The translations under genes were made by a program, and so were the position numbers. DNA of 44,508 nucleotides from a virus, in IMG/VR virus record IMGVR_UViG_3300034101_001689, positions 1 through 44,508 of that record; one strand, 5' to 3'. The notes under the pieces were generated by a model that made no database searches, was not told where the DNA came from, and was given only the letters and a program-made list of their open reading frames with translations. Shown one piece after another: positions 1 to 44,508 of the stretch. The first letter of the stretch is position 1, and every line of letters begins with the position of its first letter.

Positions 1-411
1 GCGGTGCGCTCGCTTGGTAGATGCCCGTCTTTTCGCCAACGTTGGTCAGCGTGATCGCTGCGATTCGGGCGTAAGGGTAGTCCGTAACGATTGGGTTTGC
101 GTACCCAGGATCGGTGGTGACCGACGGGTGAATGACTGTCACCAGCGAGTTCGTCCCGAACCCCTGCTGGTCGATCGACGCGCTCGTCCAGATGCCGGTG
201 CCGGTTGCCGCCGACACGCTCGTCCGCGTGGCGAAGAAGAACGGAACGCCAGTGCGAAGTAGCGGCGCACCGTCGCGGTAGAAACGAAACTTGTTGGCCG
301 ACACTTCGACCACCGTGGCCGGGCTGCTGCTCAACGAGATCAGCCGCGTCTTGCTGCCGCTGTCGAACACTTCGCCGCAGTAGCGAAAGCCGGGGCGACG
401 GCGGGCCGAAC
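1..411. repeat. Left copy of 411-bp terminal redundancy
   Basis: Bases 1-411 match 44098-44508 base for base except at positions 26, 58, 132, 241 and 284. The repeat lies inside the tail-nozzle gene, whose frame stays open through both copies. Two differences are silent and three change an amino acid (left copy relative to right: L to F at 241, T to I at 132, T to A at 58). T7-like direct terminal repeats are normally identical, so the mismatches point to an assembly overlap joining two strain variants of a circular or permuted genome. Confidence 0.93.
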
Positions 412-544
412 CCTGCGGCTTGACGTACATGTTGCGCGCCCGACGAAGGCCCGACTGGTGGACCTTGAGGTCGATGCGCCCGTACATCTCGGGGCTGATC
501 TCGCCCCCGTTGAACGACAGTTGCAGTGCGCGGGTGTTCGGCAT
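1..544 (-). CDS. Tail nozzle / stabilisation-type protein, N-terminal part
   Basis: This is the start of a 1,108-residue protein whose remainder lies at the right end of the window (41315-44097). The ATG at 544-542 overlaps the stop of the upstream gene as TGATG. The first residues read MPNTRALQLSFNGGEISPEM, followed by a segment ending NMYVKPQGSARRRPG. This LSFNGGE...SPEMYGR...RRPG pattern is the usual N-terminus of the large podoviral tail protein that follows the tail-tube adaptor, in the position of T7 gp12 (nozzle). Joining the two ends over the 411-bp redundancy preserves frame: 3,327 nt including the stop. The protein would sit at the distal end of the short tail and close the DNA channel. 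The family call rests on motif and gene order; the start is well supported. Confidence 0.85.
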   Translation of the reverse strand, partial: MPNTRALQLSFNGGEISPEMYGRIDLKVHQSGLRRARNMYVKPQGSARRRPGFRYCGEVFDSGSKTRLISLSSSPATVVEVSANKFRFYRDGAPLLRTGVPFFFATRTSVSAATGTGIWTSASIDQQGFGTNSLVTVIHPSVTTDPGYANPIVTDYPYARIAAITLTNVGEKTGIYQASAP

Positions 545-3500
545 CAGCGGTTTCCGATCCAGCTAGGGGTGTGCATCGGCTTGATCTCGGCCTGCGTGGT
601 GGTGTCGTGCGTCGCGGCTCGCATCATCCACGCCGTCGCCATCTGGGCGCATCGCTTGGCCTCCGCTGCGCCGACATCGCCCTTGATAAGCGGGCCAGCC
701 AGCATCGACGCAAGGTGCCACGAAAGCGCGACGTTGAACGTGTTGGTGAACAGCGTCGTGTCGGTGATCTTGGCGATGTAGCGGATCTGCGCGTCCTCCA
801 CGTTCGTGTAGAGGATGCGATCACCGGACGGCAGTAGCTCGATGACGAACTTCTGGGGACTCCAGACGCCGTTCATGGCGAGATCGTCCAATGCCCCTTC
901 CATCGTCAGCGACAAGATGCCGCTCGCATCCGACGGGACCGTGTAAGCGTAAGCCCACTCGGTGCGCGTGTTCGTCGTAGCCGTGAGCGACTTGCGCTTG
1001 ATGGAAAACGACCACGAACCCATCTCGATCAAGCTGTCGCGGGCGATCGGATAGAAGCGAGCGCACAAGCTGGCCTGCGCCGAACCGTCCGGCGGGTCGA
1101 TGCTGGTGATCTTGGCCGTCTCGCCGATGTTGGCGAGTGCGAGGTTGCAGATGTCCACCTCGCTGGACCCCATGCGCTGCACCGACATCCACTGCTCGTA
1201 GATGCGCTGACCCAGCGTGTTCATGCCGGTGCCCGAGTAGTGGATGCCGTCCAACGTCATCGGCAGATCGGAGGTCTGCACCGATCGGCTGTACGGGTCT
1301 TCGTCCACCATGCGGTCGATGGCGGCGTTGATGACATCGGCGTACACCCACAGGACGTTCGGTCGGACCTTTGGAGCGATCCACGGGATCTTGTGCGCCG
1401 AGATGCTGCACAGGCCACGCTCGCGGATGGCGGCGCGCACCTGATTCTTCAACGCAACGCAGTTGCGGTAGTAGCGATCGGCCCGCGCTGCCGTAGTCGA
1501 GTCCTCCTCGCCTTGCGTCCAGACGATGCCGATGCATTCGCCCGTGTCGCCCTGCGCCTCAAAGGCGATTTTGGCCGCGTCCAGAACGTCAAGCAGGCGG
1601 GCGTAGCAGTTGCTTGGATCACCAGCCGACCACGAAGACTGCTGGTCGGGGTCGAACCACGCTTGCCCAGTCAGGCCAGACAGAGGGATGACCTCTCGCT
1701 GGGCCAAGCTGGTGCCTCCCACCGCGAACGGGATGACGTAGACCGGCTCTCCAGCGTATTCGTGGATGCGAACCGCCAACCCCGTGTAGTGCGCCTGCTT
1801 GGGCTGCGGCATCAACGAGATGCCACGGAACGGCTGGTAGTTGCCAGCGGTCGGCGTGTAGTGGTTTGGGTAGTTGAAGCCCGGCGGGTACGGGTTGCTC
1901 TTGTCCTTGCCGTAAACCGTAGACGCCTGCTTGCCCGACTGGTTCTGAATCACCATGAACGCGCCGCCGGGGAAGTCGGTGAACCACTGCTGCGCTCCGG
2001 TCACCGCTGGCCCGTTGTACGTCGCGCTGAAGGTGTACGTCAGGAACACGCCGACGAGCGAGATGTCCTTGACGAAGTACGGCCTGCCGCGCTCGATCTC
2101 GGGCGGGAGCGCACTGGCGATGATCTCGAAAGCGTCGCTGGTTGCAGGAGCCGCGCTGAACGCCTGGGCCATAGTGATGGCCGTGGTGGTGTTGCTGGAG
2201 ATCAGCCGAACTTGGCCCTTGAGCGCACCGGAGCGGAACCGGACGTAGCGGCCAGCATAGTTCGCTCCCACTCCAAGGCTGGAGCAGTTAATGACCGAAC
2301 TGGTTGAACCAGCCGTTGCTGCGTTTGTGTTACCAACGGAAGGTCCGTCGCCGTAGAACTCGATTTGCGTGTTCTTCGCCAGGAAGTCGGTCAGGAAGGT
2401 GAACGTGATCGGGCTTCCTGGGCCAGCGCAGTTTATCTGCGTAGAGGTCGGGATGTTGTGGTATGCCTCGCCCTCAAACGGCGACCACGGCAGCCACATG
2501 GCGAACTTGCTGAACGGGATCTGCTGCCCAGCCCAGCTTGGCGGCTGGATCGTGTACGTCGCGCTGGCTTCGGTTGAGTTGGTGAACGGCTGGCCAACTT
2601 CGACAACGCTCTTGCCAGACGAGTTGAGGTAGATGTCGCCGCAGGGCCGCGTCTGCCCAGCGTTGGCACCAGAAGTGCAGGTGATCGTCAGGCCGGTCAG
2701 CGTGCCACGGTACGTCGGGCGACGCTCAATACTGATGCGGTGCGGGAGGTCGAAGCAGCGAAGCGTGGTGTCGCCGCCGATCTGCGTGAAGATGAGCGGA
2801 GCAGCACCGTTGTTGTTCCAAGTGACCAACGCGTCAGCACTGTCGCGCAGATCGACAACTTGCTGGCCGTTCGACGTAGACACCACGTTGACGGTGTACG
2901 GTGTGGTCGAGGACAGCCCGGTCGGCAAGCTGCCTCCAGTCCCAGCCGTGACCAAGACCGTCGCCGGGTACACGTTGCTGTAGAGGTGCTGGCCGTCGAG
3001 GCGGAACTGATGGTTGGAACCGTGCAGCAACGCTGCAACCGTGTTCGTTGCAGGCTTCCTCAGGATGACCGAGCCGAGCGTGCCTACGGTCGTGACGGTT
3101 TGCCCCGTAGCTTGGGTTGTTACTGGCACCGTAACCAGTGTGTAGGTTGGCCCAGGCGTGCTGCTTAGTGCCAGATTTTGCGACGTAGTGTTCGGGTGAA
3201 CCCAATAATCCACGTTCGACAGGTACGGCCCAAGATCAGCCGAGATGCGAACTCTCTGATTCACCTCAATGCCATGAGCGGAACCAAACACCAAGGCGTT
3301 GGAACCTTGGTTTGCATTACTTGGGGTCGCGGTCGCTTCTGCCGCCACAACCGATTCAACCGTGTATTCGGGCGTCTGCTGCGGGCTTCCTACGAGGTTG
3401 ACGATCGGTAGGCCGTGAGGCAACGACGGCGCGATGATCTCCGCCGCTGGGTTGCCGCCCGTGCCCATCGTGATGTTGGCACCGCCACGGGTGGCAGCGA

Positions 3501-4452
3501 TGCGAATCACTCCGGTTGCAGCATCGGCGTAGGTGACGATGTAGCGTCCATCGATCGTCACTGCGTTGTTGATAATGCCAGCAAACCGAATCCACTCGCC
3601 AACTTGCAGCAGGCTAAAAGCTACAAGGTTCACGGTAAGAACGATGTCGGCAGATCCGTTTGCCGTGGTGACCAAGGAACCCGTCTGCCCATTGTTGTCG
3701 AACGCTGGCGAAAGCACCACGACATCCGAGTCCGTCATCGGCTGCGACGCGAGGTGGACGCTGACGATGCCTGGGGCGGCGGCGTTGGGGTCCTTCCCGC
3801 TGTAGGCGAGTCCAGGCACCTTCACATCGTAGGTGCCAGCGTCGTTGACGCCGCCCAGCGTGTTGGCAAGCACAACCGTGCTGGTCGTGCCAACCGCGCC
3901 GCCCGTGAACGGGTAGATGAACTCCTCGCCGGATTCGGGCGGAGGAGTCATCAACGGGCTGACGTAGACCGTCGTGCCCAACGCCGTGCTGGTGATCGTG
4001 TGCTGCCGACCGTCACGCTTGCGCGTCAGGACGATGTTGCGCGGGTTGTATTGCCACTCCAGCGAAGTCACCAGCTTGTCCGCCGTGCTGCCAGCAGCGA
4101 CCGTGCAGACGCCTGGGTACTTGAAGTTGGTGCTCTTGACGATGTTCGTCTGCGCCGGAAGCGGATCGTAGAACGTCAGCATCCGAACGGCCTGCACCGC
4201 CTTGCCCTTCGTGTTGGCTACCTGCCACGGGCGACCCTTCGGCCCATCGCCAAGAACGCCGCTCTGGCGGCCACCGGAGAAGGTGTACGGCAGGTTCAGC
4301 ACATCGCTGTAGCTGCCCTCCGCGTGCTGGATCGCGTTGACCTGCGGATTGCGCAGCGCGATCTGCAAGTTCTCGTCCTCCCAACTCTGCGCGTCCGCAA
4401 AGGGGGCACTGTTGCTCTGACCAATCGCCAACAAGAACTTGCGCTTTGCCAC
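544..4452 (-). CDS. SGNH/sialate-esterase-like tail protein fused to a tail-tube adaptor (gp11-like) domain
   Basis: The start is GTG at 4452, preceded by a strong AAGGAG site; an upstream in-frame GTG at 4494 falls inside a terminator stem and is rejected. The 1,302-residue product opens with GQSNS (residues 11-15, presumed nucleophile Ser13). It later shows VGGTSL (about 911-916), WTQGEEDS (978-985) and DGIHYSG (1068-1074), which are the blocks of SGNH hydrolases of the sialate O-acetylesterase type. From about residue 1100 (DICNLALANIGE) to the end it matches the T7 gp11-like tail-tube adaptor in pattern and length, about 200 residues. About 900 beta-rich residues separate the first two esterase blocks. 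The enzyme probably deacetylates surface polysaccharide and is held on the tail by its adaptor domain. No stop or second ribosome site separates the two parts. Catalytic residues are inferred from motifs. Confidence 0.82.
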   Translation of the reverse strand: MAKRKFLLAIGQSNSAPFADAQSWEDENLQIALRNPQVNAIQHAEGSYSDVLNLPYTFSGGRQSGVLGDGPKGRPWQVANTKGKAVQAVRMLTFYDPLPAQTNIVKSTNFKYPGVCTVAAGSTADKLVTSLEWQYNPRNIVLTRKRDGRQHTITSTALGTTVYVSPLMTPPPESGEEFIYPFTGGAVGTTSTVVLANTLGGVNDAGTYDVKVPGLAYSGKDPNAAAPGIVSVHLASQPMTDSDVVVLSPAFDNNGQTGSLVTTANGSADIVLTVNLVAFSLLQVGEWIRFAGIINNAVTIDGRYIVTYADAATGVIRIAATRGGANITMGTGGNPAAEIIAPSLPHGLPIVNLVGSPQQTPEYTVESVVAAEATATPSNANQGSNALVFGSAHGIEVNQRVRISADLGPYLSNVDYWVHPNTTSQNLALSSTPGPTYTLVTVPVTTQATGQTVTTVGTLGSVILRKPATNTVAALLHGSNHQFRLDGQHLYSNVYPATVLVTAGTGGSLPTGLSSTTPYTVNVVSTSNGQQVVDLRDSADALVTWNNNGAAPLIFTQIGGDTTLRCFDLPHRISIERRPTYRGTLTGLTITCTSGANAGQTRPCGDIYLNSSGKSVVEVGQPFTNSTEASATYTIQPPSWAGQQIPFSKFAMWLPWSPFEGEAYHNIPTSTQINCAGPGSPITFTFLTDFLAKNTQIEFYGDGPSVGNTNAATAGSTSSVINCSSLGVGANYAGRYVRFRSGALKGQVRLISSNTTTAITMAQAFSAAPATSDAFEIIASALPPEIERGRPYFVKDISLVGVFLTYTFSATYNGPAVTGAQQWFTDFPGGAFMVIQNQSGKQASTVYGKDKSNPYPPGFNYPNHYTPTAGNYQPFRGISLMPQPKQAHYTGLAVRIHEYAGEPVYVIPFAVGGTSLAQREVIPLSGLTGQAWFDPDQQSSWSAGDPSNCYARLLDVLDAAKIAFEAQGDTGECIGIVWTQGEEDSTTAARADRYYRNCVALKNQVRAAIRERGLCSISAHKIPWIAPKVRPNVLWVYADVINAAIDRMVDEDPYSRSVQTSDLPMTLDGIHYSGTGMNTLGQRIYEQWMSVQRMGSSEVDICNLALANIGETAKITSIDPPDGSAQASLCARFYPIARDSLIEMGSWSFSIKRKSLTATTNTRTEWAYAYTVPSDASGILSLTMEGALDDLAMNGVWSPQKFVIELLPSGDRILYTNVEDAQIRYIAKITDTTLFTNTFNVALSWHLASMLAGPLIKGDVGAAEAKRCAQMATAWMMRAATHDTTTQAEIKPMHTPSWIGNR

Positions 4453-4470
4453 TGGAGTCTCCTTGCCTAC

Positions 4471-4509
4471 AAAAAGAAAGCCCCGCCGCACCACGCGGCA
4501 CGGCAGGGC
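4471..4509 (-). terminator. Rho-independent terminator after the capsid genes
   Basis: On the minus strand a GCCCTGCCG arm (4509-4501) and a CGGCGGGGC arm (4488-4480) form a GC-rich stem, with one G-T pair, around a 12-nt loop. A T-rich tail, TTTCTTTTT (4479-4471), follows. It lies 23 bp after the cement-protein stop and just before the esterase-adaptor gene, so it should reduce tail-gene transcription relative to capsid genes. Confidence 0.85.
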
Positions 4510-4531
4510 CAGTCTTGTCTACCCAGCTACG

Positions 4532-5014
4532 TCAGGCGGTGAAGCCCGAGGCGTAGAACCGGCGACCGTCCTGCACATCGTGAACGATGGCGACGGTGGC
4601 CACGTTGGTGGTCCCGGTGAACGTGCCCGTGGTCGCGGCACGAGCAAAGATGTAGCGCGGAAGCGTGTTTCCGATGCTGCCAGGGGCACCAGCAGGGATC
4701 GACGCCTTGTAGGTGCGGCCAGCGTCCAGATGGCCGCTTGCACGAACAAGTGTGTTGGTCAGGTTGGCGATGAAGCCCGCACCCGACTTGTCGGCGTTCG
4801 CACCGCCCCACAGCGAAAACACGGCATCGGTGCCACCAGCCCAAGTGGTCGGGATGGAGATGAAGAAGTAAAGTTCCTCGCCGCTCTGAAGATCGCGGGC
4901 ACCGCCAGCCGTCGCGCCACCAACCGACTGCGTGTCGATGACATCGACGCTGTCATAGTTGGCAGCCGCCGTGGCGTTCGGAGTGGACAGCGTGAGTTGC
5001 TGATCGAGAATCAT
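4532..5014 (-). CDS. Capsid cement / decoration protein (Bbp16-like)
   Basis: A 160-residue protein beginning MILDQQLTLSTPNATAAANY. It follows the major capsid gene after 39 bp with its own Shine-Dalgarno (AAAAGGAAAC, then ATG). The opening MILD..LTLS, Ser/Thr/Gly-rich beta composition and position directly after a GP7-type capsid gene fit the Bbp16-type cement protein of phage BPP-1 and relatives, which binds the outside of the expanded shell. The middle part (TAGGARDLQSGEELYFFISI) resembles the family's beta core. A strong terminator follows, consistent with high expression together with the capsid. Family assignment is by pattern and context. Confidence 0.75.
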   Translation of the reverse strand: MILDQQLTLSTPNATAAANYDSVDVIDTQSVGGATAGGARDLQSGEELYFFISIPTTWAGGTDAVFSLWGGANADKSGAGFIANLTNTLVRASGHLDAGRTYKASIPAGAPGSIGNTLPRYIFARAATTGTFTGTTNVATVAIVHDVQDGRRFYASGFTA

Positions 5015-5053
5015 TGGTTTGTTTCCTTTTGGTTGTTCAGGTGGTCAGGTGGA

Positions 5054-6070
5054 TTAAGCCGGGACCGACTGTTCGTTGTTGGTCAGCGCGTCCACCTTGC
5101 GGATCGGGATGCCCTGGAACGTCAGCCACGACATCGGCGTGCCGAACTGCGACAGGCCCTTCTCGATGTCGAGAACGCCGTTCGTCCGGTCCATGGCGAT
5201 GATGCGCAGGCCGCTGTAGAGCGTGCGATTCATGTAGAAGGCTGGCTTGATGCCGCCCCACGACGGGATCTTGTCCATCGCTCGCGCCATCATCTTGATG
5301 AGCAGCGTAGCGTCGCCTGCGGCTTGGCCTTCACCCGCAGCCAAGATGCCGCTGGACGAGACGTTGGCGATGCGCACGACGTACCGCCAGTCCTTGACGG
5401 CCAGACCCGGCTTCCACTGGAAGCGCGAGACATACGCCTGCATGCGGTTGGTGCCGTCGAAGATCGTCTGGATGCCCAGGTCTTCCTTCATCAGACCCGC
5501 GTTGCTGCCCTTCGGGAACGGGCAGTAGACCGTCCGATCCGACCAGCCGACGAGGTAGACCGACGAAAGGTTGTTGGTGCCGCCCGCCCGCAGGACGTTG
5601 GTGCCGTTGCCAGCCGAAGCCGAGGTATAGCGATTTTCAAAACCAAGGAACTGCTTGGGGTCCGTGGTGACGTTGCCCTTGAACAGCCCGGTGACGAACG
5701 TCTGGTTCATCGACTCGATGAACGCAACGTCTTCGCTCAGACGGAACGAGTTGGTGTTGCCATTCAGCTTGGCGAGGTCAACGTCCATTTCGGAACGCGC
5801 CTCGATCATCGCGCACGCCTCGTCCACCTGGGCCGTCGTGCTCTTGCTCGACGGGATGCCCTGGTTCAGAGCGCGGTAGTAGGTCGTGGGGAGGCCAGTA
5901 CGGATGACAACGCGCTCGCCGGTCGGGAGGTTGCCTTCCTTCCAGACGCAGTCCTCAAGGACTTCGTTGGTCTGGGAGAGAAGCTCCGCAACGTCAGCAA
6001 TGCTGCCGTCGGGATGAACGCGCTTGGCCCAGTCGGCCAGCGTCAGGTTGGTCTGTGCAAGAGTAGCCAT
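5054..6070 (-). CDS. Major capsid protein (GP7 / Bbp17 type)
   Basis: A 338-residue protein starting MATLAQTNLTLADWAKRVHP. Family hallmarks are visible: LADWAKR..PDG near residue 11, LLSQTNEVLEDCVWKEGNLP near residue 30, RTGLPTTYYRALNQG near residue 57, SKSTTAQVDEACAMIEARSE near residue 74, and a conserved ESMNQTFVTGLFKGN near residue 119. This is the GP7-type HK97-fold capsid family of many podoviruses. Neighbours agree: scaffold 24 bp upstream, cement 39 bp downstream. No obvious Shine-Dalgarno precedes the ATG, which is odd for the most abundant virion protein; translation may depend on readthrough coupling from the scaffold. Confidence 0.93.
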   Translation of the reverse strand: MATLAQTNLTLADWAKRVHPDGSIADVAELLSQTNEVLEDCVWKEGNLPTGERVVIRTGLPTTYYRALNQGIPSSKSTTAQVDEACAMIEARSEMDVDLAKLNGNTNSFRLSEDVAFIESMNQTFVTGLFKGNVTTDPKQFLGFENRYTSASAGNGTNVLRAGGTNNLSSVYLVGWSDRTVYCPFPKGSNAGLMKEDLGIQTIFDGTNRMQAYVSRFQWKPGLAVKDWRYVVRIANVSSSGILAAGEGQAAGDATLLIKMMARAMDKIPSWGGIKPAFYMNRTLYSGLRIIAMDRTNGVLDIEKGLSQFGTPMSWLTFQGIPIRKVDALTNNEQSVPA

Positions 6071-6094
6071 TTCGGATGTTCAGGGGGTCGTGGT

Positions 6095-6715
6095 TCAGGT
6101 CTTGTAGAAGGACTCCGCGATGGAGTTGAAGTCACGCGGGCCAGTCACCTGAGCGGCTCGCGCACTTTTTCCGCCAACGAAATGATCTTCGGAGATCATC
6201 TCTCCAGCCTTGCGGAACAACCGCACCATCTCGGGATGGTTGACGAGGCCGGATTCCTTCAGCAACTCCTTCAGCGTGGGCGAAGCCAGTGCCTCATACG
6301 CCTTGTTGGCGACTTGGAGAGAAGCCTCCAGCTTTGCGCCGCCGAACTCGGGATCGTTCTTGGACTGGTTCAGCCACTCTGCACGCGCCGTGTCGAGCTT
6401 CGCCAGTTCGGCCTGCTTCATGGCAGGTGCCATCTGGTCGAGGATCTTTTGCGCGTTGTCCTTGTTGATGTTCAAGGACTTTGCGAGTTCCGTGTACGTT
6501 GACAGGACGCCAGGGTCGTACTCACCCGTGAGGGTGAAGTCTTCTGCCTTGGGGGCAGACTCGCTCTTGGGTTGCTCCGTCGCCTTGGCTTCCTGCTTTG
6601 GCGGCGTGGTCTGCTCGCTCTGCTTCGTCGGAGTTGCCTCCGTCTTGGCAGGAGCGGTCGCTGCGGCTTGGCCTTCGTTTGTGGTTGGGGCGGCCCCCGT
6701 CAGCATGTCGGTCAT
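6095..6715 (-). CDS. Capsid scaffold protein
   Basis: A 206-residue acidic, Ala/Lys/Glu-rich protein. Residues 1-60 are a low-complexity Ala/Pro/Thr/Gln stretch. The rest is helical and rich in charged residues, with a clear STYTELAKSLNINKDNAQKIL segment split near residues 71-91. The C-terminus ends RDFNSIAESFYKT. This composition and the position between a Bbp19-like gene and the major capsid gene are typical of phage scaffolds, which line the procapsid and leave before packaging. The ATG overlaps the upstream stop as ATGA. Function is inferred from composition and gene order, since scaffold sequences diverge fast. Confidence 0.8.
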   Translation of the reverse strand: MTDMLTGAAPTTNEGQAAATAPAKTEATPTKQSEQTTPPKQEAKATEQPKSESAPKAEDFTLTGEYDPGVLSTYTELAKSLNINKDNAQKILDQMAPAMKQAELAKLDTARAEWLNQSKNDPEFGGAKLEASLQVANKAYEALASPTLKELLKESGLVNHPEMVRLFRKAGEMISEDHFVGGKSARAAQVTGPRDFNSIAESFYKT

Positions 6716-7029
6716 TCAGATTGCTGCGCGGCTTCGCGCATCATCAGCGGGTACAGGTCCGAGCAGTGCGTGTTGACCAAGCCCAAGAGTCTTCGTGCTG
6801 ATTCCCGCTTCCCTTCTTCAAACGCCATCTGGCCGAAGTTGGGGTGGAAAACCGAGTGAAAGACGCCTGCCTTGGCAAGAAGCCGATGCACAATGCGTCG
6901 ACCCCGCTTGCTGCCCATGAGCCACTTGGCGTCCGCGATCTCGTCCTCTGTGGCTAGTCGCTCGCGCAGTGCTCTGTCTGCATCTGCGGCGCGCTGGCCT
7001 TCAAGGTCGAGCGGGTCGTAGTCACTCAC
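6712..7029 (-). CDS. Bbp19-like virion-cluster protein
   Basis: A 105-residue acidic protein with the conserved pattern WLMGSKRGRRIVHRLLAKAG (residues 36-55), then FHSVFHP, FEEGKRESARRLLGLVN and a final LYPLMMREA. This matches the small Bbp19-type family that sits in head modules of many podo- and siphoviruses; its role is not established. The start is GTG at 7029. It has no Shine-Dalgarno; instead it lies exactly 5 nt after a 37-bp element also found before the GNAT-like gene (14538-14574). It overlaps the scaffold start by 4 bases. Confidence 0.8.
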   Translation of the reverse strand: MSDYDPLDLEGQRAADADRALRERLATEDEIADAKWLMGSKRGRRIVHRLLAKAGVFHSVFHPNFGQMAFEEGKRESARRLLGLVNTHCSDLYPLMMREAAQQSE

Positions 7030-7034
7030 GCCAG

Positions 7035-7071
7035 GACGCTAGGTAAGTCCGGCAAAACCCATGTACCCCGT
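7035..7071 (-). promoter_or_regulatory. Conserved 37-bp regulatory element, copy A
   Basis: Read on the minus strand it is ACGGGGTACAT, two variable bases, GTTTTG, seven variable bases, TACCTAGCGTC, then 5 nt and the GTG start of the Bbp19-like gene. The same blocks with the same spacing occur at 14538-14574. It fills most of the 48-bp gap after the stop at 7078. It does not resemble a sigma70 promoter, so it may be a phage-specific late promoter or a translation-control site. Confidence 0.7.
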
Positions 7072-7077
7072 ATGCCA

Positions 7078-7380
7078 TTAGATGACGGCAAGGGCGACCT
7101 TCAGGATACGAGCCACCGCGCTCATCCAGGCGTGCTTGACGGCCATCTGGACCTTGATGCGGTGGTGCAGAGCGCGGTTCTGGGCTTCAGCAGTCAAAGC
7201 CGCCGTCAGCGATTCGACGTTTTCGCCCCGAGCGATGCGGATTGGTAGTAGTGCCGCGTCCTCGGCCATGGCCATCAGTTCGGCCCGAAGCTGGGGGTCG
7301 TTGATCTCCGATTCAAACTCCGCGAACAAGGTGTGCAGCTCGTCGCGGACGATCGACTCGATCTGGTTGGGGACGGCCAT
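7078..7380 (-). CDS. Small helical protein of the putative lysis cluster
   Basis: A 100-residue protein, MAVPNQIESIVRDELHTLFA onward, largely alpha-helical by composition, with a hydrophobic end (ARILKVALAVI). No catalytic motif is visible and I do not recognise the family. Its ATG overlaps the lipoprotein stop (TGATG), so it is translationally coupled to a holin-like and a lipoprotein gene. That context makes a role in lysis or envelope interaction possible, but this is inference only. Confidence 0.65.
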   Translation of the reverse strand: MAVPNQIESIVRDELHTLFAEFESEINDPQLRAELMAMAEDAALLPIRIARGENVESLTAALTAEAQNRALHHRIKVQMAVKHAWMSAVARILKVALAVI

Positions 7381-7622
7381 CAGCGCACCTCGACGTTCTT
7401 CTCGTCAGCCGCAATGCGGTCGCTCCACGCCTGGAGGCCGCGCAAGTGCGTAGCCTTGGCCTGCGCGTCCATCACCGGGTCAGCGGTGACGTAGGCGATC
7501 ATCATGGGGGCGAACCAGTTGTAGGTCGCCCGGTCGGCGGCGATGCGCTGACGGTCAGGACCGCAGCAGCCAACGAGGAGCAGGGACGCCGCAAGCGCGA
7601 CACGACGGGCGAGGGTGTTCAT
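7380..7622 (-). CDS. Phage lipoprotein
   Basis: An 80-residue protein with an N-terminal signal peptide (MNTLARRVALAASLLLVGCC) and lipobox LVGC with Cys19 as the probable lipidation site. The mature part reads ADRATYNWFAPMMIAYVTAD and later LRGLQAWSDRIAADE, a pattern seen in small phage lipoproteins next to holin genes. It could act at the outer membrane as an o-spanin-like or superinfection-exclusion protein; it lacks the Pro-rich mature region of classical Rz1. It overlaps the holin-like gene by ATGA. Confidence 0.75.
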   Translation of the reverse strand: MNTLARRVALAASLLLVGCCGPDRQRIAADRATYNWFAPMMIAYVTADPVMDAQAKATHLRGLQAWSDRIAADEKNVEVR

Positions 7623-7972
7623 TGGTCTCTGTCTTGGAGGAGTGCGATCAGCCGAGCCTCGCGCCGATCGGTGTCGGTGCGCGCTTCAGCCAGGATCTTG
7701 TTGACCGTGTCGGCGAAGGTGTTGCTGATCTTGCTCGCCGTCTCCAGGTGCTGCGACACGACGCGATCGTGAGCGACGCGCAGCCGCTCCTCGCGCTGGA
7801 GGAAGTACCAAGCCACGCCAAACGCCAAGCCGCCGCTTCCGACGCCCAGCAGCTTGTCCCATGGGATCGACACGAGATCTTGCGCTGGCATTCCTGCTTG
7901 GGTGACGATGGCGACGCTGCCGCCTGCGACGATAGCTGCTAGGGTTGAGAGCACGGCGTGCGATAAGGTCAT
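7619..7972 (-). CDS. Holin-like membrane protein
   Basis: A 117-residue protein with two hydrophobic segments: residues 6-28 (VLSTLAAIVAGGSVAIV) and 41-59 (LLGVGSGGLAFGVAWYFLQ). A charged, coiled-coil-like tail follows (REERLRVAHDRVVSQHLETA), ending LIALLQDRDQ. Two membrane spans with a basic/acidic cytosolic tail fit a class II holin or a holin-associated protein. It sits immediately upstream of a lipoprotein, as in lysis cassettes, and overlaps the previous gene by ATGA. No endolysin is recognisable beside it, which weakens the lysis assignment; a tail-associated membrane protein is the alternative. Confidence 0.65.
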   Translation of the reverse strand: MTLSHAVLSTLAAIVAGGSVAIVTQAGMPAQDLVSIPWDKLLGVGSGGLAFGVAWYFLQREERLRVAHDRVVSQHLETASKISNTFADTVNKILAEARTDTDRREARLIALLQDRDQ

Positions 7973-8754
7973 GGCGTCACGTTCAGGGTGATCGTCGTGC
8001 GTTCGCTACCTGTCATCCCAGCAGCAACTCGGTCTTTTGTATCCGCGAGGTCGCGGAACGTCACGGTCGCGCTTCCACCGCCACCAGCGACGATGTCGGT
8101 CTTTCCAGCCGCGACCGATGTCAGCACGCGCATGATTTGCTCGGCGGAGTAACCCGACTCGATGACGTACTGCCACACCTTGATGGCGAGGTTCTCAGGC
8201 GACAGCGTCGTGAACGGCGTGATGTCCCCGGCAAGATTTCCCGTGGCGCGAACCGTGGCCGAGCCAACGAACGTGACCGGCGAGGTGCCGAGCGCGTCGA
8301 TGATCGCGCCGAGCGTGGTCGGTCCAACGGTGAACGTGATCGACGATTCGCCAGTCAGGCCAACGGCTGCCGCAAGCGTGCCCGACAGCGTCCAAGTCGC
8401 CGTGGACGATCCGCTAGCCGAGACGATGAGTTGTAGCTGGGACGGGCCGACCGTGAACGTGATCGAGGTCGAGCCAACGACGTTGCGCCCTGCGGCGACG
8501 GTCAGCGGCGAGACGGTGAGTTGCGCTTGCGACGAGACGAACGCCGACAGCGCGCCCGGCGACTGCGGAAGCAGCCACGCGGACGGGTGGCGGTGGCCGG
8601 ACGGGATGCCGCCGAGGTTGTTGGCGAAGCCTTCGCCTGCGGTGATGTTGCGTAGCTCGGTGCGGCCCCAGAACGCCCGCTGCATGCCCAACGCGCCGCC
8701 GCGAAAGCGCAGCGGTAGCGAGGCGAGCGTCGAGGTGTTCTGTTTCAGAGCCAT
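7969..8754 (-). CDS. Virion structural protein with internal beta repeats
   Basis: A 261-residue protein starting at ATG 8754 (MALKQNTSTLASLPLRFRGG). Two copies of a S(S)ITFTVGP module occur (GSTSITFTVGPSQLQL and ESSITFTVGPTTLGAI), suggesting stacked beta domains. The C-terminal third (VWQYVIESGYSAEQIMRVLT, then AGKTDIV and ATVTFRDLADTKDRV) follows a pattern common at the end of phage minor tail and structural proteins. It is translated with the duplicated 288-residue genes upstream. Exact virion position is unknown; tail fibre base or head-fibre protein are both possible. Confidence 0.65.
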   Translation of the reverse strand: MALKQNTSTLASLPLRFRGGALGMQRAFWGRTELRNITAGEGFANNLGGIPSGHRHPSAWLLPQSPGALSAFVSSQAQLTVSPLTVAAGRNVVGSTSITFTVGPSQLQLIVSASGSSTATWTLSGTLAAAVGLTGESSITFTVGPTTLGAIIDALGTSPVTFVGSATVRATGNLAGDITPFTTLSPENLAIKVWQYVIESGYSAEQIMRVLTSVAAGKTDIVAGGGGSATVTFRDLADTKDRVAAGMTGSERTTITLNVTP

Positions 8755-8755
8755 C

Positions 8756-9622
8756 TCAGCCCCAGCCAAGCTCCAGATGGCCGTAGAAGTTGGTGCTTGC
8801 CGCCGTCGCCGCGCCCGCAAAGTACAGCCACACGAGACACGCGCCGTCGATCACGCGAGGCATCGACGGAAGTTGGTTCACTAGGTCGCGCTCGACGGCC
8901 ACCGCAGCCGTGGTGAGCGGGATCGTCAGCAGCGGGCGGGCAAGGCACAGCGCACCGGTGCCCGTGTTGGCAGCAGAGAACGTAACCGTCGCCACCGTGC
9001 TGACGCCAGTGTCACCAGACGCCAGCGGGAGGAACGGCCCGTAGTTGTTCGCCGCCAGACCGCTGTGCGAGATGTGCGGCGTGATCGCGCTTGCCGTCAT
9101 CGCAACCGTGACCGGTAGCGTGCGGCCCGAGGTCGGAACCGTGTTGCTGTAGCTGCAAGCGATGTTCTGCGCGGTGCCGCCTGCCGTCGCCGTCTGCACC
9201 CAGTAGAGGCGGCATCCCACACCGTTGGTGTAGCGCAACGTCGGCGTGCCGGTCAGCGTCTGCGCGCTCGCGGTGTTGTTGCTGATGCCGGGCCAGTAGC
9301 CCTGAAGGTCCACCAGCATCAGTTGCGCCGGTACACCAGTCGCCACCGCCGTCACTGCGCCGACGTTGAGCACGTGCTTGGTGTCTGCGGAGACGTTGCC
9401 GCCGTGGTAGAGGGCGAAGCCGCTGGCCTCGCTGGTGCTCTGCCACGCGAGCGCGGTGCCGCTGAAGGCGTTGGCGACCGGCGTGCCAGCCAACGGCGAG
9501 AAGTCGTACCAGCGGCCAGCGGTGTACGCCGCAGCACCGGTGATCTTGTTCCAGTCGTTGCGGTGGAACTTGCCGTTGGCGGTGATTTCGGAGACCAGAT
9601 CGTCGAGTGAAGAAAAGCCCAT
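8756..9622 (-). CDS. Putative virion protein, second copy of a tandem pair
   Basis: A 288-residue protein, MGFSSLDDLVSEITANGKFH onward, the same length as its upstream neighbour (9624-10490). Aligned landmarks include GRWYDFSPLAGTP versus GRWYDRSIGAGHP, RYTNGVG versus RYTDGMG, TSGRT in both, FLPLASGDTGV versus FIPLASGDRGI, and closing GHLELGWG versus GQLEFIWG. The sequence is rich in Thr, Ala, Gly and short beta strands, typical of exposed virion proteins. It begins one base after the preceding stop (TGA-C-ATG). No specific function can be assigned. Confidence 0.7.
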   Translation of the reverse strand: MGFSSLDDLVSEITANGKFHRNDWNKITGAAAYTAGRWYDFSPLAGTPVANAFSGTALAWQSTSEASGFALYHGGNVSADTKHVLNVGAVTAVATGVPAQLMLVDLQGYWPGISNNTASAQTLTGTPTLRYTNGVGCRLYWVQTATAGGTAQNIACSYSNTVPTSGRTLPVTVAMTASAITPHISHSGLAANNYGPFLPLASGDTGVSTVATVTFSAANTGTGALCLARPLLTIPLTTAAVAVERDLVNQLPSMPRVIDGACLVWLYFAGAATAASTNFYGHLELGWG

Positions 9623-9623
9623 G

Positions 9624-10490
9624 TCAGCCCCAGATGAACTCCAGTTGCCCGTGGACGATCGTCTCGCCCGTAGTGTTGCCCGCCAGTGCCAGCCACTGAA
9701 CGAATGCGCCGTCTTCGATCTTCGGTAGCGGCATCGTCTCGCGCCCGAAGTTGCGTTCGACGTTGGTGACGCCTTCCCAGATTGGAAGCGTGAACAGCGG
9801 CTTGCACAGCACGATGTTCACAAACCCGCCGATCGCCGCCGACAGCGTGACGCTCTCGATGCTGCGGATGCCTCGATCGCCAGATGCCAGCGGGATGAAC
9901 GGCGACAAGCCGTTGATGCTCGCGCTCGTGTTGGTGACGCTGACGCAAGTGCCGATCACGCCGCTGCCGTAGAGCGAGAACGTGCTTGTCCGACCGCTTG
10001 TGCCCGCGTGGTTCGTGTACGAGATCGTGCAGGTTGCGGTTGCAGCGAGCGTGCCGGGGACCTGCACCACGACGAACGCCTGCACGCCCATCCCATCGGT
10101 GTAGCGCGTCAGGCTCGCAGTGTTCGTCGTGGCCTGCGGGTCTACCGAGTCGCCGTCGATCAGCGGGTACAGGCCAAGGTAGTCGGCGAACAGACAGGTC
10201 ATCGGTGCCTGGTTCGTCGCGCCGACGCGCATCTGCGCGGCGAGCACGTGCTTGCTCATGCCAGAGCCAGGAGTCGGCCCGGCGTAGATAGACAGGTTGC
10301 GCTGGCCGATCAGCGGCGTGAACTCCAGCACGTTGCCGATGTACGCGTTGTAGCTTGGGTGCCCCGCGCCGATGCTGCGGTCGTACCATCGGCCCGCGCC
10401 CGTCGTGTTGAACGCAGGCTTGTAGACCTGCTGCGCGTGGTAGCGGCCCTGCTCGACCGCCGTAGCGATGTCTGTGACGCTACGGATCAC
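9624..10490 (-). CDS. Putative virion protein, first copy of a tandem pair
   Basis: A 288-residue protein starting GTG at 10490 after a good Shine-Dalgarno (GGAGGAGCCTC). It is a diverged paralogue of 8756-9622, with matching landmarks through the whole length and the same closing GxLExxWG. The fold looks beta-rich with a predicted N-terminal helix (DIATAVEQGRYHAQQVYKPA). The pair sits between two shorter duplicated virion-protein genes and the 261-residue protein, all in the head-tail structural region. A role in head fibres or tail appendages is plausible; no enzymatic motif is seen. Confidence 0.7.
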   Translation of the reverse strand: MIRSVTDIATAVEQGRYHAQQVYKPAFNTTGAGRWYDRSIGAGHPSYNAYIGNVLEFTPLIGQRNLSIYAGPTPGSGMSKHVLAAQMRVGATNQAPMTCLFADYLGLYPLIDGDSVDPQATTNTASLTRYTDGMGVQAFVVVQVPGTLAATATCTISYTNHAGTSGRTSTFSLYGSGVIGTCVSVTNTSASINGLSPFIPLASGDRGIRSIESVTLSAAIGGFVNIVLCKPLFTLPIWEGVTNVERNFGRETMPLPKIEDGAFVQWLALAGNTTGETIVHGQLEFIWG

Positions 10491-10602
10491 GAGGCTCCTC
10501 CATCAGTAGCACCTGCCCAGACTCGTGCGTGCTGCACGGCCCGACTTGCCCGGTGGCTTCGTCGTAGGCGAGTAGCTCGTGACAGTGCGCGCAGACGTAC
10601 AT
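10480..10602 (-). CDS. Tiny zinc-finger-like protein
   Basis: A 40-residue ORF starting at ATG 10602, one base after the stop of the upstream gene (TGA-C-ATG), and overlapping the next start by 11 bases. It begins MYVCAHCHELLAYDEATGQV and continues with a Cys and His further on (PCSTHES), so Cys4, Cys7, and a later Cys/His could bind one zinc. The tight junctions argue that it is a real gene. Its 3' end carries the Shine-Dalgarno of the next gene. Function unknown. Confidence 0.6.
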   Translation of the reverse strand: MYVCAHCHELLAYDEATGQVGPCSTHESGQVLLMEEPRDP

Positions 10603-10603
10603 G

Positions 10604-11050
10604 TCAGTCCAGGGTGATGACCAGCGCGCCCGCTGCGAACTGCGGCTGCACGCCGCTGACGATGGTGAGCGGCGACGCCAGCGCGCCGAAGGCGATCATG
10701 GTGTTGACGCCGAGAGTCACGCCGTCATCGACGCCCACGCTGAAGTGCGTCACCGTCGCTGTGCCGCCAGTCGAGGTCGGGAACTGCACTGCGGCGGCGT
10801 TCGTCACTTGGTTCGCCGCCACCGTCCAGCTTGCGTTGCGAGCAACGGAGATGCGAGCGTAGCCGGTGTACGCGGCTTCGCTCGTGGTCTGGTCGCCCGC
10901 CTCGCCAGGGCTGGCATTGTGCAGCGCGACCCACAGGTGGCCATTGGTCGCAGACTTGTCCAGCCCCGTGCCATCTCCGATGTTGGAGATGGCCACGTTC
11001 GTGAACAGATGCGCCAGCACCGCGTTCTCGTAGTCGTTCGAGAAGCTCAT
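10604..11050 (-). CDS. Virion structural protein, LHxxxPGEAGxQT family (copy 2)
   Basis: A 148-residue protein starting at ATG 11050 (overlap TGATG with copy 1). Signature strings are LWVALHNASPGEAGDQTTSE, AAYTGYARISVAR and ATVTHFSVG, ending QPQFAAGALVITLD. This family is very common in phage structural regions, is almost entirely beta, and probably forms a small capsid- or tail-surface domain. It is a tandem paralogue of 11050-11490. Precise role is unknown. Confidence 0.75.
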   Translation of the reverse strand: MSFSNDYENAVLAHLFTNVAISNIGDGTGLDKSATNGHLWVALHNASPGEAGDQTTSEAAYTGYARISVARNASWTVAANQVTNAAAVQFPTSTGGTATVTHFSVGVDDGVTLGVNTMIAFGALASPLTIVSGVQPQFAAGALVITLD

Positions 11051-11490
11051 CAGTCCACCGTGACGGTAAGCTGGGCAGCGGCGAACTGCGGCTGGATACC
11101 GGCACTGATCGACAGCGACGCGGTGAGCGCGCCCTTGAAGACGAGGTTGCCGCCGCCGCTCAGATCCGTGCCGATCCCGAAGTGCGTCACGGTCGCGCTG
11201 CCAGCCGTGCATTGCGCGAACTGCACCAGCGCGGTGTTGCTGACCGTGCTGGCCGATCGCGTCCAGCCGCCCGCCGTGCGGTTGACGGCGACGCGGGCGT
11301 AGCCCGTGTACGACGCTTCGTTGGTGGTCTGGCTTCCTGCCTCGCCTGGGTCTGCGGTGTGCAGCGAGATGTAGAACGACCCAGCCGCCGCCGAGTTCTG
11401 GAGGCCACTGGCGTCGCCGATGTTGGCCCAGTCGGTGTTCAAAAAGATCAGCTCCAGCAAGGCGTGTTCCGCTTGGTTCGTCATCGACAT
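11050..11490 (-). CDS. Virion structural protein, LHxxxPGEAGxQT family (copy 1)
   Basis: A 146-residue protein with YISLHTADPGEAGSQTTNEA, SYTGYARVAVNR, ATVTHFGIG and a final QPQFAAAQLTVTVD. It is clearly homologous to the next gene (10604-11050) along its full length, which points to gene duplication. ATG at 11490 or at 11484 (MSMT) are both possible starts. Both copies belong to a widespread phage virion family without an agreed function; surface decoration or fibre attachment is the usual guess. Confidence 0.75.
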   Translation of the reverse strand: MSMTNQAEHALLELIFLNTDWANIGDASGLQNSAAAGSFYISLHTADPGEAGSQTTNEASYTGYARVAVNRTAGGWTRSASTVSNTALVQFAQCTAGSATVTHFGIGTDLSGGGNLVFKGALTASLSISAGIQPQFAAAQLTVTVD

Positions 11491-11494
11491 GGTG

Positions 11495-11767
11495 TCACCA
11501 GCCCGAAGGCATGTACGAGTTGAGTTCTAAGTAAGTCCGCATCCCGGCCTTGGTCGGTTCCGTCAAGATTCCCTTGCCGGTGCCCGTGATGTCCATGCCG
11601 AGCTTGTCTGTGCCAAGTGACCCTGGCGGGATCGGCGACACTCCGCCGCTTGTGTCTACAGGTTGCCGCAAGAACCCAAGCCGCTCGACTTCACGGCGCA
11701 GCGCGTCGCCAGCGTATTCCTTGCGCTGGTCGCGGTAGCCGCTTGAGAAGTCTACGGGCTGGGCCAT
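11495..11767 (-). CDS. Small protein of unknown function in the structural operon
   Basis: A 90-residue hydrophilic protein, MAQPVDFSSGYRDQRKEYAG onward, with a Gly/Pro-rich middle (SGGVSPIPPGSLGTDKLGMD) and an end of ELNSYMPSGW. The N-terminal half looks helical and charged. It lies between the portal-proximal 95-residue gene and the duplicated beta proteins, with 1-4 bp junctions, so it is very probably expressed as a virion or assembly protein. I do not recognise it. Confidence 0.6.
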   Translation of the reverse strand: MAQPVDFSSGYRDQRKEYAGDALRREVERLGFLRQPVDTSGGVSPIPPGSLGTDKLGMDITGTGKGILTEPTKAGMRTYLELNSYMPSGW

Positions 11768-11768
11768 G

Positions 11769-12056
11769 TCACCAGAGGAGGCTTATTCGGCTTCCAGCCC
11801 CATAGGTCGCAATGTTAATCTCGCGGATCTTGATGTACGGCAAGAAGATGTTTTGCCCTGCGGCAAGCACCACTTGAATTTCGCTTGCAGCATCTAGTCC
11901 ATCAATGCGGAGGTTTACAGTACAAGCTGCGGCAGCGTACATGTAGAAGCCGTTTGCCGGAGTGCTTGGAGTCTTGACGCCTGACGAGGTGTAGCTTTCG
12001 CAGTAGCTGAAAACGTGCGTGCCAGTTGGAAGAACAGCAAAGGCTGGAGCGGTCAT
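11769..12056 (-). CDS. Small beta-rich protein of unknown function
   Basis: A 95-residue protein, MTAPAFAVLPTGTHVFSYCE onward, with alternating hydrophobic strands (TVNLRIDGLD, EIQVVLAAGQNIFLPYIKIR). The ATG overlaps the portal stop (ATGA). By eye it is poorer in GC than flanking genes, which suggests later acquisition. Its size and beta pattern would suit a decoration or head-completion protein, but there is no direct evidence for either. Confidence 0.6.
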   Translation of the reverse strand: MTAPAFAVLPTGTHVFSYCESYTSSGVKTPSTPANGFYMYAAAACTVNLRIDGLDAASEIQVVLAAGQNIFLPYIKIREINIATYGAGSRISLLW

Positions 12057-13738
12057 ACTGGTGTAGTGGGGTTCGCGTTGTAGCCAGAGAACATCGCCAT
12101 GACATCCGTGAGCGCACTCGGCTCCGTGGTCTTGGCGGCAGCAAGGTTCTTCGCGGTCATGGCCGACTGCTGCATTGCTGCGGCCTGTTCCTTCTGGGCC
12201 ATCGCCTCGTTGCGCGCTTGGCGCAGGGCTTGGGCCTGTTCGGTTGCGATGATGATGTTTGGATCGACGCCAAGCATGTCGGCGTAGCGATCGACGAGGA
12301 TGTCGCTGTTGATCTTGTCGAGAACCTCGGGCTTCATCTGCGCGATTGCTCCGACGTTGCCGATGAAGCGATCGACCGACGAGCTACCTACGGCGCGCTG
12401 CGCCTGGGCCAGCACCGAGACGAACTCGACGCCAAGGTCCGTGCCAGCAAGCTCGGGCGGCGGCGGCGGGATCAGGTTCTGCGCCAGCATGGCATCGAAC
12501 GTGAGATCGACAAGCGGCTCCAGCAGTTCGGTCTGCAACCGCTCCATAACCGGGCCGAGCATGAGCAGCTTTTCTTCGTGCCGCTCTTGGATCTCGCGTG
12601 CGGTCATGTTGCTGCGCATGTCGTTCTGCATCATCAGGAACAGGTCTTCGTAGAATGACCGTCCGATGCGTGAGCGAACATCTTGGATGTCGTTTAGCAG
12701 GTACTGAAGGTTGATGTTCGTCTCAAACGATGTGCGGATGCCGTTCTGCTGCGGAGCGTCGTGGAACGTCACGCCACCGGGCAGCATGTTGACGGCGCGG
12801 CCCTGCATCGACGTAGGAGCCTGGAGCGGCGGCTGCGTCTGGTAGTCGATGCCCTGAGCCTTGCGAAGCTGCTCATGCTGAAGCTGGCGAATGTCGGGCA
12901 GGGCCTCCATGCCTGGGCCGTTGCCGTAGACATCGTTGCCGGTGACCGACCAGCGCGGCGCGAGAACTGGGAACTTCTCGAAACCCGACTCGCGCAGCAT
13001 GACGGGGTTGTTGTTGCCCGTTTCAAAGTAGCAACTGCGGTACGCCATGTTGAGGCGGTCGCCCTTTCCTGGGTCGCGGTCATCTCGCGGCTCGATGCAG
13101 TGGATGACGGTGACGGGTGCTTCCAGCGTGCCACGGTCGTACAGCGTCTTGACCGACTGCGAGCAGTTCTCGTAGCCGAACTCGCGCACCACTTGCGAGA
13201 CGGTCATCTCAAACTCGCGGTAGAACACGTTGACATGGCTCTTGGCATCTTGGGAGATGCAGAACTCGCCAACGGTCACCGGGTACAAATGGATGACTTT
13301 CTGAGGATCTGGCAGCAGGATGCAGCTTGCGGTTCCGAACGCGCCAAGCTCCTCGTACATCGTGTGCAGTGCGCGGTAGGTGTTCGTGCGTTGGAACACG
13401 CGCAGCATGCGTTGCTGGACATCTTCCAGCCAGATTTTGACCGCGTGATAGTTGTTGAGGTCTGGGTCAGGCGACGCCAGCTTGAACCACGGGCGGGCTG
13501 GCGAAGTCGCTCCAGCCATCAGTCCCGATGCGAGCGTGCGAAGGGCGCGGGTGGCGGTGTTGTCGTAGACGTTGCCAGCGCGCTTGTTGCCCTTGTTGCG
13601 GTCGGTGGTGTAGTAGCGACCGGACCACGGAAGCAGGTAGTCCGTGATTTCCTTCCAGTGCGTGTCCCACGACGTACGGTCGGTCTTGAGTGCGGAGTAC
13701 CGCTCCTGCAACCGTTGTCGGTGGGATCGCTTGTCCAC
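12053..13738 (-). CDS. Portal (head-tail connector) protein, T7 type
   Basis: A 561-residue protein starting GTG at 13738. Recognisable portal features include WKEITDYLLPWSGRYY (about 28-43), NVYDNTATRALRTLASGLMA (about 56-75) followed by TSPARPWFKL, the FREFEM-type strand region, and PLQAPTSMQGRAVNMLPGG (about 307-325). A long helical stretch (MTAREIQERHEEKLLMLGPV) and a Gln/Ala-rich C-terminus follow. This is the Head-tail_con family, which forms the dodecameric ring through which DNA is packaged and ejected. It lies two genes after the large terminase, a normal order. The family call is firm. Confidence 0.95.
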   Translation of the reverse strand: MDKRSHRQRLQERYSALKTDRTSWDTHWKEITDYLLPWSGRYYTTDRNKGNKRAGNVYDNTATRALRTLASGLMAGATSPARPWFKLASPDPDLNNYHAVKIWLEDVQQRMLRVFQRTNTYRALHTMYEELGAFGTASCILLPDPQKVIHLYPVTVGEFCISQDAKSHVNVFYREFEMTVSQVVREFGYENCSQSVKTLYDRGTLEAPVTVIHCIEPRDDRDPGKGDRLNMAYRSCYFETGNNNPVMLRESGFEKFPVLAPRWSVTGNDVYGNGPGMEALPDIRQLQHEQLRKAQGIDYQTQPPLQAPTSMQGRAVNMLPGGVTFHDAPQQNGIRTSFETNINLQYLLNDIQDVRSRIGRSFYEDLFLMMQNDMRSNMTAREIQERHEEKLLMLGPVMERLQTELLEPLVDLTFDAMLAQNLIPPPPPELAGTDLGVEFVSVLAQAQRAVGSSSVDRFIGNVGAIAQMKPEVLDKINSDILVDRYADMLGVDPNIIIATEQAQALRQARNEAMAQKEQAAAMQQSAMTAKNLAAAKTTEPSALTDVMAMFSGYNANPTTPV

Positions 13739-13741
13739 TGG

Positions 13742-14086
13742 TCACTCCCCCAGCAGTCGGTTCTTGCCGATGCGCGAGTTGTCGGAGGTGGCTCCGCTGC
13801 CTTGGCCAAGGAGCGTGCTGGATGCGCCGCGTCCCATGGCTCCCTGCTCGCCGGTCAGCAGGGATGCGACATCAGGCGTCTGGGCCTGCTGCTTTTTGCG
13901 CTCCATGGCGGCCAGTTCGCTTTCGCGCATCGCCATGCCTTCGGCTTGGGCCTGCGCCTGCTTCTGGAAGCTTAGGCCCTTCTTCTGCTGCTGGCGGGCT
14001 TGGTTGGCTTGGTACGCTTGGGCACCAGAACCAAGGGCTGCGACGCCTGCGCCGATAAGGATTGCGGTTGAAGTCGCTACGGGCAT
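13742..14086 (-). CDS. Small virion-associated protein upstream of the portal
   Basis: The start is ATG 14086, 2 bp after the GNAT-like stop, giving 114 residues. The N-terminus is hydrophobic (TAILIGAGVAALGSGAQAY), followed by a Gln/Lys/Ala coiled-coil region (KQAQAQAEGMAMRESELAAM) and a Gly/Ser tail (GRGASSTLLGQGSGATS) ending KNRLLGE. Similar short proteins with a membrane-like N-terminus and a closing LLG motif precede portal genes in many podoviruses and are minor virion components of unclear role. An alternative upstream start to 14212 is not supported. Confidence 0.7.
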   Translation of the reverse strand: MPVATSTAILIGAGVAALGSGAQAYQANQARQQQKKGLSFQKQAQAQAEGMAMRESELAAMERKKQQAQTPDVASLLTGEQGAMGRGASSTLLGQGSGATSDNSRIGKNRLLGE

Positions 14087-14088
14087 GG

Positions 14089-14532
14089 TTACCTGATGTA
14101 TGCGTTTTCGATGTGTTTGTAGCCGAGACGTTCGATGAGGTTCCCGGCGCGCTGCCCCATCTGCGGGATGCTGCTCATCACGGTGTGAGTAGCGTTCTGC
14201 TGCTCGGCCCACTCCTCAAAGTCGCGGACCATGCGAACGGCGGTCATGCCGTGCCGGTTGCCGGGCTTCATCCACCAAGCAAGCTCGGTGGCGCACAGGG
14301 TTTCTGGTGCGCACCACATGGGGGCGACCATGCCAGCCAGCATCCCGACCAGCGATCCGTCGAGCGACTCGGCGACGATGATGACGCCTTGGTCGATGAC
14401 GTTGGTCAGCACCGACTGAAGCTGATCGTCCGTGATGACAACGCCGCGAAGAACCGGGTGTGCCGCGATGAACGGCCTACCAAGTTCGATCAGGGCTGCG
14501 ATGTCATCATGGGTTGCTCGGCGCATCAGCAC
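14089..14532 (-). CDS. GNAT-like acetyltransferase-fold protein
   Basis: A 147-residue protein starting MLMRRATHDDIAALIELGRP. The N-terminal RRATHDDIAAL...R..I helix-strand, the VIIVAESLDGSLVGMLAGMV strand pair, and the final AGNLIERLGYKHIENAYI helix-strand match the GNAT fold. The acetyl-CoA pyrophosphate loop is only weakly preserved (MKPGNRHGMTAVRMVR), so activity is uncertain. Such proteins are frequent between terminase and portal genes in podoviruses. GTG at 14532 is preferred over the in-frame ATG at 14526 because it keeps the exact 5-nt spacing to the upstream 37-bp element, as in the Bbp19-like gene. Confidence 0.75.
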   Translation of the reverse strand: MLMRRATHDDIAALIELGRPFIAAHPVLRGVVITDDQLQSVLTNVIDQGVIIVAESLDGSLVGMLAGMVAPMWCAPETLCATELAWWMKPGNRHGMTAVRMVRDFEEWAEQQNATHTVMSSIPQMGQRAGNLIERLGYKHIENAYIR

Positions 14533-14537
14533 GCAGC

Positions 14538-14574
14538 GACGCTAGGTACGACTCTCAAAACGGATGTACCCCGT
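14538..14574 (-). promoter_or_regulatory. Conserved 37-bp regulatory element, copy B
   Basis: On the minus strand it shows ACGGGGTACAT, two bases, GTTTTG, seven bases, TACCTAGCGTC, then 5 nt and a GTG start. Blocks, spacing and distance to the start codon are identical to 7035-7071. Its first base is the final A of the large-terminase stop. It occupies the only non-overlapping gap in this part of the operon, which marks the likely start of a new transcription or translation unit. Confidence 0.7.
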
Positions 14575-16121
14575 CATCTTTCCATGCGCAGTACGTCGTA
14601 GGGGTCGTACTCGGAAGATTGGTTGAGGTTCTTGCGCCAGTCGGCCAGCAGCGTGTTGGTCTTGACGGTGTCGATCAGGGCCAAGACGAAGGCGGTGCCG
14701 AAGTCTGGGGATCTGCCGATCTTGTCCATGACCTCTTCGCGGGAGGCGACGGCGATGGTGGTGCCGGAGGACTTCCAAGTGGGAGCGCACAGATCGGCCA
14801 TGAGGCGCGGGTCCGGCGGCAGGCAGATGCCGGTGTTGTTGACCGGGTCGAGGGCTTCGCGCATCCGCCACCACAGTTCGGAGCGGTAGTTCTTGAACTG
14901 AATGCGGCCCGACTTGTCCATGCCGCGTGCGGACTCGGCCACGTTGACGCCGATGGTCTGGTGTCCCATCTCGCGCAGGAAGTCGTACGGGCTACTGCCG
15001 ACGCCGATTACGTCGATGTGGATTGGGGCTTGGTCGCGCTTGGCGGCCATGGTCAGGGCGGCGACCGTAGGGCCGTCAGGCGTCGCGCTGCCTGGGTAGA
15101 CCAGCGGCTGGTTGAACCACATGCCGTGTCTGCGGGCGATGATGGTTTGGTCGCGGCCACCGCGAGCTACGTCTACGCCGAGGCTGGTCATCTCTTCCAG
15201 CTTGTCGGGCATCTTCCAGCGTGCCTGGGCGGCTTCGACCCAGGCCGTGGGGATTACCTGCCAGGGATCGTCTTCCATGCCTGCCGAGAAGTCGCCGTGC
15301 AGCATTTGGCTGCGCAGCGGCTCGGGCATGGACTGAAGCTGGGCCATGTACCCGGTGTTCATCAGGTACGGGTTGTCCGAGATGCGGGACGGGATGAAGG
15401 TCCGGCTCTGCGGGATGATCTTCTCCGCGCCGTGCGTGAACGGATGTCCGTTTTCGACCTCGCGCTCCTTGCCGTCCACCACCGCGAAGTACCGGATCTC
15501 GCCGGGCTTGGCTGGGTTCTTGTGCTTCTTGTCCAGCCAGGGCGCGAAGTATTCGACCACCCAACGTCCTTCTGCCGTCGTGGGCGGGTTGAACGTCATC
15601 AGTGCCCTGGTGCGCTGCCTGGGGTCCGTGGTGCGCAGCCAGCCCAGCAGGAACCGCACAGCGTCCATGCGCATATTCGACGCCTCATCGAACACCAGCA
15701 AATCGTGCGGGCGGCCCTGGTACTTGCGTTCCTCGCCGGGCGTCGGAAACGACCCGAACTCGATCTGCACCGGCACACCATCCGGTCGCGTGATCCGCCA
15801 GATGCGGTCGTTGACGTTCAGCCCGTCCCGACCCTTCAGGATCTCGCTGATGCGGTCGATGACGCCGACAAGCTCGGTTCCGTTCTGGCGGAAGATGCCG
15901 ACCTTCTGATGTTGGGTCATGGCAAGCCCAACCGCGAGGTCGGACTTGCCACCACCAGCCGCGCCGCCGTAGCCCGTTACATCCGCCTTGCTGTAGTACG
16001 CCAGCGACTGCGGGCCGGGCAGCGGCCTCCACAAGACCTTGTCCTCCTGAAGCAGCTTGTCGAGTTCCGCGAGTTGTTCGGGACTCAGCCGCTTCAGGAC
16101 TTCAGGGTCAATCGCTGTCAC
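14574..16121 (-). CDS. terL: Terminase large subunit
   Basis: A 515-residue protein starting GTG at 16121, overlapping the previous gene by 14 bases. The ATPase half shows a Walker A GGAAGGGKS (52-60), and Walker B LLVFDEAS (141-148). The nuclease half shows GVDVARGGRDQT (Asp317 region), HIDVIGVG (Asp370) and DFGTAFVLA (Asp473), the three acidic positions of the RNase H-like fold. It cuts concatemeric DNA and drives it into the procapsid through the portal. All key residues are present and the length is normal. The 37-bp element begins within its stop codon. Confidence 0.95.
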   Translation of the reverse strand: MTAIDPEVLKRLSPEQLAELDKLLQEDKVLWRPLPGPQSLAYYSKADVTGYGGAAGGGKSDLAVGLAMTQHQKVGIFRQNGTELVGVIDRISEILKGRDGLNVNDRIWRITRPDGVPVQIEFGSFPTPGEERKYQGRPHDLLVFDEASNMRMDAVRFLLGWLRTTDPRQRTRALMTFNPPTTAEGRWVVEYFAPWLDKKHKNPAKPGEIRYFAVVDGKEREVENGHPFTHGAEKIIPQSRTFIPSRISDNPYLMNTGYMAQLQSMPEPLRSQMLHGDFSAGMEDDPWQVIPTAWVEAAQARWKMPDKLEEMTSLGVDVARGGRDQTIIARRHGMWFNQPLVYPGSATPDGPTVAALTMAAKRDQAPIHIDVIGVGSSPYDFLREMGHQTIGVNVAESARGMDKSGRIQFKNYRSELWWRMREALDPVNNTGICLPPDPRLMADLCAPTWKSSGTTIAVASREEVMDKIGRSPDFGTAFVLALIDTVKTNTLLADWRKNLNQSSEYDPYDVLRMER

Positions 16122-16467
16122 TGTCTTCGTCCAGTAGTTCGCGGAGCTTTCTTTCGGCTTCGTCTGCGCCCTTGAAGGCGATTACCGAGAGGCCCGCATT
16201 CTGCGCCGCCTTGTTCCTCATGTCCACTTGCTCGTTCACCCATTCCTGCAAGTGGTTCGCCGCGTCGTTCGTCGCCAGCACCCATGCGTACTTCCGTTGG
16301 CCCCCTTTCGCCGTCACGCCGCCGCCAACCAAGTTGCCGCGATCGTCGTAGTCCGCGAACGGCATCGCCAAGTTTTCGATCATGCGCTCAACCGCAGCAG
16401 GCAGCACGCCCAGGAACTCCTTCCACTCTTCGTTCGTCCAGTCGACCCACGGGTATCGATCATCCAT
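16108..16467 (-). CDS. Protein of unknown function directly upstream of terL
   Basis: The start is ATG 16467 with a GGGAG site 7 nt before it, giving 119 residues. It opens MDDRYPWVDWTNEEWKEFLG, continues with a charged middle containing GGGVTAKGGQRKYAWVLATN, and ends in a helical acidic tail. It overlaps terL by 14 bases and so is translated with it. Position directly before terL is where a small terminase often lies, but a better small-terminase candidate is at 17702-18169. It could be a terminase accessory protein; the family is not recognised. Confidence 0.7.
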   Translation of the reverse strand: MDDRYPWVDWTNEEWKEFLGVLPAAVERMIENLAMPFADYDDRGNLVGGGVTAKGGQRKYAWVLATNDAANHLQEWVNEQVDMRNKAAQNAGLSVIAFKGADEAERKLRELLDEDSDSD

Positions 16468-16615
16468 TTGCGTCTCCCAGTAAATGCACCCCAGGCGGCT
16501 TACACCGCCCAGGGCACAAGGTCGGTTAACCCGGTCACGATGGAACACCCACCGCAAGACCGGGCTGCAAGGCAACGTACACGAACTGCCACTACAGTGC
16601 AAGCAGTTCTGCTAC

Positions 16616-16909
16616 TTACGCTGCGAAGGGCTGAAGCCGTAGTCGGATCTCCTGCATGACGGCCTTTCCGTGCGGATGTCCGCTGTAGGTCGAGATTTGC
16701 TCTTTCAGGTACGCCACAACCGTCTCAGCGACACGCTGGACGCTCTCGCTGCTCTCCGCAGCTACCTTCTGCACCGAAGCCTGATCGCCCCGCATTCGGC
16801 CCAGCCAAGCCCTTGCCTGCGATCTCCAACAGTTCCGACGCTCCATCCCCAACGCCGCTCGATCCCGAGCCGCTTGATCCGAAAAACCACTCTCACTTGC
16901 TGCGTCCAT
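16616..16909 (-). CDS. Small basic helical protein of unknown function
   Basis: A 97-residue protein starting at ATG 16909 after GTAGGAGAG. It begins MDAASESGFSDQAARDRAAL, contains an Arg/Trp-rich section (ERRNCWRSQARAWLGRMRGD) and a long helix (SVQKVAAESSESVQRVAETV), and ends RLRLQPFAA. It is the first gene after the long hairpin- and G-rich stretch, with a possible promoter just upstream. There is a 148-bp gap to the next start at 16467. No family recognised; a DNA-binding role would fit its basic centre but is not shown. Confidence 0.6.
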   Translation of the reverse strand: MDAASESGFSDQAARDRAALGMERRNCWRSQARAWLGRMRGDQASVQKVAAESSESVQRVAETVVAYLKEQISTYSGHPHGKAVMQEIRLRLQPFAA

Positions 16910-16923
16910 CTACTCTCCTACGC

Positions 16924-16951
16924 ACTATTGCGTATTCACTTTTGGGGTCAA
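16924..16951 (-). promoter_or_regulatory. Possible sigma70-like promoter before the packaging genes
   Basis: Minus strand TTGACC (16951-16946), a 16-nt spacer, then AATAGT (16929-16924), giving 5/6 and 4/6 matches to the consensus hexamers. It points at the ATG at 16909, about 15 bases downstream of the -10, so the leader would be very short. It would start the terminase and portal operon. Confidence 0.4.
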
Positions 16952-17114
16952 AATATGGTAGAGACCGTAACCTTCACGCCCCCAGTACGCAACCGCTAGA
17001 ACATCCACTCTGAATCTGCCCTGCTGCGAGTCTCACGCTCTCAGCACCTCCGCTTCTCTCCCCAAGAGAAACTCCACACGGGCAACTCCGAGTCTACGGA
17101 TTGCGAACATGCAG

Positions 17115-17148
17115 CGATCCCAACGGGATCGAGGAGAGCACCTCTCCT
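17115..17148. other. Two abutting 17-nt hairpins
   Basis: CGATCCC-AAC-GGGATCG (17115-17131) is followed without a gap by AGGAGAG-CAC-CTCTCCT (17132-17148). Each is a perfect 7-bp stem with a 3-base loop. Equal size and exact abutment are unlikely by chance. They could be tandem protein-binding dyads or an RNA structure. Confidence 0.75.
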
Positions 17149-17261
17149 ACACAAGCAGGCCGCCACGCTGACGGCAGGCCACTTGCTGCAAAAGCCACTG
17201 CTCGGCTCCGAGATTCACAGCATCCGGCGCACGAACAGCACAACATGATGCCAAGAACTCT

Positions 17262-17275
17262 GTTCTGAACAGAAC
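17262..17275. promoter_or_regulatory. Short palindromic site
   Basis: GTTCTG-AA-CAGAAC is a perfect 6-bp inverted repeat with a 2-base centre in non-coding DNA. It has the size of a dimeric repressor site. It does not match the usual LexA spacings I know, so the binding protein is unknown. Confidence 0.4.
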
Positions 17276-17281
17276 GATCAT

Positions 17282-17327
17282 GGGGGGGCTATACCCTCCC
17301 CATTGGGGGGGCATTAGGGGGGCTATA
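17282..17327 (+). repeat. G-tract cluster with GGGGGGCTATA repeats
   Basis: The plus strand carries runs of seven, seven and six G (17282-17288, 17305-17311, 17317-17322) within about 40 bases. GGGGGGCTATA occurs twice, and ATTGGGGGGG lies between. Three long runs plus neighbouring G tracts could fold as a G-quadruplex. The string CCCCATTGGGGGGG at 17298-17311 also occurs inside the DUF1376 gene at 28648-28661. Confidence 0.55.
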
Positions 17328-17624
17328 GCGAGGGCATCCAGCAGGTACATCAGCGAGACAAAGAACCACGGCAACCCCAGTTTTTAGAAGTAGGGGGGTC
17401 TGTTTGGTAGAACTGCCGAAAGGTGGGGGGAGTTTGGTTTTAGGAAGGGAGGGGGTAAACAAGCGCGCAAGCGGGCGAAAAGGGGGGTACCCCCACCCCA
17501 CCCCCCTGGGTGCGCGCTCCGCCTGGGCGCGGGCGTCCCGCCCTGGTTGCCGCGACGGCATGCGCGTTGCCCGCTCCCCCTGGCGGGCTTGCGCCGACGG
17601 CATGCGTTGCGCCCCCGGCGGATA

Positions 17625-17667
17625 GGGGGGGCATGGCGGGGGCAATGGGGGGGGCATGGCGGGGGCA
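17625..17667 (+). repeat. Tandem G-rich direct repeat
   Basis: GGGGGGGCATGGCGGGGGCA at 17625-17644 is repeated at 17648-17667. It lies about 35 bp beyond the small-terminase stop in the direction of transcription. Each copy contains two G runs, so together they supply four runs for a possible G-quadruplex on the plus strand. Confidence 0.65.
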
Positions 17668-17701
17668 TGCGCCGCGCCCGACCGCCAGACCGGCACGCTA
17701 C

Positions 17702-18169
17702 CTAGCTGGCGTCGCCTTCGCTGGCTTTGCCTTGCTGTGCCGCGCTCGCGAGGATCGCCGCGATCTTCGCCGCCCGTTCGGCGTCCGTCACGACAACCGG
17801 CGCGGCGGCATCCCCGGCGTGCGTCACGCGGCTTGCGTCCCCGTAGGTGGCAGGTGCCCACGCCTTCGCCAGCCAACGCATAGTGTCCACTTGCAGCCGC
17901 CGATGCGCGACATCGTCCGGATGCTCGCTAGCTGTGCGCGCCGTCGCCAGCGTCGATTCCGCCAGGGCCTCTGCGCCGATCCGTCGGGCTGACCGGAACT
18001 CGGATTCCAGCCCAGGGTCGCCAGCCAGGGCGCGCCATACTTGGCGAGTGGTCGCCGCCCCCGGCGTGCGAGCGTAGGAATCGACGGTTCCGCCTTCCGC
18101 AACGTGCGAAAGCAGGGCGGCCCGAACATCGGGCGCAAGCGCAGACTCGTAGCGGCGATCGGTGGCCAT
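17702..18169 (-). CDS. terS: Terminase small subunit, Sf6-like
   Basis: 155 residues from ATG 18169 (an in-frame GTG at 18178 would add three). An N-terminal HTH-like part (VRAALLSHVAEGGTVDSYAR, then TTRQVWRALAGDPGLESEFR) is followed by a helix ARRIGAEALAESTLATA. The typical RRLQVDTMRWLAKAWAPATYG (split here near residues 98-118) matches the RxRVDTRKWxxAKLxPxxYGD pattern of Sf6 gp1-type small terminases. The ring it forms recognises the packaging site and feeds DNA to the large subunit. It is about 1.6 kb from terL with two other genes and a gene-poor tract between, an unusual separation. The tail after YGD is Ala-rich and basic/acidic. Confidence 0.82.
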   Translation of the reverse strand: MATDRRYESALAPDVRAALLSHVAEGGTVDSYARTPGAATTRQVWRALAGDPGLESEFRSARRIGAEALAESTLATARTASEHPDDVAHRRLQVDTMRWLAKAWAPATYGDASRVTHAGDAAAPVVVTDAERAAKIAAILASAAQQGKASEGDAS

Positions 18170-18268
18170 AGCGGCCACCGTGACGGCGGCGCGGCGGGGC
18201 GAGGTATCCCGCGCCGCCGCTAGGCTAGGGGCGCACTAGGGGCGGACGAACGGCAGGGCGTGGCGAGG

Positions 18269-18577
18269 TCATGCGTCCCCCCTCGCGAACCGCAACGCAT
18301 CGGCGACGATTGCGGCGTCGAGGTCCGGCTCGCCCGTCGGTTCGACATCCATGCGCACGGCGAGGGCGCGTAACGGCATGAGTGCGAAGGCGACGGCGCA
18401 CGCGGCACATAGCGGCACGGCGACGGTTCCGCCGGGGCCGTGCCGCATTTCGTCGCACAGGTGGACAACGGCATGCGCATCGTGCGAGCACCGCCCGCCG
18501 AGGATGGCGTCGGCGGCGCACGGGACGGGGGAAACGCCAAGCAAGGCGTGACGGGTTTTCGGTTCTTGCATCATCAT
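18269..18577 (-). CDS. Cys/His-containing small protein
   Basis: A 102-residue protein whose start has three consecutive ATG codons (18577, 18574, 18571) after GTAGGTAGG. It includes CAADAILGGRCSHDAHAVVH and LCDEMRH, then VPLCAACAVAFALMPLRALA; the Cys/His spacing suggests a zinc-binding domain next to a short hydrophobic helix. It lies between the conserved phage unknown and the small terminase. No family recognised. The three tandem ATGs make the exact start uncertain. Confidence 0.6.
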   Translation of the reverse strand: MMMQEPKTRHALLGVSPVPCAADAILGGRCSHDAHAVVHLCDEMRHGPGGTVAVPLCAACAVAFALMPLRALAVRMDVEPTGEPDLDAAIVADALRFARGDA

Positions 18578-18606
18578 CCTACCTACTCCGCGCCCAGGTG
18601 AACCGC

Positions 18607-18632
18607 CCCCGCCGTGGGCGCATCCGGCGGGG
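18607..18632 (-). other. GC hairpin in the 71-bp gap after the conserved unknown gene
   Basis: CCCCGCCG and CGGCGGGG form a perfect 8-bp stem with a 10-base loop, between the stop at 18649 and the start at 18577. No T tract follows on either strand, so it is not a standard terminator. It may slow decay or modulate readthrough. Confidence 0.5.
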
Positions 18633-18648
18633 CGTGTGGAAACGTGGC

Positions 18649-19389
18649 CTACGGGTTGCCGCCCGTCAAGGGGGCGAAATTGGACGCGCAGGCACCATGC
18701 GCCGCGATCGCGACGTGCGGTTTGCGCGTCGATGCGCCGTCGCAAATCCGGCACGCGGCGCAGGTAGTCCCATGCGTCACCGCCGGGCAGGGGACCACGC
18801 GTCGCGCCCCTTCCTCGCCCGGCATGAATCGTGGCATGGCAGCATCGTCCGGCACCACAAGAAAGGCGCGCCAACCCTGCGCCGCCGCTTCTGCGGCTTC
18901 TGCCACCGAATCGCAACTCGCCATGCAAAGGCTCCGCAGGTCCGGGCGCGTTCGCCATTGGTGCGTGTAGCCTGTGCGCGGCACGCCAGCGGCGGCGGAC
19001 CAAACGGCGGCAGGGACGGCCCCAGGGTCACCGTATGCGCCGATCCGCAGGGGGACCGGATGCCACGCCACTACGTCGGCCAGCGTGGCCACCGGATAGC
19101 GGCCCCGCCGCCACGCCCGATACACGGCGAGCGGGGCCTGCCCGACGTTGACGTAGCACGACCGTTTGCGCCCCTTTGCCTTGTCCCCCCGATGGAAGCA
19201 CGCGCCGCATATCGCCGCATCGTCGCCGGACCGCACCGCCGCGACGGGGTCCACATCCTGGCGGATGATCCAAGTTTGCAGCATCGCGCCAGTCTTGCGG
19301 TTGAGCGACCGCAACGTCACGATGACAACGACGGGCGCACCGTCGATCACGCTGGCACCGCGCCACACTTCATAGCCGGTCGGTGTCAC
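18649..19389 (-). CDS. Conserved phage protein with CxxC motifs, function unknown
   Basis: 246 residues from GTG 19389, overlapping the XRE gene by GTGA. It shows a strand region VVVIVTLRSLNRKTGAMLQT, then CGACFHRG (about 75-82) and SCYVNVGQAPLAVYRAWRRG (about 91-110). IGAYGDPGAVPAAVW and TGYTHQWRTR follow, then a C-terminal AACRIC pair. This set of motifs recurs in an uncharacterised family I have seen in phages and plasmids of high-GC hosts; Cys pairs suggest zinc or iron-sulfur binding. No enzymatic function can be stated. Very high GC, like its neighbours. Confidence 0.7.
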   Translation of the reverse strand: MTPTGYEVWRGASVIDGAPVVVIVTLRSLNRKTGAMLQTWIIRQDVDPVAAVRSGDDAAICGACFHRGDKAKGRKRSCYVNVGQAPLAVYRAWRRGRYPVATLADVVAWHPVPLRIGAYGDPGAVPAAVWSAAAGVPRTGYTHQWRTRPDLRSLCMASCDSVAEAAEAAAQGWRAFLVVPDDAAMPRFMPGEEGARRVVPCPAVTHGTTCAACRICDGASTRKPHVAIAAHGACASNFAPLTGGNP

Positions 19390-19613
19390 GGTGCGCCCCC
19401 TTCCGCATCGGCGGAGAACAGGGAGCCAACGGGCACGCCAAGGGCGCGGGCGATCCGCGCCACGGTATCGGCGCGGGGCGTATCCTCGCCCCGTTCGATC
19501 CGGCCCCACGCCACCGGGTGAACCCCGGCGGCATCGGCGGCGGCGCGTTGCGTCATCTGGCGGGCGATCCGGGCGGCGCGGATGGCGCGCCCCATGGGGG
19601 AGCGGGGGCGCAT
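19386..19613 (-). CDS. XRE-family HTH regulator
   Basis: 75 residues from ATG 19613 (TGATG overlap with the DUF932 gene). Residues 9-63 form a classic Cro/C1-type HTH: RAIRAARIARQMTQRAAADA, AGVHPVAWGRIERGEDTPR, TVARIARALGVPVGSLF. It is small enough to be DNA-binding domain only, so it probably dimerises through the same domain. Co-transcribed with the DUF932 and conserved unknown genes downstream of the 21.0-kb promoter, it may autoregulate this operon. An upstream extension of the frame to 19799 has no support. Confidence 0.85.
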   Translation of the reverse strand: MRPRSPMGRAIRAARIARQMTQRAAADAAGVHPVAWGRIERGEDTPRADTVARIARALGVPVGSLFSADAEGGAP

Positions 19614-20515
19614 CAGTTCGCCCCCCCCGTCGCCAGCAGCAGCCGCAGGGATTCCCGCGCCATCGTCGCCAGCGGCCCGCGTAGGTTGCTTTCGTCGCGC
19701 CCGGCGGCGGTCCGCCCGGCACGATGCGTCGCGTAGTACGTCACGGCCTGCCACGCCCCGTAGCGCGTGCCCGGTTGCGCCCCCGGCGCGGACTCCCACG
19801 CCCAGGAAAGCGCGTCACGCGCCTTCTGCGCGTTCGCCCTGGCGCGCCAATTCGTGTCCCCGTCCGCCGCAACCGGCATCGGCGCGATTCGGTCCAGGAT
19901 GATCGAACGGAACTCCGCCCAAGCCATTGGGCGCGCCACAAGCGAACGCCATGCCTCCGCCGATTCCTGCCACGCCACGGCGGACCGTTCAAGGTGCGCC
20001 CGCACCGCATCGAACCGCGCCGCAATGCTGCGCGTATGCCGCATCCGCGCCCCGCGCCCGGTCCGGTGCGCCGTCTGCCAAGTGTTCCAGCACACAACAT
20101 TGACGGCGGAATCGACAACGGCCAGCGCGGCGGAACCGTCATGCGCGTCTAAAAGGGTAAACCGCTGTTCCACGGGTTGGCCCTTCACAATTTCCAGCGT
20201 GCGCCCGGTCACGCGCCCTTGAATCGCCACGCGGCGGCCTCCGCCGAATTGCATGGCGCGAAGTTCGGCGACCGCGCCGCTATCCGCCAGCCGGTCAGCC
20301 AGCGCGCATAGGTCGGCGTGCGAGACGCCAGCGTATCCGGCGCGGACCGCGCCCAGGGGCGCGCCGTTGTCGGAACGGACGATCAACCGGAAGCCTTCCG
20401 CCCGCGCCGTTGCGTCGGTGCCGGGGAACGGGTAGAACGGCACGACCGCCAGCGGCTCCCAGGAGCGGAGAACGGCCAGCGGATCGGCGGACAGAACGGA
20501 AACGGTCGATTGCAT
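19613..20515 (-). CDS. DUF932 family protein
   Basis: 300 residues from ATG 20515. A central LVVDSAVNVVCWNTW-type segment (printed here as ALAVVDSAVNVVCWNTWQT), followed by ARMRHTRSIAARFDAVRAHL, is the hallmark of the DUF932 family found on phages, plasmids and genomic islands. The N-terminal part resembles the family's first domain (LAVVPFYPFPGTDATARAEG). Function is not established. The start has a TAGGGTTTAGG leader like the AAGGTAGG before 20928. A tight GC hairpin lies 20 bases upstream of the ATG. Confidence 0.8.
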   Translation of the reverse strand: MQSTVSVLSADPLAVLRSWEPLAVVPFYPFPGTDATARAEGFRLIVRSDNGAPLGAVRAGYAGVSHADLCALADRLADSGAVAELRAMQFGGGRRVAIQGRVTGRTLEIVKGQPVEQRFTLLDAHDGSAALAVVDSAVNVVCWNTWQTAHRTGRGARMRHTRSIAARFDAVRAHLERSAVAWQESAEAWRSLVARPMAWAEFRSIILDRIAPMPVAADGDTNWRARANAQKARDALSWAWESAPGAQPGTRYGAWQAVTYYATHRAGRTAAGRDESNLRGPLATMARESLRLLLATGGAN

Positions 20516-20700
20516 CCTAAACCCTACCTTGCTTGCCCCCGATGCGGGGGCGGTTGCTAATGCGGCGGGGCGAAGTGCCCAGCGCACCGCCCCACGATAG
20601 CAACCGCGCCCCACGGTGCAACCCCCTAGCTGCAATTCTAGGGGCGATAGTGTCCCGCAACCCTGCTGGGGGCGGACCGATCGCCCGCCCCCGCGAAGCA
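20516..20700 (-). other. Intergenic stretch with three GC hairpins
   Basis: Between the 75-residue gene and the DUF932 gene lie three perfect stems. In transcription order: GGGGGCGG/CCGCCCCC (20692-20668), CCCCTAG/CTAGGGG (20644-20623) and GCCCCCG-ATG-CGGGGGC (20551-20535, 7-bp stem and 3-base loop). None has a T tract. They could attenuate transcription or stabilise the downstream message. The last resembles the 17-nt twin hairpins at 17115-17148 in size and form. Confidence 0.55.
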
Positions 20701-20928
20701 TTACGCCAACCGCCGCCGCGCCGCCGCCATCATGCGTGCATACCCGGCGCGCAAGGCTTCGTACCCGGCACGCCATTCTTCCCGTTCGGCCTCGTCGGCC
20801 TCGTTGTCGCCGCCGGAGAAAAGCACCCCGGCATCATCGGCAGCCCCGCCGATCATCGCCGCCGCCTCACGCATGGCGTCCAGAATCGGTTCCCAGTCGT
20901 CCGCACAATCCAGTTTGCGCTTCTTCAT
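20701..20928 (-). CDS. Small acidic helical protein, first gene after the 21.0-kb promoter
   Basis: 75 residues starting MKKRKLDCADDWEPILDAMR, preceded by AAGGTAGG. It is Ala/Glu/Arg-rich and helical (EREEWRAGYEALRAGYARMM). An in-frame ATG at 21003 lies inside the -10 hexamer of the promoter and cannot be the start. First position in a leftward operon and small size suggest an early regulatory or anti-host protein, but I recognise no family. Confidence 0.65.
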   Translation of the reverse strand: MKKRKLDCADDWEPILDAMREAAAMIGGAADDAGVLFSGGDNEADEAEREEWRAGYEALRAGYARMMAAARRRLA

Positions 20929-21001
20929 CGCACCTACCTTGGAAAAGAACTCGACGCACGGCATGCGCGCCGAGGCCACGGTATCCACCGCGACGCTAGC
21001 C

Positions 21002-21029
21002 ATTGTACCATAACGGTTTACGCTGTCAA
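21002..21029 (-). promoter_or_regulatory. Strong sigma70-type promoter
   Basis: Minus strand TTGACA (21029-21024, perfect), 16-nt spacer, TACAAT (21007-21002, 5/6). Expected transcription start near 20995 gives a leader of about 67 nt to the ATG at 20928. The stretch CTAGCGTC just downstream of the -10 also forms the end of the 37-bp elements at 7035 and 14538. Drives the leftward 20.9-17.7 kb genes. Confidence 0.82.
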
Positions 21030-21080
21030 TACGAACAAGTGCTTAGGTATGTGTACCGGGTTTGTAACGGCCCGCCCGAT

Positions 21081-21140
21081 GTTCGGTTTCCGTTCGTTCG
21101 CCCTTCGTTCGTTCGGTTTCCGTTCGTTCGCCCGCCGTTC
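21081..21140. repeat. 30-bp-period tandem repeat upstream of the promoter
   Basis: A 23-bp unit (positions 21081-21103, core GTTTCCGTTCGTTCGCCC) recurs exactly at 21111-21133, and GTTCG is scattered throughout. It lies about 50 bp upstream of the -35 box, in a non-coding interval between the zinc-ribbon gene and the promoter. Iteron-like organisation suggests multiple protein-binding sites, for activation, repression or replication. Confidence 0.7.
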
Positions 21141-21353
21141 GTGCGGCATTCTTCCCGGCGTCGCCGCCGCGCTCCAGGCCGTTTCCGCCTCGCGCCGAGC
21201 CGTCCAAATACTCCCGGCGTACGCCGCCACCAAGGGGAGTTACGGCTGGCTTTTTTCCCTTCTCCTGCCGCGCCAGGGCCAGGGCGGCAGCTATTCGGCA
21301 CAGTAGCCGACTGCGCACGCCGTCCCGCGCCGCCAAGGGGAATGACGGCCCGG
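21141..21353. other. Non-coding flank of the 21.0-kb promoter
   Basis: No supported gene. It contains CAAGGGGA-type near-repeats around 21230 and 21338 and a CTGCCGC/GCGGCAG inverted repeat around 21270-21295 without a T tract on the minus strand. Apparent ORFs in several frames are driven by the GTTCG repeats and GC bias. Confidence 0.45.
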
Positions 21354-21533
21354 CTATTTCTTAGCGGGCGTCGGGCGCGGGAAGATGCCCGGTCTGCCCT
21401 GCGGCGGGATGCTCACGATCCAGTTGGACGAGCACCGCTTGCACTCTCTGGCAACCTTGTGTTCTCGCTCGGTGGCGAAGACATCTTTGAGTTGCCGTCC
21501 GCACTTGGGACAGTTGATCGCTCGTAGCTGCAT
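21354..21533 (-). CDS. Zinc-ribbon protein, Com-like in layout
   Basis: 59 residues from ATG 21533: MQLRAINCPKCGRQLKDVFA, then CKRCSSNW and a Pro/Lys tail ending PTPAKK. Cys8, Cys11, Cys31 and Cys34 form a typical treble-clef/zinc-ribbon pair. Layout resembles Com-type RNA-binding regulators of phages, but similarity is only in the CxxC arrangement. It overlaps the preceding HTH ORF by 121 bases in another frame. The clean zinc-ribbon pattern in a short ORF makes it credible. Confidence 0.7.
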   Translation of the reverse strand: MQLRAINCPKCGRQLKDVFATEREHKVARECKRCSSNWIVSIPPQGRPGIFPRPTPAKK

Positions 21534-21760
21534 ATCTGCTTGTAGGCCACTACGGTGCAGTTGCGCCGCTCGTAGGCCAGGATCTTCTTGACGGTGATGG
21601 GGGTCAACTCAAACTGCGCGCTAAGGCGTCGCCAGCCGAGTCCGTACTTTTCGTGCAGGTCGCGCAGCTTCTGGACTAGGCTGTCCGACAGCTTGGCGCG
21701 GTGGTGATGCTGACCGCAGATCCGCCCCTCTTGGTTGAGGGCCGCTCGTACAACGCCCAT
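21413..21760 (-). CDS. HTH-domain phage protein
   Basis: 115 residues from ATG 21760 after GGGGAG. Residues 12-52 (EGRICGQHHHRAKLSDSLVQ, then LRDLHEKYGLGWRRLSAQFE and LTPITVKKILAYERR) fit a common phage motif: a short His-rich lead followed by a resolvase-like HTH. The C-terminal 50 residues are Ser/Pro-rich and look non-conserved; they overlap the zinc-ribbon gene. The true end may therefore be as read, or the HTH may be linked to the downstream frame by a sequence error or frameshift. Likely DNA-binding. Confidence 0.65.
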   Translation of the reverse strand: MGVVRAALNQEGRICGQHHHRAKLSDSLVQKLRDLHEKYGLGWRRLSAQFELTPITVKKILAYERRNCTVVAYKQICSYERSTVPSADGNSKMSSPPSENTRLPESASGARPTGS

Positions 21761-21897
21761 GGAGTGCTCCCCGCCACAACGGCTAGGTTGTCGTGGCAGG
21801 ACGGGCACACCGACAGCACCCCCCGCACACGGCGGACGTACACGGCGAGGCCCTGCATGCGTTGGCCGCAGGCTTCGCAGATGTCGCTTTCGTCCAT
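21676..21897 (-). CDS. Possible small zinc-finger protein
   Basis: 73 residues from ATG 21897, 38 bp after the recT-like stop. It begins MDESDICEACGQRMQGLAVY and contains VCPSCHDNLA, so Cys7, Cys10, Cys31 and Cys34 could bind zinc. The last 28 residues overlap the HTH gene and look like out-of-frame sequence. No clear Shine-Dalgarno. The N-terminal two-thirds look genuinely coding. A -1 shift would fuse it to the HTH ORF. Confidence 0.5.
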   Translation of the reverse strand: MDESDICEACGQRMQGLAVYVRRVRGVLSVCPSCHDNLAVVAGSTPWALYERPSTKRGGSAVSITTAPSCRTA

Positions 21898-21935
21898 GTG
21901 GGGGAGTATCGGGCGTTGGCGGTTCAGCGCAAGGA

Positions 21936-22760
21936 CTAGCCTTCTGCGGGCGTGTCTTGGTCCATCGGCTCCTGCTGCACCTCGACGCCGATCTTGGCGC
22001 GCAGGGCCTCCATCGGGCTGACCGGCGCGGCGGCGACGGGCGCGGTCGCCTGCTTGAAGTCGAACGTCTCGTCATCGGCCTCGGTGACAGCGTCGATGTC
22101 CGCGCTCGACGGCAGCCGCTTCATCAACCGGCGCAGCACCGTCTTGCGGGCCATCTCCTCGTACCACTGGACCCACGGGCCGCTATCGCGTGCCTTGCTG
22201 ACGTTGCGGATCTTCTCGATGTCCTCGACGGACATGACCTCGCGGTAGATGCCCCCGTCCCTGGTCTTGGCGACAGCGTAGGCGGCGATCACCAGCCCAC
22301 GCGGCCCGTCGAGGCGCGGCTTGTGGACGATCTTCTCATCGTCGCCAAGCTCGTACTCAAACTTGTCGTTCTCATGCGCGGTGTGCGCGCTGATCGACAG
22401 CAACTCGCCCGAGTTGCGGAGCTTTTTCAGCAGCCCGCCAATCATCGGCATGTACTGGACCTTCGGCCCCTCCTTGGTGCGGAAGATGACCGGCGCGGCT
22501 TCGCGCCCGTCCAGCAGCAGCCCGTCCTGCGCCGCCTTCATGGCGGTGGCGAACAAACTGCGCCGGTCGGCGTTCAGCAAGTCGGGGTTCATCTGCACCG
22601 TGGTCACCACAGTACGGACGAACTTCTGGACTGGAATCTGCGGCGGCAGGGCCACCGCGAACTCCTTGTCCATCGCCTTCAGCGTCTCGCGGAAGGCTTC
22701 GATCGGGGCAAGCTGGCGGGCCTGCGGGGGAACGGTCTGGGGAACGTCTGACACGGTCAC
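21936..22760 (-). CDS. recT: RecT-family single-strand annealing protein
   Basis: 274 residues from GTG 22760 (GTGA overlap with the exonuclease gene). Hallmarks: TTVQMNPDLLNADRRSLFAT then MKAAQDGLLLDGREA, VQYMPMIGGLLKKLRNSGEL, and WYEEMARKTVLRRLMKRLP near residue 205. RecT binds single-stranded DNA produced by the partner exonuclease and anneals it to homologous strands, supporting phage recombination and concatemer formation. The acidic C-terminus (DAVTEADDETFDFKQ and after) is typical. The pair with a YqaJ-type nuclease immediately upstream confirms the role. Confidence 0.93.
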   Translation of the reverse strand: MTVSDVPQTVPPQARQLAPIEAFRETLKAMDKEFAVALPPQIPVQKFVRTVVTTVQMNPDLLNADRRSLFATAMKAAQDGLLLDGREAAPVIFRTKEGPKVQYMPMIGGLLKKLRNSGELLSISAHTAHENDKFEYELGDDEKIVHKPRLDGPRGLVIAAYAVAKTRDGGIYREVMSVEDIEKIRNVSKARDSGPWVQWYEEMARKTVLRRLMKRLPSSADIDAVTEADDETFDFKQATAPVAAAPVSPMEALRAKIGVEVQQEPMDQDTPAEG

Positions 22761-23698
22761 TTCTCCTTCTTCGGGGTGAATCGGAACGAGCGGTAGCCCT
22801 TGCGGCCACCGATGGGCTGCCCGACCATTTCGGGCGTGATGAACTTCGGCGGCACGGCTTCTTGGTAGCCGCAGGAGATCGTCCCGCAGCGGCCAACGAC
22901 CTTGCCTGCTGACTGCGCCGCGTACAGCAGCTTGGCTTTCAGGCTGTCCACGGCTTCCTCGGCGGCGGACAGGCGGAGTTGCGCGTCGCGCAGCATCTCC
23001 ATGTCGGCTTCCATTGCGTCGGACGCCTTGACGATCTCGCCGCTGCTGCCGTTGCGCAGATGCGAACGGATGAACTCGCCGTCCTTGGCGTAGTCGGCCT
23101 TCGGCTCTTCGCCAGCGTCGATGCTGGCCCAGAAGGCGATCACCATAGCCTTGATGCTGTCGGCGACCTGCGGATCGGGCGTGCGCAGAAGCACCTTGCT
23201 GCTGTTGCCGCCGACCAGCGGGACGATGGCCCCCCACGACAAGCCCGACACCATCAGTTGCACCTGAAGCTGCAACTCGATATGGGGGGGTGCTTCGATC
23301 TGGTCGCCGATCTCGCTCCACTGGTCATCGAAAATGCGGCGATCGACGTTTTTGATCTCCATCAGGCCGAGCTTGCCGTCGTGCATCGCTTCCCAGTCGA
23401 AGGACGCGCCGAGCCGAAGCTCGGGCACGCGCTGGTAAATCTTGCGCGGCTGCGCAGTCCAGCCGTTGTCCTCGGCAACGCCTGCGGCGATGGCCGCTTC
23501 CAGGCGACGGCCCCAGCGCATGCGCTCGGTGTCGGGCTTGGCCTCGGCCATGGTCAGCCGCTTGCGGTGCCATAGCTCAAAACGCGAGGTGTACGGGGAC
23601 AGGCCGTAGAGAGCGGCGACCTCGGTGGAGGTCAGGTCACGGGCGCGGGCATCCAGCCACGCCTGCTCGTCGGTGATGTCGAAGTGTTCGCGGATCAT
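22757..23698 (-). CDS. YqaJ-type phage exonuclease
   Basis: 313 residues from ATG 23698 (GAGTAGG leader). The YqaJ/lambda-exonuclease core is visible: an N-terminal SRARDLTSTEVAALYGLSPY-like segment (here from residue 17), RMRWGRRLEAAIAAGV with Glu67, GASFDW with Asp101, LMEIKN with Glu114 and Lys116, and a HIELQLQVQLMVSG helix. These are the metal- and DNA-binding residues of the PD-(D/E)XK fold. It degrades one strand from double-strand ends and hands the other to RecT. A C-terminal extension of about 100 residues has an extra Cys pair (GRCGTISCG). Confidence 0.9.
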   Translation of the reverse strand: MIREHFDITDEQAWLDARARDLTSTEVAALYGLSPYTSRFELWHRKRLTMAEAKPDTERMRWGRRLEAAIAAGVAEDNGWTAQPRKIYQRVPELRLGASFDWEAMHDGKLGLMEIKNVDRRIFDDQWSEIGDQIEAPPHIELQLQVQLMVSGLSWGAIVPLVGGNSSKVLLRTPDPQVADSIKAMVIAFWASIDAGEEPKADYAKDGEFIRSHLRNGSSGEIVKASDAMEADMEMLRDAQLRLSAAEEAVDSLKAKLLYAAQSAGKVVGRCGTISCGYQEAVPPKFITPEMVGQPIGGRKGYRSFRFTPKKEK

Positions 23699-23699
23699 C

Positions 23700-24461
23700 C
23701 TACTCGTCTCCGTCCATGCAATCGCATGGTGCTTGGGGTTCAGGGAACTTGAATGTCATCTGCTTGTCCTCGGCCAGCGAGGACCATTTCCAGTTGCGAC
23801 CCAGCCCGGCCACGGTGTGGGTTTCGGCGTTCTTCTCGATGGCGACTGCGCGCTGGTACAAGTCTGGATGCTTCTCCATCAGGTCGCGGATCTCAGCCCT
23901 CCGCATCGCAGGGCAAAAGAAGCAACTCGACTTCGGCGGGATCGGCAGGCCAGCCGCTTCGATCACGGCGAGGCAGTCCTCGCGGTCCCAATTCCACTCG
24001 ACCAGCGGGTAGCGGTACACGAAGTGTTCGTCAGGCGGCAGCTTGGCGCGCTTCGTCTCCCCTGCGTCGATGCCGATGATGCGCGTGACCTTGATGCCTT
24101 GCGCCAGCAGGGCCATGCTCGGCTCGTACTCTTGGCGCAGGAAGCGGTCCATCGGCTGCCGCTTCCACTTCACGCTGCATCCCTTGAAGCCGTAAGCCAA
24201 AGATGGAAGCTCCTTGCGGCGCAAGCAGTTCTCCTCCAGCGTCTTGTCGCCCGACGCTGGTTGGTTGCGCACGGTGACGCACTTGATGCCGTGGCCCTTC
24301 AGCCATTCAAACATCAGCTTGATGTGGTCGTAAGTCTCGGGCCGCTCGCCGCCCGTGTCGGCGAACATGACAAGGTCCGGCAACTCGCCGCGAGTTACAA
24401 GGCCGACGCACACAGCGACGCTGTTGACGCCGCCGCCGTAGCTGACCGCCGAAAGCGTCAC
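23700..24461 (-). CDS. PAPS-reductase-like PP-loop protein
   Basis: 253 residues from GTG 24461 (GTGA overlap). The PP-loop SYGGGVNSVA (7-16) binds ATP or a nucleotide; VMFADTGGERPETYDH follows. Cys95 (KGCSVKWKRQP), Cys180 and Cys183 (SSCFFCPAM) could bind an iron-sulfur cluster or zinc. Domain order matches the phosphoadenosine-phosphosulfate reductase/DndC-like family common in phages. Substrate unknown: sulfur transfer, nucleotide or DNA modification, or defence evasion are possible. It sits between small unknown genes and the recombination pair. The C-terminus ends in a CDCMDGDE tail. Confidence 0.85.
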   Translation of the reverse strand: MTLSAVSYGGGVNSVAVCVGLVTRGELPDLVMFADTGGERPETYDHIKLMFEWLKGHGIKCVTVRNQPASGDKTLEENCLRRKELPSLAYGFKGCSVKWKRQPMDRFLRQEYEPSMALLAQGIKVTRIIGIDAGETKRAKLPPDEHFVYRYPLVEWNWDREDCLAVIEAAGLPIPPKSSCFFCPAMRRAEIRDLMEKHPDLYQRAVAIEKNAETHTVAGLGRNWKWSSLAEDKQMTFKFPEPQAPCDCMDGDE

Positions 24462-24670
24462 ACCACGCTCTCCTGCGGCATGGCAGACGCTTCGATCGCC
24501 GCGAGCCGGGCGATGCGAATGGCGTCGCTTGCCAGCGTCACGGCTACGCAAATGCGTCCAGCGGCGTCTCCACGATCGAAACTGCTTTTCAGATCGTTCG
24601 TGAGGATGTACGGCTCAACTTGGTTGAGGAACTCCTCGATGTCGCGCAGCTTCTTGGCAAGCTCTAGCAC
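24458..24670 (-). CDS. Small helical protein of unknown function
   Basis: 70 residues from GTG 24670, overlapping its upstream neighbour by 7 bases: MLELAKKLRDIEEFLNQVEP onward, with VAVTLASDAIRIARLAAIEA as a second helix. It probably forms a helical hairpin. It precedes the PP-loop gene with a GTGA overlap. No family recognised. Confidence 0.6.
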   Translation of the reverse strand: MLELAKKLRDIEEFLNQVEPYILTNDLKSSFDRGDAAGRICVAVTLASDAIRIARLAAIEASAMPQESVV

Positions 24671-24918
24671 GCCTGCACCTCCTCGGCGGCTTCCTTTTCC
24701 AGCCGATCAAGTGTCCAGACGATGTGGAGAAGCGCACTCTCGGCGGTGTCGATGTAGATCGACAGCCGACCTGAGACCCACTCCTTGTGCGAAAAACGCA
24801 GCGGCAACAGCATGTCGTGCTGTTGGCTGATGCCCCACTTGTTCAAGGCTTCCTTAGCCGTCACCATCGCTGCGCGAAGAGCGTCGCGCATCGCCTTTGC
24901 TTCTTGGGGTGTCACCAT
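24664..24918 (-). CDS. Small protein, first gene left of the regulator gap
   Basis: 84 residues from ATG 24918: a helical start (TPQEAKAMRDALRAAMVTAK), a central SQQHDMLLPLRFSHKEWVSG and a final helix. It is divergent from the plus-strand regulator across a 77-bp gap with an inverted repeat, so it is the probable first gene of the leftward recombination operon. Function unknown. Confidence 0.65.
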   Translation of the reverse strand: MVTPQEAKAMRDALRAAMVTAKEALNKWGISQQHDMLLPLRFSHKEWVSGRLSIYIDTAESALLHIVWTLDRLEKEAAEEVQAC

Positions 24919-24939
24919 GTCGAGGGAGAGACTAGCGAA

Positions 24940-24974
24940 GTTTTCGGCGGTTGCAAGTGGAAGATCCCGAAAAC
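24940..24974. promoter_or_regulatory. Candidate operator between divergent genes
   Basis: GTTTTCGG (24940-24947) and CCGAAAAC (24967-24974) form a perfect 8-bp inverted repeat with a 19-bp spacer in the 77-bp divergent gap. Arm size and position suit binding by the adjacent HTH protein. A weak minus-strand hexamer pair (TTGCAA, TAGTCT) overlaps it. Confidence 0.5.
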
Positions 24975-24995
24975 GCCGGTAGGGGTAGGAGGATC

Positions 24996-25250
24996 ATGGA
25001 TCAACTGCCGACTCTGACCGACCTTCTGGCCCGCATCCCCGGCTCTTGGAGCCACGTTGCCAAGACTTGCCACCTGTCCCAGCGCGCCCTGTACGACCTT
25101 CGCATGGGCTTCGTGCCGCCTGCTCGGATGCGGCGGGCGACCCTACACGCTCTTTCGCAGGCCGTTGGGGCGACGCCCGACGAGGTCATTGCCGCGATCG
25201 AACGGCAGCTCGCCAAGGCTACTTCGTCGGCTTCTCCTTCAGACCTTTGA
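24996..25250 (+). CDS. HTH transcriptional regulator, only plus-strand gene
   Basis: 84 residues from ATG 24996, preceded by a strong TAGGAGGATC site. Residues about 14-60 (GSWSHVAKTCHLSQRALYDL, MGFVPPARMRRATLHALSQA, VGATPDEVIAA) form an XRE-like HTH. The tail is Ser/Ala-rich. It is divergent from the recombination operon and its end overlaps the rusA end by 12 bp tail to tail. It is a good candidate for a repressor or early-late switch controlling the left operon and its own promoter, through the inverted repeat upstream. Confidence 0.82.
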   Translation: MDQLPTLTDLLARIPGSWSHVAKTCHLSQRALYDLRMGFVPPARMRRATLHALSQAVGATPDEVIAAIERQLAKATSSASPSDL

Positions 25251-25724
25251 TGTCTGATGAGAGAACGGCGGGTGACGTTCCTTTTTTGAGCGGACTGGCT
25301 GTCCTGGCATGTCGAGTTCGTGAACGTGGACCTCAACGCCCGTCGCTCCACCGACGCGGGCGTACCACTTCGACGCCTGCACCATGGCCACAAGGCAATC
25401 GTCGGTCCACCACTCCGACATCGCATCGAGCACGGCTTTGGTGAGGTTGTCTACGTCCGGCTTGAAGATGTGCGGGCGGTGGATCTCGTCCTTGTACGTC
25501 CTTGTGCTCAAGCTCTTCGGGCGTGGCATGGCGAAGAGCAGTCGGACGTAGACCGGGCCTGTGAGGATGCTGCCCGGCTTGTATTGCGCGCCGACCCTGC
25601 GCACGCACGCCTTCCACTCGTCGGCGTCGTTCGGCGTGTAGATTTGGATGAAACGTCCCCGGCGCGTGGCCTTGACTCGCGGCTGGGCGACGGGGATGCC
25701 TGGGACAAAGAATCTGTAGCTCAC
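25239..25724 (-). CDS. rusA: RusA-family Holliday junction resolvase
   Basis: 161 residues from GTG 25724 (GTGA overlap). It opens VSYRFFVPGIPVAQPRVKAT, the usual RusA start, and shows KPDVDNLTKAVLDAM with Asp90, Asp92 and Asp100, then WTDDCLVAMVQASK with a further acidic pair. These are the metal-binding acids of RusA, which cuts four-way junctions. The C-terminal ELDMPGQPVRSKKERHPPF tail is basic. In this phage it would resolve recombination or replication intermediates before packaging. All key acids are present. Confidence 0.93.
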   Translation of the reverse strand: MSYRFFVPGIPVAQPRVKATRRGRFIQIYTPNDADEWKACVRRVGAQYKPGSILTGPVYVRLLFAMPRPKSLSTRTYKDEIHRPHIFKPDVDNLTKAVLDAMSEWWTDDCLVAMVQASKWYARVGGATGVEVHVHELDMPGQPVRSKKERHPPFSHQTSKV

Positions 25725-25984
25725 TTGGTCGCGTCGATCTCCGCCTGGATCTTCGCACGCTCCCAGTGCGTCGCGCAACGGTCTAGCTCGGCGTAAAGCT
25801 TCATCAGCTTCACCGTGCGCAGAGCTTCTTGGATCTCTGCCGTCTCGGTGGCGTAGACGTTGCCGCGCTGCGTCTTCATCGTGCGGCTGCACTGCGAGGA
25901 ACAGAAGCCGCCTTGCGAAGTGGCGGGCAGGATCTCGCCACACTGCATGCAGTAGCGGTTGCGGAAAACTTTGCGCATGGTCAC
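25721..25984 (-). CDS. Small zinc-binding protein
   Basis: 87 residues from GTG 25984 (GTGA overlap); an ATG at 25978 is an alternative. Cys residues in RYCMQCGEILP and GGFCSSQCSRTM form two knuckles about 15 residues apart, as in MYM/FCS-like or zinc-ribbon folds. A helical tail follows (LRTVKLMKLYAELDRCATHW). Probably nucleic-acid or protein binding. Co-translated with rusA. Confidence 0.7.
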   Translation of the reverse strand: MTMRKVFRNRYCMQCGEILPATSQGGFCSSQCSRTMKTQRGNVYATETAEIQEALRTVKLMKLYAELDRCATHWERAKIQAEIDATK

Positions 25985-26187
25985 TTCGCCCTCCCGATGT
26001 CGGTCGCCGCGATCTCCAGTTGCTTGAGCACGCGGTCGGCGATGAACGTCGGCATCGTCAGCACGGTCACGGCTGCGATGCCATCCGGCGTCGCGGCGTC
26101 GATGTCGATGCGCCCGACACCGCCAAATTTGGCTAGGTCGAGGCTGCGCATCACGGCGACGAGAAGGGCGTTGTCGGCGGTGCTCAC
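25981..26187 (-). CDS. Small accessory protein
   Basis: 68 residues from GTG 26187 (GTGA overlap): VSTADNALLVAVMRSLDLAK, then FGGVGRIDIDAATPDGIAAV and a helical end. Predicted alpha-beta. No family recognised. Part of the eight-gene overlapping accessory series between the helicase loader and rusA. Confidence 0.65.
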   Translation of the reverse strand: MSTADNALLVAVMRSLDLAKFGGVGRIDIDAATPDGIAAVTVLTMPTFIADRVLKQLEIAATDIGRAK

Positions 26188-26411
26188 TTCTTCCCCTTCG
26201 CCGCGAGCGCGGCTTCCCTTTCCATGACGTACATTGTGACCCCAGGCACAACGCGGGCAGTTAGCGCAGCCGCGAACTGCTCGGGAGTCAGCACGATCTC
26301 CCAGCATGTGATGGGATCACGCCTGGATTTCGCCTGGATTCGGTACTCGGTCGAGTTCGGCGACTCTCCCCTGACCACGACAACATCCACGGTGACCTGA
26401 GAGCGTTTCAC
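26184..26411 (-). CDS. Small accessory protein with AALAAK tail
   Basis: 75 residues from GTG 26411 (GTGA overlap): strands KRSQVTVDVVVVRGE and EYRIQAKSRRDPITCWEIVL, then a helix LTPEQFAAALTARV. It ends MEREAALAAKGKK, encoded by the 19-bp element shared with four neighbouring genes. Small alpha-beta protein, function unknown. Confidence 0.65.
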   Translation of the reverse strand: MKRSQVTVDVVVVRGESPNSTEYRIQAKSRRDPITCWEIVLTPEQFAAALTARVVPGVTMYVMEREAALAAKGKK

Positions 26412-26623
26412 TTCTTCCCCCTCGCCCTCTTGGGCTTGACCGGCTCGATGGTGACGGTGACGCGCTGAATCACCTCCGCGTCCTCCACATGGAGCCTCCG
26501 GATATCGGGAAGCCATTCCTTTGCGCTGCGTCGCGTCAGGAACAAGAGCGGTTCTGTTTCCGTTGACTGCAAGTCGCCGCGCTTTGAGAACAGGCCCCAC
26601 GCCTTGAACGTCTGCTTCTTCAT
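26408..26623 (-). CDS. Small basic accessory protein
   Basis: 71 residues from ATG 26623 (ATGA overlap): MKKQTFKAWGLFSKRGDLQS, then PLLFLTRRSAKEWLPDIRRL and strands VIQRVTVTIEP, ending KPKRARGKK. Small alpha-beta protein with a basic tail, resembling short phage proteins of unknown role. It lacks the AALAAK tail of its neighbours but ends in a similar GKK. Confidence 0.65.
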   Translation of the reverse strand: MKKQTFKAWGLFSKRGDLQSTETEPLLFLTRRSAKEWLPDIRRLHVEDAEVIQRVTVTIEPVKPKRARGKK

Positions 26624-26883
26624 GGCGTCTCCTTCGCCGCGAGCGCGGCCTTGAGTGCGTCGAACGACGCCACGGCTTCCCAGGTGTACACTTTGCGGGC
26701 GAAGTCGCGAGAGTTGGCCTCGATGGCGCGGAGCCGCTGCAACTCCGCGCGGGCAGCCAGAAGTTCGGCAGCGATCTTCCGGACCTCTGCCCACGACGGA
26801 TCGCCCGTGGCAGCGCAGACGGCCAAGGGTATCGGTTTGCCGGCGGCAATTTCTCTTAAACGTTCGTCGGTCAGGTTGGTCAC
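26620..26883 (-). CDS. Small accessory protein, RLRAIEA/AALAAK family member
   Basis: 87 residues from GTG 26883 (GTGA overlap). An N-terminal TDERLREIAAGKP and AEVRKIAAELLAARAELQ lead into QRLRAIEANSRDFARKVYTW and a final DALKAALAAKETP. The RLRAIEA and AALAAK strings recur in 27224-26880 and 27549-27349, so the three are paralogues with variable middles. Helical; function unknown. Confidence 0.68.
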   Translation of the reverse strand: MTNLTDERLREIAAGKPIPLAVCAATGDPSWAEVRKIAAELLAARAELQRLRAIEANSRDFARKVYTWEAVASFDALKAALAAKETP

Positions 26884-27224
26884 TTCCCGCCCTCCTTCGC
26901 CGCGAGCGCGGCCTTCATGGCTGCAAAGGTCTGCAAGGACTGCCCTGCATACTCTTCGCGATACTCTTTGCGGAGCAGATCACAGACACGCGCATGTTCG
27001 ACTGCCGCCGCCTCGATGGCGCGCAGCCGGTCGTACTCGGATGGCTGGGGCTTCAGCGAGTCGAGCGACACCCAGTTGCCGTTCTTCACCTGCTTCTCGC
27101 CGATCAGCGCACCAATGCCGAGGTTCAGTTCGGCGAGGCCGAGGTTCAGTGCGGCGAGTTGGTTGCGGATCTGCTTCAGCATGTCAGCGACGTATTCCAG
27201 GTACTCCGTGTCGATACTGCTCAC
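26880..27224 (-). CDS. Small accessory protein, RLRAIEA/AALAAK family member
   Basis: 114 residues from GTG 27224 (GTGA overlap with the 43-residue membrane gene). N-terminal coiled-coil-like part (EYLEYVADMLKQIRNQLAAL, then heptad LNLGLAELNLGIGALIGEKQ), then DRLRAIEAAAVEHARVCDLL and TFAAMKAALAAKEGGK. A longer frame from 27359 would read through the preceding gene and is rejected in favour of the GTGA start. Function unknown. Confidence 0.68.
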   Translation of the reverse strand: MSSIDTEYLEYVADMLKQIRNQLAALNLGLAELNLGIGALIGEKQVKNGNWVSLDSLKPQPSEYDRLRAIEAAAVEHARVCDLLRKEYREEYAGQSLQTFAAMKAALAAKEGGK

Positions 27225-27352
27225 TTCCCGTTCTCCTTCGCCGCGAGCGCGGCCAAGATGTAATACGCAAGTGCGGCCAAGGCCACGATTGACAGCAACC
27301 AATCCAAGCATCGGAGCCAAGGCGGCCAGGGGTTGCGGTAGTGGTCTTTCAC
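27221..27352 (-). CDS. 43-residue single-pass membrane protein
   Basis: The start is GTG 27352, overlapping the previous stop by GTGA; the stop overlaps the next GTG the same way. It begins VKDHYRNPWPPWLRCLDWLL and continues through a hydrophobic segment (SIVALAALAYYILAAL) to AAKENGK. The span at residues 16-36 is a clear membrane helix with a short N-terminal part. It shares the 19-bp 3' element with its neighbours. Too short to be found by size cut-offs, but exact overlaps on both sides support it. Function unknown. Confidence 0.72.
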   Translation of the reverse strand: MKDHYRNPWPPWLRCLDWLLSIVALAALAYYILAALAAKENGK

Positions 27353-27549
27353 GGTGCATCCTTCGCCGCGAGCGCGGCTTGCAGCTTGGCGAACAACAGC
27401 GGCGCAGGCGTCTCGTCGGCGCGTTCCGGCGTCAGGTCGCAGTAGGCCCTCGCCGCCGCCTCGATGGCGCGGAGCCGCTGAATCTCCTCAAGCGCAGTCA
27501 GGCACTTGAGGCTTTCCCCGGCCTGCTTCGGGTCAGTAATCACGTTCAT
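27349..27549 (-). CDS. Small accessory protein, RLRAIEA/AALAAK family member
   Basis: 66 residues from ATG 27549, overlapping the helicase-loader stop (ATGA) and preceded by a strong AGGAGGAAAG. It reads MNVITDPKQAGESLKCLTAL, EIQRLRAIEAAARAYCDL and ends FAKLQAALAAKDAP. First of the eight overlapping small genes; its strong ribosome site may feed translation of the whole series. Helical; function unknown. Confidence 0.7.
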   Translation of the reverse strand: MNVITDPKQAGESLKCLTALEEIQRLRAIEAAARAYCDLTPERADETPAPLLFAKLQAALAAKDAP

Positions 27550-28304
27550 GCTTTCCTCCTGTAGCTCTCCCATTCCAAGGTCAAGATCCTACCGCCATCC
27601 TCGCGGAGACGGTCCATCACACGCTCGCCAAGAAACTTGGCAACGTCTTCTTTCGCAAGGTTCGACAGCAGCAGCGTCGGCTTGCGGCGTTCGTACCGCT
27701 CGTTGAGCAGATCGAACAAGAGATTCTTCTCGGTGTCGGAGCCGAACTGCACGCCGATCTCGTCGAGAATCAGCAGATCCGGGCCGCTCATCGCCTTGAT
27801 GGCGTCGGCTTCGCTCTCGCCGCTGTTGCGTCCCCAGGTGTCCTTGATCCGGCGCATGGCGCGCTGCACGGTGCTGTAGTAGGCCGTGCTGCCCTTGCTG
27901 ATGAGGTACTGCGCGATGGCGCAGCCAAGGTGCGTCTTGCCCGTTCCGGGGCGGCCCAGGAACATCATCGACCGGCCCGTCTCCAGAACGTCGGCAAAGT
28001 TGTGGGCGTACTCGGTGGCCCACTCCAACGCCTTCTTCTGGCCGACCGTCTGAGCTTCGTAGGTCTCAAGCGTGCGGTCGCGGAATCGCTCGGGGATGCC
28101 GGTCGCCTCCATCGTGTTGGCCCAACGGATGCGCGCTTCCTCGGCATCGCGGGCTTCGCGCTCGGCCTGCTCGGCAGCTTGCGCGGCAAGCTCGCACGAC
28201 GGGCACTTCGACCAGACGATGTTGAACAAGCCGAGGTTCTTCGCCTCGTACTCGCCGTGCTTCTCGCACGCCCGATTCTCGGGGTTGATCTGCTTGCGGA
28301 TCAT
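27546..28304 (-). CDS. DnaC-like helicase loader ATPase
   Basis: 252 residues from ATG 28304 (TGATG overlap with the DUF1376 gene). An N-terminal zinc motif (Cys13, His16, Cys34, Cys37) leads to a helical linker, then an AAA+ core: Walker A GRPGTGKTH (117-125), Walker B LLILDEIG (177-184), a sensor region LLLSNL and arginine-rich VMDRLREDGG. This is the DnaC/IstB-like group that places replicative helicase DnaB on phage DNA. With no phage helicase in the window, it probably recruits the host's. The DUF1376 partner likely binds the origin or initiator. Confidence 0.92.
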   Translation of the reverse strand: MIRKQINPENRACEKHGEYEAKNLGLFNIVWSKCPSCELAAQAAEQAEREARDAEEARIRWANTMEATGIPERFRDRTLETYEAQTVGQKKALEWATEYAHNFADVLETGRSMMFLGRPGTGKTHLGCAIAQYLISKGSTAYYSTVQRAMRRIKDTWGRNSGESEADAIKAMSGPDLLILDEIGVQFGSDTEKNLLFDLLNERYERRKPTLLLSNLAKEDVAKFLGERVMDRLREDGGRILTLEWESYRRKA

Positions 28305-28999
28305 CAGATTTCCTGCTCTTGCGCGCCGTAGTTGATGCTCGACAAGTCGTGCTTGTTGTTGCCACGGTCTCGGATCACCCAGTCAGATCGGAAGCCCTGC
28401 CAGTTGCGGGCGACCATCTCGGTTACCGCCTGCTCCAGCGTCCAGCCGACCTTGGCGGCTTCGGCCACGATGCGGTTGAGCACCGTCTCGGTGACGGGCG
28501 CGTGCTTGGCACGGCGCATGACCAGAAAGTCTTCCCAGACCTTGGGCGACACGCCTTCGGGCACGCCCTCTGTAGGTTTCTTCTTCTTGGTCTTGGTTCT
28601 TGGTTCTTGGTCTTGGTTCTTGGTTGGCATTGGGGGGTCGATGGCCCCCCCATTGGGGGGGGTATTGGGGAGGGTATTGCCCCCCCCATTCTTCCATCGA
28701 GCCGCAGCCCCGCGCCGACCGCCGTTGACCTGGGACTGGTAGCGGTTGATCTCCTCGCGGCAGCGGGAGTTCAGCCAGCAGCCTTCGTCCTGCCGGAAGA
28801 ACTCGGCCAGGACGTTGCGGACCTCGGCAGCGTGATCTCGCATCCCGATCTTGCGGGCGACCTCCTCGGGCGTTCCTGCCGGGAACTTTTCGTCGAGGTA
28901 GATCGCGTCGAGGATGCGCCGGTAGGCCAGATCCTCCAGCAGCGACAGGTGCCGCGTCGCCGCCGCGTAGTCTCCGATGTTGAACGGGTAGAACCTCAC
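28304..28999 (-). CDS. DUF1376-type replication initiator-like protein
   Basis: 231 residues taking GTG 28999 (VRFYPFNIGDYAAATRHLSL) as start; GTG 29026 would add nine. The DUF1376 signature is YPFxxGDY...TRHLSLLEDLAYRRILDAIY, followed by a second winged-helix-like stretch (RNVLAEFFRQDEGCWLNSRC). A Gly/Pro/Lys-rich linker (residues about 105-145) is encoded by the G tracts at 28629-28690. A C-terminal WEDFLVMRRAKHAPVTETVL domain resembles DnaT-like helicase-loading partners. Placed before the DnaC-like gene, it probably binds the origin. No Shine-Dalgarno is visible for either start. Confidence 0.85.
   Translation of the reverse strand: MRFYPFNIGDYAAATRHLSLLEDLAYRRILDAIYLDEKFPAGTPEEVARKIGMRDHAAEVRNVLAEFFRQDEGCWLNSRCREEINRYQSQVNGGRRGAAARWKNGGGNTLPNTPPNGGAIDPPMPTKNQDQEPRTKTKKKKPTEGVPEGVSPKVWEDFLVMRRAKHAPVTETVLNRIVAEAAKVGWTLEQAVTEMVARNWQGFRSDWVIRDRGNNKHDLSSINYGAQEQEI
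28629..28690 (+). repeat. G/C-tract cluster inside the DUF1376 linker
   Basis: Plus-strand runs of 6 to 8 G alternate with C7 and C8 runs. CCCCATTGGGGGGG (28648-28661) is shared with the non-coding tract at 17298-17311. The runs encode the low-complexity Gly/Pro linker, so protein constraint is weak. They could form a G-quadruplex or a long hairpin (C runs pair with G runs). Confidence 0.5.
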
Positions 29000-29029
29000 G
29001 CGCCCGACCGTAGCGATCGGAACCACTCA

Positions 29030-29046
29030 GCGTCAAGCGGAATCTC
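29030..29046 (-). promoter_or_regulatory. CCGCTTGACGC element, copy near the DUF1376 start
   Basis: Minus strand GAGATTCCGCTTGACGC, matching 16 of 17 bases of the copy at 29490-29506. TTGACG could be a -35 hexamer with TACGGT (29012-29007) 18 bases on. It lies just upstream of the first early gene. The -10 match is weak. Confidence 0.35.
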
Positions 29047-29174
29047 TCGGCTTTTCTGCTGATCTAGCTGGTGGCGAGCCACGAAGCCGCAGGCGGCGAT
29101 TCTAGGCTCGATCTCGGCGCGGCTCTGTTGGCACGGTCACAAGGCGATCATCGCTCCACGACGGCCCTAGGGCG

Positions 29175-29282
29175 TCAGGGCGATAGCAACAGCCACAGCA
29201 CGATCAGCGTCAGGCACAGCGCAAACCCGGCGGCGGCGGCGTACAGCAGCACCACCTCGGGTCGCTCGTCGTGGTCTTGCAT
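29175..29282 (-). CDS. Possible 35-residue membrane peptide
   Basis: ATG 29282 to TGA 29175: MQDHDERPEVVLLYAAAAGF followed by ALCLTLIVLWLLLSP. A charged N-terminal 9 residues precede one long hydrophobic helix, the look of a small phage membrane peptide. It stands alone in the gap between the terminator at 29.4 kb and the first early gene, without a convincing Shine-Dalgarno. Could be an early host-take-over or exclusion peptide, or chance. Confidence 0.45.
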   Translation of the reverse strand: MQDHDERPEVVLLYAAAAGFALCLTLIVLWLLLSP

Positions 29283-29387
29283 GGAAAAAGATGCCGGGGC
29301 GGCCTGGGGGGCGAGTGGATGAGGCTCGCATCACAGGGAAACATGGGAGGTAGGTGCGTGCCAGACCGCCCCAGCGGTGTTCGGTTC

Positions 29388-29416
29388 AAAAAACCCCCGG
29401 CAACAGCCGCCGGGGG
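29388..29416 (-). terminator. Strong rho-independent terminator after the ejection-protein operon
   Basis: Minus strand CCCCCGGC (29416-29409), 7-base loop, GCCGGGGG (29401-29394), then TTTTTT (29393-29388). Perfect 8-bp GC stem with a U tract, 88 bp beyond the stop of the giant protein. It separates the late operon from the early genes. The rest of 29283-29503 holds no gene I can support. Confidence 0.93.
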
Positions 29417-29489
29417 AAACCCTCGTTTTACGACGCTCGGCCCTCAAGCCGAACCATGCGTTGGCAGTAGTACGAGGTCCTGCTCGCTG

Positions 29490-29506
29490 CGTCAAGCGGA
29501 TTCTCA
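29490..29506 (-). promoter_or_regulatory. CCGCTTGACGC element, copy at the end of the giant gene
   Basis: Minus strand GAGAATCCGCTTGACGC starts at the giant gene's stop codon. TTGACG could act as a -35 with TACTAC (29472-29467) after 17 bases, but any transcript would at once meet the terminator at 29388-29416. The near-identity with 29030-29046 across a 460-bp gap suggests a regulatory or recombination role. Confidence 0.35.
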
Positions 29507-32500
29507 CCGCTGGCGCAGACCCTCCGCCGGGGAGCCGGTCATGATCGCCCGCGCCGCGTCCACCACGCCGTAGGTCGGCTGCTCGCCGGTCATCACGTTC
29601 ACGCCCATCGCCAGCTTGTTGAAGGTCTGGCTCACCGGCAGGCCAGCCACCAGATCGAACAGCACCAGAGCGTCACGGATCTTGCGGTTGGTTACGTCCT
29701 TGTCCTCGCTCGCCACCGCCGCGATCAGGTCGTACTGGCCGTCCACCATCTTCTGAAGCGCGCCGATCGCCGGGTTGCTCAACATCCGGTCGTTGTAGGT
29801 CACATCGTCCAGCCGGTTGATCGTCGCCGCAGCGACCATTTGGCCGCCGATCGGGATCATGCTCAGGCCCTGACCGACCAAGCCCTTCAGCATGATGTCG
29901 CCAGCCTCGTCCCAGTAGCCATCGTCATCTTCGTCATCCATCTTGCCGCTCATGGCGTCAGCGATGATCGAAGCCACCACGCCGGGTGCCGCGTAGCCCA
30001 TCATCGCAGTGTAGAACAGCGGCCACTTGTTGCCCTTGAACCCTTCCTGCTTGAGCTTCAAGAACTCCGTCCTGTTCAGGTTGTAGAGCATGTTGAAGTA
30101 GCTGGTGAACTGCGTGAACAGGCGCAACAACTCGCTTCCAGACTCTGCCGAACTGATCGCTTCAGGCTGCGTGCTGCCTTGCGTCAGATTCACCGCCGCA
30201 TCGGCGCGGGCCACGGCTTCCGCCTCCCACTGCGCTTCGCTTATTCCTTCCGGCCTAGCCGCCATGGCCTGCTCGTAGGCTCCACCCCAGATGACGAAGT
30301 CCATCATGTTCTGCACCGTCGCCTGGAAGATGTAGGCGTTCTTCTTGGCAAACTGCTTGACCTTGTCGAACTTGCTGGGGTTCAACAGGACTTCGTTCAT
30401 CTCCTCTTGCAGCACGAAGATTTGGCTGCGCGTGCGCTGGTCCATGAACTTGGCTTTGCCTACCACCCACTCGACATACCCCTTGCGGTCACTGCCGAAG
30501 CGACGAGCCGAGCCGATCAGGTAGCTCGCCTTGACCTTGAGCAGCGCGGGGAAGACACCTGTGAGCTGCTGCAACGTGTTGGAGATGTTGCCGAACATCA
30601 CCATCATGCCTGAGCGGTTGCGCAGCATGCGGATGTACCGATCTCTGGTCGGGTTGTTGCTGCCGATCCCAGTGCGCTGCGATGCCGCACGCGACAGCCA
30701 CGGGTAGATCACCTCGTTCAGCGCGTTGGGGTCGATCGAGTTGATGGCCGCCTTGATGTCCTCGTTCTTCAGCAGGCGAGCAACCGACCACAGTGCGGGC
30801 TGGACATGCACGAAGCGCATCGTGTGCTCGATGTGCTGCGCGATGCGCGAGATGTCCATGTCCAGAGGCTTCTGGTAGCCCTCGTAGCGAGCGATCGTGA
30901 AGCCCCAGCCCGTGGTGGGCATCGAGTCCTTGAACTCCTGATCGACGTTGGCGACCGCAGACGGGTCTGCAAAATTGGTCACCAACTCACGGTCAACCTT
31001 CGCCGGGACGTATCCGCCAGCGTAGGTCTTCGTCGTGCCGTCCTTGAACTTGAGCACGAAGCTGCGCGCTGGAACCTCATCGAAGAACTCGCCCCACTTC
31101 ATGCGGTAGATCCGCTGGATGTCGGGCTTCAGTTCGGCGGTCAGGTTCCACACCTCCTGCACGGCATCGACATGTTCTTGGGTGAGAACGCCGTCTTCGA
31201 TCATCTCGCGGATCGCCTGCCATGCCCGAGACTCGTCAACCTCTCCCGTCTCTTGGTTGACCGTGCCCCACTCGTAGAACTTGCCGCGACCGGCAGCGAT
31301 CATCTTGGATGCGTTGCTCTGGTTGCCCAGGTGCATCAAGAAGCCAAGGATCTCCGCCGTGTCGGTGAAGGTGTATTTCAGTGCCTTGCTGGTGTACGGC
31401 ACCCACTTCAGGCTGGGGCCTACCTTGTCCAAGATGGCGTTGAACTTCTTGTGGAAGGCGTCGCGCTTGGAGCGGTAGTCCAAGATGGCGTTCTGCACCG
31501 GACGCCAGAACAGGCGCGTGAACACCCCAGGTTCCTTGCCGTCCCACTCATCGAACATCGACTGAGCGCGGCGCATCTTCGCCGCCATCGTGCGAAAGAA
31601 CGCAACTGCGCTCTCGAAAGGGGTCGCCCGCTGCGTCTGCCCAGGACTCGGCCCTTCCTTTGCCAGCTTGGCGGCGCGCTCTTGGATCTGATTCTTGGCG
31701 TCTTCGACCAAGATGCGGTTCTCGCCAAGCACGACCTCCTTGTCATCCTTGGCGTACTGCCACAGTTCCATGACCACAGACCGCAGGCGGCGGAACTCCT
31801 CGACGGTCAAGTCCTTGAAGTCCTTCTTGTTGGCCGTCGCCTCGGAAATGATCCGGTTGATCTCTGCGTACTTCTCCGGCTCGTACTGCTGGAGCTTGCG
31901 CAAGAAGTCGTTGGCCGTCTCCGCAGCGCGCCGGATCTGAGCCTTCGTGCCGACGCCGTACAGAGCGAGTACCGCACGCGCCGCGATGATGTAGTCGAGC
32001 GACCTGTCCTTGCGGTTCTTGTTCTTGAGGATGCGGGCGAACATGCGCCGCGCCGCGCTGACCTCAACGCGGACGTTCTCCGCTTCGTTCGCCATCTGAT
32101 CGCTCAACAACTGCTGCCGCTTGCTGCCAAGCGCGCCAGCCAAGTCGTTGTCCGTCAGCTTCTGCAACGCCTCGCGGCTGTGGCGACGGGACGCGACCAC
32201 ATGCAGGTCAGGCCGTAGCTCGCTGATCTTCTTCTTCTGCGTCGCCATGCGAGCCGCCGCACGCGCCGCACTCAGCATGATGCGCGGTGGCAACTTGCCT
32301 TCTGCTTGCCTTTGCCGCACCTTCAGGTCCGAACGGATGGCGTTGACGCGCTCCTCGGCGCGAGCGATCAAGCCCTGATCCTTGGAGTCTTTGGCTGCAC
32401 GCAGCTTCTGCTCGGCCTCGCTCAGGTCGTTTTTAAGGTCGATGACCTCCCGTTCGGCCTCCTGCTGTTGCTGCAAGTCGGCGGGCCGGTTGGCACCGCC

Positions 32501-35500
32501 AAGTGTCGCCTTCTCCAGCGCGCCGAGTTCCATCATCAGCCAGCGCGTGTTGAACTCGTTCAGCAACGAGGCGTTGACTGCCTCCTCGACTTGGTTCTGC
32601 GTAACCAGATCGCTGTTCTCGGCCAGCATCTTGGCGTCGAGGATGGACGCGATGGCGTCTTCCTTCGACGGCGAGGTCAGCAGATCGTTCAGCACTGCCT
32701 CGGCGTTCTCGTAGCCGAAGTAGTCGCGCAACAAGTGCAACGTCACGCCGTTCTCGGCCATCATCGACGCCAGCGGGTGCGCGTCGCGGGCGTCCTTCTT
32801 CTGCTTCGCCACAGCCTCCAGCCCGCCGCGCTGCGCCGCCTTCGCCGCCGACAACGACTTGCTGGCTTCCTCAAGCTGGGCGCGGACCTTCTGGTTGGCC
32901 GCCTTGATGCGGGCCTTTTCTTGCGCGTAAGCAATGCTCGCCTTGCGATGCTCTTCTCTGGCAGCGTCGTAGGCCGCACGCTCCGTGGTCCCGGCAGGCG
33001 GCAGCGGCTTGGGCTTGACCGGCTTGACCGGCTCAACCGGCAACTCCTCGATCGCCAGCCCTTCGGCAATCCGCTGCTCGGCTTCCGCCGCCGCAACGGC
33101 ATCGTCCAGCGGCTGCATGATCTCGGACGCCTTCACCGCGTCCAAGGCGAAGCTGTCGATCGACAGCTTGTGGTTCTTCACCTTCTCGGGTGACACCGTG
33201 CCGTCCTCGCCAACCATCTCGCCAGTCTGCAAGAAGCGACGCAGCCGCTCGACGCGAGTGCGCTCGACCGAGTTGGCCACCTCCTCGTACATGCCTTCGC
33301 GGATGGCGTCCGCCAGCTTCTTCATCGCGGACAGCCGGTCGTGATGGTTGCGCGTCAGCCACGCCAAACTCCGCAAGCCCTTCTGCGTCAGGCCAGCAAC
33401 CGCCTGCTCGATGCGCAACCGCTCGATGGACTGGTAGTCCTCCCAGTCATCGGCGTTGCCGCCGTACTGCACCCACTGCTCCTTCGACAAGAACAGCGGA
33501 ACCGCAGCCTTCGTCGCTTCGGCCATGCGGATCTGGTCCTGCGCGGCGACCATGCGCTTGAAGACCTCCTTCACCTCGGGCGTGATGCCGGGGAGATCCT
33601 TGCCGCCTGACTCGATCTTGTACGTCTCGTTGATCGCCGTGAGCGTCTTCCAAGTGTTGACGAAGAACTCTCGGATGCGACCGAAGATCGGCAGCAGCGA
33701 TTCGCTAGGCAGATCGCCGTTGAACAACCACGCCTCCCACGAATAGGCCACCGCTTCGTGAATCTCAATCTGCTTCTCCACCGGCATTGCGGCGTACTCG
33801 TCAAAGCCGCCTTCCAGCTTGCCGAGATCACGCGCCAGCGTGTCCATGTCCTTGCGCATCTGATCCGACGCCAAGCCCTGCTGGATCAGCGTGGCGTAGC
33901 TGTCGAACATGAAGTGCATCAGTTCGTGGAAGTACGTCGTGGGCTGGGCGTTCTGGTTCAGGACCGTCTGGCGGGCCATGCGGTCGTAGGTGCCGCCAAC
34001 GCCCGTGTCGGGCTGCTGGCTGTACAGAATGCTTTCCTTCGTCTGGTCGAACCGCTGCGACAGCGGGATGACGTTGCCTTGGGCGTCGCGGGTTACGGGG
34101 TCGGCCAGCTTCGCCTGCCGTGGCGCAAACACGATAAATGAGTCGCCAGTGCCCTCGGCCTCGTTTTTGTAAACAACTCCATCGTACCCCTTGCTTATCA
34201 ATAGTTCGCGCAATGCGGCATTGTTGTCTGATGCGTTAAAGACGCTTTCGTACTCACTCTCCGAGATGCTGACGCCCGCCTTCCTCGCTTCCCGCATTAC
34301 AGACTGGTAGCCCCAGGTGCCAAGATCAGGCAGTCTAAGCGGCTTGCGAAGGTCTACAAAAAACGGAAATGCATCACCAAACATCTCGGCTTGTCCTTGA
34401 TTGCCGAGATGAACACCAAGCTCCTTTCCGTCGCTTGGAAAGTTGAATACGTCAAACTCTAGTTGCCTAACAGGACGAGAACGTGTCTTACGCCGCAGTT
34501 TTTGCAGAGATTCTTCAAGGCTGCGCGCTCTGGTGGCAACTTCTTGGGTAATCCCCTGCTGATTTGCATCATCTGGAAAATACTCAAGCTGCCGCTCCAG
34601 CATGTACGCCACATCTTCAGCAAAACCAAACTTTGCTCCAATATCTCGTAACTCTTGGAATAGTTGTTGCTCCTTATCTCCAGCAGAAGAAGAAACAGCC
34701 TCCACTACGTCGGTAGTTGCGGCAGTTCCGTGCCACAGCTTTCGCTTGTAACCCGCCCTCTTCGCCGCCTCATCCACCATCCGCTGCGCCGTCTCCATGT
34801 CCCCCCGCGCCACAGCCGCAAGGTAGTCGGCGTCCATCTGCGCAGCGGTGGCGGGGAGGCGGGAAAACAAAAACTTGCTCTTAGGCGCAACCACCGCGTT
34901 CTTCGCAAGCACCATCGACCCGATCTGCACAACCATCTCAGCCGACTGCAACGGCTCGCCTGTGGCGCGGTCAAAAAAGTAGCTGTGCAGCTTTGGATTG
35001 AAGCCGACCTGCCGCCATTGGGGGTCGGTTATCGCCTGCTCGGCAAGCGCATGAGCCTCCTCCGCCGTCATGGGCTTCATCTTGCCCTTGACGATGGCGG
35101 CGATGTCCTTGTTCTCAAGCTCTTGTGCGATGCGGAACACAAGCTGCTCACGCGCAGCAAACTCAACTTCGGTCACGACTGCGGCGTTGGTGAAGCCGAT
35201 GACTTTCCCCGCCGTTGCTCCCTTTCCAGCCTTGTGGATAGTCACCACATCCACGTTTTTGCGCTGCTTGGCAGGAATGTCTAGCCGAAGACCGACGTAC
35301 TGGCCTTCTGGGATGTCGGTCGGTGCGATGACACGATCTCTCTGGCTGCTTTTCAGGGCGTCGGTCATCTGCTCTGGCGTCGAAAGTGCAGGGACCGCTT
35401 GCGCAAGACGCACCTTGCCAAGTTTGTTGACCAAGGCATCCCACTGTTCTCGCGTGATCTTGCCTGCGGCAAGTGCGCGAGCACCGTCCTTCAGTTGCGT

Positions 35501-38074
35501 GATGTTCTCGGGCGCGAGAACCGCTTGAAGTTGTTGCTCTACCTGCTTCTTTGCGCGGCCCGGCTTGACGGGCGCAACTTCTGGGACGGAGGGAAGCTGC
35601 TCTTGAGCCATCGGGGCAGCTTCCGGTTGCTGCTCAAGCTGCACTGATTCCTCGACCATCTTCCCCACTTCCTGCGGCGTGGGCAGAGAGATGTCGCCTT
35701 CAGTGGTTTGCGCAGCCTGTGCCGTTTCGGCTTCCGCCACGAACGCCTCCAGCACCCCCCGCTCCTGCTCCGTCATCTCCTGCGGTGGGATGGCGAGCAG
35801 TTCCTTGGCTTGGGCGACGGGCTGGACGGCTGGCTGCGCGGGAGCAACCTGTGGTTCGGCAGCAGCCATCTCCTGCGTCGGCTGCTGAGATTGCTCGCTT
35901 CGCTCATACATCCAATCGATCAACAGTCTTAGTTCTTCCTCTGTCAGAGTCTCTTTCAACTGCGACGCCTGGGTGCTCATCACGGTGGCGTCTGATGGGG
36001 CCATCTCCTGCGTCGGCTGCGCCTGCGCGGGAGCCGCCATCTGGCTCAACCCCGCCGGGGGCTGCACAACCACCGGCTTCACCACAAACTTGCCGAGCAC
36101 GCGGGACGCCTCGATGGCGTTCTCGCTCATCGGGACGCCCGCTCGGGTGCTCATGCCGTACACGCGCTCAAAGTCGGCCAGCGAAATCGGAGGCTTGTTT
36201 TGCGCCTTCAACGTCGCGTTGACCTCGGCGTTCATCAACGCCATCACCTGGGCGTACAGGTGCCCGCCGATGCGTGCCTCTTGGAACGAGCGACCCGCCG
36301 CTTGGATCTGCTTTGTCTGGTTCTCGCGGATGGCGCGTAGCTCGTCGCGGAACTGCTTGTCCGCCTTCGCCTTCTCGCTCAGGTTGTTCTGAACCGTCTG
36401 CGCCATCGCCTTGATGTTCGGCTCAAACTTGGCCGCCTCGGCCTCGCTCATGCCGTTCTTGTCGATGCGGATGTGCGGCATCAGCTTCGACTGCATCTCG
36501 GTGTTGCGCAGGTTGACCTGAAGATCCTCCGTCTTGATGACGATGGCGTCTTGGTCGGTCGTGGCATCCACAAGCTGCTTGTGAACCGCTGGCAGCAGTT
36601 CTTGCAGCATCTCGATGGCCGACTTCTGCACCTTGCCTTCTGCCGTCGCCTGCTCGTCGATGCCGCCAAGCAGTGAGCGCAAGTCGGCGGCGGTGACGTA
36701 GACCTCGCTGACGCCCTTGGCTTCGGCGGAGAACTGGCGGGCAAGCTCTGGGTTGCGCTCGGCCAGCTTGCTGTTGGCCGCGCCCGTGGAGATTGCCTTG
36801 ATGGTGGCCGTGTCCTGCTGCGCCTGCTCGACGCGCCGGGCATCTGCCGCAGCGTTCGCAAGCGGGCCGGGAAGGCCCAGCACCAACATGCTGTAGAAGG
36901 TCTTGGAGGCGATCTCCCCGATCTGGTCGTAGATTTGCTGGCGGCCCTCGGGCGTGCTGTACCGCTGCTCAAGCTCGGGGCGGCTGACGGTCATGCCCCA
37001 CTCTTGGCCCACGATCTGGCTGATCTCCTGCCCAATCTCGGTGGCGATCTCGCCGCCAAGGCCCTTGATGTAGCTCTCCGCGAACCCGGCAGCGACGGTC
37101 TGCTTTCCGATCGGCTTGAACACCTTGGGGGCGAGGCGAGGGCCGACCTTGGCCGCCGCTGCCGTGAACGGCTTGAGCGCGTACTTGCCCAGGACCGTCT
37201 CCAGCGCGCCGTTGATGACGCCCACGATGGACGCAGCCCTCTTGGCCTCCACCTCGCCCATGCCCGCCTGGATGTAGTCCAGGTAGGCGTTGCCGCCCTC
37301 GATGATCGCCGTCTGCGCGCCCTGTGCCCCCAGGAAGCCAGCCGTGAACAGCGTGCCCGAACTGATCGGGGCAGCCGGGCCAGCGATCAAGCCGGGCGCA
37401 GCCATGGTCGCTCCAGCCGCCAGGGCGACCGGCATCGTCTCCGACATCTGCCCGACCATCTCCGCCGTCCCGCCCGTGATCGAGTCCCACACCCCTTCCA
37501 GCGGCGGGACTGCCCCGATCGCGCTGTCGATCTGCGACAGCCGGTCACGCAGCAGGCGGGCGTCCCCGATGCCCGACGCAAGCTGCGCGCCGATGTAGCC
37601 GCGCTCGACCATGTATCGGCCCTTCGTGAAGTTGCCGATCTTCTCGATCTGCTGAAGGTGTCCGATATCGTCGTATGCCTGGGCGACGAAGTTGAAGTCA
37701 CGCATCCGCTGCGCGACCAGCGGGTACTTTTCGTCAAACGCTTGGTTCTCGACCTCGCGCTGGCGGGCGAACTGCTCCGCGATCTTCCAGTCCTGCGTCG
37801 TGTCGGCGGGGTCGATGCCTAGCTGCTGGGCAATCTGGACCTTGCGCGCCTCCATGTCGGGGTCGCCAGCTACGGCCTGCTGGAACCGCTCCTGCTGGAC
37901 GCGACGCTGCTCTTGGATCTGATTCTGAGCGTCAAGCAGGGCCAAGGTGGCTAGCTGCTCCGATCTGTCCACCTGTGGCGTCGGCACCGCCGGGATGGGG
38001 GTCAGCGGCGGCGGGGTGACGGGCTTCGGGTCTTGGAAGCCAGACGCCAAGTCGGTGGGGAGTTCCATGGTCAC
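29504..38074 (-). CDS. Giant polyvalent ejection protein with ADP-ribosyltransferase and metallopeptidase motifs
   Basis: 2,856 residues from GTG 38074 (GTGA overlap); ATG 38068 is an alternative. Order of parts: Pro-rich start; hydrophobic stretch about 205-250 (PVALAAGATMAAPGLIAGPA); long helical and Gln/Pro-rich linker; ADP-ribosyltransferase-like domain about 1105-1317 with LWHGT (1113-1117), LGVHLGNQGQAEMF, KPLRLPDLGTW and KGYDGVVYKNEAEGTGDS; zinc peptidase motif HELMH (1383-1387); very long helical region with a Pro/Lys linker near 1680; C-terminal part with FTSYFNMLYNLNR (about 2650) and hydrophobic helices GYAAPGVVASIIADAM and GLVGQGLSMIPIGGQMVAAA. This fits the polyvalent proteins of phages, injected with DNA and acting in the new host. 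It stands where T7 gp16 would. No transglycosylase motif found. Confidence 0.85.
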   Translation of the reverse strand: MTMELPTDLASGFQDPKPVTPPPLTPIPAVPTPQVDRSEQLATLALLDAQNQIQEQRRVQQERFQQAVAGDPDMEARKVQIAQQLGIDPADTTQDWKIAEQFARQREVENQAFDEKYPLVAQRMRDFNFVAQAYDDIGHLQQIEKIGNFTKGRYMVERGYIGAQLASGIGDARLLRDRLSQIDSAIGAVPPLEGVWDSITGGTAEMVGQMSETMPVALAAGATMAAPGLIAGPAAPISSGTLFTAGFLGAQGAQTAIIEGGNAYLDYIQAGMGEVEAKRAASIVGVINGALETVLGKYALKPFTAAAAKVGPRLAPKVFKPIGKQTVAAGFAESYIKGLGGEIATEIGQEISQIVGQEWGMTVSRPELEQRYSTPEGRQQIYDQIGEIASKTFYSMLVLGLPGPLANAAADARRVEQAQQDTATIKAISTGAANSKLAERNPELARQFSAEAKGVSEVYVTAADLRSLLGGIDEQATAEGKVQKSAIEMLQELLPAVHKQLVDATTDQDAIVIKTEDLQVNLRNTEMQSKLMPHIRIDKNGMSEAEAAKFEPNIKAMAQTVQNNLSEKAKADKQFRDELRAIRENQTKQIQAAGRSFQEARIGGHLYAQVMALMNAEVNATLKAQNKPPISLADFERVYGMSTRAGVPMSENAIEASRVLGKFVVKPVVVQPPAGLSQMAAPAQAQPTQEMAPSDATVMSTQASQLKETLTEEELRLLIDWMYERSEQSQQPTQEMAAAEPQVAPAQPAVQPVAQAKELLAIPPQEMTEQERGVLEAFVAEAETAQAAQTTEGDISLPTPQEVGKMVEESVQLEQQPEAAPMAQEQLPSVPEVAPVKPGRAKKQVEQQLQAVLAPENITQLKDGARALAAGKITREQWDALVNKLGKVRLAQAVPALSTPEQMTDALKSSQRDRVIAPTDIPEGQYVGLRLDIPAKQRKNVDVVTIHKAGKGATAGKVIGFTNAAVVTEVEFAAREQLVFRIAQELENKDIAAIVKGKMKPMTAEEAHALAEQAITDPQWRQVGFNPKLHSYFFDRATGEPLQSAEMVVQIGSMVLAKNAVVAPKSKFLFSRLPATAAQMDADYLAAVARGDMETAQRMVDEAAKRAGYKRKLWHGTAATTDVVEAVSSSAGDKEQQLFQELRDIGAKFGFAEDVAYMLERQLEYFPDDANQQGITQEVATRARSLEESLQKLRRKTRSRPVRQLEFDVFNFPSDGKELGVHLGNQGQAEMFGDAFPFFVDLRKPLRLPDLGTWGYQSVMREARKAGVSISESEYESVFNASDNNAALRELLISKGYDGVVYKNEAEGTGDSFIVFAPRQAKLADPVTRDAQGNVIPLSQRFDQTKESILYSQQPDTGVGGTYDRMARQTVLNQNAQPTTYFHELMHFMFDSYATLIQQGLASDQMRKDMDTLARDLGKLEGGFDEYAAMPVEKQIEIHEAVAYSWEAWLFNGDLPSESLLPIFGRIREFFVNTWKTLTAINETYKIESGGKDLPGITPEVKEVFKRMVAAQDQIRMAEATKAAVPLFLSKEQWVQYGGNADDWEDYQSIERLRIEQAVAGLTQKGLRSLAWLTRNHHDRLSAMKKLADAIREGMYEEVANSVERTRVERLRRFLQTGEMVGEDGTVSPEKVKNHKLSIDSFALDAVKASEIMQPLDDAVAAAEAEQRIAEGLAIEELPVEPVKPVKPKPLPPAGTTERAAYDAAREEHRKASIAYAQEKARIKAANQKVRAQLEEASKSLSAAKAAQRGGLEAVAKQKKDARDAHPLASMMAENGVTLHLLRDYFGYENAEAVLNDLLTSPSKEDAIASILDAKMLAENSDLVTQNQVEEAVNASLLNEFNTRWLMMELGALEKATLGGANRPADLQQQQEAEREVIDLKNDLSEAEQKLRAAKDSKDQGLIARAEERVNAIRSDLKVRQRQAEGKLPPRIMLSAARAAARMATQKKKISELRPDLHVVASRRHSREALQKLTDNDLAGALGSKRQQLLSDQMANEAENVRVEVSAARRMFARILKNKNRKDRSLDYIIAARAVLALYGVGTKAQIRRAAETANDFLRKLQQYEPEKYAEINRIISEATANKKDFKDLTVEEFRRLRSVVMELWQYAKDDKEVVLGENRILVEDAKNQIQERAAKLAKEGPSPGQTQRATPFESAVAFFRTMAAKMRRAQSMFDEWDGKEPGVFTRLFWRPVQNAILDYRSKRDAFHKKFNAILDKVGPSLKWVPYTSKALKYTFTDTAEILGFLMHLGNQSNASKMIAAGRGKFYEWGTVNQETGEVDESRAWQAIREMIEDGVLTQEHVDAVQEVWNLTAELKPDIQRIYRMKWGEFFDEVPARSFVLKFKDGTTKTYAGGYVPAKVDRELVTNFADPSAVANVDQEFKDSMPTTGWGFTIARYEGYQKPLDMDISRIAQHIEHTMRFVHVQPALWSVARLLKNEDIKAAINSIDPNALNEVIYPWLSRAASQRTGIGSNNPTRDRYIRMLRNRSGMMVMFGNISNTLQQLTGVFPALLKVKASYLIGSARRFGSDRKGYVEWVVGKAKFMDQRTRSQIFVLQEEMNEVLLNPSKFDKVKQFAKKNAYIFQATVQNMMDFVIWGGAYEQAMAARPEGISEAQWEAEAVARADAAVNLTQGSTQPEAISSAESGSELLRLFTQFTSYFNMLYNLNRTEFLKLKQEGFKGNKWPLFYTAMMGYAAPGVVASIIADAMSGKMDDEDDDGYWDEAGDIMLKGLVGQGLSMIPIGGQMVAAATINRLDDVTYNDRMLSNPAIGALQKMVDGQYDLIAAVASEDKDVTNRKIRDALVLFDLVAGLPVSQTFNKLAMGVNVMTGEQPTYGVVDAARAIMTGSPAEGLRQR

Positions 38075-40626
38075 TTCATGCTATCTCGACGCTGCTGCAA
38101 AGCCTCCTTCAGACGGGAGGCTTCCTCTTCCTTCTGCGCCTTGCGGTTGGCGGCGGCTTGCTCTCCCAGTTGCTTCCTTAGCGCGGCTCGCTCTTGCGGA
38201 AACCGCGATTCGGCTTCTGACATAATCCGCTGCATTTCAGGCGACCAAAACGCCTGCGTAGGAGCATTAGCCGCTTGCCGCTCTGCCGCTTGCTTCTCCT
38301 GCGCCCGAGCCAAAGCTCTCCAACCTTCGGCGGAAAGCTCTGTCACAGTTGGCTGGTAAAGCTCGCGGCGCACTGCCTCGGTAGCCGCACGCTTCTTGGC
38401 CGCCCCAAGAACAGAATCGTCAAACGATTCGGCAGGGCCGAACGCGCCTTCCGCAATGGCTTGCTGCGTGTACGCATCCAGCATCGCTTGCAGGTTTTCT
38501 TGCGAAGGGATTACATCGCCCATGTAGGTGCGAACAAGCTGCCGGATGTTCGTGCGCGAAGCCGCATCGCTGACTTGGTTAGCTGCCGCCGCATCTACCT
38601 TCTGCCGTGCCTGAGCCTGCTTGAACGTGTTCTCGCTGTCGATGGCGGAGATCCGAAGGTACTCGCGGATCAGGGTGTCTGCCCCGCCTCCCATGCGAGT
38701 TGCGTCTTCGCCTGACAGGTTGGAATCTTTGAGCGCACGGTCAAGCGTGTCGATCTTCTCCTGCATCTGTGGAGATGGCGACTGCCTGTACGCCTCACGA
38801 TACTTGGCAAGCGACTTCTCGGCAGTGCTGATTATCTCGGCGCGCTTCGCAACGTCGCCGGTCCACTCGCCAAGAGTCAGCGTGACCGATCTGCCAGTCG
38901 AGCCAACGGGCTGCTCCCACTTGGTGACGCCACGCTCCTCTGGCGTCTGCACCTCGTAGACCAACGGAGCCAGCCAAGAGTTGACCAGCTTGCCCTCCAT
39001 GTTGCGGGAGGCCAGCGAAACCGACACTCCCTTGGAAGCGGCTTGCGCGTTGACGTAATCCGAGATGGCTTTGCGGTCGTTCTTGTCGATGCCAGCCGCC
39101 GTCAACTCGCTCTCCAGCTTGAGTTGAGCGCGCAGCCAGAAGTCCATCTTTGCTGGGTTGCCTGGGTTCTTGTCCTTCTTCTCCCAAGCCGGGTCGTAAG
39201 GCTCACCAACCAGCTTGCCGATCAGGTTGTTGAAGTATGCCTCGTCGGCGACTATTTTGACCACATCGCCTGCGCGCCCGCGACTGCTCGGGCTTTGGCC
39301 CCTTGGGTCGATGCCGTTGGCCTGGATGAACGACGCCTCGACCTTCTGAAGATCCTGCGCGGACAAGTTGGGCGAAAGCTGGGCCGACACCTCCAGCCAC
39401 TTCTTGGCGACATTGCCGTCCTCCGCCTTCAGCTTCTGCGGGCTGGAAAGGTACTCCATCATCCGCGCTTCACCTTGGCGGGTGGTCAGGCGGCCACGGT
39501 TCGACCAGTACGACTGGGCCTCGTCGTACATGCCAAGGTCTTGCAACTGGGTCACAAGCGCGGCGTTGCTCGTCTCCCATGCGCCCCAGTCTTGGCTGCC
39601 GGAGATGGCACCGCGCAGCGAGTCTTCGTACTGCCTGCGAAGCTCGCCCTTCTGCTCGTCCTCGGCGTAGCGGTTGATGTTGAACCGCTCGGTCAGCTTG
39701 CCAACGGTCGCCTTGTATTCCTCCTCGTCGATGCCGCCGAAAACGCGCAGGTTGTCCAGCGTTTCAATCTGGGTCATCAAGTCCTTCGGAAACGCCGTCA
39801 TCAGTTGCTGCGACGAACTGAACGCGATGTCATCGACGTTCATGGAGCGTATAGCCTTGTCGATCTTGCCGCGCTCCGCCGCCGGGATGCTGCTGCCGTG
39901 CTGCTTGTAGTAGTCCCGCGCCATCTGCCGCGATGCCGGGTCTTGGCTTTCCGCCAGCGACGCCAGCACGTTCACATGCATCTGCGTCCTGACGCCTTCC
40001 TCTGCCTGCTTCCACATCGGGCTTCCGGGCTGGACGCCCTGCGCCTGCATGATGGAGGCCACGTTGCGCATCGCGTCCTTGTAGAACGGGCTTTCCTCCA
40101 TCGTCTGGATCGTGCCGGAACTGCTGAAGCTGTCGGTGTAGTCCGACACGTTCGCATCCAGCGCAGCCTTCGATTGGCCGATCTCGTAGGCCGTGCTCTG
40201 CCCCACGAAGTGGTCATCGACCTGGGCGGAGAAATGCATGTTGCGGAACCCGGCACGCTGCTCGAAAGCCTCGCGCTGCCACTGGTTGTCCAGCCCGTCC
40301 GCAAGCTCCTTCTGCTTGCGCTGGATGTCCTGCATCAACTGGGTGCGCGCCTGAATGGCGTCGTAACCCTTCTTGTTCCGGTAATCCGAAACGGCGGCGC
40401 GGCTGAACTCGGAGAACTCGGTGTCCGCCGACCGGGCGCGGGAGTCGTTGATCCGGTCTTGGACGCGCAACATGCCTGCGCCTGCCTGCTCCAAGCCCTG
40501 CCCAAGCTGGGCAGCACCTTGCCCGGCCAAGTTCTGAGCCGGGACCACCTGACCGGCTTGGAACTGGGGCATCGCCCCGGCGTTGACGCTGACGGACGGG
40601 AGATCGACCTGGGGGACTCTGACCAT
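38071..40626 (-). CDS. Internal virion (ejection) protein, gp15-like position
   Basis: 851 residues from ATG 40626 (TAATG overlap). It opens MVRVPQVDLPSVSVNAGAMP and continues with a Gln/Gly/Ala amphipathic stretch (GQGAAQLGQGLEQAGAGMLR) typical of the second internal core protein of podoviruses. Most of the sequence is alpha-helical and charged, ending in a long Glu/Lys/Arg/Gln-rich helix (QLGEQAAANRKAQKEEEASR). With the small upstream and giant downstream proteins it would form the ejectosome that carries DNA across the cell envelope. Assigned by order, size and composition; sequence similarity to T7 gp15 is not directly visible. Confidence 0.75.
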   Translation of the reverse strand: MVRVPQVDLPSVSVNAGAMPQFQAGQVVPAQNLAGQGAAQLGQGLEQAGAGMLRVQDRINDSRARSADTEFSEFSRAAVSDYRNKKGYDAIQARTQLMQDIQRKQKELADGLDNQWQREAFEQRAGFRNMHFSAQVDDHFVGQSTAYEIGQSKAALDANVSDYTDSFSSSGTIQTMEESPFYKDAMRNVASIMQAQGVQPGSPMWKQAEEGVRTQMHVNVLASLAESQDPASRQMARDYYKQHGSSIPAAERGKIDKAIRSMNVDDIAFSSSQQLMTAFPKDLMTQIETLDNLRVFGGIDEEEYKATVGKLTERFNINRYAEDEQKGELRRQYEDSLRGAISGSQDWGAWETSNAALVTQLQDLGMYDEAQSYWSNRGRLTTRQGEARMMEYLSSPQKLKAEDGNVAKKWLEVSAQLSPNLSAQDLQKVEASFIQANGIDPRGQSPSSRGRAGDVVKIVADEAYFNNLIGKLVGEPYDPAWEKKDKNPGNPAKMDFWLRAQLKLESELTAAGIDKNDRKAISDYVNAQAASKGVSVSLASRNMEGKLVNSWLAPLVYEVQTPEERGVTKWEQPVGSTGRSVTLTLGEWTGDVAKRAEIISTAEKSLAKYREAYRQSPSPQMQEKIDTLDRALKDSNLSGEDATRMGGGADTLIREYLRISAIDSENTFKQAQARQKVDAAAANQVSDAASRTNIRQLVRTYMGDVIPSQENLQAMLDAYTQQAIAEGAFGPAESFDDSVLGAAKKRAATEAVRRELYQPTVTELSAEGWRALARAQEKQAAERQAANAPTQAFWSPEMQRIMSEAESRFPQERAALRKQLGEQAAANRKAQKEEEASRLKEALQQRRDSMK

Positions 40627-41312
40627 TAGGCGTTCCGGTTAGCGGTCATGTAGGTGCCGTAGATCGACGCAGCCTGCCCTGCCGTGCCCAGCAGTTGGCC
40701 TGCCGCGCCCGCCCAGGGCTGGATCGACCGGGCCGAGGCTCGGAGGTTGCGCGCCGAGGCGTTGCCCAGCATGGCCTGCTGGCGTTCGTTTACGACCTGA
40801 CGGCGCATCGCCTGGGACTGCCGCAAGGTGTTTGTGTCGATCGCCTGGAGGTCCAGCCGCTTGGCTAGCTCGTTGCTCGCCTGCACCTCGGCGGCGGAGC
40901 CGACTCCGGCCTGGATGCCCCTGGCCCCCAGCGAGACGGTCGTGGCGGCCCGCTGCTGTGCCGCCCGAAGGCTGTAGAGCGCAGATTCCCGGCGGCCAGC
41001 TTCGATGGCGAACTGGGCGTCTGCCTCGGCGTTGCGGGCGTTGATCCCGGCGATCCGGCTGGCGAAGTCGGCAGCGGACGCCTGGGACTTCAGTTGCAGC
41101 TTCTGGTTTTCGGCTTGGTAGTACGCGCCGATGGCGGACATGACGCCGCCAGCGATCATGCTCATCGCGCCCACGCTGCCCCAAGAGGGTCCGCCAGCCG
41201 CTGCTGCTCCGCTGGTGGCCGTGCCTTCGTTGGGGAAGACGTACCCGCTAGACCATGGACCGGGCTGCTGGCCCGTAGTGAACAGCCCAGGAGACGAAGA
41301 TGTCTGAATCAT
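40626..41312 (-). CDS. Internal virion (ejection) protein, gp14-like position
   Basis: 228 residues from ATG 41312, 2 bp after the nozzle stop. A hydrophobic segment near residues 47-68 (GAMSMIAGGVMSAIGAYYQA) precedes a long Ala/Gln/Arg helical region (ASRIAGINARNAEADAQFAI, RRESALYSLRAAQQRAATTV) with GARGIQAGVGSAAEVQAS. This pattern recurs in the small core protein that forms the outer-membrane part of podoviral ejection channels. Order nozzle, gp14, gp15, gp16 is preserved as in T7-like phages. Confidence 0.8.
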   Translation of the reverse strand: MIQTSSSPGLFTTGQQPGPWSSGYVFPNEGTATSGAAAAGGPSWGSVGAMSMIAGGVMSAIGAYYQAENQKLQLKSQASAADFASRIAGINARNAEADAQFAIEAGRRESALYSLRAAQQRAATTVSLGARGIQAGVGSAAEVQASNELAKRLDLQAIDTNTLRQSQAMRRQVVNERQQAMLGNASARNLRASARSIQPWAGAAGQLLGTAGQAASIYGTYMTANRNA

Positions 41313-41314
41313 GG

Positions 41315-44300
41315 TTAGCTCCCTACAGCGACTTCAAGGACGAGGCCATTCACATTGAGCGGAAACGGCGCAGTCTGGCGAACCAGAACCGATCCGTCCT
41401 GCGTCCAAGATGGCAGCAGCGTGGTCTGAATCTCGTCGCCCACAAGGGCCGCATCCAGAGTGACCGAAGGGACAAGATTGCTCTCATCAGGGCCGATTTC
41501 AAACGGGTCGGTTGAGTCGAGGCGGAACCACGCCTTGTTGATGTTCTTGGTGCGCCCCTGCCCTGCGGCGTCCGCCTGCAAGGCGATCGGTAGCGTCTGC
41601 ATCTCAGCGACGTAGCCAATACCGATGGCCCCGAACACGGCGTGCGACTCCAGCGTGATCGAGCCGCTGGCAGGCACCACTTGGTCGGCAAGCCGCTCGC
41701 CGTCAGCGACGATCTGCACTGTCTCCCCGACGAGGTGGCCAAGGCCGCTGTAGGTCCGTCGCGCAAAAGCCCACGACGATATGGCCGTCTCCCAGAACGC
41801 CGAAGGGATGTCGGCAACGGCCCGCCCGCGAACGACCGACGCCGAGACGTACTCGCTGATCTCAACGGTCGCCCGGCTGCCGTCCGTAGCGGTCAGCACA
41901 AGGCGGCTGCCGACATCGCCAACCGCGAAGACGCTGTGCGCGCCGACCACCGACACCGTGACCGTCGAACCAAGACCGAAGCCGCTGCTCTGGTACTGGC
42001 TGATCTGAAGCTGGCGGTTGCCGGTGTGCGTGTTGTCGAAGGTCAGGTAGCTGTCCACGAACACGCCTTCGTCGCCCGTTACGCGCAGATCGTCCAACGC
42101 CTCGACGTACCGCTTAGTGACTCCGTTAATGGTCCGCTTCACGACCGCGTACAGAACGTCCTTGTCGCCTTCCAAGATGCAAGCCACGGACTCAAGCGCG
42201 CCGTCCGTTTCGTGCTGGTGCCACGCCGCGACTTGCTCCTCGGGCGTGTAGGTCAGACCAAGCAGCTTCCCGTTGCTGCTGACGAACCAGAGAACGGGGA
42301 TGGGCGATCGCATCTGCGCCAAGTCCACCAGGGACAAGTCCTCAAACAGATGCGACGCCCGCAGGCTCAGGTCGGTTCCGACGTAGCCCTGCGAGTTGAA
42401 ACTGAAGCCAAGCTCGCGCACGCGACCGCCACGGCTGGCGCAGTAGACCACGCTGTTGTTGACGATGACCGGCGTGACGTAGTTGCTGCCAACGAACGAC
42501 TGCGGGCGCACGCTGACCGTGCTTGGCGTGATCGCGTCGCTGTTGATCGCCGTGATGCGCCACTCGGCCAGATCCGTCAGCACCAGCAACTCGCTCGCGC
42601 TCACAACATGCCGGATGCGGTTGATCTCGCGGGTGGCGACTTGAATGGAGATGCGGTCGCTGTCCTTGATCGGCAGCGTGAAGCTCAGGTCCGTCTCGGT
42701 GTTTGCCTTGGTCATCCACAGGCGGCTTGGCTTTGCGCTTGTGCCAGCGAACACCTTGCGCTGGTCCCAGTACGACACGCAGGACGGGTACTCCCCTGCC
42801 TGCGCAAGCGAGTCATCGGGAATCGGCGGCGTGATTCCAATGTCGGCTGGAAGGTTGTTGTCCACGAACTTCAGGCCGCTGTTGTTGTCAGCCTTCCCGA
42901 TCAGGCCGTACAAGCCGCTCTGCAAGCGGTAGATGCGGTACTGCACCGCGTTGGTGACTGGCGACCAAGTGATCGTATTGAACGTCTCACGGGCGAACAG
43001 GTTGTTCGTCACCGAGATAGGCGCGCTGGCACGGCTCTCGACATCGGTATCGTCAACGGCGGTGATGACGTACAGGTTGGTCGAGGTCGAGTCCTCGGGC
43101 CAGAACTGGAAGAACACAGGGGAGGCGAAGGTGCTGCCGCCAGTTCCGACCACTAGCTGGTCGCCGATGTTGGCCACTTGGGCAGCGGCTCGGTTGGTCT
43201 GCCCGTTTGCCTTCAGCACAAACTGGATGTTCTGCGTGCCGCTCTGAACAACGCTGTTGGCCACGCTGAAGATGTTGTTGTTGAGCTTGGCCGCAAGCCC
43301 GGTAGGCATGCCGGCGACCTGAGTGACCGGGCCGAACTTCACGCTGTCGCCAGCGACGATGGACAACCCCTGCCAGTCGCACTGCAACAGGCCAATGCCG
43401 CTTGAGTCCGTGGTGCGCGTGATTCGCAACGACTCGCCAGTCGAGGCCGTAGTTGTGAACGAATCTGGCGGCAGCAGCTTGGCCGCGAACGACACCGACC
43501 GAACGTCCCACCGCGTGTCGGAGTAGCGAAGAAGATCCGTGGTTGGGTGGCTACGGTGAGCCAGCGTCAGAACGTCGTTGCTCTGCGCGTAGGTCAACTC
43601 GAAAAGCTGCTGCTCCGTGTAGGCTTTCCCGTGCGTGATGGTGACTTCGGGAGCCGGGCCTTCGTTCGTCCAGTATTGAGTCGCAGTAAGCAAATAGTCG
43701 CTGCGCGCAGGGATCTTGGCCCGGTAGTAGTCGGGGCTGCTGAACACCGTCTCGCCCGTGGCATAGATTGCCATGAGGCTGCTGCCGCTGCCGTTCGTCA
43801 GGTACGTCGTGATGGGTACCCCGTCGATCGTGCGCTTGAGTCTCCAAGTCGTGCTGGACAGGCGGTCGATGTAGTAGCACGCGCCTGGGTACTCTGGAGA
43901 CGATGGGGTAACGATCGAATGCAGCGTGCCGTTTTGCGTGCCGTTGTTGAGGTTCCACGCAACAATTGTCATCAGCCGCGCTGTGCCCTGATACCCAGTG
44001 CGGAAAGCAAAGTTCGTGCTGTCGATGCGCTCGATGTAGAACAGGTAGCGGTTGCCTCCTTGCTGCAACGTCACCGCATCGTTGTCGCGCAGGTTGTGCG
44101 GTGCGCTCGCTTGGTAGATGCCTGTCTTTTCGCCAACGTTGGTCAGCGTGATCGTTGCGATTCGGGCGTAAGGGTAGTCCGTAACGATTGGGTTTGCGTA
44201 CCCAGGATCGGTGGTGACCGACGGGTGAGTGACTGTCACCAGCGAGTTCGTCCCGAACCCCTGCTGGTCGATCGACGCGCTCGTCCAGATGCCGGTGCCG

Positions 44301-44508
44301 GTTGCCGCCGACACGCTCGTCCGCGTGGCGAAGAAGAGCGGAACGCCAGTGCGAAGTAGCGGCGCACCGTCGCGGTAGAACCGAAACTTGTTGGCCGACA
44401 CTTCGACCACCGTGGCCGGGCTGCTGCTCAACGAGATCAGCCGCGTCTTGCTGCCGCTGTCGAACACTTCGCCGCAGTAGCGAAAGCCGGGGCGACGGCG
44501 GGCCGAAC
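41315..44508 (-). CDS. Tail nozzle / stabilisation-type protein, main part (N-terminus at the left end of the window)
   Basis: The frame is open to the right end; ATG 44467 is only an internal Met. The true start lies at 544-542 on the left, giving 1,108 residues in all. The visible part is almost entirely beta strand and rich in Thr, Val and Ser, with YWDQRKVFAGTSAKPSRLWM (about 670-690), SELLVLTDLAEWRITA, RGGRVRELGFSF, and LWFVSSNGKLLGLTYTPEEQ. These YxQRxxFAGT...P..lW.S and Wxv.ssG.L.gLTY..eeqV motifs are typical of large podoviral tail nozzle proteins. The TAA stop is 2 bp from the gp14-like start. Confidence 0.88.
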   Translation of the reverse strand, partial: SARRRPGFRYCGEVFDSGSKTRLISLSSSPATVVEVSANKFRFYRDGAPLLRTGVPLFFATRTSVSAATGTGIWTSASIDQQGFGTNSLVTVTHPSVTTDPGYANPIVTDYPYARIATITLTNVGEKTGIYQASAPHNLRDNDAVTLQQGGNRYLFYIERIDSTNFAFRTGYQGTARLMTIVAWNLNNGTQNGTLHSIVTPSSPEYPGACYYIDRLSSTTWRLKRTIDGVPITTYLTNGSGSSLMAIYATGETVFSSPDYYRAKIPARSDYLLTATQYWTNEGPAPEVTITHGKAYTEQQLFELTYAQSNDVLTLAHRSHPTTDLLRYSDTRWDVRSVSFAAKLLPPDSFTTTASTGESLRITRTTDSSGIGLLQCDWQGLSIVAGDSVKFGPVTQVAGMPTGLAAKLNNNIFSVANSVVQSGTQNIQFVLKANGQTNRAAAQVANIGDQLVVGTGGSTFASPVFFQFWPEDSTSTNLYVITAVDDTDVESRASAPISVTNNLFARETFNTITWSPVTNAVQYRIYRLQSGLYGLIGKADNNSGLKFVDNNLPADIGITPPIPDDSLAQAGEYPSCVSYWDQRKVFAGTSAKPSRLWMTKANTETDLSFTLPIKDSDRISIQVATREINRIRHVVSASELLVLTDLAEWRITAINSDAITPSTVSVRPQSFVGSNYVTPVIVNNSVVYCASRGGRVRELGFSFNSQGYVGTDLSLRASHLFEDLSLVDLAQMRSPIPVLWFVSSNGKLLGLTYTPEEQVAAWHQHETDGALESVACILEGDKDVLYAVVKRTINGVTKRYVEALDDLRVTGDEGVFVDSYLTFDNTHTGNRQLQISQYQSSGFGLGSTVTVSVVGAHSVFAVGDVGSRLVLTATDGSRATVEISEYVSASVVRGRAVADIPSAFWETAISSWAFARRTYSGLGHLVGETVQIVADGERLADQVVPASGSITLESHAVFGAIGIGYVAEMQTLPIALQADAAGQGRTKNINKAWFRLDSTDPFEIGPDESNLVPSVTLDAALVGDEIQTTLLPSWTQDGSVLVRQTAPFPLNVNGLVLEVAVGS
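44098..44508. repeat. Right copy of the 411-bp terminal redundancy
   Basis: Same sequence as 1-411 apart from five substitutions (see left copy). The breakpoints have no obvious feature such as a cohesive end or hairpin, and both fall inside the nozzle coding sequence, which supports an assembly overlap over a true genome end. Confidence 0.93.

Follow-up and report, generated by a model that had tools for sequence, protein, structure and literature searches.

Phage polypeptides in which predicted activities unrelated to each other are joined to an LPD domain have been described as polyvalent proteins, with ART (ADP-ribosyltransferase) and MPTase among their commonest domains (Iyer et al. 2017, PMC5512222). 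The giant virion RNA polymerase (vRNAP) of N4-like phages is an ejection protein (PMC10925440), which in N4 and DEV contains an HExxH domain, is encoded together with ejection proteins and is injected (PMC10925440, PMC5512222). T4 Alt and the MuF-ART fusions embody a shared idea, i.e. an ADP-ribosyltransferase that is packaged in the head and acts at entry. Here we analysed 44,508 nucleotides of viral DNA (positions 1 to 44,508 of IMG/VR record IMGVR_UViG_3300034101_001689, hereafter the window), which encode a giant protein that resembles the polyvalent proteins in uniting LPD22, ART-PolyVal, a gp82-like module and HExxH in one polypeptide. The first-pass annotation had classified it as polyvalent; its position among the ejection proteins of a podovirus agrees with this, and a search against HMMs of polyvalent-protein domains, which that annotation had recommended, matched LPD22 and ART-PolyVal. 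The other systems differ from it in important respects. In contrast to the N4 vRNAP, no RNA polymerase domain was detected in the giant protein by a Pfam search that included the T7-like module, and N4 gp50, which has HELVH at 2228, gave no match to the profiles of its backbone. The ART clade of T4 Alt and the MuF-ART fusions is not that of the window (PMC5512222), and Alt, unlike the window ART, lies outside any multidomain exchangeable protein.

An overlap of 411 bp at 99% between the two contig ends fits an assembly that is complete and closes into a circle, and the major capsid protein belongs to the epsilon15 gp7 family. The last products of the late block, in order, are a nozzle-like protein, a small internal virion protein, an endolysin-like protein—with a weak match to epsilon15 gp15 (phmmer)—and the giant protein, whose gene is the last and largest of the ejection-protein group and is followed on the same strand by O-like and DnaC-like replication genes, so that its assignment to the end of the late block was correct. 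The same order of nozzle, small internal, endolysin-like and giant genes is found in BPP-1 and Pseudomonas phage AF, and also, with smaller proteins, in epsilon15. The reading frame (38074→29504; the first-pass annotation had not stated its strand) represents a genuine gene rather than a chance frame, because its C-terminal 930 residues match phrog_9880 (residues 1926-2851, E=6e-215). The frame starts with a GTG that overlaps the upstream gene's stop codon, and an ATG follows two codons further on. Whether this protein replaces a gp16-type core protein, as had been proposed, can be answered in part: its position fits, but sequence homology to T7 or P22 gp16 was rejected (best T7 gp16 match E=0.04, none for P22 gp16), and the endolysin/transglycosylase-like protein is encoded by a separate upstream gene. 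A weak match to epsilon15 gp16 (E=6e-5) falls into an Ala/Gly-rich stretch and was left unused.

Table 1. Features of the giant-protein locus and of candidate recombination genes; positions refer to the window, aa to the respective protein.
Feature	Position	Strand	Evidence
Bbp10-family giant polyvalent/ejection-position protein, 2,856 aa	29504..38074	-	ORF + phrog_9880
Conserved N-terminal backbone, aa 1-606	36257..38074	-	
LPD22 domain (PF18834), aa 61-148	37631..37894	-	Pfam E=1.6e-9
Variable payload slot, aa 607-1357, between N-terminal backbone and zincin	34004..36256	-	
Phage_L5_gp82-like module (PF25735), aa 948-1051; in L007, not in L008/L009/L010	34922..35233	-	
ART-PolyVal cassette, aa 1073-1345; putative active site H1115, H1222, D1311	34040..34858	-	
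Upstream conserved cassette border DADYLAAV.RGDMETAQRMVDEAAK.AGY, aa 1073-1111	34742..34858	-	
ART core, aa 1117-1318, 50% GC	34121..34726	-	GC scan
Downstream conserved cassette border K.ADPVTRD..GNVIPLS.RF, aa 1319-1352	34019..34120	-	
Zincin-like metallopeptidase domain, aa 1358-1572	33359..34003	-	
HExxH motif HELMH, aa 1383-1387; candidate third ligand E1440 or E1447	33914..33928	-	
Conserved C-terminal backbone, aa 1573-2854	29513..33358	-	
Upstream 851-aa endolysin/transglycosylase-like ejection-operon protein	38071..40626	-	phrog_10475
228-aa internal virion protein, T7 gp14-like	40626..41312	-	phrog_418 E=4e-12
RecE-like exonuclease, candidate cassette-exchange machinery	22757..23698	-	
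ORF with RecT-like annealing protein in C-terminal part (aa 200-426)	21936..23321	-	

By its sequence, the giant protein is a member of the BPP-1 Bbp10 family (phrog_9880). Relatives are present in 34 phage records, a backbone scan of viral contigs yielded at least 525, and bacterial genomes contain 64 loci with relatives, mostly in Pseudomonadota and many of them in Burkholderiales; among the bacterial genomes searched there was no close prophage relative, the distant ones again being mostly from Pseudomonadota. Common to the members are an N-terminal part of approximately 600 residues with LPD22, the zincin region and a C-terminal part of approximately 1,280 residues, and an NCBIfam search gave no match. 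In other members such as those of Limnohabitans phage DC33 and Pseudomonas phage AF (gp16), the same N-terminal, zincin and C-terminal backbone is found, and the giant gene follows an endolysin-like gene as it does in the window; what differs is the content of the slot, with Bbp10 itself carrying a PBECR1 nuclease within 204 aa where the window has the gp82-like module and the ART within 751 aa. Of the membrane-active stretches suggested earlier, two 19-mers (residues 214 and 2686) can be pointed to, which barely exceed a Kyte–Doolittle mean of 1.4 and thus lend this suggestion weak support.

The zinc peptidase motif lies where the first-pass annotation had placed it. It is the only HExxH of the giant protein and is kept in all 73 homologues, as are two glutamates downstream of it within a predicted helix in nearly all of them (E1440 in 72/73, E1447 in 71/73). 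The zincin profile matches Bbp10 with E=7e-69, and the matched region of Bbp10 has been published as a zincin of family CLCA_X (PMC3650047). Structure prediction, which had likewise been recommended, gave a usable model for one of the two domains: the zincin model is good (pLDDT 83), although the PDB fold search produced no significant match (the best by probability being a lethal-factor zincin with prob 0.63 and E=1.2), whereas the AlphaFold model of the ART, based on an alignment of 26 cassettes, is unusably poor (pLDDT 57) and also has no significant PDB fold match. Sequence profile searches of the PDB with the zincin and the ART alignments returned nothing credible. Overall, the zincin assignment is firmer than that of the ART.

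An ART-like domain is nevertheless found where it had been claimed. When isolated, residues 1073-1345 match ART-PolyVal (Pfam PF18760) with E=5.6e-5 and 24.4 bits, which is below the curated cut-off of 31.2 bits; the cassette in the same slot of the relative L010 is above it (E=1.6e-9, 39.1 bits), and that of MW202722 matches with E=1e-19. All 26 aligned cassettes have the strand-1 His (H1115), and D1311 fits the strand-5 acidic position and aligns with D in many cassettes, but the strand-2 Tyr of the H-Y-D signature of ART-PolyVal/Tox-ART-HYD2 is His1222 in the window and Y, F or H across the cassettes. The ART core has a GC content of 50.0% as compared with 63.3% for the genome, being its lowest-GC stretch of that length, and the cassettes of L008, L009 and L010 likewise have 48-50%. 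The module is a probable ADP-ribosyltransferase that was acquired from elsewhere, with its predicted enzymatic activity being uncertain.

The slot that harbours this module was recognised by aligning close relatives of the giant protein. Over most of 27 kb, L007 aligns collinearly with the window at 93-97% identity, and it lacks the ART by a clean in-frame absence with flanks that are 97% identical; apart from this, sizeable stretches failed to align only in a linker of the giant gene and in a region of small genes near 26-27 kb. Conversely, L006 and L009 encode a backbone protein only ~50% identical to that of the window, yet their ART DNA is ~99% identical, the near-identical copies showing 6 differences in 687 nt, five synonymous and one non-synonymous. 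In L008, with a backbone 95-97% identical, the gp82-like module and the window ART are both replaced by a different ART, and in L010 the slot contains yet another one. The comparison with L007 and L009 rules out the simple view of one protein in which both ART and protease are fixed.

This pattern extends across the family. Among 74 non-redundant proteins, with backbone identity taken after the slot and slots counted as different if their lengths differed by more than 100 aa or less than 70% of their content was shared, 47 of the 98 pairs with backbones at least 70% identical differ in the slot (these pairs are not all mutually independent), and some pairs at 95-98% backbone identity have almost no slot content in common. 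Slot length ranges from 61 to 1,821 residues. A scan of 52 slots found ART-PolyVal in 37 (E≤1e-3; a share inflated by some loci having been fetched with the ART as query), PBECR5 in three, GNAT families in three, and PBECR1 (in Bbp10 itself), RES and LPD37 in one each. ARTs are encoded by only about 3% of podoviruses (PMC9503650), a figure on which this abundance bears, if from an ART-enriched sample. Comparison of these loci thus shows that the predicted ART is an exchangeable cassette of recent acquisition, and that the slot it occupies is fixed in position, immediately before the zincin.

How could such cassettes be exchanged? Their borders are conserved whereas the core between them varies, and these borders also occur in giant proteins with an unrelated backbone. 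Together with the low-GC core and the presence of RecE-like and RecT-like genes, this makes recombination by annealing at the borders a reasonable mechanism.

At the level of sequence, we regard the family, the two domain assignments, the slot and the exchange of the putative ART between phages as established. Going beyond this, we think it fairly likely that the giant protein, as a Bbp10-family member, acts as a podoviral entry protein and consists of a fixed frame and a payload slot. The frame would comprise the N-terminal part with LPD22, the zincin-like metallopeptidase in the middle and the long C-terminal part, with the single slot holding interchangeable payloads, in the window the L5-gp82-like module followed by the putative ART-PolyVal ADP-ribosyltransferase. 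As judged from gene position and from the N4/DEV virion polymerase, the protein is probably packaged together with the other core or ejection proteins and passes with them into the cell at infection; the papers searched on BPP-1, OANV1 and phiGT1 gave no virion evidence or proteomics for a giant protein of this family. The zincin, which adjoins the payload, may then cut the chain and set the payload free, as in the model for polyvalent proteins (PMC5512222), and the ART would modify a host or defence target right after entry. RecE/RecT-type annealing across the conserved borders would replace the cassettes, such that the payload changes while the entry machinery stays constant.

Alternatively, the ART might be a degenerate passenger that is spread by general phage mosaicism and has no enzymatic role, in a protein that only helps DNA to cross the envelope. 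The relaxed strand-2 position would be in line with this, L007 manages without the module, and core proteins of the T7 type need no such domain. However, the invariant strand-1 His, the 5:1 ratio of synonymous to non-synonymous differences between near-identical copies and slot contents that are mainly predicted enzymes rather than random sequence all argue for a function, and we consider a mere passenger unlikely. A different possibility concerns the time and place of cleavage: the zincin could process the protein already in the producing cell, with only a part being packaged, and the ART may act late in that cell, e.g. in superinfection exclusion. P1 DdrB is described as undergoing cleavage before packaging (Iyer et al. 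2017, PMC5512222), and the ART lies next to the zincin. By contrast, no processing precedes the packaging of the N4 vRNAP, another protein with such a domain (PMC5512222), and the giant gene is located among those for ejection proteins; processing before release seems quite improbable to us.

It is also conceivable, if very improbable, that the ART join in the window is an assembly chimera of two phages co-occurring in the metagenome. The ~99% identity of its ART to that of L006 and L009 could have this origin, and a search of viral contigs for the exact upstream junction between backbone and cassette found no second copy. Yet, the upstream border in the window resembles not that of L009 but that of L008, a third assembly that combines the same backbone with another ART; the frame is intact across both joins, at 34863 and 34016 of the window, and the same pattern recurs in many independent contig pairs. 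The swap pattern across many contigs is independent of the window's own join.

In its wider form, our preferred reading of a fixed entry protein with a payload slot describes a system of exchangeable payloads: an entry protein equipped with a protease and one slot would draw on a shared pool of enzyme cassettes, which move between distant phages by recombination at their borders, with the result that related phages deliver different enzymes modifying the host or its defences. This wider reading, including a pool made up mostly of ARTs but also of nucleases and acetyltransferases, is put forward tentatively, as a possibility we would neither favour nor dismiss. Polyvalent proteins as such are already known; their description takes Helicobacter (pro)phages as its example of mosaicism and does not mention BPP-1 in the main text (PMC5512222), whereas in the family of the window swaps are resolved between backbones 95-98% identical and affect one fixed slot. 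Such a slot with resolved and repeated swaps in a podovirus family looks new.

To our knowledge, polyvalent proteins have been widely predicted but little tested. Near-isogenic natural pairs, in which the same backbone occurs with or without the ART or with other ARTs, make the function of a payload testable. Should the slot truly serve for delivery, its contents would amount to a list of effectors of early infection that host defences have selected, and in principle it would also offer a natural means of bringing proteins into bacteria.

In the close relative L008, the endolysin-like protein encoded upstream of the giant Bbp10-family protein (1,030 aa) has a C-terminal part, without a Pfam match, that is longer than and different from that of the window, so that a second variable region, besides the payload slot of the giant protein, may lie in this protein. 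The nozzle/tail protein, as judged by its length of 1,050 aa against 712 positions in its profile, seems to carry a large insertion. The small-gene region, in which a repeat centred on CTCCTTCGCCGCGAGCGCGGC occurs several times, also varies between the window and its collinear relative L007.

Features of the window (-, minus strand)
Feature	Position	Strand	Basis
1,316-aa ORF, SASA domain and tail protein match	544-4494	-	domain/profile matches
Phosphoadenosine-phosphosulfate-reductase-like gene	23700-24551	-	phrog_424, E=2e-34
Small-gene region with repeats	26183-27397		
Mycobacterium phage L5 gp82-like module, inside slot, before ART-PolyVal cassette	34922-35233	-	
Endolysin-like protein, 851 aa, upstream of giant protein	38071-40626	-	
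Nozzle/tail protein	41315-44467	-	profile match

Elsewhere, the RecE/RecT-like genes adjoin the reductase-like gene, and the 1,316-aa ORF combines a sialic-acid-esterase-type SASA domain (residues 915-1102, E=1.8e-12) with a match to the tail protein family phrog_394 (residues 1111-1316, E=7e-37), apparently representing a tail component fused to a carbohydrate esterase.

Within the giant protein itself, the region around the gp82-like module is 31-33% identical to its counterpart in the Roseobacter phages CRP-9 and CRP-207. In the homologue L153, the ART profile matches not only upstream of the HExxH part of the zincin but once more downstream of it (residues 1183-1274), which suggests that some family members have a second point of insertion.
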